Shown here piece by piece: positions 1 through 64,000 of a stretch of 64,000 bases of DNA; the first letter of the stretch is position 1; each line of letters starts with the position of its first letter. The position numbers and the translations under genes were made by a program. Under the pieces are notes generated by a model. It saw nothing but the letters and a program-made list of their open reading frames with translations. It made no database searches and had not been told where the DNA came from. Where the stretch lies: the NCBI RefSeq assembly GCF_014863405.1, contig NZ_JACZZA010000005.1, positions 62,001-126,000 of the forward strand. The letters are read 5' to 3'. This stretch comes from Dyella acidiphila (GTDB lineage: Bacteria > Pseudomonadota > Gammaproteobacteria > Xanthomonadales > Rhodanobacteraceae).

Positions 1-276
1 GGCCGCGCACATCACCAACAGGTTGAGATACACGGGAGCCGCGTTGTGGATGACGCCATTCTGGTACGTCATCGGCAGGCCGGTGGCGCGGTATGCCAGC
101 GTGTCGCGCTCCACCCCGCTGAGGAACAGCACCAGCTTGTTGGTCGACAGCACCACCGGCACGCCGCCCAGCTCCTGCAGGTTGGACACCACCGCCACAT
201 CCTCGGCCACCTCGAACTGCCGCCGGAAATGGGCGTTGAGGTGCGACGCAAGATGTTCGAGAACACGATCAATCAC
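1..276 (-). CDS. Pvc16/DUF4255 family protein, N-terminal part (cut by the window edge)
   Basis: A reading frame with a GTG start at 276 stays open for 92 codons to base 1, so only the N-terminus is seen. It begins VIDRVLEHLASHLNAHFRR, continues with VVSNLQELGG and NKLVLFLSGVERD, and ends with the segment APVYLNLLVMCA. This order (amphipathic start, a VVLSN-like strand, an NKxVLxLxxVERD strand, a PxxLNLxVLxxA strand) is what I know of the Pvc16 N-terminal domain (DUF4255). That domain occurs in tail-terminator-like proteins of extracellular contractile injection systems and in some phage-like tails. The purine-rich AGGGGCGG lies just upstream of the GTG. Genes downstream of it lie off the left edge. 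The family call is from remembered motifs, not a search. Confidence 0.7.
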   Translation of the reverse strand, partial: MIDRVLEHLASHLNAHFRRQFEVAEDVAVVSNLQELGGVPVVLSTNKLVLFLSGVERDTLAYRATGLPMTYQNGVIHNAAPVYLNLLVMCAA

Positions 277-377
277 GAGCCGCCCCTGTGTGTCTTCATG
301 ACACGGCCCCGCTTGCATGGACTCCAGCCCGTGCAAACGAGGTCCGGCTAGGTTACGCCGCGGCGGCTGGCGCGACC

Positions 378-396
378 TATCAGCAAAATGCTGATA
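378..396. promoter_or_regulatory. 19-bp palindrome, candidate operator for the left-edge gene
   Basis: The sequence TATCAGCA-AAA-TGCTGATA is a perfect inverted repeat with 8-base arms and a 3-base centre. It lies about 100 bases upstream of the GTG of the DUF4255 gene, a normal position for a transcription-factor site. It does not resemble a terminator, since the arms are AT-rich. Which regulator binds it is unknown; the neighbouring NarL-type response regulator is one candidate. Confidence 0.5.
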
Positions 397-485
397 TTGA
401 CTTCTGCTTTGCTGAGGCACATGGGCATGCGGAAGAACGTCGCGCAGGGGCTTGCGACGTGTGTTAGCTATGTCTTATGCAGTGA

Positions 486-620
486 TGGGTTGATTCTGCC
501 CCTGCCGAAGGATGGTATCGGGGCAAAGGTTTTAAAACGCTCACAGCAATGGGCGTCGCATATGACGCAGATTTCGAGGAAGGCTGGGACAGCAAGCGCC
601 TGGTATTGAATTTGAGCTGA
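486..620 (+). pseudogene. possible remnant of a small coding sequence
   Basis: In the frame that ends with TGA at 618-620 there is a protein-like tail, GWYRGKGFKTL followed by YDADFEEGWDSKRLVLNLS, rich in aromatic and acidic residues. An in-frame stop at 483-485 closes it upstream, and the only ATG (549) would give just 23 residues. The stretch is less GC-rich than its neighbours. It could be the end of a decayed gene, but I recognise no family and it may be chance. Confidence 0.22.
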
Positions 621-694
621 GGTTGCGCGGATTTATGCAACCCATGCTATCCAAGCCCAGGCTATCTGATTCCACAGGCAACAGAACGACACGC

Positions 695-1345
695 TCAATC
701 GAGCGCGGTCATCCCCTGCTTCACCGCATAGCGCGTCAACTCCGCCACACTGCGGATATTGAGCTTGCGAAATACATGCGAGCGATGCGTCGCCACCGTC
801 TTCGCGCTGATATGCAGCCGATCCGCCACTTGCTGAGTGGAATGGCCTTCCGCCAGCAGGCGCGTGATTTCGCGCTCACGCCAGGTCAGCGGTGGCGGCG
901 TCCAGGCGCGGTGGCCGCTGCCGGCTTCGCGGTACGCGCCGAGGATGGGCGCCATCAGTTCGCTGCTCAGGAAAATCTGCCCGCTATAGGCATGGCGGAT
1001 GGCGCGCGCCAATTCGTCGCAACAGTTTTCTTTCAGCACATAGCCGGATGCGCCCGCCTCCATCGCCATCAGCACTTGGGCCGGCTGCGCACTGGCGGAA
1101 AGGCACAGCACCTTGCTCGGCAGGCGTTCGCTGCGTACGCGCCGGGCGACCTCGATGCCGTTCATCACCGGCATGGTGACATCGGCCACCACCACATCGG
1201 GGGTCAAGTTGCGCGCAAGCCGCAACAGATCCGCGCCATGGCCGGCATGTCCCAGCACTTCGAAATCGGGTTCGCGCTGCAGCAGCGCGACCAGCCCTTC
1301 GCGCAGCATCAGGTGATCGTCGCCAAGCACTACGCGCACGTTCAT
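695..1345 (-). CDS. NarL/LuxR-type response regulator
   Basis: Cytoplasmic two-component response regulator of 216 residues. The receiver domain (about 1-120) shows the acidic pair D9-D10, the likely phosphorylated D55 in VVVADVTMP, and K105 in GYVLKEN. The C-terminal LuxR-type helix-turn-helix (about 145-205) starts at LTWREREITRLLAEG and contains the recognition helix region ISAKTVATHRSHVFRKL. The ATG at 1345 overlaps the stop codon of the upstream kinase gene by four bases (ATGA), so the two are translationally coupled. A longer frame reaches 1429 but adds 28 residues of no family character. The pair sits next to an injection-system-like gene, so control of that system is a fair guess but unproven. 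Confidence 0.93.
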   Translation of the reverse strand: MNVRVVLGDDHLMLREGLVALLQREPDFEVLGHAGHGADLLRLARNLTPDVVVADVTMPVMNGIEVARRVRSERLPSKVLCLSASAQPAQVLMAMEAGASGYVLKENCCDELARAIRHAYSGQIFLSSELMAPILGAYREAGSGHRAWTPPPLTWREREITRLLAEGHSTQQVADRLHISAKTVATHRSHVFRKLNIRSVAELTRYAVKQGMTALD

Positions 1346-2094
1346 CGCCTGACCACCCAGCCCGGCAGGCGCACGACACGCCGGCCCGGCCAACCCTGTT
1401 CGGCGAAATCGCCCGGCCAGCGGATGCATACATGCACACCGGCGCCGGGGGCGGCCTGCAGATGGAAGGCAGCGTCGACGCGTGCCAGCCGTTCCGGCAT
1501 GGCGCCCAGGCCCAGGCCGCCCTGCACGCTATGACGCTGATACACCGCCACCGGATCGAAGCCGGGGCCGTCGTCGCTCACCGTCAGCTCGAAGCCGTTG
1601 GCCTGCGCCGTCAACACCAGTTCCACATTCGCGCCCGGCGCATGCTTGCAGGTGTTGAGCAGCAGCTCCTGCACCGCCTGCAGCACGATCACCGCCACCG
1701 GCGGCGGCGGATCGGCGACCGCATCGTCGCAATCGATATGCAGCGCCAGGCCGGTAAAGGAAGAAAGCCGGCGCCCGAGATTGATCAGCGAGGTAGCCAG
1801 CGACAACGATTTTTCCGCTGTCATGCCGCTATCCCATTCTTCCAGTACCTGGCGGATGCCGCGCAGGGCTTCGCTGACCAGCGAGCGGATACCGCCCAGC
1901 ACCTGCGTGGCGACGTTGCGCTCGGTCTGCCGGGCCTGGTCGAGCTCAAGCAGGGCCAGCGTCATCAGCTGGGTCGGGCCATCGTGCAAACGCTGCATCA
2001 GCCGGGTAGCCGGCTGTGCGCTGCCGCCCGGCGCCGATGCGCGGCGCAACGGCACGGCCTCTTCACCGTCAAGGACTCTCCGACTCAGTGGCAT
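1342..2094 (-). CDS. NarX/DesK-type sensor histidine kinase without visible sensory domain
   Basis: Predicted soluble kinase of 250 residues that would phosphorylate the downstream response regulator. The HisKA_3 phospho-acceptor motif is at H37 (LMQRLHDGPTQL), preceded by only about 35 residues with no membrane segment. The ATPase part has the N box (VQELLLNTCKHA), the G1 box DDGPGFDP and the G2 box GGLGLGAMPERL. Typical members of this family carry transmembrane or GAF/PAS input domains, so here the signal must come from a partner or from the kinase core itself. The start at 2094 is the first in-frame ATG; a start at M33 would remove part of the dimerisation helix. Confidence 0.88.
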   Translation of the reverse strand: MPLSRRVLDGEEAVPLRRASAPGGSAQPATRLMQRLHDGPTQLMTLALLELDQARQTERNVATQVLGGIRSLVSEALRGIRQVLEEWDSGMTAEKSLSLATSLINLGRRLSSFTGLALHIDCDDAVADPPPPVAVIVLQAVQELLLNTCKHAPGANVELVLTAQANGFELTVSDDGPGFDPVAVYQRHSVQGGLGLGAMPERLARVDAAFHLQAAPGAGVHVCIRWPGDFAEQGWPGRRVVRLPGWVVRR

Positions 2095-2633
2095 CTGTGC
2101 TCCCCCGCATCGCTCATTGGATCGACCGCCTCGATGCCTCCCAGCCGCCGCTGTTGCGGCCGGACATCACACCGATGAAGCAGGGCTCACCGCAGATCCA
2201 TAGAGAAAACCGAGCGGCAGACCATGACCACAACCGGTGCGCTGCGGAGCAAATCACCCGTGCATGACCTGGCATGCAGCACCAGCCAAACCGGCTGGCA
2301 GCGCTTTTATCGCAGCACGATATCGATGGCCCGCTGGCGTGTCCGGTCTGGCCGGACTAAGAAGCCATCGACATAACAAGGAAGTGTCGACCGACGTTAT
2401 CCTGGTGCTGCGAACAGAGCGCTTGGCAATTCCCCCCGGAGGTACCACCGCCGATGTTCGCACCGATACACATCATGTAGCAATTAAATCGGCAGGATCA
2501 GGCGGCATATCGCCAAATTCCCGGCGCAGCCGCTTGAATCGGCACAGCGGTTTTCACATAGTCATCACGCAATTCCTTGCTCACCGACATGCGCAAGCTG
2601 TCCGCCGACCAGGCTGCCTATCCAGTGAACGAC
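2095..2633. other. 539-bp divergent intergenic region between kinase and cysG
   Basis: No convincing gene is present. Two short hairpins lie in the future cysG leader: CCAGCC-AAACC-GGCTGG at 2282-2298 and GTCCGG-TCTGG-CCGGAC at 2341-2357. They could fold in the mRNA, but neither is followed by a T-run. Promoters for both divergent units must be here; I cannot place them with confidence. Confidence 0.5.
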
Positions 2634-4076
2634 ATGAAACTTTATCCACTCTTTGCAGATCTGAAGGGCCTGCCGGTGCTGGTGGTCGGCGGCGGCGCGG
2701 TGGCGGAACGCAAGATCGAGGCTCTGCTCGAAGCTGGGGCACAAGTGCGTGTGGGAGCCCAGCAGCTGAGCGGCAATTTGCTCGAATGGTCGGCGCAAGA
2801 GCGCATCGCTTTTATCGGCGATACGTTCCAGCCGGCATGGCTGGACGGCGTATGGCTGGCGATTGCCGCCACCGACGATCGCACGCTCAATGCGCAAGTC
2901 GCCGCCGCGGCCACGGAACGACGTATTTTTGCGAACGTGGTCGACGATCCCGGCCTGTCGCGCTTTCAGGTGCCGGCCGTGGTCGATCGCGCACCGCTGA
3001 CGATCGCCATTTCCACCGCCGGCGCGGCGCCGGTGCTGGCCCGGCGCGTGCGCGAAACGCTGGAGTCGCAACTCGATCACGCGCTGGGCGCGCTGGTCGG
3101 CCTGGCCCAGCGTTATCGCGTGCGCATCGTGCAGCGCTGGCCCGAACTCGCCGCGCGGCGCGTGTTCTACGACTGGCTGCATGACGGGCCGGTGCTGTCG
3201 CTGTTGCGCAACGCGCGCGCGGAGGAAGCCGAACAGTTGCTGGTTCAGGCATTGGCTGCCGAGGACGTTGTATCCGCGTCAGGTTCGGTGCTGCTGGTGG
3301 GCGCCGGACCCGGCGATCCGGGCCTGCTGACGCTGCATGCATTGCGCGCGCTCAATCGGGCCGACGTGATTCTGTACGACCGCCTGGTCAGCGATGCCGT
3401 ACTGGCGCTGGCACGCCGCGATGCCGAGCGCGTCGACGTGGGCAAGCGATGCGGTGGCCGGCACACGCAGCAAGCGCAGATCCATCAGCTGCTGCTCCAA
3501 TACGTGCAGGCCGGCCGCCGCGTGGTGCGACTGAAGGGCGGCGATCCGTTCGTGTTCGGGCGCGGCGGCGAGGAAATGGCATTTCTGCAGCAGCACGGCA
3601 TCGCTTATGAAGTTGTCCCCGGCATCACCGCCGCCATGGCCTGCGCCGCCTACGCCGGCATCCCGCTGACCCACCGCGAGCACGCCCAGTCGGTGCATCT
3701 GCTTACCGGTCACGGCAAGGATTCGCTAGATGCCATGGACTGGCCGGCGCTGGCGCAAAGCCACCAGACCCTGGTCGTGTATATGGGCGTGGCCACGCTT
3801 GAGCTGCTGACGCAGCGCCTGCTGGAACATGGCCGGCATCCCGACACGCCGTTCGCCCTGATCGAGAACGGTACGCTGGCGCAGCAGCGCGTCGTCAGCG
3901 GGGTGCTGCACGAATTGCCGGTGCGGGCACAAGCACAAGGCATCCATCCGCCAGCCCTGCTGATCATCGGCGAAGTAGCTGCCATGGCCCATGCGCATGC
4001 ATGGTTCGGCCAGCAAACAACGGCGACATCCCATACTTCCCTACCCACCTCCACGGAAGCCGGCGCACATGCATGA
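2634..4076 (+). CDS. cysG: siroheme synthase (trifunctional CysG)
   Basis: Makes siroheme from uroporphyrinogen III through methylation, NAD-dependent oxidation and iron insertion; siroheme is the cofactor of the NirB nitrite reductase encoded nearby. The 480-residue length matches full CysG. The N-terminal precorrin-2 dehydrogenase/ferrochelatase part starts [21 protein letters not shown] and continues [10 protein letters not shown]. The C-terminal methyltransferase part (from about residue 223) shows [18 protein letters not shown], the [17 protein letters not shown] loop and [23 protein letters not shown] chose the ATG at 2634 because it aligns with the family start; a TTG at 2577 and an ATG at 2589 would only add a non-conserved leader. 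The 3' end overlaps hemD by eight bases. Confidence 0.96.
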
Positions 4077-4908
4077 CTCAGGATCCGACCGACCTCTGCA
4101 AGGGCGCCGTATCGCATTGCCCGAATCGCGCGAGCTGGATCTGTTCGCCACGCTGCTTGAACGCCGCGGCGCGACGGTGCTGCGATGCCCGCTGATCGAT
4201 ATCCGCGATGCGCCCGATCCGGCCCCGGTGCTGCATTGGCTGCGCATGTTCAGCGCCGGCGGCTGCGACGATCTGCTGCTGTTTACCGGCGAAGGCCTGC
4301 ACCGCCTGCTCAGCCAGTTGGAGCAGCACGCACCCGAACTGCGCGAACGCTTTGTGCAGCAGCTGGCTGCCGTGCGCCTCATCGCGCGCGGCCCCAAGCC
4401 GGGACGCGTGCTGCGCGAACTGAGTCTCAAACCGGCGCTGGTGGCCGATCCGGCTACCACGCCCGGCATGATCGGCCTGCTGCAAGGCCTCGATCTGCAA
4501 GGACGGCGCGTTGGCGTGCAGCTTTATGGCGACGATCCCAATCGACTGTTGATGGATTTTCTGGCCAGCGCCGGTGCGCAGGCACTGCCGGTAGCGCCGT
4601 ATGTCTACGCCGACGCCGCGGCAGATGCCGAAGTGCTGGCCTTGATCGAAGCCATGCATCGGGGCGAGGTCGATGCCATCGCCTTTACCAGCCTGCAACA
4701 AGTGGAGCGCCTGTTCCGCGTTGCGCAGGCACGGCACGAGCAGCTCAGGCAAGCGCTGGCGCGCACCATGGTCGCCGCGATCGGCCCGGTGGTGGCGCAG
4801 GCGCTGCGTGCGCATGGCGTGGAGCCGGGCGCAGTGCCCACCGACAGCTATTTTCTGAAGCCGCTGACCCAGGCCTTGATCGAGAAACTGGGCCGCGCTT
4901 CGAGCTAG
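4069..4908 (+). CDS. hemD: uroporphyrinogen-III synthase
   Basis: Predicted to close and invert the fourth ring of hydroxymethylbilane, giving uroporphyrinogen III, the substrate of CysG. The 280 residues begin [22 protein letters not shown] and include the family features [14 protein letters not shown] (N-terminal half), the hinge near [14 protein letters not shown], and [18 protein letters not shown] and [17 protein letters not shown] in the C-terminal half. The ATG at 4069 overlaps the end of cysG by eight bases, indicating one operon. A second hemD for haem synthesis usually exists elsewhere in such genomes, so this copy is probably dedicated to siroheme supply for nitrite reduction. It converges with nasA, 16 bases away, with no obvious terminator between them. 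Confidence 0.87.
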
Positions 4909-4924
4909 CGGCCGCGCCCTTGCG

Positions 4925-7654
4925 CTAGACCTGTGCTTCGGCGCGCACCTGCGTAATCAATTGCCGCAGCTCCGGTACGCACGATCCGCAATTGCCGCCG
5001 GCGCGCAAGCGCGCGGTGATCTGCGCAGGCGTTTCCAGCCCATGCGTGCGAATGGCTGCGCAAAGCGTGTTGCGTCCAACGCCAAAGCACGAGCACACGA
5101 TGGGACCGGTTGCGGCGCCCGGATCGGCGGGCTCGCCGATCAACAGCGCCATGCGATCGCTTTCATCCAACGGCTCTCGCGCGAACAGCCCCGCAAGCCA
5201 ATGCCGTGCCGGCAGATCGGGACGCGCAGAAAGAAACAGGCAGGCTTCGATGCGCTCATCGATCACATGCGCCGCCCGGTAAACGCCGGTGCTGTGGTCT
5301 TCGTATTCCAGCCAGTCGGCATCCTGATCGTCCACACCCAGCCAGGCGCGTGCCCAGGCGCTGCACTCCGCCGGCCGTTCGCGATGGGCGATTTCGTAGC
5401 GGCGGAAATGATCGCCCTGAATCGAGGTCCAGTAACTCAAGTCACCCGGTGCCAGTTCCCGTCGGCTTAGCGCAAAGCCATACCAGCGCACCGGGAACGG
5501 CTCCACGCATACCGGCGTGTGCTTGAACTCCGGTTCGCCGGAAACCGGATCGGCCACCGGGTTGACCACGCTGCCCACACGCGCGTCCGAGGCGAACTGA
5601 TCGTTCCAGTGGATCGGCACAAATACCTGGCCGGCCAGGATGCCGCCGCCATGTTTGACGCGCGCCACCAGCGCGCCCCAGCGCGAATGCACGCGCGCCA
5701 GTTCGCCTTCGCGTACGCCACAGCGCAGCGCATCGTGCGGATGCATGTCGACAAAGGGCTCGGCGACGTGGCCAGTAAGCCGCGGCGCTTTGCCGGTACG
5801 CGTCATGGTGTGCCATTGATCGCGCACGCGGCCGGTGTTGAGCACCAGCGGATAGGCCTCATCCGCGGCATGCACCGGTGGGCGGGCTGCGGTAGCGACG
5901 AAGCGCGCACGGCCATCGGGGTGCGCGAAACAGCCGTCGGCGAACAGGCGCTCCGTGCCACCGTCGGCGGCAATCGGCCACTGCAGCGGCGGCATGGCGT
6001 CGTAGGCAGCACGATCCAGTTGCGCCAGTCCGCGCAGATTGAGCAGCCTCGGCGCAGCCGGCGCACCATCTTGCGAAAACGGCTGATTGCGCCAGGCGGT
6101 CAGCTGCGCATGTTCGGCAAAAATCGCATGCGCGCTCTCGAAGCAAAAACCCTGCGCAAAGCCAAGCCGCCGCGCCACCTCGCACACGATCTGCCAGTCC
6201 GCCCTCGCCTCGCCCGGTATCGGCAGGAACGCTCGTTGCCGCGATATGCGCCGCTCCGAATTGGTAACAGTGCCATCCTTTTCGCCCCAGGCCAGCGCCG
6301 GCAGCAGGATCTGGGCAAAAGCATTGGTATCGGTATGCGTCACAACATCGGAGCTGGCCACGAACTCGCAGCGCGCCAGCGCCTGCTTCACCCGATCGGC
6401 ATCGGGCAGGCTCACCACCGGATTGGTGGCCATGATCCATACCGCCTTTACCTTGCCTGCTCCGATCGCCTCGAACAGCTCCATGGCCTTCAGGCCCGGA
6501 TGTTCGGCGATGCGCGGCGATTGCCAGAACGACTGCACCAGCTGGCGATGCAACGGATTATCCAGCTCCATATGCGCCGCCAGCATATTGGCCAGACCGC
6601 CCACCTCGCGGCCGCCCATGGCATTGGGCTGGCCGGTCAGCGAGAACGGCCCCATTCCCGGCCGACCGATGCGCCCGCCGGCGAGATGGCAATTGATGAT
6701 GCTGTTGACCTTGTCGGTACCGCTGGAGGATTGATTCACGCCCTGCGAAAACAGCGTCACGGTGCGCGCGCATTGCGCGAACCAGTCGTAGAAGCGCAGG
6801 AGGTCGGCCAGTTGCACACCGCAGATGCGCGCAACCTCGGCCGGATCTGCCGCATCTGCCTGCGCCGCAGCCAACGCCTGCGCAAAGCCGGCGGTATGCG
6901 CATCCACAAACGACGCATCGACGGCACCGTGCTGGAACAAATACGCCAGCAGTCCATTGAACAGCCACACATCGGTACCCGGCTGCAGCGGCAGATGCAG
7001 ATCGGCGATTTCGCAGGTGGCGGTGCGGCGCGGATCGATCACCACCATGCGTGGCGGCGCAGCGCCCTCCTTCGCCTTGACGATGCGCTGGTACACGATG
7101 GGGTGGCACCATGCGGTATTGGCGCCCACCAGTACGATCAGCTCGGCCTGTTCCAGATCCGCATAGCAGCCGGGCACCGCATCCTCGCCGAAGGCCCGCT
7201 TGTGCCCCGCTACGGCCGAGGACATGCACAGGCGAGAATTGGTGTCGATATTGGCGGTGCCGAGATAGCCCTTGGCCAGTTTGTTGACGACGTAGTAGTC
7301 CTCGGTCAGCAGCTGGCCGGAGACGTAGAACGCCACCGCGTCCGGGCCGTGCCGCGCGATAACGCGGCCAAAGCCTTCGGCAACATGGTCCAGCGCGGCA
7401 TCCCAGCCGATACGCTGCAGGCTGCCATCCACACCGCGCTGCATCGGATGCAATAGCCGTCCGCGCAGATCGGTGGTTTCGCCAAGTGCGGAGCCCTTCA
7501 CGCACAAACGCCCGTGGTTGGCGGGGTGTTGCGGGTCGCCTTCGATCTGGGCGGTGCCGTCGGGATTGGCGCGTGCACGGATACCGCAACCGACACCGCA
7601 GTAGGGACAGGTGGTGGCGGTGGTCGCAACATGCGGCCTCGCCAGCGCCTTCAT
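4925..7654 (-). CDS. nasA: assimilatory nitrate reductase, catalytic molybdenum subunit with C-terminal [2Fe-2S] domain
   Basis: Cytoplasmic reductase that converts nitrate to nitrite. The 909 residues start MKALARPHVATTATTCPYCG. C16, C19, C23 and C51 are the N-terminal [4Fe-4S] ligands (CPYCGVGCG ... GRLCVKGS). The molybdopterin-binding body follows, with GTDVWLFNGLLAYLF, GVNQSSSGTDKVN and VNPVADPVSGEPEFKHTPV. A BFD-like [2Fe-2S] domain closes the protein (IVCSCFGVGRNTL ... GGNCGSCVPEL), as in the Klebsiella-type enzyme. The ATG overlaps the stop of the upstream flavoprotein gene by four bases, so it is the last gene of the narK-nirB-nirD operon. Electrons probably come from that flavoprotein. 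Confidence 0.95.
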   Translation of the reverse strand: MKALARPHVATTATTCPYCGVGCGIRARANPDGTAQIEGDPQHPANHGRLCVKGSALGETTDLRGRLLHPMQRGVDGSLQRIGWDAALDHVAEGFGRVIARHGPDAVAFYVSGQLLTEDYYVVNKLAKGYLGTANIDTNSRLCMSSAVAGHKRAFGEDAVPGCYADLEQAELIVLVGANTAWCHPIVYQRIVKAKEGAAPPRMVVIDPRRTATCEIADLHLPLQPGTDVWLFNGLLAYLFQHGAVDASFVDAHTAGFAQALAAAQADAADPAEVARICGVQLADLLRFYDWFAQCARTVTLFSQGVNQSSSGTDKVNSIINCHLAGGRIGRPGMGPFSLTGQPNAMGGREVGGLANMLAAHMELDNPLHRQLVQSFWQSPRIAEHPGLKAMELFEAIGAGKVKAVWIMATNPVVSLPDADRVKQALARCEFVASSDVVTHTDTNAFAQILLPALAWGEKDGTVTNSERRISRQRAFLPIPGEARADWQIVCEVARRLGFAQGFCFESAHAIFAEHAQLTAWRNQPFSQDGAPAAPRLLNLRGLAQLDRAAYDAMPPLQWPIAADGGTERLFADGCFAHPDGRARFVATAARPPVHAADEAYPLVLNTGRVRDQWHTMTRTGKAPRLTGHVAEPFVDMHPHDALRCGVREGELARVHSRWGALVARVKHGGGILAGQVFVPIHWNDQFASDARVGSVVNPVADPVSGEPEFKHTPVCVEPFPVRWYGFALSRRELAPGDLSYWTSIQGDHFRRYEIAHRERPAECSAWARAWLGVDDQDADWLEYEDHSTGVYRAAHVIDERIEACLFLSARPDLPARHWLAGLFAREPLDESDRMALLIGEPADPGAATGPIVCSCFGVGRNTLCAAIRTHGLETPAQITARLRAGGNCGSCVPELRQLITQVRAEAQV

Positions 7655-8895
7655 GCGGTGGCCTCCAGCTGCGCGGCATGCGCCTGGCAATACTGTCTGC
7701 CAAACAACAGCCGATCGCGGATTCCCGCAATATCCGCGCCCTGCTCGATCAGTTCGAAATACCAGCCGCCGTCCCTGACATCGCCATACAGCACTGCCCC
7801 GATCACCTGGTTGTCCTTCAGCACCAGCCGTTTGTAGATGCCGCGCCGCGGATCACGCAGCACCAGGTCTTCGGTACCCGCTCCGCCGATCACATCGCCG
7901 GCCGAATACAAATCGATGCCGGTAACCTTGAGCTTGGTGGCCGTGCGCACCGAGCGATAGCGCCGGTGCCCCACTCGGGCCAGATGCGATGCGCACACGC
8001 GCGCCTGCTCCCATACCGGCGCGACCAGCCCGAAGGTAAGGCGGCGATGCTGCACACATTCGCCTACGGCGTAGATATGCGGGTCGTAGGTCTGCAAGGT
8101 GTCATCGACCACGATGCCGCGTTCGCAATACAGTCCGCACGACTTGGCCAGGGCGATATCCGGGCGCACACCCACCGCCATCACCACCAGCTCGGCCTCG
8201 ATGCGGCTGCCGTCGGCCAGTTCCACCCATTCCACCCGTTCGCCGCCATGCAGTGCCTGCGTGTTGGCCTTCAGGCGCAGGCTCAAGCCGCGCGCCTGCA
8301 AATGCTGCGAGAGCAAGCCGGCGGCATCGGCATTGAGTTGCTGCTCGAGCAATACATCGCTGCGATGGATCAGCGTCACCTGCATGCCGCGCCGCGACAG
8401 GCCGTTGGCCGCTTCGATGCCCAGCAGGCCGCCGCCGATCACCACTGCACGCCGGTAGGCACTGGCGGCCTGCAGCATCTGCTGCACATCGTCGATGCCG
8501 CGAAAACCGATCACGCCCGGCAAATCATTGCCCGGCAGCGGCAGCATCACCGGTTGCGAACCGGTGGCGATCAGCAGGCGGTCGTAGGCCAGTTCGATGC
8601 CCTTGCGCGAATGTACGCGGCGCCGGCGGCGATCGATCGCCACCACCGGATCGCCCGCATGCAAAGCCACGCCATGCTCGGCATACCACGCCGGTGTATG
8701 GAGCATGATTTCATCGATTATTTTTTCGCCGCTCAGCAGCATCGACAGCAGGATGCGGTTGTAATTGCCGTAGGGTTCGGCGCCGAACACGCTGATGTCG
8801 TAGAGGCCCGGCGCAAGCTGCAGCAATTCCTCCACCGCACGCATGCCGGCCATGCCGTTGCCGATCACCACCAATCTTGGACGGGCATGATTCAC
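7651..8895 (-). CDS. FAD/NADH-dependent oxidoreductase, likely electron donor of nitrate reductase
   Basis: Predicted 414-residue flavoprotein resembling the N-terminal half of NirB. It shows the FAD-binding motif RLVVIGNGMAGMRAVEELL at the start, RLLIATGSQPVMLPLPG, a second dinucleotide fold VVIGGGLLGIEAANGLSRRG, and the FAD motif YAVGECVQHR. It lacks the BFD and siroheme domains of NirB. The start is a GTG at 8895 that overlaps the nirD stop (GTGA); no in-frame ATG fits. Between nirD and nasA its role is most simply NADH-to-NasA electron transfer, equivalent to the small subunit of NADH-dependent assimilatory nitrate reductases. Confidence 0.88.
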   Translation of the reverse strand: MNHARPRLVVIGNGMAGMRAVEELLQLAPGLYDISVFGAEPYGNYNRILLSMLLSGEKIIDEIMLHTPAWYAEHGVALHAGDPVVAIDRRRRRVHSRKGIELAYDRLLIATGSQPVMLPLPGNDLPGVIGFRGIDDVQQMLQAASAYRRAVVIGGGLLGIEAANGLSRRGMQVTLIHRSDVLLEQQLNADAAGLLSQHLQARGLSLRLKANTQALHGGERVEWVELADGSRIEAELVVMAVGVRPDIALAKSCGLYCERGIVVDDTLQTYDPHIYAVGECVQHRRLTFGLVAPVWEQARVCASHLARVGHRRYRSVRTATKLKVTGIDLYSAGDVIGGAGTEDLVLRDPRRGIYKRLVLKDNQVIGAVLYGDVRDGGWYFELIEQGADIAGIRDRLLFGRQYCQAHAAQLEATA

Positions 8896-9239
8896 AACGG
8901 ATGCCCGATCAGCACATGCCCGCCTTCCAGTCTGATTTGCCACGCGCGCACGGAATGCTCCGGCACCTCCAGGCATTGGCCGGTACGCAGATCGAAATGT
9001 TGCTTGTAGATCGGCGAGGCCACTACCACGCGATCGCCGATGCTGCCGATCAGGCCGCGCGAGAGCACCGCGGCGCCGGCGTTCGGATCGAAGTTGTCCA
9101 GCGCATAAAGCGCCCGTTCGCCGACCCGGAACACGGCCACCTGTTCGTCGTCCACCAGGGCGCACACCCCGGTATCGGGCACGATATCGTCCAGTTCGCA
9201 GACGAGGGTCCAGCCTTGTGTCGTCAGCACGTCTTCCAT
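8892..9239 (-). CDS. nirD: nitrite reductase small subunit (Rieske-like fold)
   Basis: A 115-residue partner of NirB. It starts MEDVLTTQGWTLVCELDDI and contains VAVFRVGERALYALDNFDP, where classical Rieske proteins have a CxH cluster motif. Here the ligand positions hold no Cys-His pair, as is normal for NirD, which has the Rieske fold without the cluster. The end (FDLRTGQCLEVPE ... VRAWQIRLEGGHVLI) is also typical. The ATG at 9239 lies four bases after the nirB stop; longer in-frame starts would run into nirB. Confidence 0.94.
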   Translation of the reverse strand: MEDVLTTQGWTLVCELDDIVPDTGVCALVDDEQVAVFRVGERALYALDNFDPNAGAAVLSRGLIGSIGDRVVVASPIYKQHFDLRTGQCLEVPEHSVRAWQIRLEGGHVLIGHPL

Positions 9240-9243
9240 CGCG

Positions 9244-11808
9244 TCACTCCGTGGTGACACGGGCAGGAATGCGCCGAGCCGGTTTTTCTTCCGGCGTGGC
9301 CGGCCGGATCTGGCCGCGGTCATGTACAAACACTACGTTGCTGTCGCCCTCGGCGCTGTTGACGAAGTGCTGGAAGCGCTTGCGCGTCTGCGGATCGGTC
9401 ACCGCCTTTTTCCATTCGCATTCGTAGCTGTCCACCACGCGCTGCATATCCGCCTCCAGTTCGGCGGCCAGGCCGAGTTTGTCCTGCACTACTACTTGCT
9501 GCAGGTATTCCAGCCCGCCTTCGAGGTTGTCGCGCCAGACGCTGGTGCGTTGCAGGCGGTCGGCGGTGCGGATGTAGAACATCAGGAAGCGATCGACGTA
9601 GCGGGTAAGCGTGGGTGTATCCAGATCGCCCGCCAGCAGTTCGGCATGGCGCGGCTTCATCCCGCCATTGCCGCAAACATATAGATTCCAGCCGCGTTCG
9701 GTGGCGATTACGCCCACGTCTTTGCCTTGTGCTTCGGCGCATTCGCGCGTACAGCCGGATACACCGAGTTTCAATTTGTGCGGCGCGCGCAGGCCCTTGT
9801 AGCGATTTTCCAGCGCGATCGCGAGGCCGACCGAATCCTGCACGCCATAGCGACACCAGGTAGAGCCGACACAGGATTTCGCCGTGCGCAGCGCCTTGCC
9901 GTAGGCATGGCCGGATTCGAAGCCGGCGGCAATCAGCTGTTCCCAGATCGAGGGCAATTGTTCCAGCCGCGCGCCGAACATATCCACGCGCTGACCGCCC
10001 GTGATCTTGGTGTACAGGCCATATTGTTTGGCGATGCGGCCCACCGCGATCAGCCCGTCCGGGGTGACTTCGCCGCCGGCCATGCGCGGCACCACCGAAT
10101 AGGTGCCGTCCTTCTGGATATTGGCCAGGAAATAATCGTTGGAATCCTGCAATGACGCGTGTTCTTTCTGCAGCACGAACTCGTTCCAGCAGGAGGCGAG
10201 AATGCTGGCGGCAACCGGCTTGCAGATATCGCAGCCCAGGCCGCTGCCGTGGCGGCGCAGCAGTTCGTCGAAATGCCGGATGCGTTCCACCCGCACCAGG
10301 TGATAAAGCTCCTGGCGCGAATAGGCGAAGTGCTCGCACACATGGTTATTGACCGCCAGGCCCTGGCGTTTCATTTCGGCCCGCATGATCTGCGTGACCA
10401 GCGGCACGCAGCCACCGCAGGCGGTGCCGGCCTTGGTAGCGCTCTTCAACGCGCCGATGGATGCGGCACCGGCGGCCACGGCGTCGCATAGCTGTGCCTT
10501 GGAGACGTTGTTGCACGAGCAGATCTGCGCTGCGGCAGGCAAGGCATCCGCACCCAGCATCGGCCTGGCCTTGCCGTCGGCCGATGGCAGGATCAGGAAT
10601 TCCGGCTCGTCCGGCAGCTCGATGCCATTGAGCATCATCTGCAGCAGCGTGCCGTATTCACTGGCGTCGCCGACCAGCACGCCGCCGAGCAGACGCTTGC
10701 CGTCGCCGGAAACCACCAGCTTTTTGTAGACCTGCCGGCGTTCGTCGCTGAACTGATAACTGCGCGCGCCCGGCGTGGTGGCATGCGCATCGCCGAGGCT
10801 GGCCACATCGATGCCCATCAATTTCAGTTTGGTGGACATGTCGGCGCCCGCGAACTCAGGCAGTTCCGGCGCCTGCCGGCGCTCCAGCAATGCACATAAG
10901 TGCGCAGCCACCACGCGCGCCATGTCGTAGCCGGGTGCGACCAGACCGAAGGTCTTGCCGCCCCAATACGCGCATTCGCCGATGGCATAGACATCCCAGT
11001 CACGGGTGCGGCAATAGTTGTCGACGTGGATGCCACCGCGCTCGCCCACGCCCAGTTCGCAGGCACGCGCCAGTTCGTCGCGCGGGCGGATGCCGGCGGA
11101 GAACACAATCATGTCGGTTTCCAGCTGGCTGCCGTCGGCAAAACGCATGCGATGGCGCGTAGCTTCGCCATCGACGATATCCAGCGTGCTCTTGCCGGTG
11201 TGCACGGTCACACCCAGCTCTTCGATCTTCCGGCGCAGCATCTGGCCGCCGATATCGTCGACCTGCACCGCCATCAGGCGCGGCGCGAATTCCACTACAT
11301 GCGTTTCCAACCCCATGTCGCGCAGCGCCTTGGCGCATTCCAGCCCGAGCAAGCCGCCGCCGACCACGACACCGATCCGCGAACCGGCGCCCCATTCGCG
11401 CATCGCCAGCAAATCGTCGATGGTGCGATACGTCAGGCAGGCGGCGCGCTGGTGACCATCGATCGGCGGTACAAACGGCCTGGAGCCGGTCGCCAGCACC
11501 AGCTTGTCGTAGCCGATCACTTCGCCATCGGCGGTGGTGACACGTTTCTGCTGGCGATCGATATGCACGGCACGCGCGGCCAGGCGCAGTTGCAAACCGG
11601 GCCGGTCGAAGAAGCCGGGCGTTACCAGCGAAAGATCGTCGGCACTCTTGCCGCTGAAGAAATCGGACAGGTGCACGCGGTCATAGGCCGGCCAGTTTTC
11701 TTCGCCCAGCACGGTGATATCCAGCCCCTGCACCTGGCGCTCGACCAGCTCCTGCAGCAATTTATGCCCGACCATGCCATGCCCGATCACCAGCAATTTC
11801 ACTGCCAT
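9244..11808 (-). CDS. nirB: NADH-dependent assimilatory nitrite reductase large subunit
   Basis: Reduces nitrite to ammonium in the cytoplasm. The 854-residue length is normal. The N-terminal flavin part has LLVIGHGMVGHKLLQELV and GVVVGGGLLGLECAKALRDMG. A BFD-like [2Fe-2S] domain follows (QICSCNNVSKAQLCDAV ... GTACGGCVPLV), then the sulfite/nitrite reductase ferredoxin-like half-domain. The [4Fe-4S]-siroheme ligands are in CVGSTWCRYGVQDS and GVSGCTRECAEAQGKD. Siroheme for this site would come from the convergent cysG-hemD pair. The gene follows narK by 42 bases. Confidence 0.96.
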   Translation of the reverse strand: MAVKLLVIGHGMVGHKLLQELVERQVQGLDITVLGEENWPAYDRVHLSDFFSGKSADDLSLVTPGFFDRPGLQLRLAARAVHIDRQQKRVTTADGEVIGYDKLVLATGSRPFVPPIDGHQRAACLTYRTIDDLLAMREWGAGSRIGVVVGGGLLGLECAKALRDMGLETHVVEFAPRLMAVQVDDIGGQMLRRKIEELGVTVHTGKSTLDIVDGEATRHRMRFADGSQLETDMIVFSAGIRPRDELARACELGVGERGGIHVDNYCRTRDWDVYAIGECAYWGGKTFGLVAPGYDMARVVAAHLCALLERRQAPELPEFAGADMSTKLKLMGIDVASLGDAHATTPGARSYQFSDERRQVYKKLVVSGDGKRLLGGVLVGDASEYGTLLQMMLNGIELPDEPEFLILPSADGKARPMLGADALPAAAQICSCNNVSKAQLCDAVAAGAASIGALKSATKAGTACGGCVPLVTQIMRAEMKRQGLAVNNHVCEHFAYSRQELYHLVRVERIRHFDELLRRHGSGLGCDICKPVAASILASCWNEFVLQKEHASLQDSNDYFLANIQKDGTYSVVPRMAGGEVTPDGLIAVGRIAKQYGLYTKITGGQRVDMFGARLEQLPSIWEQLIAAGFESGHAYGKALRTAKSCVGSTWCRYGVQDSVGLAIALENRYKGLRAPHKLKLGVSGCTRECAEAQGKDVGVIATERGWNLYVCGNGGMKPRHAELLAGDLDTPTLTRYVDRFLMFYIRTADRLQRTSVWRDNLEGGLEYLQQVVVQDKLGLAAELEADMQRVVDSYECEWKKAVTDPQTRKRFQHFVNSAEGDSNVVFVHDRGQIRPATPEEKPARRIPARVTTE

Positions 11809-11850
11809 AGACCCTGCCTCCTGTTGCGCAGTCAGCGTCGATCGCGGCGA

Positions 11851-13143
11851 CTACGCCCGATCCAGCCCCAGCGCTTCGCGATAAAGCCGCTCTTCGCGCG
11901 CCGTGTGTTCGGCGCTGAAACGCACCGCCAGCGCGCACATCGAGCCGGCGATGACAAAACCTCCCAGCAAGGCAAAGGTGTGCGGCACCGAACCGGTGCT
12001 CTTGAGCAGCAAGCCCGCCGCCACCGCGCCGACATTGCCGCCAGCACCGACGATGCCGGCCACGCCGCCCAAGGCCGAACGATCGACGAATGGCACCAGC
12101 GCATAGGTGGCGCCGCAGGCCATATGCGTGAACAGGCCGAAAGCGAGCATCGCGCCCATCGCCACATCCGCCGCCTGCGCGGCGGAAAACCACAACAATC
12201 CCAGGCCCTCGCCAAGCATCAGCGCCCCCAGCAGCCAGCTGCGCGCAGCCAGTCCATGCAGGCGCGCCAGGCGATCGGAAGCCATGCCGCCGATGGCGCG
12301 TGCAAACAGCGCCAGCAGCCCGAAGCTGCCGGCAGCCATGCCGGCATGGCGTAGATCCAGGTTGAAGCGATCCACGTAGTAACTGGCCGCCACGCCATGC
12401 ACGAACAGCTCGATGCCGAAGCAGCCGGCATACGTCACAAACAACATCCACACGCGGTAATTGCCCATCGCGGTACGCAAGGCGCGCCAGCCGCCGGGCT
12501 TGGCCGCATTTGTCCGAGGGTCTGGCGGACGGTCCGGTGCATAGCGCCAATACAGCGCAGCCACGATCAGCATCAGCGTGCCGGGCACCACCATCGCCGC
12601 ACGCCACCCCAGTGCCTGCGGCACGCCGATGGCAAGCGCCGCGGCAAGCAGACACGGCATCACCGCCTGCGCCGCGCCGCCGCCGGCATTGCCCCAGCCG
12701 GCGGCGGTGGCATTGGCGGTACCCACCACGTTCGGCGCGAACATCACCGAGGTGTGGTACTGCGTAATGACAAAGCCCGCGCCCGCGATGCCGATCGCCA
12801 GCCGAAAGAACAGAAAAGACGCATAGCTGTGCGCGAAGGCGATGCCGAATACCGGCAGCGCGCCGATCATCAGCAGCCATGTGTAGGTACGGCGCGGACC
12901 GAAGCGATCGCACAGAGGACCGACGATCAAGCGTCCGAACACCGTGACAGCCACCGCGGCGATACTGATATTGGCCAGCTGATCCTGGCTGAGCCGGAAC
13001 TCGCCCTTGATCAGCGGCATCAGCGGCGCCACCGCGAACCAGGCGAAAAAGCAGGCGAAAAACGCCAGCCAGCTCAAATGGAACGCACGCATCTGCGGCG
13101 TGCGCAGCCGAAACAATTCGATCCGCGTAGCTCTGCCCGACAT
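11851..13143 (-). CDS. narK: nitrate/nitrite MFS transporter (NarK/NasA family)
   Basis: Inner-membrane transporter of 430 residues with about 12 hydrophobic segments that brings nitrate into the cell for the downstream enzymes. The first segment is FHLSWLAFFACFFAWFAV. The MFS loop motif appears as GPLCDRFGPRRTYTWLL. The nitrate-porter signature is seen as AAGWGNAGGGAAQAVMP, with a second glycine-rich copy at GIVGAGGNVGAVAAG. It is the first gene of the leftward nitrate assimilation operon; a palindrome lies about 80 bases upstream of its ATG. Confidence 0.93.
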   Translation of the reverse strand: MSGRATRIELFRLRTPQMRAFHLSWLAFFACFFAWFAVAPLMPLIKGEFRLSQDQLANISIAAVAVTVFGRLIVGPLCDRFGPRRTYTWLLMIGALPVFGIAFAHSYASFLFFRLAIGIAGAGFVITQYHTSVMFAPNVVGTANATAAGWGNAGGGAAQAVMPCLLAAALAIGVPQALGWRAAMVVPGTLMLIVAALYWRYAPDRPPDPRTNAAKPGGWRALRTAMGNYRVWMLFVTYAGCFGIELFVHGVAASYYVDRFNLDLRHAGMAAGSFGLLALFARAIGGMASDRLARLHGLAARSWLLGALMLGEGLGLLWFSAAQAADVAMGAMLAFGLFTHMACGATYALVPFVDRSALGGVAGIVGAGGNVGAVAAGLLLKSTGSVPHTFALLGGFVIAGSMCALAVRFSAEHTAREERLYREALGLDRA

Positions 13144-13221
13144 GCCTTACCTCGCCGAAGACTTGCCTGCACCGATGGCTCGTCCGTCACGCGCTTGCGC
13201 AGATCGGCGAGCCTTGATGCG

Positions 13222-13236
13222 TGATGCAATGCATCA
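13222..13236. promoter_or_regulatory. 15-bp palindrome upstream of the nitrate assimilation operon
   Basis: TGATGCAATGCATCA is a perfect palindrome around a single central base, 79 bases upstream of the narK start codon. Position and symmetry suit a regulator site. Its half-site GATGCA resembles part of NsrR-type sites, but the spacing is shorter than in those I know, so the binding protein is unassigned. Confidence 0.5.
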
Positions 13237-13389
13237 TTTGTGCCGTCGCGAATAAGGTCGGATTTTTATGAGTTTATGGCCGCCATCACACTGAAATGCG
13301 GCTCTGAGCGCACCAGCAGCGGGCTAAAAGGTTGTTACTTGCACCATTGCAGTGCAGCAATCAAACCGGTGGCGATGACCCATGGCGGC

Positions 13390-14055
13390 CTAGCCCAATA
13401 GAAAGGCCGCACCATCCACGATGAAGTGCGCCAGCATGCTGGCCCACAGATTGCGCCGCCAGAAATAGAACACGGTGAGGATGATCCCGGCCGAACCGGC
13501 CACCAGGATGTGGTGCCAGCCCCAGTACGTGACATGGTCCAGCGTGAACACCGTGCAGCTCAACGCGCCGGCCACGAGGCGGCTGCCGCTCAGTTCCTGC
13601 AATCGCTCCACGGCATAGCCGCGGAACAGCAATTCTTCCGACACTGCCGCGCGCACCACGATCAGGCATTGCAGCGCATACGGTATGGTTGCCAGCTGGC
13701 TGAACTGCTGGCTCTCGCTCCAGTGCAAGGCTGGAAAAAGCACGTAATAAATGAGTCCCAGGCACACAAGAATCAGCAGGCCGGTGGCGACGGCCCACAG
13801 GCCGTCTTTCCAGCTCGGTCGCCGCAAGCCTACGGAAGTCAGCGGACGGCGCTCCACACCTTTCACGTAGCAGAGCACAGCGACAACCAGCGCCCAATAG
13901 ATCAGTTCATTGACGATCACATGGCCCGGGCCGGCCAGTTCGTCGAGCCAATGGCCCAGCGGCAAGCTGATGCCGCCCAGTGCCAGCAGCAAGCCGCATA
14001 GCGTGCGCAGCGTCGATGGGCGCGGTGCCGAGAGATCCGCCGTGGATGCAACCAT
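13390..14055 (-). CDS. CPBP-family intramembrane metalloprotease
   Basis: Predicted inner-membrane protein of 221 residues with six or more hydrophobic segments. The CPBP (Abi) signature is clear: the glutamate pair and arginine in VSEELLFRGYAVERL (metal/catalytic site), a histidine in FTLDHVTYWGWHH and another in LWASMLAHFIVDG. Members are type-II CAAX-like proteases; some act in bacteriocin self-protection or in surface protein control. Its ATG follows the TetR gene stop by one base, so it is co-transcribed with that repressor. Substrate unknown. Confidence 0.88.
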   Translation of the reverse strand: MVASTADLSAPRPSTLRTLCGLLLALGGISLPLGHWLDELAGPGHVIVNELIYWALVVAVLCYVKGVERRPLTSVGLRRPSWKDGLWAVATGLLILVCLGLIYYVLFPALHWSESQQFSQLATIPYALQCLIVVRAAVSEELLFRGYAVERLQELSGSRLVAGALSCTVFTLDHVTYWGWHHILVAGSAGIILTVFYFWRRNLWASMLAHFIVDGAAFLLG

Positions 14056-14056
14056 G

Positions 14057-14647
14057 TCATGTCCCCCGTTTGGATGTGGGTGAACGCTGCGGCTTGCGCT
14101 GCAGGCGTCCCTGCTCCACCAGTTCGATAAACCGGTCGAGCGCGCGCGTGGTGCGCCGGCGGTCGCCGGTGCTCATCAGTTCCAGGAACAGGCCGTCGAA
14201 GACGGCGATCGGCAAGCTGGCCATGGCGGCGTCGCGCTCGTCGTCCGGCATGATCTGTTTGGTCAGCGCCAGCCAGTCTGCGGCATTGTTTTGCAACAGG
14301 GGGCCGTAGGTTTCAGGGCTGCGGATTGCCAGTATCTGCAATTCGTAGAGCAGTTTCAGATACGGAAAATTCTGCGCGGCGACGGCCCAGTCCCAGAAGC
14401 GGCGCAACGGCGCCTTGGCCGACGAAGCCCGGGTTTCCGCCATCGCCTGCAGGGAGCTGCGCAGCTGCGCATGCATGGCTGCCATCGCCGCCGTCAGCAG
14501 GCCTTCCTTGGAACCGAAGTGATAGATCAGCAGGCGCGCACTGGTGCCCAGCTCGGCGGCCAGCGGGCGCAGCGACAGTTCCGACAAGCCATGCGTCAGC
14601 AGGTAGTCGATCAACGCTGCGGTGAGTTCTTCTTTGCGGGTATCCAT
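14057..14647 (-). CDS. TetR-family transcriptional regulator
   Basis: A 196-residue DNA-binding protein. The N-terminal helix-turn-helix lies in residues 6-50 (TAALIDYLLTHGLSELSLRPL, then LGTSARLLIYHFGSKEGLL), where YHFGSKEGLL is the typical TetR recognition-helix end. The rest is an all-helical ligand-binding domain of unknown specificity. Two abutting 16-bp inverted repeats touch its start codon, which points to autoregulation. It forms an operon with the CPBP protease. No Shine-Dalgarno sequence is visible before the ATG, so translation may be leaderless or weak. Confidence 0.92.
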   Translation of the reverse strand: MDTRKEELTAALIDYLLTHGLSELSLRPLAAELGTSARLLIYHFGSKEGLLTAAMAAMHAQLRSSLQAMAETRASSAKAPLRRFWDWAVAAQNFPYLKLLYELQILAIRSPETYGPLLQNNAADWLALTKQIMPDDERDAAMASLPIAVFDGLFLELMSTGDRRRTTRALDRFIELVEQGRLQRKPQRSPTSKRGT

Positions 14648-14678
14648 GTAACGAACGTTACATGTAACAGTCGTTACA
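14647..14678. promoter_or_regulatory. two abutting TetR-type operators
   Basis: TGTAACGAACGTTACA (14647-14662) and TGTAACAGTCGTTACA (14663-14678) lie directly head to tail. Both have TGTAAC / GTTACA arms. The first begins at the first base of the tetR start codon. Such tandem 16-bp sites next to a TetR gene are typical autoregulatory operators, able to take two dimers. Confidence 0.8.
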
Positions 14679-14794
14679 CGTCAACCGCAAAGACTGTCGC
14701 CGCCAATGGCCAAGGCATCGGCAGACGGGACAACATAGTGATGGCAGCAGGCGCCCTGGAACCGGGCGCCCGCCTGATACCGGCTTCGACGTAC

Positions 14795-16552
14795 TCAGTA
14801 AAAGCCTTTTTGCACCTGGAACCAGAAGCGCGTGGAGGTGTCGACGTGCGGTCCGGCCAGCACCGGCTTGTTGCCGATCGGCGTGGCCACGCTGGCGGCG
14901 ATCACCCAGTCGTGCGCGGCCGACCAATGCACGCCGATGCCGGCGCCATTGAGGCGGGCACCGTTGACGCCGGGCATGAACGTATCCTTGTAAACCTGCA
15001 CATGACCGCTGTCGACGAAGGCCGAGGCCTGCCACGGACCCGGCAATGCCGAGATGGTGAAGTCGTGGCGGTACTCGATGGTGGCCAGATTGCCTTGCGC
15101 ACCGGACACCACGCCCACGTCATAACCGCGCACGGTATTGGGGCCGCCGAGGTAGAACTGCTCGGAGGTATCCAGGTTCTTGTTGGAGCGCTGGCCGGAG
15201 AAGCCGAAATACAGCGCATTGGTGGGATTGAGCTGCTGCAGGCGCGACACCGAATAATTCCACTTCACGAAGTGGCCGGCGGTCTGCGGGCCGAAGTAAT
15301 CGAAGAAGAAGGTCTGGAAGTTATCCAGGTACAAGCGGCCATAGCTGCCACTGACATTGAAGTTGGTGACGCCGGTGCTGTCGCGCTGGTCGCCGGCCAC
15401 GGTCAGTACCCAGTTGTCTTCGTGACGATGGGTCTCCAGCTCGGCCAGGTCGATATCGTCATACAGGCGCTTGTGGTCGAACTCGATCTGCGCATACAGG
15501 TTGCCGCGCGTGTTGCGGATAAACGGTTGCGAGAGATTGACGCTCTGGGTGGTGGCGGTGCCGTGCGCGTGCAGGTCGGACAGGCCGTTGCCCAGCTTGT
15601 ATTGCAGCCCGGTAACGCCCAGGCCCAAGGTGGTGCCCTGCCCGGTCAGCAGATAGCGATAGCCGATATGGCCGTAGCTCATGTCGGCACCGGAGCTGGT
15701 GCCGCTGAAATCGAGCAGGTCGCCCTGATGGAACAGGCCATTGACGTCGAAGGTGCCCGACAGGCGCACGCGGTCGGTATAGGCGTTGCCGTAATTATCC
15801 AGGCCCAGCGTACCGGTGTAGCGCGGTGCGGAGGTGACGCCCACCAGCAGGTCCGAGGTGCCTTCGGCATCGCCGGGACGCAGCACGGAACTGACCAGTG
15901 CGCCCGGAACATCCGACAACAGCAGCAAGCTGCGTTCCAGGCCGTAGTCGCTGACCGGATCGCCCGGCTGCAGCGGCGCCAGGGTGGCGCTGAGCGGATA
16001 GTGGCCGACGTCGCTCTGGTTCTGCAGCACTACCTTGCCGTAGCGCGCTTCCACTACGGCGATGCGCACCACGCCATTGTTCAAGGTCTGCGCCGGCACA
16101 TAGGCAATCGCCAGCGGATAGCCGTGATCGTGGTAGTAGTTGCTGATCTTGTCGGCCAGGTCGTCCAGGTCGTTGAGGCTCAGCTGCTGCCCCTCGCCGG
16201 CTGCCACCAGCGCATGCAGCTTGGCGGCCGGCAGCAGCTGGTTGCCGCTGATCTGGATGCTGCGCACATAGAACTTGGTGTCGTCCTGCGGGCGCTGGCT
16301 TTTCGGTTTCTGGATGTTGAGATCCAGGTCGGACGAAGGCGGCGGCGCCGGCTGCTGCATCTGTTGCAGCAGCTGGCCGCTGTTGGTCTGCGGGGTAGTG
16401 ACATGGGTTTGCGCATGCACCGCCGGCACGCACAGGGCCAGTGCCGAACAAAGCAGGGAAAGACGCAACGTAGCCGTACGTGGCTCAATTTTCATGGATT
16501 CACCGGAACGAAAAGACAGCTTGGCGTGATGCAGCTTGGAGTGAGAGATCAT
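14795..16552 (-). CDS. two-partner secretion outer-membrane transporter (TpsB, ShlB/FhaC-like)
   Basis: Outer-membrane pore that exports the giant TpsA encoded just upstream. The 585 residues hold a signal peptide (hydrophobic core LRLSLLCSALALCVPAVHA), a POTRA_2 domain (FYVRSIQISGNQLLP ... GYPLAIAYVPAQTLNNGVVRI, about 90-170) and a C-terminal barrel ending FWFQVQKGFY with an aromatic last residue. The VRGYDVGVVSGAQGN segment matches the VRGY motif region of TpsB barrels. The ATG at 16552 overlaps the tpsA stop (ATGA); an ATG at 16495, directly before the conventional signal peptide, is an equally possible start. The 3' gap to tetR shows no terminator. Confidence 0.93.
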   Translation of the reverse strand: MISHSKLHHAKLSFRSGESMKIEPRTATLRLSLLCSALALCVPAVHAQTHVTTPQTNSGQLLQQMQQPAPPPSSDLDLNIQKPKSQRPQDDTKFYVRSIQISGNQLLPAAKLHALVAAGEGQQLSLNDLDDLADKISNYYHDHGYPLAIAYVPAQTLNNGVVRIAVVEARYGKVVLQNQSDVGHYPLSATLAPLQPGDPVSDYGLERSLLLLSDVPGALVSSVLRPGDAEGTSDLLVGVTSAPRYTGTLGLDNYGNAYTDRVRLSGTFDVNGLFHQGDLLDFSGTSSGADMSYGHIGYRYLLTGQGTTLGLGVTGLQYKLGNGLSDLHAHGTATTQSVNLSQPFIRNTRGNLYAQIEFDHKRLYDDIDLAELETHRHEDNWVLTVAGDQRDSTGVTNFNVSGSYGRLYLDNFQTFFFDYFGPQTAGHFVKWNYSVSRLQQLNPTNALYFGFSGQRSNKNLDTSEQFYLGGPNTVRGYDVGVVSGAQGNLATIEYRHDFTISALPGPWQASAFVDSGHVQVYKDTFMPGVNGARLNGAGIGVHWSAAHDWVIAASVATPIGNKPVLAGPHVDTSTRFWFQVQKGFY

Positions 16553-19500
16553 GGCGAGGCATCCGTGGGCAGACGCACGCCGCCGTTTTGCAGGCGCAGG
16601 GCCAGGCCGGAGTGGAAGTCGGTACGCGCGCGGTTGCGCTCGATCGGGCGATGGCGCAGTTGCTGGTTGCCGGTGTAGACGCCCACCGTGTCCATATCGG
16701 TGGAGCCATAAGGCGTGGCGATCGGCATCGACTGCAGGCCGCCGTCCAGCTGTGCCAGCCAGCTACCCTGCACGCCGCTGCCATTGAAACCGGCGCTGGT
16801 GATGTCGGCATCGGTGGTGGTGATCGGATCGGTGATCAGGTAATTGGCCGCATCCGCGCCGTTCGCCGCGATACCGCTGACGGTGACGGTCTTGCCGTTG
16901 CCAACATAGGGATTGCCGAACGTAGCCGAGCCATAGGTGAAGCTCAGCACATCGCCCGGCAGCACGCCGTTGCTGGTCAGCGATACCGTGTCGCCTACCT
17001 GCCCGTTGTAGATGCGGTTGGTGCCGGTGGCGTTCACCACGATCGACAGCGGCGTAATGGTCACCCAGTCGGCGCCGCCGGCCAGCGTGTAGTTGGCGGC
17101 CAGACCGCTGCCGTTGCCCAGCACCAGCGAACCGGTGTTGGCGAACGGCTGCTGCGTGCCGACGTTCTTGCTGGTCAGCACGCCGGAGCCGCTGAGTGTC
17201 ACCGTCTGGCCATTGATGCCGGTAAGCACACCGTTGTTGCCGAACAGGCCGGCGTCGGCGCCGGTGCTGCCGTCATACACGCGCGTGCCGCTGAGGTTGA
17301 GCACGTACGGGGTGATGTTGGCGCTGGTGCTGGCGGTAGTGTTGAAGGTGTAGTTGCCCGCATCGGCGCCGGAGGCAGCGATGCCGGTAACACCGATCGA
17401 CACATTGCTGCCGGCGTTGGGCGAGCTGAAGCTGGCCCCGCCATCGCTGAAGTTCACCGTGTCGCCGGCCAGCACGCCACTGCTGCCCAGGTTGACGCCG
17501 GCAGTGGTGTTGCCGTCGTAGACCTTGTTCTGGCCGGTAGCGCCGACAGTGATGGCGAGCGGTGTGATGGTGACCCAGTCGGTGCCGCCGGTGAGCGTGT
17601 AGTTGCTGCCCAGCGCCGCACCGTTGCCGGTGAGCACATAGCCGCTCAGGCCGTTGCTGGCGAACGCCAGTTGCTGGCCGACGTTCTTGCTGGACAGCAC
17701 GCCCGCCCCGCTGAGCGTCACCGTCTCGCCGTTCACGCCGGTGAGCACGCCATTGTTGCCGAACAGGCCGGCATCGGCGCCGGTGCTGCCGTCGTACACG
17801 CGCGTGCCGGTGAGGTTGAGCACGTACGGGGTGATGCCCAGGGTGCCGCCGACCAGCGTGTAGTTGCTGGCCGTGCCGCTGCCGTCGGTCAGCGCCAGCG
17901 TACCGTTGCTGAAGTTGCCGCCGCTGTAGTTGCCCACATTGGCGCTGCTTACTGTACCCGTACCGGTGACGTTGAGCGTTTCGCCATTCACGCCGGTATT
18001 GATCACGCCGTTGTTGCCGAACAGGCTGGCATTGGCGTCGGTGCCGCCGTCGTACTGGCGGTTGGCGCTGAGATTGATCGTCGCGCGGTTGATGGTCAGT
18101 GCATCGGCGCCGCCGATCAGCGTGTAGTTGCCAGCCTGGCCGCTGCCATTGCCCAGTTGCAGCGAATTGAGATCGAAGGCCTGGCCCGGAGTAGCCGACC
18201 CGGTGCCGCTGTAGGTGGCGTTCGCGTTAGCGCTGGCCACCGTACCTGCACCGCTCAGCGTCAGCGTCTCGCCGTTGACACCGGTGATGGTGCCGTTGTT
18301 GCCGAACAGACTGGCATTGGCCGCGGTGGTGCCGTCGTAGTCGCGCGATGCGGTGAGGCCGATCACATACGGCGTGATGGCCACGTTGCCGCCACCCAGG
18401 GTGTAGTTGCTGGCCAGGCCGCTGCCGTCGGTCAGGCCCAGGCCGTTGGTGTTGAAGTTGCCGCCCGTGTAGTTGCCGACATTCGCACCGGCCACCGTAC
18501 CTGCACCGGTCAAGGTGATCGTCTCGCCGTTGACGCCGGTGTTGATCGTGCCATTGCTGCCGAAGATGCCGGCATTGGCATCCACGCCGCCGTCGTACTG
18601 GCGGGTACCGCTGAGCGTGATCACTGCGCGGTTGATGGTCAGCGCATCGTTGCCGCCGATCAGCGTGTAGTTGCTGGCCAGCGCCGCGCCGTTGCCGGTC
18701 AGGTTCAAGTTGTTGAGGTCAAAGGCCTGTCCCGGGGTGGCCGAGCCGATACCGCTGTACGGCGTACCGCTGGCATTGGCACTCGATACGGTGCCCGCGC
18801 CGCCCAAGGTCAGCGTTTCGCCATTGACGCCGGTGAGCACGCCGTTGTTGCCGAACAGAATGGCATCGGCAGCGGTGGTGCCGTCATACGCACGCGAGCC
18901 ACTGAGATCGAGCACATGCGGCGTGATCGCCAGGCTGCCGCCGACCAGCGTGTAGTTGCTGGCCGAACCGCTGCCATCGGTCAGCGCCAGCGTGCCGGCG
19001 CTGAAGTTGCCACCGGTGTAATTGCCTACATTGGCGCTGGTGACCGTGCCCGTACCGGTGACATCGAGCGTTTCGCCGTTGATGCCGGTGTTGATCACGC
19101 CATTGGCGCCGAACAGGCTGGCATTGGCATTGGCGCTGCCGTCGTATTGGCGCGAGCCGTTGAGGTTGATGCCGAGTCGATTGATGGTCAGCGCATCGTT
19201 GCCGCCGATCAGCGTGTAGTTGCTGGCCAGGCCCGTAGCGTTGCCCAGCTGCAGCGCGCCCAGGTCGAAGGCCTGACCCGGCGTACCCGAACCAATGCCG
19301 GTGTAAGTGGCGTTGGCATTGGCGCTCGCTACCGTGCCCGCGCCGCTCAAGACCACCGTCTCGCCGTTGACGCCGGCCAGCAGGCCACCGGCACCGAACA
19401 GTGCTGCATTGGCCGCGGTCGTGCCGTCATACGTACGCGAGCCGCTGAGGCTGAGCACGTATGGCGTAATCGTCAGCTGGTCGGTACCGCCGACCAGGGT

Positions 19501-22500
19501 GTAGTTGCTGGCCAGCGCCGCACCGTTGCCGGTCAGGCTCAGCGTATTGATATCGAAGGCCTGGCCCGGCGTGGTCGAGCCGATACCGGCATACGGGGAG
19601 CCGCTGGCGTTGGCACTCGACACCTTGCCCGCACCGCCCAGCGTCAGCGTTTCGCCGTTGACGCCGGTGAGCACGCCGTTGCTGCCGAACAGATTGGCAT
19701 TGGCGCCGGTGGTGCCGTCATAGGCGCGCGTGCCGCTGAGGCTGAGCACGTACGGCGTGATGGCCAGACTGTCGCTGCCGCCGACCAGGGTGTAGTTGTC
19801 GGCCGAACCCGAGCCGTTGGTCAGCGCCAGGCTGCCGCGGATGAAGTTGCCGCCGCTGTAGTTGCCTACGTTTGCGCCGGCGACCGTGCCCGCACCGGTA
19901 AGCTGCAGCGTTTCGCCGTTGATGCCGGTATTGATCAGGCCGTTGTTGCCGAAGGCCGCCGCACTGGCGTCGATGCCGGCGTCGTACTGGCGCGTGCCGG
20001 CAAGATTGATCACCGCCTGGTTGATGGTCAGCGCATCGTTGCCGCCGATCAGCGTGTAGTTGCCGGCCAGGCCGCTGCCGTTGCCCAGGGTCAGCGTGTT
20101 GAGATTGAAGTTCTGCCCGGTCGGCGTGGTCGAGCCGACGCCCAGGTAGGTGACATTGGCATTCGCACTCGCCACCGTGCCCGAGCCGCTCAGCACGACC
20201 GTCTCGCCGTTCAAGCCGGTGAGTACGCCGTTGCTGCCGAACAGCAGGGCCTGGGCGATATTGGTGCCGTCATAGGCACGCTGGCCGCCGAGACTGAGCA
20301 CGTAGGGCGTTACCGTTACCGTGCCGCCGGCCAGCATGTAGTTGCTGGCCTGACCGCTGCCGTTGCTCAGGCTCAGGCTGCCCAGGTTGGCGAAGCTTTC
20401 TGCGCCGGCGTTCTTGCTGTTGAGCACGCCCGAACCGCTCAGGTTCACCGTCTCCCCGTTCACGCCGGTCAGTACGCCGGCACTGCCGAACAGGTTGGCG
20501 TTCGCACCGGTGCTGGTGTCGTAGACGCGCGTGCCGTTCAGAGTGAGCACATAAGGGGTAATGGCAAAGTTGGCGCCGGTCAGCGTGTAGTTGCTGGCCA
20601 GGCCGCTGCCGTTGTTCAGCGCCAGCGTGCCGAGGTTGAAGGTGGCGCCGGTGTAGGTGCCCACGTCCGCGCCGAAGGTCGTGCCCAGGCCACTCACTTT
20701 CAGCGTTTCGCCGTTGACGCCGGTGGCGATCGTGCCGTCGTTGCCGAAGGCGCTGGAAAAGGCATCGATGTTGGCGTCGTACTGGCGCGTGCCGCTGATG
20801 ACGATCGGTGCTGCGTTGATCGTGCCGGTCAGCCCGGTCGGCTGGGTCAGCGAGTAGTTGCCCTGATCCGTGCCGCTCAAGGTAATGGCGGCGGTCACCG
20901 CAATATTGCTGCCTGCATTGGGCGACGCAAAATTGCCGACGTCGGCGTTGATGGTGACATTGTCGCTGCCCAGCACGCCGACCAGCTGCTGCGAGCCGCC
21001 CAGGGTGGCGCTGGTGTTGCCATCATAGGTTTTGCTGTCGACGGTGGTGCCGGTGATGCTCAGCGGCGCCTTGGTGATGGTCAGCTGATCGGTACCGCCG
21101 ATCAGCGTGTAGTTGCTGGCATTGCCGGTGCCGTTGCCCAGCGCCAGCGTATTGAGATCGAACGGCTGCGAGCCGCTGCTTGCGCCGGTGCCCTTGTAGG
21201 TGCCTACGTTCTTGCTCGATACGGTGCCCGAGCCGGTCAGGGTCAGCGTCTCGCCATTCACGCCGCTGACGGCGAACAAGCTGGAATCGGCGGTGGTGGT
21301 GGTGTCGTACTGGCGCGTGCCGGTGAGGCTGATCACGCGCGGCGTAACCGCAAACGTATTGCTGGTGCTCAGCGTGTAGTTGCTGGCCAGGCCCGAACCG
21401 TTGCTCAGCGCCAGCGACCCGACGTTGAAGGTGCCGCCGCTTTGCGTGTAGGTGTTTACATCCGGCGCCGAGATCAGGCCCGCACCGGTCACCGTCAGCG
21501 TCTGGCCATCAATGCCGGTGCTGATCACGCCGCTGTTGCCGAACGCGCTGGCATTGGCGTTGGTGGTGGCGTCGTACTGGCGCGTGCCGGCGAGGGTGAT
21601 CAACGCCTGGGTGATGGTGCCGGTCAGCCCGGTGGGCTGGGTCAGGATGTAGTTGCCCGCATCGGGGCCGCCGATAGTGATGGAGGAGCTGACCGCGATA
21701 TTGCTGCCCGCATTCGGCGACGCGAACGCGCCCGTGTCGCCGGTAACGCCGACCACGTCGCTGCCCAGCACGCCCTGCAGTTGCTGCGTACCGCCCAGGG
21801 TGGCCGTGGTGGTGCCGTCATAGACCTTGGTGTTGACCGTGGTGCCGGTGATGGTCAGCACCGCCGGCGTGATCACGAAGGTATCGGTGCCGCCGATCAG
21901 CGTGTAGTTGCTGGCCAGGTCCGGACCCGAGCCGGTGGCGCCGGCCGCGGTCAGGCTCAGCGTATTGAGGTTGAACGGCTGCGAGCCGCTGCTCGCGCCG
22001 GTGCCGTTATAGGTGCCGACGTTCTTGCTGGAGGTGGTGCCCTGCCCGCTCAGCGTAAACGTGTCGCCGTTGAGGCCGGTGACCGTGCCGAACAAGGTGC
22101 CCTGCGCGGTGGTCGTGGTGTCGTATACGCGCGTGCCGCTGAGGTTGAGCACGTACGGCGTGATCACGCCGTTATTGCCGGTAGCGGACGTGGGCAGGAT
22201 GTAGTTGGACAGCAGCGTGCCGGTGTTGGCGACGAAGTCCGACACCACCAGGGTCGATTGCACGCCCAGGCCGGTGCCGGCGTTGGGCGTGGTGTAGTTG
22301 GCGGTGGCCGACTGCGGAATCGACGCACCTTCGCCGCTGACGAAGCCGGTCAAGGTGTAATCGGAGGCGGTCAGCGTGGCCGAGTTGGTACCGTCGTAGA
22401 CCTTGGTCGGGCTGCCGGTGATCACCGCGACCAGCGTGGCCGGCGTGATATTCGCCTTCAGGCCACCCGGCTGGGCAAGCACATAGTTGCCGGCCTGCGT

Positions 22501-25500
22501 ACCGTCCAGGCCGAAGCCGCTGGAGGTTACGGCGAGATTGTTGCCGACGTTGATGGTGCTGAAGGTGCCCGCGGCAGAACCGGTATCGAGCGTGACGTTG
22601 TCGGTGCCGAGTACGCCATGCAGTACGGCGCTGCCGACATTGAGCGTGTCGTTGAGCGTGCCGTCGTAGACCTTGCTGGCAGCGGTAATGCCGGTGAGCG
22701 TGAGCGGCGCGGGGGTGATATCGGCAGTGAGGCCCTTGATCACCTGCAGGTTGTAGTTGGCCGACGCGCTGCCAGAAATGCTGAAACCGCTGGCGGTAAC
22801 GCCAATGCCGTTGCCGACATTCGATTGCGCGAAGGTGCCGGTGGTGGAGGTAGTCAGCGTGACATTGCCCACATCGGAAGCGACCAGGCCGGACAGGCCG
22901 GCAGCACCGACGTTGAGCGTGTCGTTGGCGGTGGTGTCATAGACCTTGCCAGTGGCATACACGCCGGTGATGAACAACGGCGCCTGCGCAATGTTGCCGA
23001 AGCCGGTGGCCGCAGTAGCCAGCGTGTAGTTGGACAGCAGCGTGCCACTGGCCGCGGTGTAGTTGTTGGCGGTGAGCGTGCCGCTGATCAGAATCGTGTT
23101 GCCGGCGTTGGCGGTGCTGTAGTTGAACCCCGCAGTCGGCGTAACCGTACCGCCTTCGCCGCTGACAAAACCATTGACCTGGAAGTTCGACGAATTGAGC
23201 TGGGCGACCGTCGTACCGTCGTAGACCTTGTCGAGGTTGCCGACCAGGCTGACCGTCAACTGTGCGGGGGTGATGCTGCCGGTGGTGAAAATCGTGCTGG
23301 GATAGGAGTAGTTGCCGGCACAGCTGCCGGTACCGCCACAGGTAAAGGTGAAGTCCGTGCTATTGAGGGTGACCTGGAACGGCTGGTTGTTTGCCACGTT
23401 CTTGCTGGCAAAGAAACCGGTGATATTCGGGTTGACGACCGCGGTATCGCCGTCCTTGAAGCCGCTCAGCACGAAATCCTGCTCGCCGCCGACGTTGAGC
23501 AGATACTCGTCGTTGCCGTCGTAGATCTTGGTGATGCTCTTGGTGAGGCTGGCGATAAGACTGCCGCTCAACGGAGCCTGCGTAATCGTGCCAAAGCCGC
23601 TGGCCAACGTCGGCAGCGCGTAATTGGAGAGCAACGTACCGGATCCCGCGGTGAAGTTGCTGGCGCTGAGCAGTGCGCTGACGGCTTCGATCGAGGCGTT
23701 GGGCGAGGCGTAGTCGCCCGTGGCCGGCGCATTGAACGTAATGTTTTCGCCGCCGATCACGCCCGACAGCACGAAGTTGCCGGCGTCGAACGTGGCCGTG
23801 GTGGAGCCGTCGTAGACCTTGGTGGGGTTATTGACGATCGACACGAACAGCGGCGCCGGATCGATCGTGCCGGTACCGCTTACCGAGCTGTTGAAGGTGT
23901 AGTTGGACAGCTTGGTCGTGCCGGTGACGGTAAAGTCGGACGGCTGCAGCGTCGCGGTCAGGCCGATATTGGAACCGGCATTGGGCGAGGCATACACCGC
24001 CGGGCTCTGCGAGACCACGGCGCCATCGCTGCCGGCAAAACCGGTAATGGTGAAGTCGCCCTGGGTGAGCGTGGCGAAATCGGAACCGTCGTAGATCTTG
24101 TCGGGGCTGCCGTTGAAAGCCACGGTCAGCGGGCGCGGCGTGATGTTGGCGGTCAGGCCGATGGGTGCGGTCAGCGTGTAATTGCCTGCAGCCGCGCCGG
24201 CCAGGTTAAGGCCATTGGCGGTCACCGCCAGGCTGTTGCCCACGTCGGACTGGCTGAAGGTACCGCTGGCCGAGCCGGTCTGCAGCGACACCACATCGTT
24301 GCCCACCACACCGTTGAGCGTGGCGCCACCGGTGTTCAAGGTATCGGCGGTGGTGCTGTCGTAGATCTTGTCGTTGGCGGTGATGCCGCTGACGGTCAGC
24401 GCCTTGGGCGTGATGTTGGCGGTGAGATTGGTCGGCGCGACCAGGGTGTAGTCGTTGATTTTGCTGCCGGCCAGTACGAAGCCGCTGAGGTTGACCGTGA
24501 TGCCGTTGCCGGCGTTGGCGCTGGCAAAGGAACCGGCGGCGCCGGAGGTGTCCAGCGTAATGCTGTCACCGGCGATCACGCCGTAGATGCTGGCGTTGCT
24601 CAGATCGAGCGTATCGGCAGTGCCGCCGTCGTAGACCTTGCTGGTGGCCAGCACGCCGCTGAGCAGTACCGGTGCGCGCGTGATCGTGCCGATGCCGGTG
24701 GCGGTAGTGGGCAGCAGGTAGTTGGAAAGATTGGTGCCGCTGTTGGCGACGAAGTTGGTCAGGGTGAAGGTGGCATTGAGCTGCTGCTGCCCGGCATCCG
24801 CACCGGCATAGGCGATGCTGCTGGGCTGGTTCACCGTGGCGCCCTGCCCGGCGACGAAACCGCTGAGCTGGTAGTTGGAAGAACTCAGCGTGGCCGTGGT
24901 GGTGCCGTCGTAGACCTTGGTCGGGTCGTTGATGATGATGGCGCTCAGCGCCGCCTTGTTGATCGTGCCGATGGCCGCGCTGGCCGCACCCGACAAGGCA
25001 TAGCCATACACCGGAATGCCGGCGGCATTGGTAATGGCGTAGCCGCTGATGCTGCCGGGCGTGGTCACCGAGATGTTGCTGCCTGCATTGGCGCTGGCGT
25101 AGGTGCCGCTGGCCGAGGCGACGGTGTCGCCGTTGATCAGGCCGCTGTCGGCGAGATTGGATCCGGCGAGCACGGCCGTGGTGGTGCCGTCATAGGTTTT
25201 GGCGACGGTGCTGGTGAGGCCGGTCACCGTCAGCGTCGGCGCCACACTATAGAGAAAGCCATTGCCCGAGGTCGCCGCGGCGGTCTGGTACGGCGCGTTG
25301 TACTGAATGAAATTCGGTGTCAGGCCGCCGGTGGTATCCAGCGTGGGATTGGTGGAATAGATCAGCCACGGCGCCGACGTGCCGGTGCTTACCGCAGCAG
25401 CGCCGCCGTTGTTGACGAAGTTGGCGCCGGTGGACAGCGTCACGCCGGTGCCGCCCAGGATCGAGGCGCCGTTGGCGATAGTGAGATTGCCGCCGGCGGC

Positions 25501-26826
25501 GGTCATCACCACGCCGCCCGCACCGGTTACCGGCGCGTTGACGTTGATGCCGTGATACGCCTCCAGCTTCAGCGTGGCGGCCGCATTGCTCCAGCTCACC
25601 GCGGCATCGATATTGATGTCGCCCAGGCCGGAACTCTGCGTGCCTACGCCGGTGGCGCCACTGGAGGTGGTCTGCTCGGTGACGTTGGTGCCGGCATTGA
25701 GCGTGTTGGAAATGGTCGTTGCGGCAGTGCTGTCGATGGTCAGGTCGGTCGGGTCGACCAGCCAGGTGCCGGCGGCGCCGTGCGGCGCGGCGGCGGTGAT
25801 ATGCGCATCGGCGGCCAGTTGGAAATTGGCGGCCGAGGTTTCGATCGAGCCACCGGCGCCGCCATGGGGTGCGCTCGCATCCAGCGTGCCGCCGACATTG
25901 ACCTGGCCGGCAGTCATGCCGCCGAGCAAGGTGATGGTGCCGTTGTGGTTCTGCACCGTCTGTGCCTGCACTACGCCGGTGTTGTTCACCACGCTGGCGA
26001 GCAAGGCATCCTTGGCGCCGGCGGTCATGATCACGCGGCCGCCGTCGGCGACGATCAGCTGGCGGTTCTCGGCCAGGTTGTTCAGCGTGCTCTGGTCCAC
26101 TTGCAGATGCACCAGCTGATTGCCGCTGAAGGTGAGCGTCACCGTACTGCCGCCCGCCAGCGCCACCGTGCCGAGCTGCGCGGTGATGGTGCCCTGGTTG
26201 GAAACCTGGTTGCCGAGCAGGGCGACATAGCCGCCGTTGGCGGCGGTGATGGTGCCGCGGTTGATCACGCTGCCCTTGCCCGAACCGCTGAAACGACGCT
26301 CGCTGCTGTCGATCGTGCTGTCGTCGACATCCAGCGTGGAGGCGACCAGGCCGCCCACGTTCACCTGCGCGCCCTGCCCGAACAACACGCCGTTCGGATT
26401 GATCAGCCACACCTGGCCGTTGGCATTGAGATGGCCGTCGATCTCGCTGGGCGTGCTGCTGTAGATGCGGTTGACCGCGATCGAGCTGCTGCCCGGCTGC
26501 AGGAAATCCACCGTCTGGTTGGCGCCGACGTTGAAGTTCTGCCAGTTCAGCATCAGGGTCGAGCTGTCCTGGCGGATGGTGGTGACATTGCCCACCTGCT
26601 GGATCTGCCCGGCGCCGGACACGATCTGTCCGCCCGACGGCCCGCCCGCGTGCGCAAGACTCGGCGCACCCAGCGACATCGCCAGCAGCGACAGCGCCAT
26701 CACTCGTTGACCGGTCACGCCGCGCTTGCGCGGGCCGGCGCCCGCGCGCGTCGCGGTCGCCAGCTCGGAGGCCGGCACCCACTGGGAAAGGGAGCGGTTC
26801 CAGCACAGCCTGTAGATGTGATTCAT
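16549..26826 (-). CDS. giant two-partner secretion adhesin (TpsA) with YDG repeats
   Basis: Predicted surface or secreted filamentous protein of 3425 residues. It starts MNHIYRLCWNRSLSQWVPA, the extended signal peptide region of large TPS exoproteins, followed by VMALSLLAMSLGAPSLAHA. The haemagglutination-activity secretion domain (about 60-310) has FNVGANQTVDFLQPG, the NPNG motif at about 143 (WLINPNGVLFG) and NGGYVALLGNQVSNQGTI. From about residue 544 to 3272 come about 31 YDG-type repeats (KVYDGTTTATL or RQYDGGTDANASLFG forms), then a short tail ending PTDASP. It has no visible toxin or protease domain, so adhesion or aggregation is likely. ATG 26826 is preferred to a TTG six bases upstream. 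tpsB follows with a 4-base overlap. Confidence 0.93.
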   Translation of the reverse strand: MNHIYRLCWNRSLSQWVPASELATATRAGAGPRKRGVTGQRVMALSLLAMSLGAPSLAHAGGPSGGQIVSGAGQIQQVGNVTTIRQDSSTLMLNWQNFNVGANQTVDFLQPGSSSIAVNRIYSSTPSEIDGHLNANGQVWLINPNGVLFGQGAQVNVGGLVASTLDVDDSTIDSSERRFSGSGKGSVINRGTITAANGGYVALLGNQVSNQGTITAQLGTVALAGGSTVTLTFSGNQLVHLQVDQSTLNNLAENRQLIVADGGRVIMTAGAKDALLASVVNNTGVVQAQTVQNHNGTITLLGGMTAGQVNVGGTLDASAPHGGAGGSIETSAANFQLAADAHITAAAPHGAAGTWLVDPTDLTIDSTAATTISNTLNAGTNVTEQTTSSGATGVGTQSSGLGDINIDAAVSWSNAAATLKLEAYHGINVNAPVTGAGGVVMTAAGGNLTIANGASILGGTGVTLSTGANFVNNGGAAAVSTGTSAPWLIYSTNPTLDTTGGLTPNFIQYNAPYQTAAATSGNGFLYSVAPTLTVTGLTSTVAKTYDGTTTAVLAGSNLADSGLINGDTVASASGTYASANAGSNISVTTPGSISGYAITNAAGIPVYGYALSGAASAAIGTINKAALSAIIINDPTKVYDGTTTATLSSSNYQLSGFVAGQGATVNQPSSIAYAGADAGQQQLNATFTLTNFVANSGTNLSNYLLPTTATGIGTITRAPVLLSGVLATSKVYDGGTADTLDLSNASIYGVIAGDSITLDTSGAAGSFASANAGNGITVNLSGFVLAGSKINDYTLVAPTNLTANITPKALTVSGITANDKIYDSTTADTLNTGGATLNGVVGNDVVSLQTGSASGTFSQSDVGNSLAVTANGLNLAGAAAGNYTLTAPIGLTANITPRPLTVAFNGSPDKIYDGSDFATLTQGDFTITGFAGSDGAVVSQSPAVYASPNAGSNIGLTATLQPSDFTVTGTTKLSNYTFNSSVSGTGTIDPAPLFVSIVNNPTKVYDGSTTATFDAGNFVLSGVIGGENITFNAPATGDYASPNASIEAVSALLSASNFTAGSGTLLSNYALPTLASGFGTITQAPLSGSLIASLTKSITKIYDGNDEYLLNVGGEQDFVLSGFKDGDTAVVNPNITGFFASKNVANNQPFQVTLNSTDFTFTCGGTGSCAGNYSYPSTIFTTGSITPAQLTVSLVGNLDKVYDGTTVAQLNSSNFQVNGFVSGEGGTVTPTAGFNYSTANAGNTILISGTLTANNYTAASGTLLSNYTLATAATGFGNIAQAPLFITGVYATGKVYDTTANDTLNVGAAGLSGLVASDVGNVTLTTSTTGTFAQSNVGNGIGVTASGFSISGSASANYNLQVIKGLTADITPAPLTLTGITAASKVYDGTLNDTLNVGSAVLHGVLGTDNVTLDTGSAAGTFSTINVGNNLAVTSSGFGLDGTQAGNYVLAQPGGLKANITPATLVAVITGSPTKVYDGTNSATLTASDYTLTGFVSGEGASIPQSATANYTTPNAGTGLGVQSTLVVSDFVANTGTLLSNYILPTSATGNNGVITPYVLNLSGTRVYDTTTTAQGTLFGTVTGLNGDTFTLSGQGTTSSKNVGTYNGTGASSGSQPFNLNTLSLTAAGATGSGPDLASNYTLIGGTDTFVITPAVLTITGTTVNTKVYDGTTTATLGGTQQLQGVLGSDVVGVTGDTGAFASPNAGSNIAVSSSITIGGPDAGNYILTQPTGLTGTITQALITLAGTRQYDATTNANASAFGNSGVISTGIDGQTLTVTGAGLISAPDVNTYTQSGGTFNVGSLALSNGSGLASNYTLSTSNTFAVTPRVISLTGTRQYDTTTTADSSLFAVSGVNGETLTLTGSGTVSSKNVGTYKGTGASSGSQPFDLNTLALGNGTGNASNYTLIGGTDQLTITKAPLSITGTTVDSKTYDGNTSATLGGSQQLVGVLGSDNVTINADVGNFASPNAGSNIAVTAAITLSGTDQGNYSLTQPTGLTGTINAAPIVISGTRQYDANIDAFSSAFGNDGTIATGVNGETLKVSGLGTTFGADVGTYTGATFNLGTLALNNGSGLASNYTLTGANFAITPYVLTLNGTRVYDTSTGANANLFGSAGVLTGVNGETVNLSGSGVLNSKNAGAESFANLGSLSLSNGSGQASNYMLAGGTVTVTPYVLSLGGQRAYDGTNIAQALLFGSNGVLTGLNGETVVLSGSGTVASANANVTYLGVGSTTPTGQNFNLNTLTLGNGSGLAGNYTLIGGNDALTINQAVINLAGTRQYDAGIDASAAAFGNNGLINTGINGETLQLTGAGTVAGANVGNYSGGNFIRGSLALTNGSGSADNYTLVGGSDSLAITPYVLSLSGTRAYDGTTGANANLFGSNGVLTGVNGETLTLGGAGKVSSANASGSPYAGIGSTTPGQAFDINTLSLTGNGAALASNYTLVGGTDQLTITPYVLSLSGSRTYDGTTAANAALFGAGGLLAGVNGETVVLSGAGTVASANANATYTGIGSGTPGQAFDLGALQLGNATGLASNYTLIGGNDALTINRLGINLNGSRQYDGSANANASLFGANGVINTGINGETLDVTGTGTVTSANVGNYTGGNFSAGTLALTDGSGSASNYTLVGGSLAITPHVLDLSGSRAYDGTTAADAILFGNNGVLTGVNGETLTLGGAGTVSSANASGTPYSGIGSATPGQAFDLNNLNLTGNGAALASNYTLIGGNDALTINRAVITLSGTRQYDGGVDANAGIFGSNGTINTGVNGETITLTGAGTVAGANVGNYTGGNFNTNGLGLTDGSGLASNYTLGGGNVAITPYVIGLTASRDYDGTTAANASLFGNNGTITGVNGETLTLSGAGTVASANANATYSGTGSATPGQAFDLNSLQLGNGSGQAGNYTLIGGADALTINRATINLSANRQYDGGTDANASLFGNNGVINTGVNGETLNVTGTGTVSSANVGNYSGGNFSNGTLALTDGSGTASNYTLVGGTLGITPYVLNLTGTRVYDGSTGADAGLFGNNGVLTGVNGETVTLSGAGVLSSKNVGQQLAFASNGLSGYVLTGNGAALGSNYTLTGGTDWVTITPLAITVGATGQNKVYDGNTTAGVNLGSSGVLAGDTVNFSDGGASFSSPNAGSNVSIGVTGIAASGADAGNYTFNTTASTSANITPYVLNLSGTRVYDGSTGADAGLFGNNGVLTGINGQTVTLSGSGVLTSKNVGTQQPFANTGSLVLGNGSGLAANYTLAGGADWVTITPLSIVVNATGTNRIYNGQVGDTVSLTSNGVLPGDVLSFTYGSATFGNPYVGNGKTVTVSGIAANGADAANYLITDPITTTDADITSAGFNGSGVQGSWLAQLDGGLQSMPIATPYGSTDMDTVGVYTGNQQLRHRPIERNRARTDFHSGLALRLQNGGVRLPTDASP
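16985..25235 (-). repeat. about 31 tandem YDG-type repeats inside the TpsA gene
   Basis: The unit averages about 91 codons and is marked by Y-D-(G/T/A/S). Two unit types are visible. Type one, early in the protein, has K(V/I)YDGTTTATL, then ANAGSNIAVT-like and NYTLTAP-like strands. Type two, dominant later, has R(Q/A/V)YDGxxxANASLFGNNG, GVNGETL and GSGLASNYTL. Late units are close copies at DNA level, for example those with RVYDGSTGADAGLFGNNG. This suggests recent unit duplication and makes the region prone to length change. Confidence 0.85.
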
Positions 26827-27787
26827 AGTCAACGAGCCTTTGAAGAGAAAGATTTCGAGGTCAGCCGCGTCCGCGCCGGCATGCAGAACCAGCGGGAATG
26901 AATTAGGTGGGACGACAATGCGATGGCTGAATGCCCACGCCCCCTGTTCCCCGAATCAACGGTGAGCAAGAGCCGTGCCGGTGACGCGATCCCGGGTGAC
27001 CAGGCAGGGGCGAGTACGCTGCCCCGCCCCTGCCGCCACCGTTGGCCTATGCACAGCCACGACAGCGGGTAACAAGCACAGCAGCAGACAGCACGAAAGC
27101 GTCAATGCGCTTGCGTACGGCCGTGCATCGGGCCGGGCGGCGATTCGCGGGGAATCTGCGGCGCGGCTGCTGCGCTCACGTCACCGAGGACGTCACCGCA
27201 GTCAGCGTCGTCGCCTTGAACGATCCTGGAAGTTCACGTCATGTCGCCTGTGCATTGCCAACACCCCCTGCTGTGTAGCCTGTCAAGCATGGCCCCCGCA
27301 CGCACAAGGCGTACGGCAGGCAGCCACGCTGCCCGCTTGATGGCGAGTCGGATGAGTCGGTTCATGCGAATACTGCGACCCCCTCCGTTCGGCAATCCAC
27401 CGAACGGCACGCCATGAGCGATGCAACTCCTATTGCAGCGGCATGACTTTTTCTTCGATAAACGACGCGTAATCCGCAGCTCGGACCACTTGCGCGGGGT
27501 GAATGCTAGGTTAGAACAGGTCCTAGCCAAAGCTATAAATACGGGAAGTTGCGTCATGCCATGCGCGACGAAAACACCTTTGGCCAAAGCCTCGCCGCGA
27601 CTGTTTCAGCGCGCCGCGCATGGCGCGCTCGCGCTGCAAAACGCTTCGTGCGAACCATGGGGTGGCGTATGGAAACTTTGCCGCAGCGGACGCGGGCTTG
27701 CCGCAGTGCAAAAAACTTTTCTTTGAAGCACATCGCATTTTTGGCAGCTAGCGCCGCTGTACGTCCAATCTCGACCTCAGGACATGA
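26827..27787. other. 961-bp region upstream of the giant adhesin gene
   Basis: No convincing coding sequence. Open frames here lack domain character and codon bias. The part from about 27420 to 27560 is AT-rich and holds an inverted repeat GCTAGG / CCTAGC at 27505-27527. A rightward promoter-like pair also lies here: TTAGAA, 17 bases, then TATAAA at about 27511-27539. The adhesin probably has a long 5' leader or distant promoter here; the rightward promoter-like pair might instead serve an unannotated transcript. Confidence 0.45.
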
Positions 27788-28558
27788 TTAGTCGGCTACC
27801 CCGATGCCCTGCCCCTGCAGCCCGCGCCTGAACGCACTGGGCGTCACGCCGGCCCGTTCGCGGAAGGCAGTGGTGAAATTGCAGGCGCTGCGAAAACCGA
27901 CCTGTTCGGCAATGTCTTGCATGCTCATGCGCGAATCGGCCAGCAATTCGCGCCCGCGCCGCAGCCGTTCGTCGCGGATCCAGGCAAACACGGTCATGCC
28001 CAGGTGCTGGCGGAAAATGGCCGAGAGCTTCTTGTCGTGCGTGCCGACCTTGTGGGCGATCTCGGCCAGCGCCGGCAGATTGGCCAGATGGCCGCCGATA
28101 AAGCGCATCGCCGCCCGCAGGATGACTTCGTCCGGCGACAGCAAGGCCTGCGGGGTGGACGGCTCGGAGGCGGCACGCGGCGCCAGGCGCAGGTGGATGC
28201 GGATGCGCGCCAGCACTTCGGCCGGCAGGCAGGGCTTGAGCACGTAATCGACCGCGCCGTGCAGCAGCCCTTCCAGGCGCTCGTCCTGGGCGCCGGCGGA
28301 ACTGAGAAAGATGATCGGGATATCGCAGGTGCGCGGCGATTCCTTCAGCAGGCGGCTGCCGGCAAGGCCGTCGATCTGCGGCATGCGCACATCCAGCAGG
28401 ATCAGGTCGGGCGTCAGCGCTACCGCGCGCTCGTAGCCTTGCCGCATATCGGTCGCCACGTTCACGCGCAGCTGTTCGTGGCGCAACAGCTCGATCACCG
28501 CGCGGATGTCTTCGGGCCGATCGTCAATCACCAGGATCAGTGGATTCGCTGCCAACAT
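27788..28558 (-). CDS. response regulator with AraC-type output domain
   Basis: A 256-residue regulator. The receiver domain (1-125) has the acidic pair D12-D13 (ILVIDDRPED), the phospho-acceptor D56 (LILLDVRMPQIDG) and K108 (YVLKPCLP). The AraC-type double helix-turn-helix (about 150-250) shows MTVFAWIRDERLRRGRELLA and the signature IAEQVGFRSACNFTTAFRERAGVTPSAFRRG. I chose the ATG at 28558, preceded by AGGGGGCGG; a frame to 28648 adds only junk-like residues. It lies between the adhesin gene and a large hybrid kinase and is a good candidate to carry that kinase's signal to the adhesin promoter, which is inference. Confidence 0.92.
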   Translation of the reverse strand: MLAANPLILVIDDRPEDIRAVIELLRHEQLRVNVATDMRQGYERAVALTPDLILLDVRMPQIDGLAGSRLLKESPRTCDIPIIFLSSAGAQDERLEGLLHGAVDYVLKPCLPAEVLARIRIHLRLAPRAASEPSTPQALLSPDEVILRAAMRFIGGHLANLPALAEIAHKVGTHDKKLSAIFRQHLGMTVFAWIRDERLRRGRELLADSRMSMQDIAEQVGFRSACNFTTAFRERAGVTPSAFRRGLQGQGIGVAD

Positions 28559-28694
28559 CGTGCCGCCCCCTGGCTGGCGTCCTGCGCAAGCCATTGCGGC
28601 GGGCGCCAGCGGTATCGCTCGAGAGTATAGGACATGACCGAGCAGCACTCCCCTCCGGCAAAAGTCACGTCCGCCGTGCCAAAGGCATGATCCC

Positions 28695-28720
28695 GCGGGG
28701 CGCGACTAAGCTTGCGCCCC
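28695..28720. promoter_or_regulatory. GC-rich inverted repeat between divergent regulators
   Basis: CGGGGCGC and GCGCCCCG form a perfect 8-base stem around a 10-base centre (GACTAAGCTT). It lies in the 227-base gap between the divergent response regulator and LysR genes. There is no T-run, so an operator shared by both promoters is more likely than a terminator. Confidence 0.4.
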
Positions 28721-28785
28721 GTCGCGCCACCCGCTCTTTAACGGTATGGCAAACGGCACGTACGCGATGGCACAGGGGCCGTAAC

Positions 28786-29709
28786 GTGGATAACGCAGAA
28801 AATCTGGTGGATCTGTATCTGTTGACGCTGGTCGTGGAGGCCGGCGGCTTTTCCGCGGCGGCACAACGCGCAGGCACCACCAAATCCCGGCTTAGCCGCC
28901 GCATCATCGAATTGGAAGAGCGGCTGGGTGCGCAATTGCTGCACCGGAACGCGCGCCGCTTCTCGGTCACCGCGGTCGGCGAGCAGGTGTACCGCCAAGC
29001 GCTGTTGATTCGCGAAGCCGCTGCGGCCGCGGAAGCCGCCGCCAACGAGATCAAGGGCGCTGCCGGCGGCCACGTGCGCGTGCACGCGGAAAGCCGCCTG
29101 TTGCCCATGCTGGAAGGCATGCTGGAAGGCTTTTCACGCCAGCATCCGTATACGCGGATCAGCGCCATGCAGAGTGATGGCGGGGTCGAACCCTTGCTGG
29201 AACAGCAGGCCGATATCGTGCTGGCCATGGGCGACACGCTGCCCGACAGCGCCGACATCGTCGCGCGCGCCCTGGGCAGCGTGCAGCATGTACTGGTCGC
29301 CAGCCCACGGCTGCTGGCGCAGACCGAGCAGCCGGCGCATCCGGACCAGATTCCCGATCAGCATTACCTCAGCCATGCGGCGGCGACCTCGTTGCGCTCG
29401 CCGGCATCCGCCTCGCGCCGACGCTCTTCGCCGCGCTTTGTCAGCAACAACGTCTCCGCCCTGCTGGCTGCGGCAAGAGCCGGCATGGGCTACGCGCGTT
29501 TGCCGCGCTATCTATGCCATGCCGATTTGCAGGAGGGGCGCCTGCGCGCGGTCTTCGAAGCGCAGAACAAGCCGCCGCTGCCGCTGCATGCGCTGACCTT
29601 GCAGGAACGGGCGATGAGCCAGGCGGCGATGAGCTTTGTGCAGTTTGCGCGGCGGCATCTGGCGCTTTCGCATTTGCCGGGGGTGGTGGCGGTAGACAAG
29701 GCGGCCTGA
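28786..29709 (+). CDS. LysR-family transcriptional regulator
   Basis: A 307-residue DNA-binding regulator. The N-terminal winged helix-turn-helix is clear: LVDLYLLTLVVEAGGFSAAA, TTKSRLSRRIIELEERLGAQLLHRN. The rest is a periplasmic-binding-like effector domain, including HVLVASPRLLAQTEQPAHP. The start is a GTG at 28786 with AGGGG eight bases upstream; the frame extends back to 28540 without coding character. The gene is divergent from the REC-AraC regulator and convergent with the hybrid kinase. LysR proteins often control a divergent neighbour, so the REC-AraC gene is the first target to consider; the effector is unknown. Confidence 0.9.
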   Translation: MDNAENLVDLYLLTLVVEAGGFSAAAQRAGTTKSRLSRRIIELEERLGAQLLHRNARRFSVTAVGEQVYRQALLIREAAAAAEAAANEIKGAAGGHVRVHAESRLLPMLEGMLEGFSRQHPYTRISAMQSDGGVEPLLEQQADIVLAMGDTLPDSADIVARALGSVQHVLVASPRLLAQTEQPAHPDQIPDQHYLSHAAATSLRSPASASRRRSSPRFVSNNVSALLAAARAGMGYARLPRYLCHADLQEGRLRAVFEAQNKPPLPLHALTLQERAMSQAAMSFVQFARRHLALSHLPGVVAVDKAA

Positions 29710-29755
29710 GTATTGCGTCCGTTCGAAGCGAGATTCATCGCTCAATCACGCCATG

Positions 29756-29785
29756 CTCCCTCCCCTGCTTCTGCAGGGGAGGGAG
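29756..29785. terminator. bidirectional hairpin between convergent lysR and hybrid kinase genes
   Basis: A perfect 13-base stem (CTCCCTCCCCTGC / GCAGGGGAGGGAG) around a TTCT loop lies in the 105-base gap between two converging genes. The stem is strong enough to terminate both ways, though neither side has a long T-run. The same kind of element may also be a dispersed hairpin repeat. Confidence 0.6.
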
Positions 29786-29814
29786 ATATTCGCGGCGATG
29801 GAAAGATATGCGCG

Positions 29815-32800
29815 TCAATCCACGGCGACGTATTTTTTGCGATCAAGCAAACGGCTGATACGCACCAGCAACTGCGTCGCCCCCACCGGCTTGAGCAAGG
29901 CATCGTCAAACGCAAACGCAAAGCCTTCCGGCGGCCGTGACGGCAACGACGAATACAGCAGCACCGGCAACCCCGAGTACGCCTGCCGCACATGCCGCAG
30001 CAGTTCCCAACCATCCATGCCCGGCATCACCTGATCGGTCACCACCAGGTTGACCGCCTGCTCGCCCAGCAAGGCCAGCGCCTGCTCTCCATCGGCCGCC
30101 GCCACGCTTTCGAAGCCAAAGCCATCCAGCAGATCGCACAGCATTTCCCGGTTCTGCGCATCATCGTCCACCACCAGGACCACGCGCCCGGCACCGTCGA
30201 TCTCGCCTGCACCGCCATCGTCCTCGAACAGGCCCGGCTCCAGCTCGGCTTCGTCGGCCAGCGCCACATCCAGCACAAAACCGAAACAGCTGCCGCCACT
30301 GGGCGCCGCCTCGATGGTCAGGCGGCTGCCCATGCGTTCGAGGATCTGCGTGACGATCGCCAGCCCCAGGCCGTAGCCGTTGTAAGGCGCGGCATTGCTG
30401 CCACGGGCAAACGGCAGCGACAAATGCTCGCGATCGGCCGGCTCGATGCCAATGCCGCTGTCCTCCACCACAAAGCGCAACTGCACGCGCCCCTGCGCTG
30501 CCGGCATCGCCGTAACCGCAAACAGGATGTAGCCGTCGTTGGTGAATTTGGCGGCATTGCCGATCAGGTTAAGCAGCACTTGCCGCAAACGCCGGAAATC
30601 CAGCGTGACCACGGCGGGCAGGTCTTCGGCATAGCGGCATTCGAAGCGATTGCGATACTTCTCGGCATGCAGCACCGCATGCTCGTTCAAGCTTTGCAAA
30701 AACGCGTGCAGATAACCCGGCGATTCCACCAGCTCCAGATCGGCAAGTTCATCGCGCGAGAATTCCAGCAGTTCGTCGATCAGGTCCAGCTGCTGGCGTA
30801 CGCTGCTTTCGATCAGGCCGGGATAATCCCGCTGCGCATCGCCGCCGCGCCAATGCCGCACGCTGTCGATGATGCCGCTGAGCGGCGAACGCAAATCGTG
30901 GCTGATGCGCGCCAGCAGCATGCTGCGCGCGCGCATCGCGTTCTGCAGCTGGCCGGTGCGGATCGCCACCGCCTGTTCCAGCCGTTGCGCGTGCTTCACC
31001 AGCAGCCGCACGCGCCAGCGCCAGGCCAGCACCAGCGCCAGCAGCGCCAGCAGCGCGGCCGCCGCATACGCGGCATTGCTGCGCCACCACGGCGGACTCA
31101 GGGTGAAGCGCAGGCTGACCGGCGCGGACACTCGGCGCTGATTGATGTCGATGGTTTCCAGCTCGAAGCGGTAACTGCCCGGCGGCAGCGAGGCATAGCG
31201 CAATTCGCGCGCCGACGCTTCCACCCAGTCGCTGTCGATACCCGACAGGCGATAGCGGAAGTGCACGGGGCTGCCGGAACTGTTGCCCAGCACCGCCAGG
31301 CGTAGCACCAGTGCGCCGGTCGGATCGAAATCCACCTGCTGATGTTGCGCATCGAGTTCATCCGCGCCGTAGTGGGCCGATTCCAGCCAGGGACGAATCT
31401 TGCGCGGCGCCAGCATGTCGTCCGGCTTGAGCAGATGCGACAAGCCGATCGGCGCGCCGATCCACACCGAGCCATCCGCATCCGCATAGAAAGCGCCGTG
31501 ATTGGTTTCGTCCCACAGCAGGCCGTCGCGCGTATCCAGGCGCATCCAATGATTCTGCTCCAGCACGTCCACGCCGCTGTTGTTGCCCACCCACAGACGT
31601 CCGCGCTGATCCTTGCGCAGGAAGTACACGCGCGAATCGGCCAGCAGCGGATCGTCCACGGCCGTGAGATGCATGCTGTCCGCATCGCCCACGTTGCCGA
31701 CCAGCAGGCCCGGTTGCGGCGAACTCAGCCACAGCCGTCCATCCGGCGTGGCCTGCACGCTCTCATAGCCGCCCAGGCTTTCGTGCGGCAACACACCCAC
31801 CTTGCTCCAGCGTCCGGCGGCATAGCGAAACAGGCCCGAGCTGCAGGCGGCCCACAGCCGGCCGGCCGTGTCCTCGGCGAGGTCCGAACACATCGAGGTG
31901 GGAATCAGCCCGGGCGCCGCGCGCTGGATGGCGCCGCTTTGTGCATCCACTTGGTAAAGACCGCCGAGGGCGTAGCCCCAGATCCGCCCCTGGCTGTCCT
32001 GGAAACCGCCGCGCATCAGGAACGGCAGCGTGGCCACCAGGCGCGTTGTGCTGCTGGCCGGGTCATAACGCAGCACGCGGCCGTCGAACATGAAATACCA
32101 GATCGAACCGTCGGCCGCCGCCAGCACGGTACGCGTCTGGTGCGGCGGCGCCAGTTGCAGCGGCCATGGCTGGGCATGGTCCTGCGCCGGCTCGATCACG
32201 CTGCCGCCCTGGTCGTCGGCCACCCATACGGCACCCGCGCGGGTGCGCGTGATCGACCAGATCAAGGAACCGCTCAGGCCTTGTGCCGCCGTCCAGTTCT
32301 CGACTGCGTCGCGGCTGCTCCAGTGCAGCAGGCCGCGGCCGTAGGTACCGAGCCACACGGTGTCATCCTGATCGACCAGCAAGGACGACACGCCCACCTT
32401 CGGCAGGCTGCCGTCGGCACCGAACAGCTCCCAGCTGTGCCCATTCCAGCGCGCCAGGCCCTGCGAACTGCGGGTGAGCACGCGGCCTTCGCGGTCCTGC
32501 ACGATATCGATGCTGGAAGCGGCCACGTCCGCGCTATTGCCCGGCATATCGTGCGCCACGAAGGCATCGCTGCCGGCCGGCAGCGCGCGCACCGTATGAA
32601 TGCCGCGCACCCATAAGCTGCCATCGCCAGCGCCGAGAAAACCCAGCCATTTGTCCGCCGGTACGTTGGACTCCGGACCGTAGCGGCGCAGTTGTCCCTC
32701 ATGCAGGCTGCATAGCTGACTGCCGCAGCCGAACCAGGTGATGCCACGGCGACGGAATACCGCGCTGACCTGGCTCAGGCCGGGAACATCGTGCAGTTGC

Positions 32801-33435
32801 TGCGCATTGAATGGCGAGCTGGCCTGCCAATGCCCCTGGCTATCGAGGCTGAGCCGCAGCAGATGATTGCCGCTCACCAGCCACAGGCCACCATCTTCGT
32901 CCGCGGCCAGGGTCTGGCCCCGGTCCGTCATCAGCGGCTTGCCTTGCGGACGCACCCAGCCGAAGTAGCCGTTCTCCCGCAACTGCAGGCCCGCGCGCGA
33001 ACCTACCCACAGGCGTCCCTTGGCATCCTCGATAAAACTGATCACTTCCGACACCTGGAAGCCTTGCTCGGAGCCGATCTGATCGAAGGCGACGCCGTCG
33101 AACCGGTACAAGCCCTTCTCGGTGCCGACCCAGATAAACCCTTCGCGATCCTGGTAAAGGCGGACCACCGACAGGCTGGTCAAACCGCTGTTCTGATCGT
33201 ATGTGGTAATCGGCAGCTGCGCCGCCGGCACCGGGGTCGACAGCATCGCGCTGACGAACAGCAGCCAGCCGCACAACGCAAGCCGCCGCCAGCGGATACC
33301 GGCGGCGCAAGCACAGCGCACCCGTTCGCATCCGCAACGACACGCGCGCGACGGCCAGATCAATGCATGGATAGAGATCACCTGCCGCAACCTTGCGCTG
33401 ACGGACCACCCACGCTTATCGGCCTCATCCTGCAT
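29815..33435 (-). CDS. hybrid sensor histidine kinase with beta-propeller (Reg_prop/Y_Y_Y) sensor
   Basis: One-protein two-component system of 1206 residues. A hydrophobic segment (about 50-72) is followed by a large periplasmic region of Reg_prop repeats (SVVRLYQDREGFIWVGTEKG, then several WVG/LWxA strands) and a Y_Y_Y domain (FRYRLSGIDSDWVEA ... LPPGSYRFELETID). A membrane segment (about 782-810) leads to the HisKA domain with H846 (ARISHDLRSPLSGI), an ATPase domain (NLIGNAAKFT, EDSGIGIEP, GYGLGLAIV) and a C-terminal receiver with D1134 (LVVTDQVMPGMDG) and K in ALLKPVG. Such kinases often sense carbohydrates or surface cues. The separate REC-AraC regulator nearby may receive its phosphate. 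Confidence 0.94.
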   Translation of the reverse strand: MQDEADKRGWSVSARLRQVISIHALIWPSRACRCGCERVRCACAAGIRWRRLALCGWLLFVSAMLSTPVPAAQLPITTYDQNSGLTSLSVVRLYQDREGFIWVGTEKGLYRFDGVAFDQIGSEQGFQVSEVISFIEDAKGRLWVGSRAGLQLRENGYFGWVRPQGKPLMTDRGQTLAADEDGGLWLVSGNHLLRLSLDSQGHWQASSPFNAQQLHDVPGLSQVSAVFRRRGITWFGCGSQLCSLHEGQLRRYGPESNVPADKWLGFLGAGDGSLWVRGIHTVRALPAGSDAFVAHDMPGNSADVAASSIDIVQDREGRVLTRSSQGLARWNGHSWELFGADGSLPKVGVSSLLVDQDDTVWLGTYGRGLLHWSSRDAVENWTAAQGLSGSLIWSITRTRAGAVWVADDQGGSVIEPAQDHAQPWPLQLAPPHQTRTVLAAADGSIWYFMFDGRVLRYDPASSTTRLVATLPFLMRGGFQDSQGRIWGYALGGLYQVDAQSGAIQRAAPGLIPTSMCSDLAEDTAGRLWAACSSGLFRYAAGRWSKVGVLPHESLGGYESVQATPDGRLWLSSPQPGLLVGNVGDADSMHLTAVDDPLLADSRVYFLRKDQRGRLWVGNNSGVDVLEQNHWMRLDTRDGLLWDETNHGAFYADADGSVWIGAPIGLSHLLKPDDMLAPRKIRPWLESAHYGADELDAQHQQVDFDPTGALVLRLAVLGNSSGSPVHFRYRLSGIDSDWVEASARELRYASLPPGSYRFELETIDINQRRVSAPVSLRFTLSPPWWRSNAAYAAAALLALLALVLAWRWRVRLLVKHAQRLEQAVAIRTGQLQNAMRARSMLLARISHDLRSPLSGIIDSVRHWRGGDAQRDYPGLIESSVRQQLDLIDELLEFSRDELADLELVESPGYLHAFLQSLNEHAVLHAEKYRNRFECRYAEDLPAVVTLDFRRLRQVLLNLIGNAAKFTNDGYILFAVTAMPAAQGRVQLRFVVEDSGIGIEPADREHLSLPFARGSNAAPYNGYGLGLAIVTQILERMGSRLTIEAAPSGGSCFGFVLDVALADEAELEPGLFEDDGGAGEIDGAGRVVLVVDDDAQNREMLCDLLDGFGFESVAAADGEQALALLGEQAVNLVVTDQVMPGMDGWELLRHVRQAYSGLPVLLYSSLPSRPPEGFAFAFDDALLKPVGATQLLVRISRLLDRKKYVAVD

Positions 33436-33562
33436 AACCGAAAGCGGTCGTCCTTTGCCCAGCCCGGGATCTTACCCAACCTTGCCGCAGGATTGAGCGG
33501 CAGCGGTCGCGATGATGCACAGGCGAGCCGTGCGACAAACGCATTGCTGCCCCGCATCGCCA

Positions 33563-34303
33563 CTATCGGGCCGGTGTCGCAGGCGATTCGCGCATAAGGT
33601 GAAAATCGTTGAACTTGCGGCGTTCGATCAACATATCGACCGCACCCTGCGCATTGCGATGAAAAATGATGATGTTGCGCTCGTCGTCGCTGCCCATGAA
33701 AACATCCTTGCCGATCGGCTCCAGCACATTGGCCGTTCCACCTGGATGAGTGGTGTAGCTGAGCACGCCGTGGTCGGCACGCACCGTCCAGCTGTGTCCC
33801 GGTGCGTAGCTATAGGTGCCGGGGTAGTCGTTCACATCCAGCCCGGCCACATCGAGCCTGGGCGGCGCAGTGGGAATGGTGACGTCTTCATAGCCGGCAA
33901 TCTTCCATGCTCCGCCCTGCTTTACGAAGGTCAGCAGCGACTGGTAGCGCACCACAAAGGACTGCCCGAACACGGTCTCGCGCTCGTATTCCTCCACCAG
34001 CAGCATGGCGGTGTCGCCATATTGCTGCACGCGCGCATCGCGCAGCTCGATGCTGCCGGAAAAGCCCGGCGGAAACGGCCGCAGGGAGGCGATGGAATCG
34101 GCCTTGCCGTTGATGCGGCCGAATTCGTCGACCAGGATCGCGCCATCGGTCAACGAGCGCTCCCATACCGACTTGTCCCCTTTCGGGATCGCATCGACCC
34201 AGGCCTGGGTGATCTGCAGCAACTGGTCTTTCACAGGCGGCGTTGCAGCCGTCGCCGCAGCCGGCAGCGCCAGCAATATCAGACCGAACAGATGCTTAGG
34301 CAT
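33563..34303 (-). CDS. exported protein with NTF2/SnoaL-like domain
   Basis: A 246-residue protein with a signal peptide (MPKHLFGLILLALPAAATAA). Residues about 27-140 resemble the DUF4440/SnoaL-like fold: QLLQITQAWVDAIPKGDKSVW, GAILVDEFGRINGKADSI, and SLLTFVKQGGAWKIAGYED near the end. A second beta-rich part follows (NDYPGTYSYAPGHSWTV ... VDMLIERRKFNDFHL). No catalytic motif is recognised, so the function is unassigned. ATG 34303 is chosen because AGGGGGTGG precedes it and the signal peptide follows directly. Confidence 0.75.
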   Translation of the reverse strand: MPKHLFGLILLALPAAATAATPPVKDQLLQITQAWVDAIPKGDKSVWERSLTDGAILVDEFGRINGKADSIASLRPFPPGFSGSIELRDARVQQYGDTAMLLVEEYERETVFGQSFVVRYQSLLTFVKQGGAWKIAGYEDVTIPTAPPRLDVAGLDVNDYPGTYSYAPGHSWTVRADHGVLSYTTHPGGTANVLEPIGKDVFMGSDDERNIIIFHRNAQGAVDMLIERRKFNDFHLMRESPATPAR

Positions 34304-34449
34304 GGCCACCCCCTGTAGGCGGCAGAGCATGCGCGGGTATCGAAGGCAGCAGCAGTGCCTGAAGTCAGGCATCGACCCGGGAGGGGCCTGGGGCGGATGT
34401 AGTCCTAATCTGACATGTTTCCGGGCGCGTCCCTGATTTCCAGACTGCG

Positions 34450-34569
34450 CGTTCAGTCACATTCTATGTCCGCCGGCGCCATTCCTCTGTGCGGCCGGTG
34501 TTGACCCTTTGGGCTCTATCGACCCCCTTGGATAGAGCCCGGGCCCCCGCAAGGGGGCCTTTCTATTTG
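34450..34569 (+). ncRNA. candidate small RNA with C-rich loop and intrinsic terminator
   Basis: The rightward strand has a 10-base perfect stem (GGGCTCTATC / GATAGAGCCC, 34511-34540) with a C-rich loop GACCCCCTTG. One base later comes a GC stem (GGCCCCC-GCAA-GGGGGCC, 34542-34559) followed by TTTCTATTT, a classical intrinsic terminator. No rightward gene lies upstream to need it; both neighbours are leftward. A short non-coding transcript is the simplest explanation. C-rich hairpin loops are known from sX13-type RNAs of Xanthomonas, but I cannot claim homology. The 5' end is a guess. Confidence 0.45.
34542..34569 (+). terminator. intrinsic terminator, rightward
   Basis: Seven-base GC stem GGCCCCC / GGGGGCC with a GCAA tetraloop, directly followed by TTTCTATTT. 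On the opposite strand no T-run follows the stem, so the direction is clear. Confidence 0.75.
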
Positions 34570-34579
34570 TGCAGCAGCC

Positions 34580-34601
34580 TGGGTTGACGCTGCGTAACCC
34601 A
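34580..34601. repeat. small intergenic hairpin repeat (TGGGTT...AACCCA)
   Basis: TGGGTT and AACCCA arms enclose GACGCTGCGT. The element resembles the hairpin at 44561-44586 (GTTGGGTTA ... TAACCCAAC), including a CGCTGCG-like core in one or other orientation. This suggests a dispersed intergenic repeat family. Confidence 0.55.
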
Positions 34602-34624
34602 ACAAATCCCCACACCAGGCCTTA

Positions 34625-34912
34625 TCAGTTGTACTTGGTCTGGATGTCCTGCACCTTGCCATCGATGATGGTGATGAACACCGTCTTCCCGTCCTGCAGG
34701 TATTGCCACTGCTCGTTACCGGAAACCTGGTCGTTGGTCAGGCTGGTGTCCTGCCCCTGCAGATAGGTACGCACGATCGGCTTGCCCAGCAGCTCCTGCA
34801 CCTTTGCCGCACTGTCGCCCAGCGACAGCACGCGGCCATCCACGCGCAGGGAATCGTCGGCGTAGGCCGAAACGCTGATAAGCAATAAAGCCAGCAAGAG
34901 ATAAGGGCGCAT
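34625..34912 (-). CDS. small periplasmic DUF2845-family protein
   Basis: A 95-residue protein with signal peptide MRPYLLLALLLISVSAYA. The mature part begins DDSLRVDGRVLSLGDSAAKV, typical of DUF2845, followed by QELLGKPIVR and a short beta-rich end FITIIDGKVQDIQTKYN. The fold is probably BamE/SmpA-like. Function is unknown. The gene diverges from the SnoaL-like gene at 35191. Confidence 0.8.
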   Translation of the reverse strand: MRPYLLLALLLISVSAYADDSLRVDGRVLSLGDSAAKVQELLGKPIVRTYLQGQDTSLTNDQVSGNEQWQYLQDGKTVFITIIDGKVQDIQTKYN

Positions 34913-35190
34913 GATGACTCTCCTTTAGTCAGTAAGAACGAGCCGCTTCCGCCACATTGCCCGGGGGAACGACGGCGGCAATGTGCCAAAGATCATGGAG
35001 CTCCATCGCCGGCACATCCGCCGCCACGGCCCAAGTAATAACGCATGGCGCTGTTGCTGGATGACCCGTCGGCCCGAAAGGGCTCGTTAAAGATCATTGG
35101 CTTACCGCCTAATGATGCGCCTATTCACTACCATGGGCCACTGCACCGCACCCGCCCTGTCCCCCTTTGCCGTGCCACCAGGACCACCCG

Positions 35191-35670
35191 ATGAAGCTCC
35201 GTACCCTGCTGCTCTGCGGCCTGTTGGCAACCGGCATGACCGGCGTCGCCGCAGCGCATACCCCCGCCGACGCCCAGGCCTCCGACCGGGCCGCCATCGC
35301 CCAGGTAGTGGACAACTACGCGCGCTACATGACGGCCGGCAGCGAGCAGGGTTTCGAAAGCCTGCTGCTGGACCAGGACATCCCCTTCGCCGCGGTATCC
35401 GCGCATGCCGCCATCGCCGGCTCGGCTGCGCTCAAGGACTACGCGTCATTCCGCAAGGCCGTGTTTGCCAGCGGCGACAAATACCGCCAAGTGTTTTCCA
35501 ACGTGAAAATCGACGACGTCGGGCCGCTGGCCCAAGTCTCGCTCACCTTCACCGTCGAGCGCCTGGATGGCAAAGGCAAGGCCTATACGGGCTGGAAGAT
35601 TCTGCAGCTGGTGAAATCGAAGGGCGCGTGGAAGATTGCCAGCGAGTTGTATACCTTCGACGGGAGCTGA
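35191..35670 (+). CDS. exported SnoaL/NTF2-like protein
   Basis: A 159-residue protein with a signal peptide (MKLRTLLLCGLLATGMTGVAAA). The mature part has SDRAAIAQVVDNYARYMTAG, DVGPLAQVSLTFTVERLDGKG and LQLVKSKGAWKIASELYTF, the helix and sheet order of DUF4440/SnoaL-like proteins. It is related in fold to the gene at 33563 but much shorter. ATG 35191 has CAGGA twelve bases upstream. Function unassigned. Confidence 0.78.
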   Translation: MKLRTLLLCGLLATGMTGVAAAHTPADAQASDRAAIAQVVDNYARYMTAGSEQGFESLLLDQDIPFAAVSAHAAIAGSAALKDYASFRKAVFASGDKYRQVFSNVKIDDVGPLAQVSLTFTVERLDGKGKAYTGWKILQLVKSKGAWKIASELYTFDGS

Positions 35671-35710
35671 TGCTCTTCGCGCAACACGAGACGACCAAAG
35701 CGGAAGCAAA

Positions 35711-35737
35711 TGGATTCCCGCCTTCGGGCGAATGACG
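35711..35737. repeat. imperfect hairpin repeat (ATTCCCGCC ... GGGCGAAT)
   Basis: GGATTCCCGCCTTCGGGCG followed by AATGACGG forms an imperfect hairpin. It is of the same general kind as the perfect hairpin at 58988-59013 (GTCATTCCGGC ... GCCGGAATGAC), sharing the AATGAC end. Confidence 0.5.
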
Positions 35738-35824
35738 GCCTAGAAGGATTTCGCAGTTGCCGCGCTTCTGCGTTTGCACGAATCGCGACTAACGCACATG
35801 GCGCCTGTCTTCGCCTACCCCACC

Positions 35825-35854
35825 GCCCATCCTGCTGCTTCCAGCAGGATGGGC
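35825..35854. terminator. strong hairpin between convergent genes
   Basis: A perfect 13-base stem (GCCCATCCTGCTG / CAGCAGGATGGGC) with loop CTTC sits 13 bases after the stop of the leftward giant hydrolase gene and downstream of the rightward SnoaL-like gene. It probably acts as a shared terminator or mRNA 3'-end stabiliser; T-runs are lacking. Confidence 0.6.
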
Positions 35855-35866
35855 ATGGATCACTCA

Positions 35867-38800
35867 TTACCAGCCAATACCAAACGCCATGTGCTCCGGC
35901 TGCTGCGTGGTAATGGTGGTGCTCTGGTTGTTGTTGTCGTCGTAGGAGAAGCCGTAGGCCATGCCGCCGACCGAGTGCAGATGCCAGAACTGCGAGTAGA
36001 AGTTGGCGGGTGCGGATTGGTAGTAGCTTGCCGCATTCGCCCAGTTCGCCTGGGTCAGCAGTACGCCGCGGTTGGTGGCGGCGCAGATCTGGTTTTCCAG
36101 CTGCAGCTGGATGGCGTTTTCATCCTGTTGCTGCGGCGTGCTGCCGGCTACGCCGCTGGCCATGCTGCCGGCGCACAGCAGGATGTCCTGCGTGGACGGC
36201 TGCTGCACCACGAAGGTCTCGCCGACATTGGCCGCAGCCGGATTCACCTCGGTAAAGGTAAGCGTGGAGCCAGCGGCGGTGCCGTTGAACTGGCGACCGT
36301 TGACGGTGATGGTCACGGGCGTGCTGCTGTACTGGCCCCAGGCGCCGGCAATATAGCTATCGAAGTAGTTGCCGTTGGCGCCGCCGTTGCCGAAGGTGGT
36401 TTCCGCCGGCGACAGGATGCGCAGGTTGGTCGGCGCCGGGGTGTGGAACGCGGTCGGGGTCTGGCTGACGTATTCCTGATCCAGATCGGCGATCGATTCA
36501 TTGATGCCCATCTGCATGTGGAAGGTTTCCTTCGCGCCCCACACATCCAGCAGTAGCGGCAGGCCGAACTGGTTCACCTGGGTGGTGTTGATGTAGATGC
36601 CACCGGTGGCGTTGTAATTGAACTCATACCAGTCGTAGTGCACGTTGATATTCGGATCGGTGCCGTTGAGCGGGTTCGGTCCGGCATAGCCGTCGTTGCC
36701 GCCGTTTGCGCCGGCCATGATCGTCATGTAGAGCGGGCTGCCTTCGGAGATATAGATGCGTCCGGAGGTGATCGGCGGCAGCTTGAGCTGGTGGCTCTGG
36801 GCAAGGGTGAAGGCGTAGTTGGGATAGGTCTGCCCGTTCGGCGCCACCAGCGCATTGGCGGCGGTGTTGTCGGCGACGCTGGCCGGCGTCACGGTGCCGT
36901 CGTAGTTCACCCACGAGAGTGCGCCGGTGACCGGATCGTTGCCGAGGATCTCGACGTAGATCTGGTTATCCGCCCACTGGCCGTTGGTGTTGTTGTTGAG
37001 GTCGGTGATGATCGCGCCGGGCACCACGGTATACGTGGGCGCCAGGTTCACGCTCAGGCTTGCTGCCGACGAGTTCGCCGAGCCGGCCGAGTTGCTGACC
37101 GTGACGGTGAAGCTGCTGCTGTTGTCGGCATAGGTGGTACCCGGCGTGGTGTAGCTCGCGCCGGTGGCGCCGATGATGGCGGTGCCGTTCTTGTACCACT
37201 GGTAGCTGAGCGTATCGCCGGTAGCCACCACAGCGAAGGTGGCCGTGCGTCCGATCGTCACCGTCTGGCTGCTCGGCGAGGTGGTGACCGCGGGTGCGGT
37301 AACCGAGCCCGAACCGGATGCGGCCGTGGTGGTGATGGCGGTGTTGGAAGCCGGCGAGGTACCCGCCGTATTCACCGCTTCAACCACATAGGAGTACGTC
37401 GTCGATGCAGCAAGACCCGTGTCGCTGTACACCGTGCCGCTTACGCCGTTGGCAATTGCCGCGGCATTGCGCAGCACCGTATAGGTCACGCCTGACGTTG
37501 CCGAAGCATTCCAGCCGAGGTTGACGGCGCTGGAGGAAATCGCCGTGGCCGTGAGGTTGGTCGGCGCCACCGGCATCGCCATGGTGGTGGCAGTGGCCTG
37601 CGGCGTCGGTGCCGAAGTGCCGGCAGTGCTGGAGGCTTCCACCACGTAGTAGTACGTGGTGTTCACCGTCAGCCCGGTATCGGCATAGCTGTTGCTGTTG
37701 GCGGTAGCGATCTGGTTGGCGCTGGACGGCGTGAAGCCGGAGCTGGTGCTGCGGAACACGTCGTACACCACGCCGCTTACCGGGGATGCCGTCCAGCCGA
37801 GGTTGATCTGGCTGGCCGATACCGTGGTAGCCGTGAGCGCAGTGGCCGAACCGATCGGTGCGGACACCACCTCGATACCGTTGACTTCGGCATTGTCGGT
37901 GATGGTGGTGAATTGCAGCACGATCTGGCCCTGTGCATTGGCGGTGGCCGTGAACGGTTCGACGATGGCGACGTCCTGTGCACCGGCCGCGGCCACGATG
38001 TCGAAGTTGCTCAGTACCTGGGTGCCGTTGATCGCCACGTTGAACACACGCTGCCCGGCCTTGGTCCAGTAGAACTCGGCGAAGTGCAGGCGCACGGTGT
38101 AGCTGCTGCCGGCGGTGAGGCCGGTAAGCGTGTAGCTGAAGTTGTTGCCCACGCGCTGGTGCTGGTACACCGATTGCGGTGCCGGATTGATCACACCGGC
38201 CGTGCTGATGGTGGAACCGGTACCGGATGCGGCGCCGCCGGTGAAGTCTTCATCGGCCACATAGTCGCCCGATGCCGTGCCACCCGCGCTGATCGCCAGC
38301 ACATCCGAACCGCAGCCGCTGACGCAATCCACATTGAAGGTGGTGGCGGTGGCGGTGTTGGAAGCCGTCGAGGTGCCTGCCGCATCCACCGCTTCAATGG
38401 TGTAGGAGTACGTGGTAGCGGAGCTCAGGCCGGTGTCGTTGTAGCTGGTGGCGGTAAGGTTGCTGCTCACCGGCGTGCCGTTGCGGAACACCGTATAAGT
38501 GGCACCCGGAGTTGCCGAGCCGGTCCAGCTCAGGTTGATCTGGCTGGACGATGCCACTGTGGCAGCCAGGTTGGACGGTGCATTGGGCGGCGTGTTGGTC
38601 GCGGTGGCCGCCTGCACTTCGATACCGTTGACCTCGGCGTTGTCCTTCACCGACACGAACTGCAGCACGATCTGGCCCTGTGCATTGGCGGTAGCCGCAA
38701 ACTGCTCGGCAATGGCGATGTCCTGCCCGCCGGCCGCGGCGACGATATCGAAGTTGGTCAGCACCTGGGTGCCGTTGATGCTCACGTTGAACACGCGCTG

Positions 38801-41800
38801 GCCGGCCTGCGTCCAGTAGAACTCGGCGAAGTGCAGGCGCACCACATAGTTCGCACCGGGAGTCAGGCCAGGCAAGGTGTAGCTGAAGTTGCCGAAGCGC
38901 TGGTTCTGGTACACCGACTGCGGCGCCGGGTTGGTCACGCCATTGATATTGATGGTGGCGTTGCCGCCCGAGGCGGTGCCGCCGGTGAAATCTTCATCGG
39001 CTGCGAAATAGCCGGCACCGGGGCCGCCCGCGCTGATCGCGATGGCATCCGGGCTGCTGCAGTTGCTGGTGCAGGTCGATACGGGCGTGGTGGCCGTGGC
39101 GGTGTTGGAAGCCGCCGAAGCACCGGCCGCATCGTTGGCTTCAACGATGTAGTAGTAGGTAGCCGCAGCCGCTACGCCGGTATCCGCGTAGGTGGTACCC
39201 GACGTGGTGGCAACCTGGTTGGCGCTGGAAGGCGTGAAGCCGGCAGTGCTGCTGCGATAGATGGTGTAGCTCACCGTGCAGCCGGTGCCGGCATTGCTCG
39301 CACCCCAGCTCAGGCTGACCTGACTGGCGCTGTTGGCGGTGGCCGTGAGCGTACCCGGCGTGCCGGGCACTGCACTGCAGGTGTTCTGCTGCACGGTCAG
39401 CGTGGCGGGATTGCTGTTGACGGTGCCGAATACATCGGTGATCGCCACCGCGAATATCGCACCGTTGTCGCCTGCCGCCGTCGCCGGCGTGGTGTAGCTG
39501 GCCGCGGTGGCGCCGGCAATCGCGGTGCCGTTCTTCGACCACTGGTAACTGAGGCTGCCGAGACCGGTGGCCACGACGCTGAAGTTCGCCGTCTGGCCCA
39601 CGCCCACGACCTGGCTGGCCGGTTGCGTGCTGATGGTCGGTGCGGCACCGGCATCGGTGCCCGCGGTGCACAGCGTGGCGCCCGGATAATTGTTGGTGAC
39701 CTGATAAGCCGAGCTGCCGTCGAAGTTCACCAGCGCGGTCTTGCTGGAATCGTCCGGATCCACGGTCGAGGTCCAGGTGCTCCAGGTGCCGGAGAACGCG
39801 CAGGTCGCATTGTTGACGCTGCTGATGCTGTGCGCTTCGGACTGCGTGGGCAGGCGCATATTGATGCCTGCGCAATAGTTCTGCGCATTGACGCCGGTGA
39901 ACTGCGAGCCGGGCGCCGTGTCGGTCATGATGGTGCGCGTCCAGGTCAGGCCGGTGAGGTTGTCCTTCACCAGGCTGGCGTTGGAAGCATTGACGGTATA
40001 GCGCTCGCCTGCCCCGCCGCACTGCGGCACGTTGTAGACCTGGAACTCGTAGACCGAATAGCCGTACTGCGTGGCGCGCTGGATACCGTTCAAGCGGATA
40101 TAGCGGCCGCTTACGCTCGGGAAGTTGAGCGTCTCCGTACCGCCGGTGCCGGCGTTATTGGTGTACGCCACATTCCAGGTCGGATTGGTGGACGGATCCT
40201 GGTCGGTGTACAGAATCTGGTACTGGGTGGCGTAGGCGTTTTCCCAGTTGATGATCACCGTATTGAAAGCCTGCACCGAACCCAGGTCGATCTGCAGCCA
40301 CGACGGATCCACGCCCGGCACGGCCGGTGTCGGCGGCGCACCGGCGGTGGCCGAACCCCAGCGGGTGCCCAGGCTGCCGTCGACGGCATTCTCCGGACCG
40401 AGACAGCCGGTGCCGGTGTACGGCGGTGAAGTGGTGCCGTCATTGCAGGCGTTCTGCGTGCTGCTGGAGGTAGCCAGCGCATTCAAGGCGAGGTTCACGC
40501 CCGGCGGCGCCAGCGTGATCTGCGCGGCATTGGTAGTCACCGCCGCACCGGCGGCATTGTTGACCGTCACGCTGTACGCACCCACGTTCGCCGCGCTTAC
40601 GGCGGGAATCGTGTAGGTCAGCGTGCTCGACAGCTGCGTGCCACTGGTGAGAATGGTGGGACTGCCGCCCGGCGGCGTGAATTGCCACTGGTAGCTATAC
40701 GGCGCGGAACCGGCCACCACGGCCGTGAACTGCACCGGCTCGTTCACCGGCACGATGGTGCTGGCCGGCTGCGTAGCGACGGACACCGGCGTGGCGGCAT
40801 CGATAGTCACCACGGCATTGTTGGATTGCGTGGTGCCCAGGTCGTTGCCCACCACCACGTAATACGTGGCGCTGCCGGCCGCCGTGAATACCGGCGTGGT
40901 GTACGAAGCTTGATTGGCGCCGGCAATCGCGCCCGAGCCAAGCTGGTACCACTGATAAGTAATGGTCGGCGAGCCGGTAGCGGCTACCGTCAGGGTCGCC
41001 GATTGTCCATCCACTACCGACTGCGTCGCCGGCTGCGTGGTGATCACTACATTGGCAGGCGCATCCACGCTGAGCGTTACCGGCGTGGAAGTGACCGTGC
41101 CGAGGCTGCTGCCGATGGTGACGGTGAAGGTGTCGCCGTTATCCGCCGACGTAGTAGCCGGCGTGGTGTAGGTGGCACCGGTGGCACCGGCGATCGGGCC
41201 GTGCGCATCGGACCACTGGTAGCTGAGCGCACCCGAACCGGAAGCCACCACGCTGAACGTGGCCGGATAACCGGAGGTGGTGGCCTGGCTGACCGGCGGC
41301 ACGATGATCACCGGCGCCTGCGATTGCGCAACAGCCGGCGGTGCTACCGAGCTCAAGCTGATGCTGGCGCTCTGCAACCCCGGCGCGGTAGCGGTAACCG
41401 TCACCGTGCCCGGCACAAAGGTGCTGCGCAGCGCGATCTTCTGCAGACCGCCTTCGAAATTCAGTTCCGGATCGCCGGGTGCGTGGAAGAACGCATACGG
41501 CACACCCTGGATCACATTGCTATTGGCCTGCGAGAAAGCATCCTGGTAGTAGTTGGTCCAGGACGGATCGGCCACCAGCTGCTGCGTGCCGCCCATATAC
41601 GTTGCCGCGCCGCTCACCGCGAAGGTGACGTTGTCGGCCGCGGTCGGCACCAGGTTGCCATTGGCGTCTTCGACCTGCGCCACCACAAAAGCCGCATCCG
41701 AACCGTTGGCGGTCCACTGGAAGCTGCTGCCGTCGGGCTTGGTCACTTCCGGCACCACGCTCAGCACGATCTTGTTTTCCGCACCGGCCGTGGTGCGCGT

Positions 41801-44206
41801 ATCGCTGACGCCGTCCACCGGATTGCCGTTGGCATCCAGGCACAGCGCCGTAACCGTGCCCGGCGCCCAGTTCACCATCCAGTGCACCTGCCCCGGCATC
41901 ACGGTGGTGTTCTGCCCGAGGTTGGAGCTGGAATTGATATTCCACGGATTGGGCGTCTGATCCTGCAGCACCGTGCCGGTGACCGGATCGTTCGGCACGC
42001 CATTGATCAGCAGGCGCACCGCCGGGCAGTTGCTGAAGGCGTTTTCCTGGATCGGCGTGCCCTGGGTGTATTCGTAGGCGCGGTTCCAGTGATGCGCCAG
42101 ATGCACCACCGGCTGGACCGAATAGGGAATCCAGTTGGCCTGGTAGATGTAGTACAGCAGGCGCGGGAAGCGGTTCGCGTCGGTCGAGGAATAACCCAGC
42201 GAGCGCACGAAGTTCACCATGTTGGGCAGGTTCTGATATTCCGCCCACAGGCTCACTTCACCCGGCGATTCGGCGAAATACCACTGCGCCATGCCGAACG
42301 CATTGGCTGCCCTGCCCTTGCGCCAGTCGTCCAGATACGGCGCGGCGAAGGCCAGTTCGTAGTCATAGGCCAGGCCGCGGCCGGTGCCCATGTTGTCCCA
42401 GTATTCGGCGCCGAAGGCCGGATTGTTCGGGTTCTGCTGCTTGTTGCCGGCTTCGCAGCCGGCGCCGTCGCATTCGTCGATCAGGCCGTAGGAAGAGCTA
42501 TAGGTACGGTCGGCGCTACCGCGCGGATTGATATTGTCCCAGGTGGTCTCGATGCTGCCCAGCTCGGTCGCCAGCGTGGCGTTCATGCCGCCGTTGTCGC
42601 GCTCCCAGTCGAGGATCGAGGGATGGCTGCGGTCGCGGATGATCATGTCGCGATGCAGTTCCTGCTTCAGCTGCAGGTCGTCGGCGGTGGGATTGGAACT
42701 GGCGTTCCAATAGCCTTCGCCGTCGCCGCTGGGCTGGTCGATCATGATGCCGTAGGCATCGGCCGCTTCCACCATTTCTTCGCTGCTGGTGGAGTGGCCC
42801 GGACGCCATACATTGCCGCCCTGCGCGGCGATCTGCGCCATGTCGCGCCACCACTGCTCATCGGGTACGGACGAACCCAGCGCCGGATAGTCGTAGCGGC
42901 TGGAACCGCCCCACAGATACACCGCGTGGCCGTTGAAATACGGGAAATTCGCATCCCAGGTAATGGTGCGGATGCCCAGCCGATCCTGAGTGGAATCCAC
43001 CACCACGCCATTGACGCTGACGATGTGATAGACCTTGTACAGATACGGCGAACCGCACAGCACCGGCGGCGTGCCGCAGGTGGCGTTGTTCGGATACCAC
43101 AAGGTGGGATTGGGCACGGTGATCAGCTGATCGAACATCGGCTTGGCGCCGGACGGGAACGAGCTGGCCGTCATCGCCGGCACCGATTGCGTGACCGGAT
43201 CGACGGTAACCACCACGTTGCCCTGCGCGTCGACGATCTGCGTGGTCAGCGTCACCTGCTGCGCCGACTGCGTTTCGTTCACCACATTGGTCTGCACGTC
43301 GACCACCGCCGATGCCGCCTTGGCGGTGCCCTGCGCAGCCGGCACTTCCGACACGGTGCCGACGTAGGTGCCCCAGGTCTTCTGGTTCGAATACACATTC
43401 GGCGGGATATGCACCGGGTTGGTGACATACAGCTTCACGTTGCGGAACAGGCCGGCCATGGCCTGGCCGAAACGGAACGCGCCGGAGAAGCCCGGCTGCT
43501 CGAACCACGGCGCACCGCGCGAGACATCGATGGCGATGACGTTGTCGGTGCTGCCGTCCGCCTTGATATAAGGCGTGAGATCGACCACCACCGGGATAAA
43601 GCCCACCACGTGCGTGGCCTGCGCATCGGCCGCCACCGCACTGACGCCCGGCAGCAAGGTGCCGTTGATAAAGATCTGGATGCCGGTGTGCGAGCCTTCC
43701 ACGTTCAACAGGAATTTCTGCCCGGCGTACTTCGGATCCACCTTGAAATGCAGGCGATACCAGTTGAAGTTGCCGGTCAGCGAACCCTGGCCGCCGCCCG
43801 ACGTCTGGTTGATAAAGGTGCGCGTGATATTGGCGTCGTACGGCAGGCCTACCTGGAACCAGTTGCCGCTGCTGTCGCTGCTTTCATTGAAGCTTTGCGC
43901 CGAGTACGCGGTGGAGTTGTTGCTGTTCTCGAACCACCAGTTGTTCTGCGCCGCATTCGACGTGGAGCTGGCATTGCCGATGTACTGCGGCATGCCGGCG
44001 GCCAGGTTGATGGTCAGACGCTGCGAGATGGGCAGCGAGGGCTCCACCTCCTGGCTGTTGGCCATGCCGGTCAGCGCCAGCAGCGCGACCAGCAGCAGCA
44101 ACAGCCCGCCTGCCTTGGGAGAGCCGGCATGCCTTGCCGCACGGGAGCGGGCAAAACTGCATGTCCAGGCCACGAACTGCCATGTACGCAACGCATACGG
44201 TTTCAC
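35867..44206 (-). CDS. giant secreted multimodular glycoside hydrolase: GH2-like plus GH64-like
   Basis: A 2779-residue exported protein. After a signal segment (LLLLLVALLALTGMANS) comes a GH2-like unit (about 55-960): sugar-binding jelly roll, Ig-like part, then a barrel with FNGHAVYLWGG, DRSHPSILDWERDNGG (535-540) and GAEYW (E601, likely nucleophile). Then follow three Ig-like domains, an F5/8-type lectin domain (about 1235-1395), a DUF1566 part, Ig and FN3 domains, two malectin/CBM57 domains (about 1719-1866 and 1969-2114), two FN3 and an Ig domain. The C-terminal part (2392-2779) resembles GH64 beta-1,3-glucanases (IYVEILGND, SGRIYISEGSPLYM, DWYEFNYN, INTTQVNQFGLPL). The expected GH2 acid/base Glu (after N538) and GH64 Asp (N2545) are replaced. 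GTG 44206 follows AGGGGGACGACA. Confidence 0.85.
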   Translation of the reverse strand: MKPYALRTWQFVAWTCSFARSRAARHAGSPKAGGLLLLLVALLALTGMANSQEVEPSLPISQRLTINLAAGMPQYIGNASSTSNAAQNNWWFENSNNSTAYSAQSFNESSDSSGNWFQVGLPYDANITRTFINQTSGGGQGSLTGNFNWYRLHFKVDPKYAGQKFLLNVEGSHTGIQIFINGTLLPGVSAVAADAQATHVVGFIPVVVDLTPYIKADGSTDNVIAIDVSRGAPWFEQPGFSGAFRFGQAMAGLFRNVKLYVTNPVHIPPNVYSNQKTWGTYVGTVSEVPAAQGTAKAASAVVDVQTNVVNETQSAQQVTLTTQIVDAQGNVVVTVDPVTQSVPAMTASSFPSGAKPMFDQLITVPNPTLWYPNNATCGTPPVLCGSPYLYKVYHIVSVNGVVVDSTQDRLGIRTITWDANFPYFNGHAVYLWGGSSRYDYPALGSSVPDEQWWRDMAQIAAQGGNVWRPGHSTSSEEMVEAADAYGIMIDQPSGDGEGYWNASSNPTADDLQLKQELHRDMIIRDRSHPSILDWERDNGGMNATLATELGSIETTWDNINPRGSADRTYSSSYGLIDECDGAGCEAGNKQQNPNNPAFGAEYWDNMGTGRGLAYDYELAFAAPYLDDWRKGRAANAFGMAQWYFAESPGEVSLWAEYQNLPNMVNFVRSLGYSSTDANRFPRLLYYIYQANWIPYSVQPVVHLAHHWNRAYEYTQGTPIQENAFSNCPAVRLLINGVPNDPVTGTVLQDQTPNPWNINSSSNLGQNTTVMPGQVHWMVNWAPGTVTALCLDANGNPVDGVSDTRTTAGAENKIVLSVVPEVTKPDGSSFQWTANGSDAAFVVAQVEDANGNLVPTAADNVTFAVSGAATYMGGTQQLVADPSWTNYYQDAFSQANSNVIQGVPYAFFHAPGDPELNFEGGLQKIALRSTFVPGTVTVTATAPGLQSASISLSSVAPPAVAQSQAPVIIVPPVSQATTSGYPATFSVVASGSGALSYQWSDAHGPIAGATGATYTTPATTSADNGDTFTVTIGSSLGTVTSTPVTLSVDAPANVVITTQPATQSVVDGQSATLTVAATGSPTITYQWYQLGSGAIAGANQASYTTPVFTAAGSATYYVVVGNDLGTTQSNNAVVTIDAATPVSVATQPASTIVPVNEPVQFTAVVAGSAPYSYQWQFTPPGGSPTILTSGTQLSSTLTYTIPAVSAANVGAYSVTVNNAAGAAVTTNAAQITLAPPGVNLALNALATSSSTQNACNDGTTSPPYTGTGCLGPENAVDGSLGTRWGSATAGAPPTPAVPGVDPSWLQIDLGSVQAFNTVIINWENAYATQYQILYTDQDPSTNPTWNVAYTNNAGTGGTETLNFPSVSGRYIRLNGIQRATQYGYSVYEFQVYNVPQCGGAGERYTVNASNASLVKDNLTGLTWTRTIMTDTAPGSQFTGVNAQNYCAGINMRLPTQSEAHSISSVNNATCAFSGTWSTWTSTVDPDDSSKTALVNFDGSSAYQVTNNYPGATLCTAGTDAGAAPTISTQPASQVVGVGQTANFSVVATGLGSLSYQWSKNGTAIAGATAASYTTPATAAGDNGAIFAVAITDVFGTVNSNPATLTVQQNTCSAVPGTPGTLTATANSASQVSLSWGASNAGTGCTVSYTIYRSSTAGFTPSSANQVATTSGTTYADTGVAAAATYYYIVEANDAAGASAASNTATATTPVSTCTSNCSSPDAIAISAGGPGAGYFAADEDFTGGTASGGNATININGVTNPAPQSVYQNQRFGNFSYTLPGLTPGANYVVRLHFAEFYWTQAGQRVFNVSINGTQVLTNFDIVAAAGGQDIAIAEQFAATANAQGQIVLQFVSVKDNAEVNGIEVQAATATNTPPNAPSNLAATVASSSQINLSWTGSATPGATYTVFRNGTPVSSNLTATSYNDTGLSSATTYSYTIEAVDAAGTSTASNTATATTFNVDCVSGCGSDVLAISAGGTASGDYVADEDFTGGAASGTGSTISTAGVINPAPQSVYQHQRVGNNFSYTLTGLTAGSSYTVRLHFAEFYWTKAGQRVFNVAINGTQVLSNFDIVAAAGAQDVAIVEPFTATANAQGQIVLQFTTITDNAEVNGIEVVSAPIGSATALTATTVSASQINLGWTASPVSGVVYDVFRSTSSGFTPSSANQIATANSNSYADTGLTVNTTYYYVVEASSTAGTSAPTPQATATTMAMPVAPTNLTATAISSSAVNLGWNASATSGVTYTVLRNAAAIANGVSGTVYSDTGLAASTTYSYVVEAVNTAGTSPASNTAITTTAASGSGSVTAPAVTTSPSSQTVTIGRTATFAVVATGDTLSYQWYKNGTAIIGATGASYTTPGTTYADNSSSFTVTVSNSAGSANSSAASLSVNLAPTYTVVPGAIITDLNNNTNGQWADNQIYVEILGNDPVTGALSWVNYDGTVTPASVADNTAANALVAPNGQTYPNYAFTLAQSHQLKLPPITSGRIYISEGSPLYMTIMAGANGGNDGYAGPNPLNGTDPNINVHYDWYEFNYNATGGIYINTTQVNQFGLPLLLDVWGAKETFHMQMGINESIADLDQEYVSQTPTAFHTPAPTNLRILSPAETTFGNGGANGNYFDSYIAGAWGQYSSTPVTITVNGRQFNGTAAGSTLTFTEVNPAAANVGETFVVQQPSTQDILLCAGSMASGVAGSTPQQQDENAIQLQLENQICAATNRGVLLTQANWANAASYYQSAPANFYSQFWHLHSVGGMAYGFSYDDNNNQSTTITTQQPEHMAFGIGW

Positions 44207-44382
44207 TGTCGTCCCCCTTCGGACACCAGATTTGGATGAGCATGGCCACCGCTGGCCAAAACCCGCGCACGGCAACGCATGGCTACCACCTCACCCAGGG
44301 TGCGCCAACCATTGCCACATCGGAAAAGCAGTGCCGCCGACGAGTGAGGAAGTTCGTCCGGCGGCAGTTACTGAATGATCAT

Positions 44383-44411
44383 CCGCATTGCGTGTGTTTA
44401 CTGCAATGCGG
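44383..44411. promoter_or_regulatory. inverted repeat CCGCATTGC / GCAATGCGG
   Basis: Perfect 9-base arms separated by 11 bases, about 180 bases upstream of the giant hydrolase GTG. The half-site recurs at 44461 (GCAATGC). Could be an activator site; a run of six T at 44421-44426 also allows a weak rightward terminator. Confidence 0.4.
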
Positions 44412-44469
44412 GAAAGGAGATTTTTTGTACCCGATCCGGCAATTGTTCGCGTATTGCGATGCAATGCAC

Positions 44470-44505
44470 ATTTAGATGTCTAAATTACAAAATAGACGTC
44501 TAAAT
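44470..44505. promoter_or_regulatory. tandem palindromic operators upstream of the giant hydrolase
   Basis: ATTTAGA-TG-TCTAAAT (44470-44485) and TAGACGTCTA (44493-44502, flanked by AA and AAT) are two copies of a TAGAYGTCTA-type palindrome. Their centres are 20 bases apart, two helical turns. They lie in the AT-rich part of the gap about 265 bases before the GTG start. This differs clearly from the AAACGTTT sites of the LacI locus, so another regulator is implied. Confidence 0.65.
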
Positions 44506-44560
44506 TTGGAAAGTAAAAACTGCCATACAAAAGAAATAAACAACTTGCCGGCAATCGCAG

Positions 44561-44644
44561 GTTGGGTTAGCGCAGCGTAACCCAACGACTTTCCTTCGTA
44601 GCGGCATCCTTGGGTTACCCCGGATCAAGTCCGGCGCAACCCAA
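44561..44644. repeat. pair of GTTGGGTTA...TAACCCAAC hairpin repeats
   Basis: First hairpin: GTTGGGTTA (44561-44569) and TAACCCAAC (44578-44586) around GCGCAGCG. Second: TTGGGTT (44610-44616) and AACCCAA (44638-44644), enclosing an inner CGGA / TCCG stem. A related copy is at 34580-34601. They follow the stop of the GGDEF gene and may double as its terminator. Confidence 0.6.
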
Positions 44645-44657
44645 CCTACAGCGCGCC

Positions 44658-45740
44658 TTATTCGATTACCGGCCACTCGTAGCGAGCGATGCTCATGCGC
44701 ACCGGTGCCGGCAACGGCGCATGCTTGCGCAACTGCTTGGTGGTATCCATCGCGGCCTGAGCTTTGTTGAGCAAAGCCTGCGCATTGCTGCAATCCGGCT
44801 CGGCCACCACTGCGCCGACACTCGCACCGCTGTAGTCGATCAAAGCGACATCCAGCTTGAAGCGCCCCCGTGTCGCACCCTCCAGGCGTCGTGCCAGGGC
44901 AGCCGCGGCATCGCCGGCCTTTTCGCGCTGCTCCAGCGCCAGCACGGCAAATTCGTCGCCGCCCACGCGCGCGGCAAAGTCGCTGTCGCGCAGCATGCGC
45001 CGCAGCCGCTTCGCCACCGTATGCAGAAACTGGTCGCCGGCCGCGTGGCCGAACTTGTCGTTGATCGGCTTGAAATCGTCCAGGTCGATAAAGGCCACGA
45101 TCAGGGCGCGGTCGTCCGGAGGAGCAGCCAGTTGCCGCTGCATTTCGTCCAGCAAGGCGTTCCGGTTGGGCAGTTGCGTGACGGTATCGGTCAAGGCCGC
45201 GGCGGTCAGCGACTGCGTGGCCTGCTGCAGAGAAGCCAGCAATTGTTCCCGTTCCACCTGCTGCGCCACCAGATGCGCAAACAGCGCCAGCACCTGCATG
45301 GCCGTGTCGGCCACCGGCTTGCGCTCGTCGCTGGCCGCGCATAGTGCGCCGACCAGCTCGCCGCCCTTGGCACGGATCGGTGCACATATATATGTCGCAA
45401 TACCCAGCCGTTGCGCGACTTCGCAACTGGCCCAGCGGCCGGCGACGTCGTTGGCATAGAAGCGGCCTTCGTCCAGGGCGCGCTTGCACAGCGTGTCGGC
45501 CCATGGCGTGACCAGGCCTTCGGGCACGGTCAGACGGTAAGTATTACGCGCATGCAGGACCCGGAACGACCCTTCCGGCTGGTCCAGCCTGGCCAGATAC
45601 GCCGATTCCAGCCCGCTGACCGTCTGCAGCAGTTCCAGCAGCGGTCGCGCCAGGCCCTCCAGCGTATGGGCATGGGTGACCGCGGCGACCAGGGCGCCGA
45701 GGAAATTGGATGGAATGGCGGTACGCGTGACGAGATTCAT
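44658..45740 (-). CDS. diguanylate cyclase with GAF sensory domain
   Basis: Predicted soluble enzyme of 360 residues making cyclic di-GMP. A GAF domain (about 20-165) includes YLARLDQPEGSFRVLHARN and GIATYICAPIRAKGGELVGAL. The GGDEF domain (about 190-350) has TDTVTQLPNRNALLDEM, IDLDDFKPINDKFGHAAGD and an intact active site VGGDEF. The inhibitory I-site RxxD is present as RDSD five residues before it. I chose the ATG at 45740 (MNLVTRTAIPSNFLG); the frame extends further to 46568 but there overlaps the LacI gene antisense. It diverges from the lacI operon. Cyclic di-GMP usually promotes adhesion, which would fit the adhesin locus, but no direct link is visible. Confidence 0.92.
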   Translation of the reverse strand: MNLVTRTAIPSNFLGALVAAVTHAHTLEGLARPLLELLQTVSGLESAYLARLDQPEGSFRVLHARNTYRLTVPEGLVTPWADTLCKRALDEGRFYANDVAGRWASCEVAQRLGIATYICAPIRAKGGELVGALCAASDERKPVADTAMQVLALFAHLVAQQVEREQLLASLQQATQSLTAAALTDTVTQLPNRNALLDEMQRQLAAPPDDRALIVAFIDLDDFKPINDKFGHAAGDQFLHTVAKRLRRMLRDSDFAARVGGDEFAVLALEQREKAGDAAAALARRLEGATRGRFKLDVALIDYSGASVGAVVAEPDCSNAQALLNKAQAAMDTTKQLRKHAPLPAPVRMSIARYEWPVIE

Positions 45741-45943
45741 ATGCCTGATATCGGCAACTCCCGGCGTAGCTGAAACCCTCGCCGGCCGCCGGAGCCCGAT
45801 CGGCCGCACCTGACCATGCTGCATCGCCGTATGCACGTGGCCGACGCCCGCGCCGTTAAAAACAACCGGTCTTCCGTTCACCCCTGCCCTATGTGTTTGC
45901 GCGACGCAACAGACGGCGCCATACGGGCCTTTGCAAATCGCCA

Positions 45944-45989
45944 TGAAAACGTTTACGTTCCGCGCACATTGAGCATGTAAACGTTTACA
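45944..45989. promoter_or_regulatory. two LacI-type operators upstream of lacI
   Basis: TGTAAACGTTTACA at 45976-45989 is a perfect 14-base palindrome with the central CG of LacI-family sites. TGAAAACGTTTACG at 45944-45957 is a 12-of-14 match. Their centres are 32 bases apart, about three helical turns, allowing cooperative binding. They lie between the divergent GGDEF and lacI genes, 61 bases before the lacI ATG, so autoregulation of the whole rightward operon is likely. Confidence 0.85.
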
Positions 45990-46049
45990 GGCGACCCGTT
46001 GCATCGGGCTGATATCGTGTCCAGCCCACTCATCCGCAGGAAGCCTTCG

Positions 46050-47099
46050 ATGACGACGAAAAACGCAACGATCAAAGATGTGGCACGCGAGGCGAAGGTC
46101 TCGGTGGCATCGGTGTCGCGCGTGCTCAACGGTACCGGCGGAGTAACGCCCCAGACGCAAAAGGTGGTGCGGGAAGTCGCCGCCCGCCTGCATTACGTGC
46201 CGGACAGCGCGGCGCGCAGCCTGATCACCGGCCGCACCCACACCATCGGCGCGGTGCTGCCGGACCTGTATGGCGAGTTCTTCTCCGAACTGATCCGCGG
46301 CATCGATCTGGCTGCGCGTGCCCGTGGCCTGCATCTGCTGGTGTCCAGCTCGCATGACGGCGTGGACGATGCCGCCGCCGCGGTGCGCGCCATGCGCGGG
46401 CGCGTCGACGGCATGCTGATTTTTTCCGAATACGTCGACGCCGCCTTCCTGGACGCCAACCTGCCGGCGGCGCTGCCGGCCGTGCTGCTCAACAGCGCGG
46501 TAAAAAGCGCGCGCTACCCGGTGCTGACCATCGACAACCGCGGCGGCGCCAGCGCGATGGTGCAGCACCTGATCGAAAGCGGCCGCAAGCGCGTGGCCTT
46601 TATCGCCGGCTCCAAAACCAACTTCGATGCGCAGCAGCGCGACAAGGGCTATCGCGCGGCGATGGCCAAGTTCGCGCCGGACCTGCCGTTGAATATCGTG
46701 CCTGGCGACTTCAGCGAAGAATCGGGCTACCGCGCGGGCGTCGAACTGCTCGCGCAGAAAAAGCGCCCGGATGCCGTATTCGCCGCCAACGACATGATGG
46801 CGGTGGGCTGCCTGATGGCGTTCAAGCAGGCCGGCGTGCAGGTGCCGCAGGAGATCGCCCTGGCCGGCTTCGACGACATCCTGATCGCGCGCTACGTCTC
46901 GCCCTCACTCAGCACCGTGCAGGTGCGCATTGCCGATCTTGGCCGGGCCGCATTGGAGCGCCTGGCTGCCTTGCTGGATCCGGACGCCAACACGCCGGCT
47001 CCGGCCCAGACGCTGGGATGCGACATCGTCGTTCGAGAAACCAGCGGCGGAAGCACCGGTGCGGCAAGCACGCGCCGGCCCCGTCGCCCACCTAAATAA
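46050..47099 (+). CDS. LacI-family transcriptional regulator of the glucan locus
   Basis: A 349-residue repressor. The N-terminal helix-turn-helix and hinge are clear: ATIKDVAREAKVSVASVSRVL, then HYVPDSAARSLITGRTHTIGAVLPD. The sugar-binding core follows (YGEFFSELIRGIDLAARARGL, VLTIDNRGGASAMVQHLI, DAVFAANDMMAVGCLMAF, ALAGFDDILIARYVSPSLSTV). I chose ATG 46050, with AGGA eleven bases upstream, over 45999, because the family start is MTTKNATIKDVA-like. It begins the operon with the TonB receptor gene 33 bases downstream. Its sites are probably the TGTAAACGTTTACA palindromes here and at 58924. Confidence 0.94.
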   Translation: MTTKNATIKDVAREAKVSVASVSRVLNGTGGVTPQTQKVVREVAARLHYVPDSAARSLITGRTHTIGAVLPDLYGEFFSELIRGIDLAARARGLHLLVSSSHDGVDDAAAAVRAMRGRVDGMLIFSEYVDAAFLDANLPAALPAVLLNSAVKSARYPVLTIDNRGGASAMVQHLIESGRKRVAFIAGSKTNFDAQQRDKGYRAAMAKFAPDLPLNIVPGDFSEESGYRAGVELLAQKKRPDAVFAANDMMAVGCLMAFKQAGVQVPQEIALAGFDDILIARYVSPSLSTVQVRIADLGRAALERLAALLDPDANTPAPAQTLGCDIVVRETSGGSTGAASTRRPRRPPK

Positions 47100-47132
47100 C
47101 AGCACAGAGTCAATCTCTTGGGAGGGGTGACA

Positions 47133-50132
47133 ATGAAAGCAGTAGTACGCACCAGAAAGTTGCTGCTTGCACGCATGATCGTCGCATCGATAAGCGCCGC
47201 CGCGGTGTCGCCGGCAGCGGTCTTTGCCCAGACTTCCGATGCAAACCTGCGTGGATCAGTCACCCCCAACACGACGGTTACCGCCAGGAATGTGGCCACC
47301 GGCTATACGCGTGTCACCAAGTCCGGCAACGACGGCAGTTACGCGCTGGTCGCGCTGCCGCCCGGCACTTACCAGATCGATGCCGGGCCGGGTACCGAAC
47401 GCACCGTCACCCTCAGCGTAGCTTCCACCGCCACCTTGAATCTCACCGCCGCCACGGCCACAGCCGGCGCCAATGCGAAAAACCTGGGCGCGGTCACCGT
47501 CAATGCCCAATCGCTGACCGAAGTGACCACCTCGGAAATCGGCAGCATCGTGTCGCAGCGGCAGATCGCCACCGTGCCGCAGATCACGCGCAACTTCCTG
47601 GAATTTGCCGACACCGTGCCCGGCATGGTGTTCACCGTGCAGCAGAACGGCAATACCAGCCTGCAATCCGGTGCCCAGGCATCTTCCGCGATCAACGTGT
47701 ATATCGATGGCGTCGGCCAGAAAAACTATGTGCTGCCCGGCGGCGTCAGCGGCCAAACCTCCAGCCAAGGCAATCCGTTCCCGCAGCTGGCGATCGGCGA
47801 ATACAAGGTGATCACCTCCAACTACAAGGCCGAATACGACCAGATCTCCAGCGCCGCGGTCACCGCGGAAACCAAGTCCGGCACCAATGAATTCCATGGC
47901 GAAGTATTCGGCGACTGGACCGATACCGCCTTGCGCGCCGAAACGCCGTCCGAGCAGGCAGACCGCAAGAAGCAGCCCTCGCACGACAAGGAATACGGCT
48001 TCGCCTTCGGCGGCCCGATCATCCAGGACAAGGCGCATTTCTTCGTGTCCTACGAGGGCAAGGAATACGACACGCCGATCGCCGTCTCGCCTGGCAATGC
48101 CAGCAACCTGGTACCGCAGTTGCCGGCTTCGGCACAGGCGCAGCTGGGTCCGGCCAGCCTGCCGTTCAAGGAAAATCTCTATTTCGCCAAGCTGGACTGG
48201 GAGCCGACCAACCGCGACCGCATCGAGGTCAGTGGTAAATACCGCAGCGAGAATTCCATCAGCGGTCCCGGCACGGGGCAAGCGGCCTCCACTGCCGTCG
48301 ACTTGATCAATTACGACAAGCGCTTCGACATCCGCTGGGATCACAGTGCGGACAGCTGGTTCAACCGCCTGCAATTCACTTACGAGAATGCGTTCTACAA
48401 GCCGACGCCGATCGAAATCGGCAACGGCTACGCCTACTTCACCACGCCCGACAACGGCAGCCAGCAAATCCTCGCCGTGGGTGCGGCATCGCCGCTGGCC
48501 ACCGAGGACAAAGGCCAGAAGGGGCCGGCCGTGCAGGACGATCTCACCTTCAACGACTTCACCTGGCATGGCGACCACGTGATCAAGATGGGTTTCAAGA
48601 TCAAGAAGGTGGATCTCACCGCACAGGATGCGGGCGACGACAATCCGCAGTTCTTCTATGACGTGACGCCGACCGGCACGCTGTCCACGCCATACCAGGT
48701 GCAGTTCCCGGTGATCCTGCCCGGCACCAATCCGGAGGTGCGCACCTCGGACAAGCAGTACGGCACCTACATCCAGGACGACTGGACCGTCAACGACCAT
48801 CTCACCTTGAACATCGGCGTGCGCTGGGATTACGAAGAGACGCCCTCGTATCTCAACTGGGTGACGCCGCCGGCCGTGGTCGCTGCGCTGTACAGCCAGG
48901 ATCCCAATGCGCCGGCCGGCCAGACCTATGCGCAAAGCCTGGCCAAGGGCGGCATCAACGTCAACGACTACATCAGCAATGGTCGCAACCGCAGCTCGCC
49001 CGATAACGAGTGGCAGCCGCGCTTCGGTTTCTCCTACGACATCGACGGCGACGAAGCGCATGTGATCCATGGCGGTGTCGGCCGCTCCTACGATCGCGAT
49101 CTGTATGAACTGCTGCAGTTGGAACAAACCAAGCTGGCGCTGGCCGAACCGGAAATCATCTTCCCCAATCAATATCACTCATGTGCGCCGAGTCCGAGCT
49201 GCATTCCGTGGAATCCGGCGTATTACGGCGGCGTAGGCGTCCTGCAGAGCCTGCTGGCCGCCACCACCGCGGGCCGCGAAGTGGATATGGTGACCAATCA
49301 TCTGAAGGCGCCCTATTCCGATCAGATCAGCTTGGGTATGCGCAACAAGGTCGGTGACTGGAATACCGACGTGACCGTCGCGAGCGTGAAAAGCTTCGAC
49401 GGCCTGGTGTACCAGCTCGGCAATCGCTATCCCAATGGCGCGTTCTGGGAGAACGGCAGCCAGCCATGGGGCAATGGCATTCCCGGCTTCGGCAATATGA
49501 TCATTGCCAACAACGGGCTGGAGACCAAGACCACGCAAGTGCTGATCTCGGCCGAAAAGCCGTATACGCCCGAATCGCATTGGGGCATGACGGTCGCCTA
49601 CACCTTCACCCATGCGCTGCAGAACAACGACAGCCAGGACGTCACCGATCAATACGCCTTCGATGAAGAAACCATCGGCCAGTATCCGTTTATCGGCTCG
49701 GCGGTAGCCAAGCATCGCCTGGTCAGCACGGCCTCGGTCGACGGGCCATGGGGCCTGCTGTTCGCCACCAAGTTGACCCTGGCCACGCCGATTCCCGGCC
49801 TTGGGCTGGCCTGCTACGGCGCCAATACGCCGAGCGGCTGCGTACCCTTCACCGCCACGCCGCCCGGTTCGCACTTCCTGATCGGCGGCCCGATCTTCGG
49901 TTACCGCGCCATCGACTTCCAGATCACCAAGAACTTCAAGATCTACAGCAATTTCGACGGCTATGTACGCTTCGACCTGCTGAACGCGTTCAACTGGAAC
50001 AACTTCAGCGATTACCTGCAGAACTACGGCGCCAACGGCGTGCTCACGCGCACCCCGATCACCTTCAACCCTACCGGCAATATCGACGGCGTGCCGCGCA
50101 CGCTCAAACTGACCCTGGGTATAAAGTTCTGA
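47133..50132 (+). CDS. TonB-dependent outer-membrane receptor (Oar-like)
   Basis: Outer-membrane importer of 999 residues, likely for beta-glucan oligosaccharides given its operon. Signal peptide region RMIVASISAAAVSPAAVFA; then a carboxypeptidase-like regulatory domain (SDANLRGSVTPNTTVTARNV, GSYALVALPPGTYQIDAG, about 35-95); a plug domain (about 130-250, with INVYIDGVGQKNYVLPGG and NYKAEYDQISSAAVTAETKSGTNEFHGEVFG); and a beta-barrel ending TLKLTLGIKF with the C-terminal Phe. ATG 47133 follows the strong GGGAGGGG. The enzyme gene starts three bases after its stop. Confidence 0.93.
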   Translation: MKAVVRTRKLLLARMIVASISAAAVSPAAVFAQTSDANLRGSVTPNTTVTARNVATGYTRVTKSGNDGSYALVALPPGTYQIDAGPGTERTVTLSVASTATLNLTAATATAGANAKNLGAVTVNAQSLTEVTTSEIGSIVSQRQIATVPQITRNFLEFADTVPGMVFTVQQNGNTSLQSGAQASSAINVYIDGVGQKNYVLPGGVSGQTSSQGNPFPQLAIGEYKVITSNYKAEYDQISSAAVTAETKSGTNEFHGEVFGDWTDTALRAETPSEQADRKKQPSHDKEYGFAFGGPIIQDKAHFFVSYEGKEYDTPIAVSPGNASNLVPQLPASAQAQLGPASLPFKENLYFAKLDWEPTNRDRIEVSGKYRSENSISGPGTGQAASTAVDLINYDKRFDIRWDHSADSWFNRLQFTYENAFYKPTPIEIGNGYAYFTTPDNGSQQILAVGAASPLATEDKGQKGPAVQDDLTFNDFTWHGDHVIKMGFKIKKVDLTAQDAGDDNPQFFYDVTPTGTLSTPYQVQFPVILPGTNPEVRTSDKQYGTYIQDDWTVNDHLTLNIGVRWDYEETPSYLNWVTPPAVVAALYSQDPNAPAGQTYAQSLAKGGINVNDYISNGRNRSSPDNEWQPRFGFSYDIDGDEAHVIHGGVGRSYDRDLYELLQLEQTKLALAEPEIIFPNQYHSCAPSPSCIPWNPAYYGGVGVLQSLLAATTAGREVDMVTNHLKAPYSDQISLGMRNKVGDWNTDVTVASVKSFDGLVYQLGNRYPNGAFWENGSQPWGNGIPGFGNMIIANNGLETKTTQVLISAEKPYTPESHWGMTVAYTFTHALQNNDSQDVTDQYAFDEETIGQYPFIGSAVAKHRLVSTASVDGPWGLLFATKLTLATPIPGLGLACYGANTPSGCVPFTATPPGSHFLIGGPIFGYRAIDFQITKNFKIYSNFDGYVRFDLLNAFNWNNFSDYLQNYGANGVLTRTPITFNPTGNIDGVPRTLKLTLGIKF

Positions 50133-50135
50133 ACC

Positions 50136-51608
50136 ATGAGCCGGAACGATCGTTGCCAACCGAAGCAGGCCCGCAGCTGGCGGGCCTGCTTCTTCACCGC
50201 CCTGCTGGCCACAGGCATCGCCATGCAGCCGACTGCGGCACAGACGCCCGTCACCTACGACAGCTTGTCCGCACCGCAAAAGCAGCTGGTCGATGACCTG
50301 CAGCGGCGTACTTTCCAATGGTTCTGGGACAGTGCCAATCCGGCTAACGGGCTGATTCCGGATCACTATCCGGGACCGTCGTTTTCCAGCATTGCCTCGA
50401 TCGGCTTCGGCCTGACCGCGTATGGCATCGGCGTCGAACGCGGCTACATCACGCGTGCGCAGGCGGTAGCGCGCACGCTCACCACCTTGCGCTTTCTCGC
50501 CCACGCCAGGCAGGACGGCAATGAAGACGGCGCCAGCGGCTACCACGGCTTTTTCTATCACTTCCTGGATATGCAGACCGGCCAGCGCTTTTCGCGCGAC
50601 ATCGAACTGTCCAGCGTGGATACCACCTTGCTGCTTGGCGGCGTGCTGTTCGCGCAGTCGTATTACGACCGCGACACCGCGCAGGAAAAAGAAATCCGTA
50701 CCCTGGCCGATACGATCTACCGCCGTGTCGACTGGACCTGGATGCAGCCGCGCGCCCCCCTGATCAGCATGGGCTGGACGCCCGGCGGCAAATTTATCGA
50801 CTCTGACTGGAAGGGCTACGACGAAGGCATGCTGGTGTACATCCTGGCGCTGGGCTCGCCCACCCATCCGATCGGCAGCGACGGCTGGACGGCATGGACC
50901 AGCACCTATCCCAGGCAATGGGGCACGTTCCAGGGCCAGACCTTGCTCAACTTCGCGCCGCTGTTCGGCCATCAGTACAGCGAAGCCTGGGTCGATTTCC
51001 GCGGCATCCGCGATGCATGGAGCCGCGCACATCAGCTGGATTACTTCGAGAACAGCCGCCGCGCGGTCTATGCGCAGCGCCAGTACGCCATCGCCAATCC
51101 AGGCCACTGGACCGGCTATGGCGCGAATATCTGGGGGCTTACGGCCTGCAATGGACCGGGCGATGTCGCCGGCAAGGCGATCGACGGCAGCACGCGCCAG
51201 TTCTTCGGCTACACCGCACGCGGCGCCGGGCTGGACTACATCTCCGACGACGGCACCATTGCGCCCACCGCTGCCGGCGGCTCGATCGCCTTCGCACCGG
51301 AAATCGTGCTGCCGGCCTTGCAGGCGATGAAGGAGCGCTACGGCCAGTACGCTTACGACCGCTACGGCTTCGTCGACGCCTTCAATCCCAGCTTCGATGC
51401 GAATATTGCCTTGCATACCGGCAAAAAAGTGCGCGGCGCCGGCTGGTTCGACAGTCTGCAGATCGGCATCGACCAGGGACCGATCGAGCTGATGATCGAA
51501 AACTGGCGCAGCGATTTCGTCTGGCGCGTGATGCGCAAGAATCCATACATTCGGCAAGGACTGCAGCGCGCCGGTTTCAGCGGCGGATGGCTGGACCGGG
51601 CGCCATGA
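50136..51608 (+). CDS. GH144-like (glucoamylase-fold) periplasmic hydrolase, probably on beta-1,2-glucan
   Basis: Exported 490-residue enzyme (signal segment ACFFTALLATGIAMQPTAAQ). Family features of PF10091/GH144 are LVDDLQRRTFQWFWDSANPANGLIPDHYP, SIASIGFGLTAYGIGVERGYI, GFFYHFLDM, ELSSVDTTLLLGGVLFAQ, YDEGMLVYILALGSPTHPI, WGLTACNGPG, GTIAPTAAGGSIAFAPE and GYGFVDAFNPS-like RYGFVDAFNPSFD. Characterised GH144 members cut beta-1,2-glucan or release sophorose from it, so the operon probably feeds on beta-1,2-glucooligosaccharides. Its stop overlaps the next start (ATGA). A 31-base perfect hairpin is embedded in codons 9-19. Confidence 0.85.
   Translation: MSRNDRCQPKQARSWRACFFTALLATGIAMQPTAAQTPVTYDSLSAPQKQLVDDLQRRTFQWFWDSANPANGLIPDHYPGPSFSSIASIGFGLTAYGIGVERGYITRAQAVARTLTTLRFLAHARQDGNEDGASGYHGFFYHFLDMQTGQRFSRDIELSSVDTTLLLGGVLFAQSYYDRDTAQEKEIRTLADTIYRRVDWTWMQPRAPLISMGWTPGGKFIDSDWKGYDEGMLVYILALGSPTHPIGSDGWTAWTSTYPRQWGTFQGQTLLNFAPLFGHQYSEAWVDFRGIRDAWSRAHQLDYFENSRRAVYAQRQYAIANPGHWTGYGANIWGLTACNGPGDVAGKAIDGSTRQFFGYTARGAGLDYISDDGTIAPTAAGGSIAFAPEIVLPALQAMKERYGQYAYDRYGFVDAFNPSFDANIALHTGKKVRGAGWFDSLQIGIDQGPIELMIENWRSDFVWRVMRKNPYIRQGLQRAGFSGGWLDRAP
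50162..50192 (+). other. strong hairpin inside the 5' coding region of the GH144 gene
   Basis: GAAGCAGGCCCGC and GCGGGCCTGCTTC form a perfect 13-base stem around AGCTG, 30 bases after the TonB receptor stop codon. It lies where an intercistronic attenuator or 3'-end stabiliser for the receptor mRNA would be expected, but it is inside the next coding sequence (residues PKQARSWRACF). Partial termination or mRNA processing here could keep receptor levels above enzyme and ABC levels. Confidence 0.6.
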
Positions 51609-52888
51609 AAGCGCGCCGGCGGCTGGCCAGCCTCGTCCTCGCCGGCCTGCTCGCCGGCTGCGCCCAGCACGCCACCGACGACAACACGCTCACCTTCTGG
51701 ACCATCGGCCGCGAAGGCGAGGCCATCACCCAGCTGCTGCCGGCATTCGAGCGCGAAAACCCGCAGATCCAGATCCGGCTGCAGCAATTGCCGCTAAGCG
51801 CCGCGCATCAGAAACTGCTAACCGCCTTTGCCGGCGATTCGCTGCCGGACATGACCCAGCTCGGCAATACCTGGATGCCGGAATTCGTCGCCCTGCATGC
51901 GCTGGAGCCACTGCAATCGCGGGTGGCCGCATCCAGCGTGATCCGCCCCGACGATTATTTCCCCAGCATCTGGGCCACCAATGTCTATGCCGGCCAGTTG
52001 TACGGCGTGCCCTGGTATGTGGATACGCGACTGCTGTTCTATCGCAGCGACGTTTTGCGCGCGGCAGGTTTCCAGGCACCGCCGCAGGATTGGGCGCAAT
52101 GGCGGCGGATGCTGGCCGCGCTCAGTCATCCGCAGCAAGGCCGCTACGGCATCCTGCTGCCCACCAACGAATACGAGCAGCTGATGTCGCTGGCGCTGCA
52201 ACAGCCCGATTCGCTGCTGCGCGACGGCGGCCGCTACGGCAATTTCGAAAGCGCCGGCTTCAAGCGCGCCCTCGCCTTCTACGTGGACACGTTCAAACTG
52301 CAGCAGGCGCCAGCCATCACCAATGTCGAAGCCGGCAATCCGTGGAGCGAATTCGGCCACGGTGTATATGACTTCTATTTCTCCGGCCCGTGGAATATCG
52401 GCGAATTCCGCCAGCGTCTGCCGGCCGCCGAACAAGATGACTGGAATACCGCGCCGCTGCCGGGGCCGGACGGTCCGGGTGCTTCCGTTGCAGGCGGCTC
52501 AAGCCTGGTCATCTTCCGTCATGCCACGCACAAGGAAGCGGCCTGGAAGCTGATCCAATATCTGTCGCGCCCCGATGTGCAGCAACAGTTCTACGACTTG
52601 CTCGGCGATATGCCGCCGCGGCGCAGCTCTTGGGCCGGCGGCCACCTGCACGACGATCCCAAGGCGCTTGCCTTCCGCGAGCAACTCGAACGGGTAAAGC
52701 CCACGCCGGCGGTGCCTGAGTGGGAACGCATCGCCAATGAAATGCAGTTGGTGGCCGCGCAAGCCGTCGCCGGCAATCTCAGCATCGACCAGGCCGCGGC
52801 CGAGATCGACCGCCGCGCCGACCGCATTCTGGAAAAGCGCCGCTGGGTGCTGGCGCATACCCCGTTGCCGACCGAGGAGCAGCCATGA
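51605..52888 (+). CDS. ABC sugar importer, substrate-binding lipoprotein
   Basis: A 427-residue binding protein of the MalE/family-1 type. It has a lipoprotein signal with lipobox LLAGC (LASLVLAGLLAGCAQHATDD). The body shows LTFWTIGREGEAITQLLPAFE, LPDMTQLGNTWMPEFVALHALEPL, YGVPWYVDTRLLFYRSDVLRAAG and FGHGVYDFYFSGPWNIGEFR, all typical of sugar-binding ABC components. The ATG overlaps the GH144 stop by four bases and its own stop overlaps the permease start. Predicted ligand: oligosaccharides made by the GH144 enzyme, by analogy with sophoro-oligosaccharide importers. Confidence 0.93.
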   Translation: MKARRRLASLVLAGLLAGCAQHATDDNTLTFWTIGREGEAITQLLPAFERENPQIQIRLQQLPLSAAHQKLLTAFAGDSLPDMTQLGNTWMPEFVALHALEPLQSRVAASSVIRPDDYFPSIWATNVYAGQLYGVPWYVDTRLLFYRSDVLRAAGFQAPPQDWAQWRRMLAALSHPQQGRYGILLPTNEYEQLMSLALQQPDSLLRDGGRYGNFESAGFKRALAFYVDTFKLQQAPAITNVEAGNPWSEFGHGVYDFYFSGPWNIGEFRQRLPAAEQDDWNTAPLPGPDGPGASVAGGSSLVIFRHATHKEAAWKLIQYLSRPDVQQQFYDLLGDMPPRRSSWAGGHLHDDPKALAFREQLERVKPTPAVPEWERIANEMQLVAAQAVAGNLSIDQAAAEIDRRADRILEKRRWVLAHTPLPTEEQP

Positions 52889-53763
52889 GCCAGCGGCAGG
52901 CTGCATGGCTGTTCCTCGCGCCGGCGCTGCTGGTGCTTGGCGCGTTCTTTCTGCTGCCGGCGATCGGCGCGTTCGGGCTGAGCCTTACCGACTACGACCT
53001 GTATGCCCTGGCCGACCTGCGCAACCTGCGCTTTATCGGCCTGCACAACTACGCCGCACTGTTGCAGCGGCGCGAATTCTGGGCGGCGCTGGGACATACG
53101 CTGTACTTCGTCAGCGTGGGCGTGCCGCTGTCGATCGCCGCCTCGCTGGGCACGGCGCTGCTGCTGAACTCGCCGCTGGCCCGCTGCAAGGCATGGTTCC
53201 GTACCGCGCTGTTTGCGCCGGTGGTGACCACGGTAGTCGCGGTGGCGGTGGTATGGCGCTATCTGCTCAATACCAAATACGGCTGGGCCAACGAGGCGCT
53301 GGGATGGATCTGCATCCACCCGGTCGACTGGCTGGGCGATCCGCACTGGGCGATGCCGGCCATCATCCTGTTCGCAGTGTGGAAGAACTTCGGCTACAAC
53401 ATGATCATCCTGCTGGCCGCGCTGCAGGCGACTCCGCCCGAGCTCTACGAAGCGGCGCGCATCGACGGCGCCTCGGCCTGGCGGCAATGCCGCCATATCA
53501 CGCTGCCGATGCTCGGCCCCAGCTTGTGGATGGTCGCCATCCTTACTGTCGCCGGTTATTTCCAGCTGTTTGCCGAGCCGTATGTGATGACCGAGGGCGG
53601 TCCGCTGCAAAGCACCACCAGTGTGCTGTACCTGATGTACGACGAAGGCTTCAAATGGTGGAACCTGGGTTCCGCATCGGCGATCGCCTTCCTGCTGTTC
53701 GCCATCATGTTTGCGGTCACGCTGCTGATGCTGTGGCTGGGCCGGCGCGGGGAAGAAGCGTGA
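52885..53763 (+). CDS. ABC sugar importer permease, MalF-type
   Basis: Inner-membrane permease of 292 residues with six predicted helices, starting AAWLFLAPALLVLGAFFLLP. The cytoplasmic EAA loop that docks on the ATPase is LYEAARIDGASAWRQCRHITLP. The ATG overlaps the stop of the binding protein gene (ATGA) and the stop overlaps the next permease start (GTGA), so the three are translated as a unit. Confidence 0.95.
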   Translation: MSQRQAAWLFLAPALLVLGAFFLLPAIGAFGLSLTDYDLYALADLRNLRFIGLHNYAALLQRREFWAALGHTLYFVSVGVPLSIAASLGTALLLNSPLARCKAWFRTALFAPVVTTVVAVAVVWRYLLNTKYGWANEALGWICIHPVDWLGDPHWAMPAIILFAVWKNFGYNMIILLAALQATPPELYEAARIDGASAWRQCRHITLPMLGPSLWMVAILTVAGYFQLFAEPYVMTEGGPLQSTTSVLYLMYDEGFKWWNLGSASAIAFLLFAIMFAVTLLMLWLGRRGEEA

Positions 53764-54581
53764 GCGCGCGCATGGCCAAAGTGCTGATCAACGGCTTGCT
53801 GATCGGCGCCGCGGCAGTGGCGCTGTTTCCGCTGTTGTGGATGCTGTCGGCATCGTTCATGCCGCCCGGTGCGGCCGATACGCTGCCGCCACCGCTATGG
53901 CCGGCACACGCCACCCTGCACAACTATCACGAGCTGTTCCGGCGCGCCGGCATGGGCCGCTATCTGCTCAACAGCCTGCTGGTGGCAACGGCGATCACCC
54001 TGCTCTCGCTGGCGCTGAATCTGATGGCCGGCTATGCCTTTGCCAAATTGCGCTTCGCCGGCCGGCGCGGATGGTTCAGGGCCGTGCTCGGCACACTGGT
54101 GATTCCGGCCCAGGTGGCCATGCTGCCCTTGTTCCTGATGTTCAAATATCTGGGCCTGGTCAATAGCTACGGCGGCGTGATCGTGCCGGCCATGGCCAGC
54201 GCATTCGGCATTTTTCTGGTGCGCCAATATGCGCGCGGCATTCCCGACGAGCTGCTGGAAGCGGCGCGCATCGACGGCGCCGGCGAACTGCATATCTTTA
54301 CGCGCATCGTGTTGCCGCTGCTCAAGCCGATCGTGGCCACGCTGGCGATCTTCACCTTTCTGACCGCATGGAACGATTTCATGTGGCCGCTGATCGTGCT
54401 GACCGGACAGGAGCATGAAACCTTGCCGCTGGGACTGGCCGCGCTGGCCCGGGAACATGCACAGGACAGCGAACTGATGATGGCCGGCGCGGTGGTGACC
54501 GTGCTGCCGGTGCTGCTGTTGTTCCTGGCCCTGCAGCGGTATTACCTGCAAGGCCTGCTGCTCGGCAGCGTGAAGGGCTAG
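53760..54581 (+). CDS. ABC sugar importer permease, MalG-type
   Basis: Inner-membrane permease of 273 residues with six predicted helices. The EAA loop reads LLEAARIDGAGELHIFTRIVLPLLKP, followed by FLTAWNDFMWPLIVLTGQE, typical for the MalG partner. The start is taken as the GTG at 53760, which overlaps the malF-type stop and has GGGGAAGAA just upstream. An ATG at 53772 is possible and would shorten the protein by four residues. The rightward operon ends here; 39 bases later the ATPase gene converges on it. Confidence 0.93.
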   Translation: MSARMAKVLINGLLIGAAAVALFPLLWMLSASFMPPGAADTLPPPLWPAHATLHNYHELFRRAGMGRYLLNSLLVATAITLLSLALNLMAGYAFAKLRFAGRRGWFRAVLGTLVIPAQVAMLPLFLMFKYLGLVNSYGGVIVPAMASAFGIFLVRQYARGIPDELLEAARIDGAGELHIFTRIVLPLLKPIVATLAIFTFLTAWNDFMWPLIVLTGQEHETLPLGLAALAREHAQDSELMMAGAVVTVLPVLLLFLALQRYYLQGLLLGSVKG

Positions 54582-54620
54582 GAGGCCGGTGTGACGCGGT
54601 ATCGCCCAAACCGGTCTGCG

Positions 54621-55712
54621 TCAGGCGATGCGCTTGCCGTCGGCGGCATCGAAAAAATGCAGATGCGCGGCAGCAAAGCCCAACGGCAACACACTACCGC
54701 GCGTTGGCAGTTCGCCGGGCGGCACGCGCGCCACCAGCATGTGCTCGCCATGGCGCAGATTGAGAAACACATCGCTGCCCACCGGCTCGATCACCTCGAG
54801 CGTGGCGGCCAGCGCAGCGTTGCCGGCCGCGACCGGCTGCAAGTGTTCCGGGCGCACGCCCAGCGTAACCTCCCGGCCCAACCAGGCCTGCAGTGCGGAC
54901 GCCTGCGCAGGCAGTTCGCCCAGCGGCAGCAAGGCGCCTGCCATATCGAGCTGCCATTGCGTATCGCGCCGCAGCTGGCCACGCAGAAAATTCATTGCCG
55001 GCGAACCGACAAAGCCGGCGACAAACAGATTGGCCGGCCGCTGGTACAGGTTCATCGGCGTGTCGATCTGCTGGATATGCCCGCCATCCAGCACCACGAT
55101 GCGCTGCCCCAGGGTCATCGCCTCGACCTGGTCGTGCGTGACATAAATCATGGTGGCGCCCAGTTGCCGGTGCAGCCGTGCGATCTCCACCCGCATCGAC
55201 GCACGCAGGCGGGCATCGAGATTGGACAGCGGTTCGTCCAGCAGGAACACCTTCGGCTCGCGCACCAGCGCGCGCCCCAGCGCCACGCGCTGGCGCTGGC
55301 CGCCCGACAATGCCGCCGGCCGTGCGTCGAGCCGCGATTCCAGCTCGAGCAGCCGCGCCACCTCGCTTACGCGCCGGTCGATTTCCGCGCGCGCCTTGCC
55401 GCGCAAGCGCAGTCCGAAGCCGAGGTTCTCGGCCACCGTCATATGCGGATACAGCGCGTAGTTCTGAAACACCATCGCGATATCGCGGTCTTTGGGTGCA
55501 ACCTCGTTGACCACCCGCGTATCAATCGATACGGTGCCGGACGAAATCGACTCCAGTCCGGCGATCATCCGCAGCAGCGTCGTCTTGCCGCAACCGGAGG
55601 GACCGACCAGCACCAGCAGCTCGCCGTCGGCGATATCGAAGCTGGCTTCGTCCACGGCCACGTGGCCGTTGGGATACAGCTTGCGAACGCGGTCAAGGCT
55701 GACGGTGGCCAT
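54621..55712 (-). CDS. ABC sugar importer ATPase (UgpC/MsmK type)
   Basis: A 363-residue ATPase that would energise the MalFG-type permeases. It has Walker A GPSGCGKTT, Q-loop region MVFQNYALYPHMTVAENLGFGL, signature LSGGQRQRVALGRALVR, Walker B VFLLDEPLSNLDARLR, the H-loop YVTHDQVEAMTLGQ, and the C-terminal MalK-like regulatory domain (TLGVRPEHLQPV ... VFLNLRHGEHMLVARV). It is encoded on the opposite strand from the permeases and divergently from the GH1 gene. It could therefore serve several importers, as MsmK-type ATPases do. Confidence 0.94.
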   Translation of the reverse strand: MATVSLDRVRKLYPNGHVAVDEASFDIADGELLVLVGPSGCGKTTLLRMIAGLESISSGTVSIDTRVVNEVAPKDRDIAMVFQNYALYPHMTVAENLGFGLRLRGKARAEIDRRVSEVARLLELESRLDARPAALSGGQRQRVALGRALVREPKVFLLDEPLSNLDARLRASMRVEIARLHRQLGATMIYVTHDQVEAMTLGQRIVVLDGGHIQQIDTPMNLYQRPANLFVAGFVGSPAMNFLRGQLRRDTQWQLDMAGALLPLGELPAQASALQAWLGREVTLGVRPEHLQPVAAGNAALAATLEVIEPVGSDVFLNLRHGEHMLVARVPPGELPTRGSVLPLGFAAAHLHFFDAADGKRIA

Positions 55713-55796
55713 CGGGATGCATCACTCCGGGTAAAGACGAACCAGGCCGCATACACGCGGCTTGGTACCAGCGCTGCGCCGCACTATTCTCGTCGC

Positions 55797-55808
55797 GTAA
55801 TCGATTAC
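55797..55808. promoter_or_regulatory. LacI-type palindrome between ATPase and GH1 genes
   Basis: GTAATCGATTAC is a perfect 12-base palindrome with central CG, in context CGTAATCGATTACA. It differs from TGTAAACGTTTACA by the inner bases (ATCGAT instead of AACGTT) and sits 36 bases upstream of the GH1 ATG. It may bind the same LacI protein or a paralogue encoded elsewhere. Confidence 0.65.
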
Positions 55809-55843
55809 ATCAAGCCGCATCGCCGCATACAAGGTTTTACAAC

Positions 55844-57238
55844 ATGAGCGTCAGCTATTCGTTTCCCGCGAACTTCGTGTGGGGCGCCGCCACCTCGGCC
55901 TACCAGATCGAAGGCTCCCCCCTGGCCGACGGCGCCGGCCCCAGTATCTGGCAGCGCTTTGCGCATACGCCGGGCATGATGGCCAATGGCGACACCGGCG
56001 ATATCGCCTGCGATCACTACCGGCGCTTCAAAGACGATGTGCAGCTGATGCGCGCGCTGGGACTGCAAAGCTATCGCTTCAGCATCGCCTGGGCGCGGGT
56101 GCTGCCCGACGGCACCGGGCGCATCAACCAGCAGGGCCTGGATTTCTATTCGCGCCTGGTCGATGAATTGCTAGAACACGGCATCGAACCGAATGCGACG
56201 CTGTTTCATTGGGACCTGCCGGCGGCGCTGGACGACCGCGGCGGCTGGCTCAACCGCGATATCGCGCACTGGTTCGCCGAATATGCCGGTGTGCTGTTCA
56301 AGGCGCTGGATGGGCGGGTCAAGCGCTGGTCCACCATCAACGAGCCGTGGGTGGTGACCGACGGCGGCTATCTGCATGGGGCACTCGCGCCCGGCCATCG
56401 CAGCAAATACGAAGCGCCGATCGCCGCGCATAACTTGATGCGCGCCAGCGGCGCGGGCATCCAGGCCTATCGCGCACTGGGCAAGCATGAGATCGGCGTG
56501 GTGTTCAATATCGAGCCCAAGTATCCGGCCTCCGACAGCGCCGACGACCTGGCGGCGACGCGCCGCGCGCACGCCTACATGAACGAGCAGTTCGCCGACC
56601 CGGCCCTGCTCGGCAGCTATCCCGCCGAGCTGAAGGAAATCTTCGGCAATGCGTGGCCCGATTTTCCCGACGAAGATTTCCGGCTGACCCGCCAGAAGGT
56701 CGATTTCGTCGGCATCAATTACTACACGCGTGCGGTGGTGCGGCACGATGCTTCGGCCTATCCGCTGAAGGCCGCACCGGTGCGCCAGCCCAACACCACC
56801 CAGACCGAAACCGGCTGGGAAGTCTACGAACAGGGCCTGATCGACACACTGGCCTGGTTCAAGCAGCGCTATGGCGATATGCCGCTGTACATCACCGAGA
56901 ACGGCGCGGCCTTCTACGATGCACCGGTGGCATATACCGAGGTAGTGGAGGATCCGCTGCGCGTGGATTATCTGCGCCGGCATCTGCGCGCACTGCATGC
57001 CTCGATCCAGTCCGGCGTGGACGTGCGCGGGTATTACGCGTGGTCGCTGCTGGACAACCTGGAATGGTCGCTGGGGTTTTCCAAGCGCTTCGGGCTTTAT
57101 CACGTGGACTTTGCCACATTGAAGCGGACGCCCAAGGCATCGGCGAAGTTTTATGCCGGGGTGATCAGGAGCAACGGGGCTGCACTCGAAGATCGAGCCC
57201 CCGGCCCCGTCCTCCCGGCGAAGGTCGGGACCCAGTGA
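55844..57238 (+). CDS. GH1 beta-glucosidase
   Basis: Predicted cytoplasmic enzyme of 464 residues (no signal peptide) releasing glucose from imported beta-gluco-oligosaccharides. It starts with the GH1 signature FPANFVWGAATSAYQIEGSP. The acid/base E167 is in WSTINEPWVV and the nucleophile E352 in PLYITENGAAF. YYAWSLLDNLEWSLGFSKRFGLYHVDF near the end is also diagnostic. The last 15 or so residues (DRAPGPVLPAKVGTQ) come from an intergenic-type hairpin repeat that supplies the stop codon, so the 3' end seems to have been replaced or extended by that repeat. Confidence 0.96.
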   Translation: MSVSYSFPANFVWGAATSAYQIEGSPLADGAGPSIWQRFAHTPGMMANGDTGDIACDHYRRFKDDVQLMRALGLQSYRFSIAWARVLPDGTGRINQQGLDFYSRLVDELLEHGIEPNATLFHWDLPAALDDRGGWLNRDIAHWFAEYAGVLFKALDGRVKRWSTINEPWVVTDGGYLHGALAPGHRSKYEAPIAAHNLMRASGAGIQAYRALGKHEIGVVFNIEPKYPASDSADDLAATRRAHAYMNEQFADPALLGSYPAELKEIFGNAWPDFPDEDFRLTRQKVDFVGINYYTRAVVRHDASAYPLKAAPVRQPNTTQTETGWEVYEQGLIDTLAWFKQRYGDMPLYITENGAAFYDAPVAYTEVVEDPLRVDYLRRHLRALHASIQSGVDVRGYYAWSLLDNLEWSLGFSKRFGLYHVDFATLKRTPKASAKFYAGVIRSNGAALEDRAPGPVLPAKVGTQ

Positions 57239-57285
57239 GGTGAGACGGTAAAGACGCTGGATCCCGGCCTGCGCCGGGACGACGA
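57195..57285. repeat. inverted pair of hairpin repeats at the GH1 3' end
   Basis: The right copy has a perfect stem TCCCGGC / GCCGGGA (57262-57279) around CTGC, in the context CTGGATCCCGGCC and GGGACGACG. The left copy (about 57207-57232, GTCCTCCCGGCGAAGGTCGGG) is an imperfect version in the opposite orientation. The GH1 stop codon is at its edge. Together they could fold as a terminator for GH1 and for the convergent GH39 gene. Confidence 0.6.
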
Positions 57286-57339
57286 GTTATCGGGCAGCGA
57301 ATGGTCAGCGTCGAAGCGGAAAGAGCACGGCGCGCAGCA

Positions 57340-58887
57340 TCAATGCAATTCCACCACCACCAGGCCCTGCGGCGGAATATCGAGCACCAGGTGCCCATCC
57401 CGCAGCGCCACCGATTCCGCGGCCGCCATCTGCCCTGCCTCGCGCAGTTGCACGATCTGTTCGCGACTGGGGAAATCCGGCCGCCCCATCCGGTCGAACA
57501 GTGCCACCGCATTGCCGTGCTGCTCGTCCAGCCGCCACACCGTCGCCTTCGCACTGGCGGCAAGATGCGCCACATCCACGTCGAAATGCTTTACTTCGCC
57601 CTTGGGCTTGCCCGGCGTATAGCTCGCCGTATCGCCTACCGGCGGCGCATAGTTCCATAGCGCCAGCACCACCGAACCATCCGCGCGGCGCGTCGCCAAC
57701 GCGCTGTCGCTAGCCAGCGGCAGCTGCGTATCGCCCAGCTTGTGCAGCATGGCAAAGGCATTGAAGGCCGGCTTGGCGATGCGGTCCTCGGCGATCAGGC
57801 CAAAACCGCCGTAGAAGGGATTCTTCACCACGCCCTGCTCCTCGAATACATCGGAGAAGGACCAGTAGCTCATCAGTTCCACCTTGCCCGCGCACTCGCG
57901 GATGGTGTTGGCCATCCACGGGCCCATATAGACGGTGTCGGTGACATTGGGCAGGTTGGCGTAGGAAGCGTTGTATTCGCTGAAGATCAGCGGCAGCTTG
58001 GGATACGGCGACTTGGCGATTTCATCGTGCACTTTCGCCACTGCGCGGCAGACCATGTCGGCGCGCGGAATATTTTCCCCGGTATGGAATACGTTCTGCG
58101 CGGTGTCATCGCCATACACATGCGAGCTGACGAAATCCACCGGCAGGCCGGCATCGTGCACATGCTTGAGGAACACCGGCACCCACGCCGCCTGCGCGGT
58201 GCTGGGGCCGCCAACGCGCAGGCGCGGACTGACCGCCTTCAGCGCCCGCGCGGTGTGTTCGTACAAAGTGAAATAGGTGGGCTGCACTGGCGAGCCGCCC
58301 CAGAAGGCCAGGTTGGGCTCGTTCCATACCTCGAAATACCAGCTGGATACTTCATCGAGGCCGTAGCGCGCGATCAGATGTTGGGCAGAGGCGCGGATCA
58401 TCGCATCCCATTCGGCGTAATCGCGCGGCGGCATCACGTTCGGGTGATACCAGAAATCATGTTGCTTGGACGGATCGGAGCTGAGTTCCGGCGGCATGAA
58501 GCCCAACTCGACATAGGGCTTCACGCCACGCTCCAGCAAACCGTCGTAGATCTGGTCGACGTAGCTGAAGTTGTAGGCGATCTTGCCGTGCTCGTCGCGG
58601 TACACCACACCTACATCGCGGTCGAAGATGCCGTGAAAGCGGATGTACTGGAAGCCGGTGGCGGCATGCACCGCATCCAGATCCTTGCGGTAATCGTCGC
58701 GCAATGCCAGCGAGGCGCGGCCGGAGCCGAACATCTGCTCCCAGAAATGCGGCAGCGGCGTGCCCTGGGCGGTGGCGTCCACCTGCAGGTCAACCGTATC
58801 GGTCGTAGCGCCTGCGGCGGCGGAAACGGCCAGCAAGGCAGTGCACACGCAAGCTGCGAGGCGGCGGAGCAAGGACGGGTTCGGCAT
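57340..58887 (-). CDS. GH39-family glycoside hydrolase, exported
   Basis: A 515-residue protein with signal peptide (LRRLAACVCTALLAVSAAAGA). The GH39 fold is shown by GFQYIRFHGIFDRDVGVVY, FSYVDQIYDGLLERGVKPYVELGFMP, the acid/base E190 in FEVWNEPNLAFW and the nucleophile E304 in LIFSEYNASY. The C-terminal beta-sandwich carries VVLALWNYAPP. Characterised members are mostly beta-xylosidases; others act on different beta-linked sugars, so the substrate is open. ATG 58887 is preferred (GGGAG eight bases upstream) over 58899. A TGTAAACGTTTACG site 37 bases upstream places it in the LacI regulon. Confidence 0.92.
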   Translation of the reverse strand: MPNPSLLRRLAACVCTALLAVSAAAGATTDTVDLQVDATAQGTPLPHFWEQMFGSGRASLALRDDYRKDLDAVHAATGFQYIRFHGIFDRDVGVVYRDEHGKIAYNFSYVDQIYDGLLERGVKPYVELGFMPPELSSDPSKQHDFWYHPNVMPPRDYAEWDAMIRASAQHLIARYGLDEVSSWYFEVWNEPNLAFWGGSPVQPTYFTLYEHTARALKAVSPRLRVGGPSTAQAAWVPVFLKHVHDAGLPVDFVSSHVYGDDTAQNVFHTGENIPRADMVCRAVAKVHDEIAKSPYPKLPLIFSEYNASYANLPNVTDTVYMGPWMANTIRECAGKVELMSYWSFSDVFEEQGVVKNPFYGGFGLIAEDRIAKPAFNAFAMLHKLGDTQLPLASDSALATRRADGSVVLALWNYAPPVGDTASYTPGKPKGEVKHFDVDVAHLAASAKATVWRLDEQHGNAVALFDRMGRPDFPSREQIVQLREAGQMAAAESVALRDGHLVLDIPPQGLVVVELH

Positions 58888-58923
58888 GGCGGCTCCCATG
58901 GCGGCCGGCGAAATAGCCGGCCA

Positions 58924-58937
58924 TGTAAACGTTTACG
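58924..58937. promoter_or_regulatory. LacI-type operator upstream of the GH39 gene
   Basis: TGTAAACGTTTACG differs in one base from the perfect site at 45976-45989. It lies 37 bases upstream of the GH39 start codon, where it would block transcription when occupied. This ties the GH39 gene to the LacI protein encoded at 46050. Confidence 0.85.
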
Positions 58938-58987
58938 TGATCAGGGGAGTTTCGTATGGATGCCGCTTCGCTTCAAGTGGCAGAACG

Positions 58988-59013
58988 GTCATTCCGGCCC
59001 ACGCCGGAATGAC
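58988..59013. repeat. perfect hairpin repeat GTCATTCCGGC ... GCCGGAATGAC
   Basis: An 11-base perfect stem with a CCAC loop lies just after the parvulin gene stop (59025) of the nar operon, in the 137-base gap to the GH39 gene. It is a member of the dispersed ATTCC-type hairpins seen in this window (35711, 57195) and may terminate the nar operon. Confidence 0.65.
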
Positions 59014-59024
59014 GGCTGCCCGTG

Positions 59025-59741
59025 CTACTGCACCAACGGCGAAACCGCCGCATCAAGCTCCACGCCCTGCAGTTCGGCCTGACCGGCCAGCACTTGCACG
59101 TACTGGCGCAACGCACGCGCCTCCGCCTCGCCGCGCAGATCGTCGGCGACGCGTTCGCATACCTGCTCGTAGGGCAGTTGCTGGCCAGGTACGCGCCGCT
59201 CCACGGTAACGATATGAAAGCCGAAGCGCGTCCGCACCAGTGCAGGCAGGATGCCAGCCGCGCTGCTTTCGAACAGGGCCTGCTCGAACTCGGGCACCGT
59301 GGATCCACGCTGCAACTGGCCCAGTTCACCGCCGAGCGCTCCGGACGGGCAATTCGAATGACTGCGCGCACGCTCCGCAAATAATTCCGGCTGCGCGCGC
59401 AGTTCGCCCAGCATCGCTTCGGCCATGGCGCGTACCGCAGCCACCGGCGTACCCGCCGTCACCTGAAAAAGAATATGCCGCGCAAATACCAGCTCGCCGC
59501 TCTGGTAACGCGCCAGATGCTGCGCGTGGTAGCGCCGGCAGGCCATGTCATCGACCGCGGGTACCTGCACTTCCGCGCTCAATACGCGTTCGATCGCCTG
59601 CTCGATCTGCGCCGCGCCCGCATCCGGTTCCAGCCAGCCCAGCGCCAGCGCACGCTGGCGCAGCAACTCATGCACGGCGGCCAGCTGCGGCGAGACGTCA
59701 TCCTGCGCGGGCACCGCGATACCGTTGACCAGGATCGTCAT
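59025..59741 (-). CDS. parvulin-type peptidyl-prolyl isomerase of the nar operon
   Basis: A 238-residue protein with a PpiC-type rotamase domain (about 110-200): LVFARHILFQV, SNCPSGALGGELGQLQRGSTV and VRTRFGFHIVTVERRVPG. The N-terminal part is helical, as in NifM/SurA-like proteins, and no signal peptide is visible, so it is probably cytoplasmic. The ATG at 59741 overlaps the narI stop (ATGA). A longer frame to 60065 overlaps narI and is not used. Parvulins are known next to nar genes in other proteobacteria; a role in folding or maturing the nitrate reductase is plausible. Confidence 0.88.
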   Translation of the reverse strand: MTILVNGIAVPAQDDVSPQLAAVHELLRQRALALGWLEPDAGAAQIEQAIERVLSAEVQVPAVDDMACRRYHAQHLARYQSGELVFARHILFQVTAGTPVAAVRAMAEAMLGELRAQPELFAERARSHSNCPSGALGGELGQLQRGSTVPEFEQALFESSAAGILPALVRTRFGFHIVTVERRVPGQQLPYEQVCERVADDLRGEAEARALRQYVQVLAGQAELQGVELDAAVSPLVQ

Positions 59742-60445
59742 GAATGCGCCGCCCGCTTGCGCGTACGTACCAGTTGGTAAGGACGGAACAGATAGGCCAG
59801 CGTGCCGGCGCCGCTCCAGATATGCACCATGCGTGTGAACGGCGAGATCAGGAAAATGGTGAAGCCCAGCAGGATATGCACGCGGTAGACCCACTGCGTC
59901 TGCAACAGCAGCGCAGCCACCCCGCTCTGAAAGGTGACGATGCCTTTCACATAGCTGGTCAGCAGTTCGAATTCGGCACCGTCCATATGCTGTGCCGACA
60001 GCGGCACGGTGATCAGGCCCAACAGCAATTGCAGCCACAGCATGATGACCACCGCGATATCCCACTTGCGGCTATTGCGCCGGATGCGCGGATCGCCGAG
60101 CCGCCGGAAGATCAGCACGCTCAGGCCGATGATCGCCACCACCCCGGCCACGCCGCCGCCGGCCATCGCCAGCAGCTGGTGCTGGGCCGGGTTCAGCGCC
60201 CAGTCGACCGCCCAGTGCGGCATCAGAAAACCCAGGAAGTGTCCGATCACCACCACCAGGATGCCGTAGTGGAACAGGTTCGAACCGAGTTTCAACCACC
60301 TTGCCCGCAGCAGCTGCGAGGAATCGCTTTTCCAGGTGTACGGCTCGCGGTCGAAACGAATCAGGCTGCCCAGCAGCAAGACCGTAAGACAGATATACGG
60401 ATAGATACCGAACAGGAACAGTTGCAGGCTGGTGGCGATGTTCAT
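59738..60445 (-). CDS. narI: respiratory nitrate reductase gamma subunit (cytochrome b)
   Basis: Inner-membrane dihaem cytochrome of 235 residues that takes electrons from quinol and passes them to NarH. It has five hydrophobic segments, starting LQLFLFGIYPYICLTVLLLGSLIRF. Likely haem ligands are H59 and H69 (SNLFHYGILVVVIGHFLGF) and two histidines in the C-terminal part (YRVHILLGFTIFLISPFTRMVHIWSG). Length and spacing match E. coli NarI. It follows narJ by 24 bases. Confidence 0.96.
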   Translation of the reverse strand: MNIATSLQLFLFGIYPYICLTVLLLGSLIRFDREPYTWKSDSSQLLRARWLKLGSNLFHYGILVVVIGHFLGFLMPHWAVDWALNPAQHQLLAMAGGGVAGVVAIIGLSVLIFRRLGDPRIRRNSRKWDIAVVIMLWLQLLLGLITVPLSAQHMDGAEFELLTSYVKGIVTFQSGVAALLLQTQWVYRVHILLGFTIFLISPFTRMVHIWSGAGTLAYLFRPYQLVRTRKRAAHS

Positions 60446-60469
60446 ATCAGTCTCTTCTCTCGCTACGTA

Positions 60470-61108
60470 TCAGCGGCGAAAATCGGTCGGGCGGCAAGGC
60501 GGCGCGCGGTCATTGGCAAACGCCGGCCGCTCCTCCCAGCTGGCATCCAGATCTTCCGGCGGGAGCACCGGCGCATGCGGGTCGAGCCCTTCGGCCCGCG
60601 CCAGTTCCAGCAGTGCACCGAATACCGCGGCATAACGGCTGCGCTTGTGCAGCAGGCGATTGCCGATCGAGCGCAGAATGTGCGCGCAGTCGCCCAGCGT
60701 CTCGCGCACTTCGGCAACATCGCGGCAGCTGAGGTATTCCAGCAGCATCGGCAGGTGATCGGGCAACTCGTTGCCGCTGGGCTCCAGCCCGGCATCCAGA
60801 TAGCGCTGGCGCAGATCGAGCATGGCCGGACCGCGGTCGCGGCCGTCGCCGTGCACATGCTCGAATAGATTGAGCGACGTGCTGCGACCGCGGTCGAACA
60901 GATCGACGAAGCGCGCCTCGGCATCCAGCGCATCGCGGCGCGCAATCTCCCGCGCCAAGGCCAGCAGGCCATCGCGGCTGGCGGTTTTCAGGTCCTGCGC
61001 GGCACGGATCGCCGCTTCGATGTCCGGCAGCGCGGCCCGCAGCTCCGCGTCTGGATAAGCAAGCAACGCGGACAGTGCGCGCAGCAGCATGGTGGGTTGG
61101 CTACGCAT
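60470..61108 (-). CDS. narJ: nitrate reductase assembly chaperone (delta subunit)
   Basis: A 212-residue cytoplasmic chaperone needed for cofactor insertion into NarG; it is not part of the final enzyme. The start MRSQPTMLLRALSALLAYPDAELRAALPDI and the motifs RRDALDAEARFVDLFDRGRSTSLNLFEHVHGDGRDRG (residues about 65-100) and LPDHLPMLLEYLS are typical. The ATG at 61108 lies one base after the narH stop; a frame reaching 61303 would overlap narH. The C-terminal tail (PPEDLDASWEERPAF) is also usual. Confidence 0.94.
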   Translation of the reverse strand: MRSQPTMLLRALSALLAYPDAELRAALPDIEAAIRAAQDLKTASRDGLLALAREIARRDALDAEARFVDLFDRGRSTSLNLFEHVHGDGRDRGPAMLDLRQRYLDAGLEPSGNELPDHLPMLLEYLSCRDVAEVRETLGDCAHILRSIGNRLLHKRSRYAAVFGALLELARAEGLDPHAPVLPPEDLDASWEERPAFANDRAPPCRPTDFRR

Positions 61109-61109
61109 C

Positions 61110-62644
61110 TCAATGATTGTCCAACAGGCGGATCGGAATGACCTTGCGGCGCCCCATGCGTCCGCCGAACAGACTGGATTCGGTATCCACGCCATCGCAG
61201 CCGTTACCGAAACTGAAGCCGCATTCGCCACGCAGTGCATACGCATGCTCGGCCTCTTCGCGGTGGGCCGTTGGGATGACGAAGCGGTCTTCGTAATTGG
61301 CAATCGCCAGGTAGCGATGCATCGCTTCTACCGTGGACCGGTCCAGGCCATGCTGTTGCAGCAACGACAAGGGCGGCTCGCCGCCCAGCTGCTTGATGCG
61401 GAACCAGGCGCGCATCGCCAGCATGCGTTGCAGGGCGCTGGTCACCGGGGCCTCGTTGCCGGCGGTAAGCAGGTTGGCCAGATAGCGCACCGGGATACGC
61501 AGCGTATCCACCGCGGGCACGCCGTCCCGGCTTTCGATCGCGCCGGCATTGGCATGCGCCTGGATCGGCGACAGCGGCGGCACGTACCACACCATCGGCA
61601 GCGTGCGGTATTCCGGATGCAGCGGAAAGGCGATCTTCCATTCCACCGCCATCTTGTAGACCGGCGACAGCGCTGCCGCTTCCAGCCAGGCGGCAGGCAC
61701 GCCGTCGGCCAGCGCCTGACGCATCACCTGGGGATCGTTCGGATCGAGGAACAGGTCGAGCTGCGCCTGATACAGGTCGTGCGGGTTTTCCACCGCGGCG
61801 GCCTCGTCGATGCGATCGGCGTCGTACAGCAGCACGCCCAGGTAGCGGATCCGTCCCACGCAGGTTTCCGAACACACCGTGGGCAACCCGGCCTCGATCC
61901 GCGGATAGCAGAAGGTGCATTTTTCCGCTTTGCCGGAGGTCCAGTTGTAATAGATCTTCTTGTACGGACAGCCCGACACGCACATGCGCCAGCCGCGGCA
62001 TTTGTCCTGGTCGATCAGCACGATGCCGTCTTCCTCGCGCTTGTAGATCGAGCCGGAGGAACAGGACGCCACGCAGGCCGGATTGAGGCAGTGCTCGCAC
62101 AGGCGCGGAAGATACATCATGAAGGTGTTTTCGAACTGACCGTAGATATCTTTCTGGACTACCTCGAAGTTGTAGTCGGCGCTGCGCTTGTTGAATTCGC
62201 CGCCGAGGATTTCCTCCCAGTTCGGGCCCGCTCCACCTTGTCCATGGTGCGCCCGCTGATCAGCGAGATCGGCCGCGCCACCGGCGCGGTAGGCAACTCC
62301 GGCGCGGTCTGCAGGTTTTCATAGTCGAAGGTAAAGGGTTCGTAGTAATCGTCGATCTCGGGCAGATGCGGATTGGCGAAAATCTTGGCCAACACCGCCA
62401 GGCGGCCGCCCTGTTTGGGCTGCAGGCGGCCATTGGGCTTGCGCACCCAGCCTCCCTGCCAGCGCTCCTGGTTTTCCCAATCCTTGGGATAACCGATGCC
62501 CGGCTTGGTTTCCACATTGTTGAACCAGGCGTATTCCATGCCCTTGCGCGAGGTCCACACATTTTTGCAGGTGACCGAGCAGGTATGGCAGCCGATGCAC
62601 TTGTCCAGGTTCAACACCATGGCGATTTGCGCGCGGATCTTCAT
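61110..62644 (-). pseudogene. narH: respiratory nitrate reductase beta subunit, frameshifted
   Basis: Encodes the four-iron-sulfur-cluster subunit between NarI and NarG, but in two frames. Part one (62644 down to about 62230) starts MKIRAQIAMVLNLDKCIGCH and is correct up to ISGRTMDKVE. Then the frame changes and ends at 62159. Part two holds the rest in another frame, from about 62228 to 61110, including MMYLPRLCEHCLNPACVASC, CRGWRMCVSGCPYKK and CYPRIEAGLPTVCSETC. At 62223-62234 the DNA reads TTCGGGCCCGCTCC (complement), one base short of the family's WGPNW coding. Restoring one base gives 511 residues, the normal length. Either a true recent mutation or a sequencing error in a G/C run. Confidence 0.9.
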
Positions 62645-62655
62645 CTTGGTTCCCC

Positions 62656-64000
62656 TCAGGCCGATGCGTTCTGCTGACGCGCTTCGCGCTGCACGCTATC
62701 CATCCAGTCCACCTTCGCCATCTTGCGCACGATCACAAATTCATCGCGGTTGGAGCCGACCGTGCCGTAGTAATTGAAGCCCCAGCTCAGCTGCGCATAG
62801 CCGCCGATCATATGGGTCGGCTTGAGCACCGTGCGCGTCACCGAGTTGTGGATGCCGCCGCGCATCTGGGTGATTTCCGAGCCAGGCACATTCACGATCT
62901 TCTCCTGCGCGTGGTACATCATCACCATGCCTTCCTGCACGCGCTGGCTCACCACCGCGCGGGCGGTGATGGCACCGTTGATGTTGAACAGCTCGATCCA
63001 GTCGTTGTCGACAATGCCGCCACGCTGCGCATCCGCTTCCGACAGCCACACGATCGGGCCGCCGCGCGAAAGCGTCAGCATCAGCAGGTTGTCGGTATAA
63101 GTGGAATGGATGCCCCACTTCTGGTGCGGCGTGATGAAGTTCAGGGTCAGCTCGGCATGGCCGTTATCGTGCTTGCCATGCAGCGCCGCCACCGAACGTG
63201 TATCGATCGGCGGCCGGTACAGCGCAAAGCCCTCGCCGAAATCGCGCAGCCACGCGTGATCCTGGTAGAACTGCTGGCGTCCGCTGAGGGTGCGCCAGGG
63301 AATCAGCTCGTTGATATTGGTCCAGCCGGCGCTGTAGCTGACGTGTTCGCTCTCGATGCCGGACCAGGTCGGCGAACTGATGATCTTGCGCGGCTGCGCC
63401 TGGATGTCGCGGTAGCGGATCTTTTCGTCTTCGCGCGCAGTGGCCAGATGGCGATGATCGCGGCCGGTGATCTGCGACAGCGCCGCCCAGGCTTTGACCG
63501 CCACCTGACCGTTGGTTTCCGGCGCCAGCTGCAGAATGGTTTCGGCCGCATCGATATCGCTGACGATACGTGGACGACCCTTGGCCGGCCCATCCTCGAC
63601 CAGGTAATTCAGTTCGCCCAGACCCTGCACTTCCTGCTGTGCATTCCAGCCGATGCCTTTGCCGCCGTTGCCGAGTTTTTCGAGCAACGGCCCCAGGGCA
63701 GTAAAGCGCGCATAGGTGGCCGGATAATCGCGCTCGACCAGCACGATATTGGGTGCCGTCACGCCCGGCACAAAATCGCATTCGCCCTTCTTCCAGTCAC
63801 GCACCTCGAACGGCTGCGCCAGCTCGCCGGCGGTGTCGTGCATGATCGGCGTGAGCACGACATCCGGCTCTACCCCAAGCTGCCCCTCGGCGAGTTCGGA
63901 AAAGCGCTTGGCCACCGCCTTGAAAATCTCCCAGTCGCTGCGCGATTCCCATACCGGATCCACCGCGGCCGACAGCGGATGGATAAACGGATGCATGTCG
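62656..64000 (-). CDS. narG: respiratory nitrate reductase alpha subunit, C-terminal part (cut by the window edge)
   Basis: The last 448 or so codons of the membrane-bound nitrate reductase catalytic subunit; the gene continues beyond base 64000. Visible are DMHPFIHPLSAAVDPVWESR, SDWEIFKAVAKRFSELAEG, the molybdopterin dinucleotide-binding domain with WGIHSTYTDNLLMLTLSRGG, WLSEADAQRGGIVDNDWIELF and MYHAQEKIVNVPGSE, and the end GFNYYGTVGSNRDEFVIVRKM. All match NarG closely. The stop is 11 bases before the narH start. Confidence 0.96.
   Translation of the reverse strand, partial: DMHPFIHPLSAAVDPVWESRSDWEIFKAVAKRFSELAEGQLGVEPDVVLTPIMHDTAGELAQPFEVRDWKKGECDFVPGVTAPNIVLVERDYPATYARFTALGPLLEKLGNGGKGIGWNAQQEVQGLGELNYLVEDGPAKGRPRIVSDIDAAETILQLAPETNGQVAVKAWAALSQITGRDHRHLATAREDEKIRYRDIQAQPRKIISSPTWSGIESEHVSYSAGWTNINELIPWRTLSGRQQFYQDHAWLRDFGEGFALYRPPIDTRSVAALHGKHDNGHAELTLNFITPHQKWGIHSTYTDNLLMLTLSRGGPIVWLSEADAQRGGIVDNDWIELFNINGAITARAVVSQRVQEGMVMMYHAQEKIVNVPGSEITQMRGGIHNSVTRTVLKPTHMIGGYAQLSWGFNYYGTVGSNRDEFVIVRKMAKVDWMDSVQREARQQNASA

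Follow-up and report, generated by a model that had tools for sequence, protein, structure and literature searches.

A single gene in the window (the whole stretch of 64,000 nucleotides that was analysed) encodes a 2779-residue protein with a GH2-type glycosidase unit at one end and a GH64-type unit at the other. This GH2-GH64 protein represents a widely shared enzyme family, and the surprising part is the identity of the residues in both active sites together with a likely move of the gene between phyla. The reading preferred here, tentatively and with slightly less than even confidence, is that the protein is a secreted, self-contained enzyme for beta-1,3-glucan walls, derived from Acidobacteriaceae, in which the acid catalyst of the GH2 unit would be displaced and the GH64 unit would use asparagine as its base. 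This last element is favoured slightly, and a GH64 unit that serves for binding is nearly as probable.

Domain organization of the protein

The GTG start of the gene is preceded by a GGGGG stretch that resembles a ribosome site, and a TTG at 44275 is a possible alternative start. The GC3 of the frame is 0.84, so its codon use is gene-like. The database holds the protein's own copy (P0001). The gene and its modules are laid out as follows, with the basis of each assignment in brackets.

35867..44206, minus strand: complete gene of 2779 codons and a stop, starting with GTG at 44206 (reading frame, domains)
44027..44206, minus strand: first 60 residues, including a hydrophobic stretch that resembles an export signal, GLLLLLVALLALTGMANSQE (read off the translation)
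41327..43981, minus strand: GH2 unit, residues 76-960 (Pfam, PDB relatives, model, Foldseek match to 6hpd)
40052..40429, minus strand: F5/8 type C module, residues 1260-1385 (Pfam, solved relatives)
39701..39973, minus strand: Lcl_C/DUF1566-like region, residues 1412-1502 (below the Pfam cut-off)
38615..39109, minus strand: first malectin-type module, about residues 1700-1864 (Pfam, translation)
37904..38302, minus strand: second malectin module, residues 1969-2101 (Pfam)
37064..37567, minus strand: FN3 (2214-2291) and Ig (2305-2381), ahead of GH64 (Pfam)
35882..37006, minus strand: GH64 domain, residues 2401-2775 (Pfam, solved GH64 relatives)

The hydrophobic stretch at the N-terminus suggests that the protein is exported or secreted. 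A preliminary description, made from the sequence alone, had proposed the two glycosidase units at the two ends, and the domain search supports both. Pfam families above cut-off were GH64, Malectin (in two stretches), Ig, FN3, F5/8, Glyco_hydro_2, Glyco_hydro_2_C and GH2_C5. The N-terminal unit is confirmed as GH2-type by PF00703 and PF02836 scoring above cut-off, by its predicted fold and by Foldseek; GH2_N fell short of its cut-off of 28 bits in hmmscan (22.6 bits) but reached 28.9 bits at the same place in another search. Glyco_hydro_64 scored 264.8 bits against a cut-off of 27 (E 1.8e-78). Among the linking modules that had been named, Ig, F5/8, FN3 and the two malectin modules were recovered, but DUF1566 (Lcl_C) stayed under its cut-off (28.3 versus 34.9 bits).

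Distribution of the architecture

The architecture had also been thought undescribed. In the literature searched, which left most subscription papers outside, no account was found of a GH2-GH64 architecture, the GH2 motif or an asparagine base in GH64. Two papers mention a GH64 protein (PMC8802321 and PMC6252331), and their accessible portions do not give its architecture. In sequence collections, however, the architecture is widespread rather than unique. A search with the protein returned 680 full-length database matches, and GH64 was present in 111 of the 120 of these that were listed, according to Pfam and, identically, to an HMM built from the named loci. Among 41 named loci encoding the GH2 unit, tblastn placed GH64 downstream in the same frame in 35. 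In L046 a GH64-like tail at the end was overlooked by tblastn, and L047 runs off its contig. The GH2-unit proteins of L055, L056, L057 and L059 end without GH64. In one 3243-residue relative (P0112), a unit of the GH2 clade is accompanied by GH16, CBM6-type and FN3 modules, and the C-terminal tail resembles GH64, a likeness not listed by Pfam.

The architecture occurs in Dyella, Rhodanobacter, Luteibacter, Acidobacteriaceae (Edaphobacter, Granulicella, Silvibacterium and others) and Chitinibacteraceae (Silvimonas and Amantichitinum). Like the Dyella protein, those of Acidobacteriaceae, Luteibacter and Chitinibacteraceae carry GH2, F5/8 and GH64 in a single frame. The genome carrying the gene is 5.07 Mb in size and its nearest named relatives are Dyella. 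A GH64 match was found in 22 of 100 sampled genomes, its own included. Fifteen further genomes of the genus were in the sample: 12 carry GH64 in frames of 2773-2831 codons, two carry it only in a frame of ~600 codons and one lacks it. In other genera of the family, two genomes have GH64 frames of 2352 and 2398 codons.

Phylogeny of the GH2 unit

In a tree of 42 GH2 units, the 14 rows of the Dyella/Rhodanobacter group (the Dyella group, starred in the tree) are nested within Acidobacteriaceae. Their neighbours are L037, a metagenome bin with 87% identity to the window, and L040, a complete genome with 84%. Copies from Luteibacter lie far from those of Dyella although they belong to the same family, and they are possibly paralogues. 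Both Rhodanobacteraceae as one clade (p-AU 1.6e-29) and Acidobacteriaceae as one clade (p-AU 1.3e-40) were rejected, in tests whose constrained groups were chosen after the midpoint-rooted tree had been inspected. Because the Dyella copies fall inside Acidobacteriaceae, a transfer between phyla is likely. The simplest reading is that an ancestor of the Dyella/Rhodanobacter group acquired the gene from Acidobacteriaceae. Such a passage of an 8.4-kb single gene among soil bacteria would be a clean example of a large enzyme transferred whole. A contig binned under Candidatus Eremiobacteraeota (L053) supplies one of the 14 rows; its copy is typical of the Dyella group (91% identity), and the assignment is probably a binning error.

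The GH64 unit and its asparagine

Catalytic residues of glycoside hydrolases are usually taken as fixed. According to the accessible part of one account, the GH64 catalytic pair consists of a glutamate donor and an aspartate base (PMC8394091). In the GH64 domain of the window the donor is retained, but the base position is occupied by asparagine.

36623..36625, minus strand: Glu2528, GH64 proton donor (conservation; role after PMC8394091)
36572..36574, minus strand: Asn2545 (AAC), where GH64 enzymes have the base Asp (alignments, solved relatives)
36401..36403, minus strand: Glu2602, a position that changes together with 2545 (sequence covariation)

The solved GH64 beta-1,3-glucanases 9vp9, 5h4e and 5h9x match the domain over its full or nearly full length (E 4e-69 to 8e-50) and share the donor glutamate, but they carry Asp at the base position. 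In a set made up of the window and 35 named loci, Asn2545 was found in 14 of 14 Dyella-group rows, whereas all 22 rows from Acidobacteriaceae, Luteibacter and Chitinibacteraceae had Asp, and one change on the tree accounts for this pattern. In wider lists, comprising 99 of the 120 listed full-length relatives and 115 proteins from a second list that all cover the site, Asn occurred in 47 and Asp in 167. Twelve of the 111 GH64-bearing listed relatives (13 by a stricter span) are too divergent to be aligned at the catalytic positions and do not enter these counts. Trees of 128 and 203 rows, from which segments shorter than 300 residues or outside 330-460 were excluded, each need three changes from Asp to Asn, i.e., about three origins. 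A search for the Asn signature in 369 genomes of the class gave two matches, the window and L072.

Could the asparagine reflect a decaying domain or a sequencing error? The median omega across the 14 Dyella-group genes (91 pairs) was 0.087 for GH64, compared to 0.065 for GH2 and 0.105-0.171 for the linking modules. Purifying selection on the GH64 domain is thus strong. Furthermore, the Asn2545 codon is AAC in four of these genes and AAT in ten, which indicates that Asn was retained across synonymous change. The low omega and the codon mix rule out both explanations.

Replacement of a catalytic base Asp by Asn usually abolishes hydrolysis. It is quite possible, at rather less than an even chance, that the GH64 unit of the Dyella group lost hydrolysis and now binds beta-1,3-glucan, tethering the GH2 enzyme to the wall, with selection keeping the groove and not the chemistry. 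The catalytic base is absent throughout the group, likely binding modules are already plentiful along the chain, and a low omega is equally compatible with a conserved groove. In addition, the genome of the window encodes a second GH64 protein (L010, a 606-codon frame) that retains Asp at the base. The cell thus has no need of the giant protein's GH64 unit for hydrolysis, which counts against an asparagine base. However, a unit that only binds could dispense with the proton donor, yet this was Glu in all 213 proteins covering the site, the Asn rows included. Furthermore, for 10 of the 15 congeneric genomes the long Asn protein is the only GH64 match, and about three independent origins of Asn also argue against a purely binding role.

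Support for an asparagine base comes from analogy with other families. Several families have been proposed to use an amide base, namely GH43_24, GH45 (subfamily C), GH95 and GH139 (PMC12282258 and PMC10909974). GH45 subfamily C, GH95 and GH139 are inverting and Asn was proposed as their water activator, which parallels the reading of Asn2545 proposed here; in GH139, an Asp was proposed to activate the base Asn. These families are unrelated to GH64, and a role proposed or shown there would extend to Asn2545 by analogy.

The residue at position 2602 differs with that at 2545. In the 203-row set, rows with Asp2545 had Lys (113), His (27), Gln (2), Asn (2), Ser (1) or Thr (1) at 2602, i.e., Lys or His in 140 of 146, whereas rows with Asn2545 had Glu (52), Gln (4) or Gly (1), i.e., Glu or Gln in 56 of 57. 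The pair looks like a contact in which a positive partner of Asp was replaced by a hydrogen-bond partner of Asn. A covariation test had three independent pairs, too few for significance, and one of the origins has Gly. The Asn2545 protein P0322, too short for the 203-row set, seems to have Asn at the motif matching 2602. Together with the four Gln rows and the Gly row, it indicates that a Glu partner is not required. L040, which clusters with the Asn rows in the GH64 tree despite having Asp2545, carries Gln at 2602 and is possibly an intermediate state. Asp and Asn versions of GH64 occur in nature on otherwise similar chains, and since this natural pair lies one tree step apart, the question whether an amide can stand in for the base is directly testable.

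The GH2 unit and its altered acid/base

The GH2 unit was modelled from a 73-row alignment (pLDDT 85.4, pTM 0.91); an earlier model from a 5-row alignment (pLDDT 35) was set aside. Its best Foldseek match is 6hpd, a solved GH2, and the top rows of Foldseek and VIA are all GH2. Conservation was read from an alignment of 227 rows, consisting of the window and 226 proteins (P0001, the window's own, among them), with identities of 45-92%. Fourteen of 240 proteins with aligned residues outside 700-1150 were left out, and P0017 lacked the GH2 motif pattern.

42716..42718, minus strand: Glu497, past barrel strand 3, candidate substitute acid/base (alignment; Glu in 6hpd too)
42587..42607, minus strand: WERDNGG, residues 534-540, barrel strand 4, with Gly539 at the position of the GH2 acid/base Glu (alignment, PDB relatives)
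42404..42406, minus strand: Glu601, GH2 nucleophile position (GAEYWD), strand 7 (alignment)

Position 539 was Gly in 221 rows, Ser in three and Ala in three; Glu was found in none of the 227. In other words, the clade has the motif WExxNG in place of the canonical WSxGNE. The GH2 structures 7cwd and 4ypj have WSIGNE, in which Asn-Glu closes strand 4, and three other GH2 proteins of the window's own genome (L001, L002 and L004) also show Asn-Glu there; L003, a fourth other GH2 match, was not caught by the pattern and is left out of this control. Glu535, Asn538, Glu601 and Glu650 were found in 227 of 227 rows and Glu497 in 226. The named set agrees with this pattern in 42 of 42 rows, all of them with Glu497. 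The unit is a GH2-fold clade with an altered acid/base and not a canonical GH2.

The structure 6hpd shares this condition. It has lost the acid/base Glu (WEGGNW) and has a Glu aligned with Glu497. It differs in that Trp, not Gly, follows the Asn, its identity to the Dyella unit is 24-28%, and its 990-residue chain has no fused GH64. The chain is named beta-galactosidase although the entry is titled beta-glucuronidase, and no relevant publication on 6hpd was found in the literature searched. A beta-galactosidase label given to the protein by some database sources is not established, since the NCBIfam GalA beta-galactosidase model (NF041462) scored 222.8 bits against an equivalog threshold of 900. 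Many members of this clade carry such a label at their source, so both the labels and the assumed mechanism need checking.

Which residue would act as the acid? In the model Glu497 lies after strand 3 and adjoins strand 4, which makes it the leading candidate for a displaced acid/base, ahead of Glu535, which lies within strand 4. The GH2 unit probably still works as an enzyme, its acid catalyst having moved. There is precedent for such a shift, as catalytic carboxylates moved and the mechanism changed within GH97, according to the accessible part of PMC2670981.

Two further explanations concern both units at once. An ordinary bifunctional enzyme with standard GH2 and GH64 mechanisms would fit the clear presence of both families, but it is very improbable because the Gly at the GH2 acid/base and the Asn at the GH64 base are clade-wide rather than private errors. 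Alternatively, both units could be pseudoenzymes, the protein then serving as a scaffold or an adhesin for attachment to fungal or plant surfaces. The incomplete canonical catalytic pairs and the many adhesive-type modules agree with this. It is nevertheless improbable, for the GH2 nucleophile and three more carboxylates are invariant or nearly so across the aligned range of identity, beyond what a scaffold needs, and most relatives outside the Dyella group retain the GH64 Asp.

Proposed target and mode of action

The nearest solved relatives of the F5/8 module are F5/8-type modules of a Paenibacillus glucanase/chitosanase (4zy9 and kin, E 7e-24). The Paenibacillus modules bind chitosan; the Dyella module is their kin in sequence. 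Malectin-type modules bind glucosides. GH64, the kinship of the F5/8 module and the GH16 in P0112 together suggest a fungal-wall-like target, and the likely target is a fungal or other beta-1,3-glucan-rich wall. The same hints lend partial support to an earlier proposal of stepwise attack on a branched polysaccharide; as both units depart from their family's catalytic pair, however, ordinary hydrolysis at either end is not to be assumed.

In the preferred reading, a multimodular secreted protein would be aimed at beta-1,3-glucan-rich walls, above all fungal ones. The F5/8 and malectin modules, judged by their relatives, would hold the wall. The GH2 unit would act through the conserved nucleophile Glu601 and a nonstandard acid catalyst, for which Glu497 is the first candidate. 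In the GH64 unit, with Glu2528 kept as donor, Asn2545 may activate water with the aid of Glu2602 in an inverting reaction. A stronger version holds that the GH64 base switched repeatedly from Asp to Asn, with Lys/His changing to Glu/Gln at 2602, in domains that still hydrolyse beta-1,3-glucan, and that the GH2 acid/base moved to another strand. This combination is doubtful. If true, both halves of a single enzyme would run on non-textbook chemistry.

Genomic neighbourhood

Divergent from the giant gene, on the plus strand (45999-57238), lie sugar-use genes, encoding a LacI-type regulator, an outer-membrane receptor with a carboxypeptidase regulatory domain, a PF10091 'glycoamylase', an ABC permease and a GH1 enzyme. 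Conserved neighbours (LacI, TonB-receptor, PF10091, ABC permease, GH1, sensor-kinase and DUF4440) were sought in flanks of up to 10 kb at the 41 named loci and were not conserved. The sole matches were LacI, ABC and GH1 at 32-43% identity in L059 and a weak kinase match in each of L032 and L052. The absence of GH1 elsewhere says little because the window's own GH1 gene lies just outside such a flank.

Downstream of the giant gene, on the minus strand (29815-33435), lies a two-component hybrid sensor that contains propeller repeats and belongs to the glycan-sensing kind. Further along the same strand, a gene at 16549-26832 encodes a 3427-residue two-partner-secretion adhesin with an extended signal, a filamentous-haemagglutinin N-terminal domain and 21 YDG-domain stretches, and a gene for a ShlB-type transporter (14795-16552, minus strand) comes next after it.
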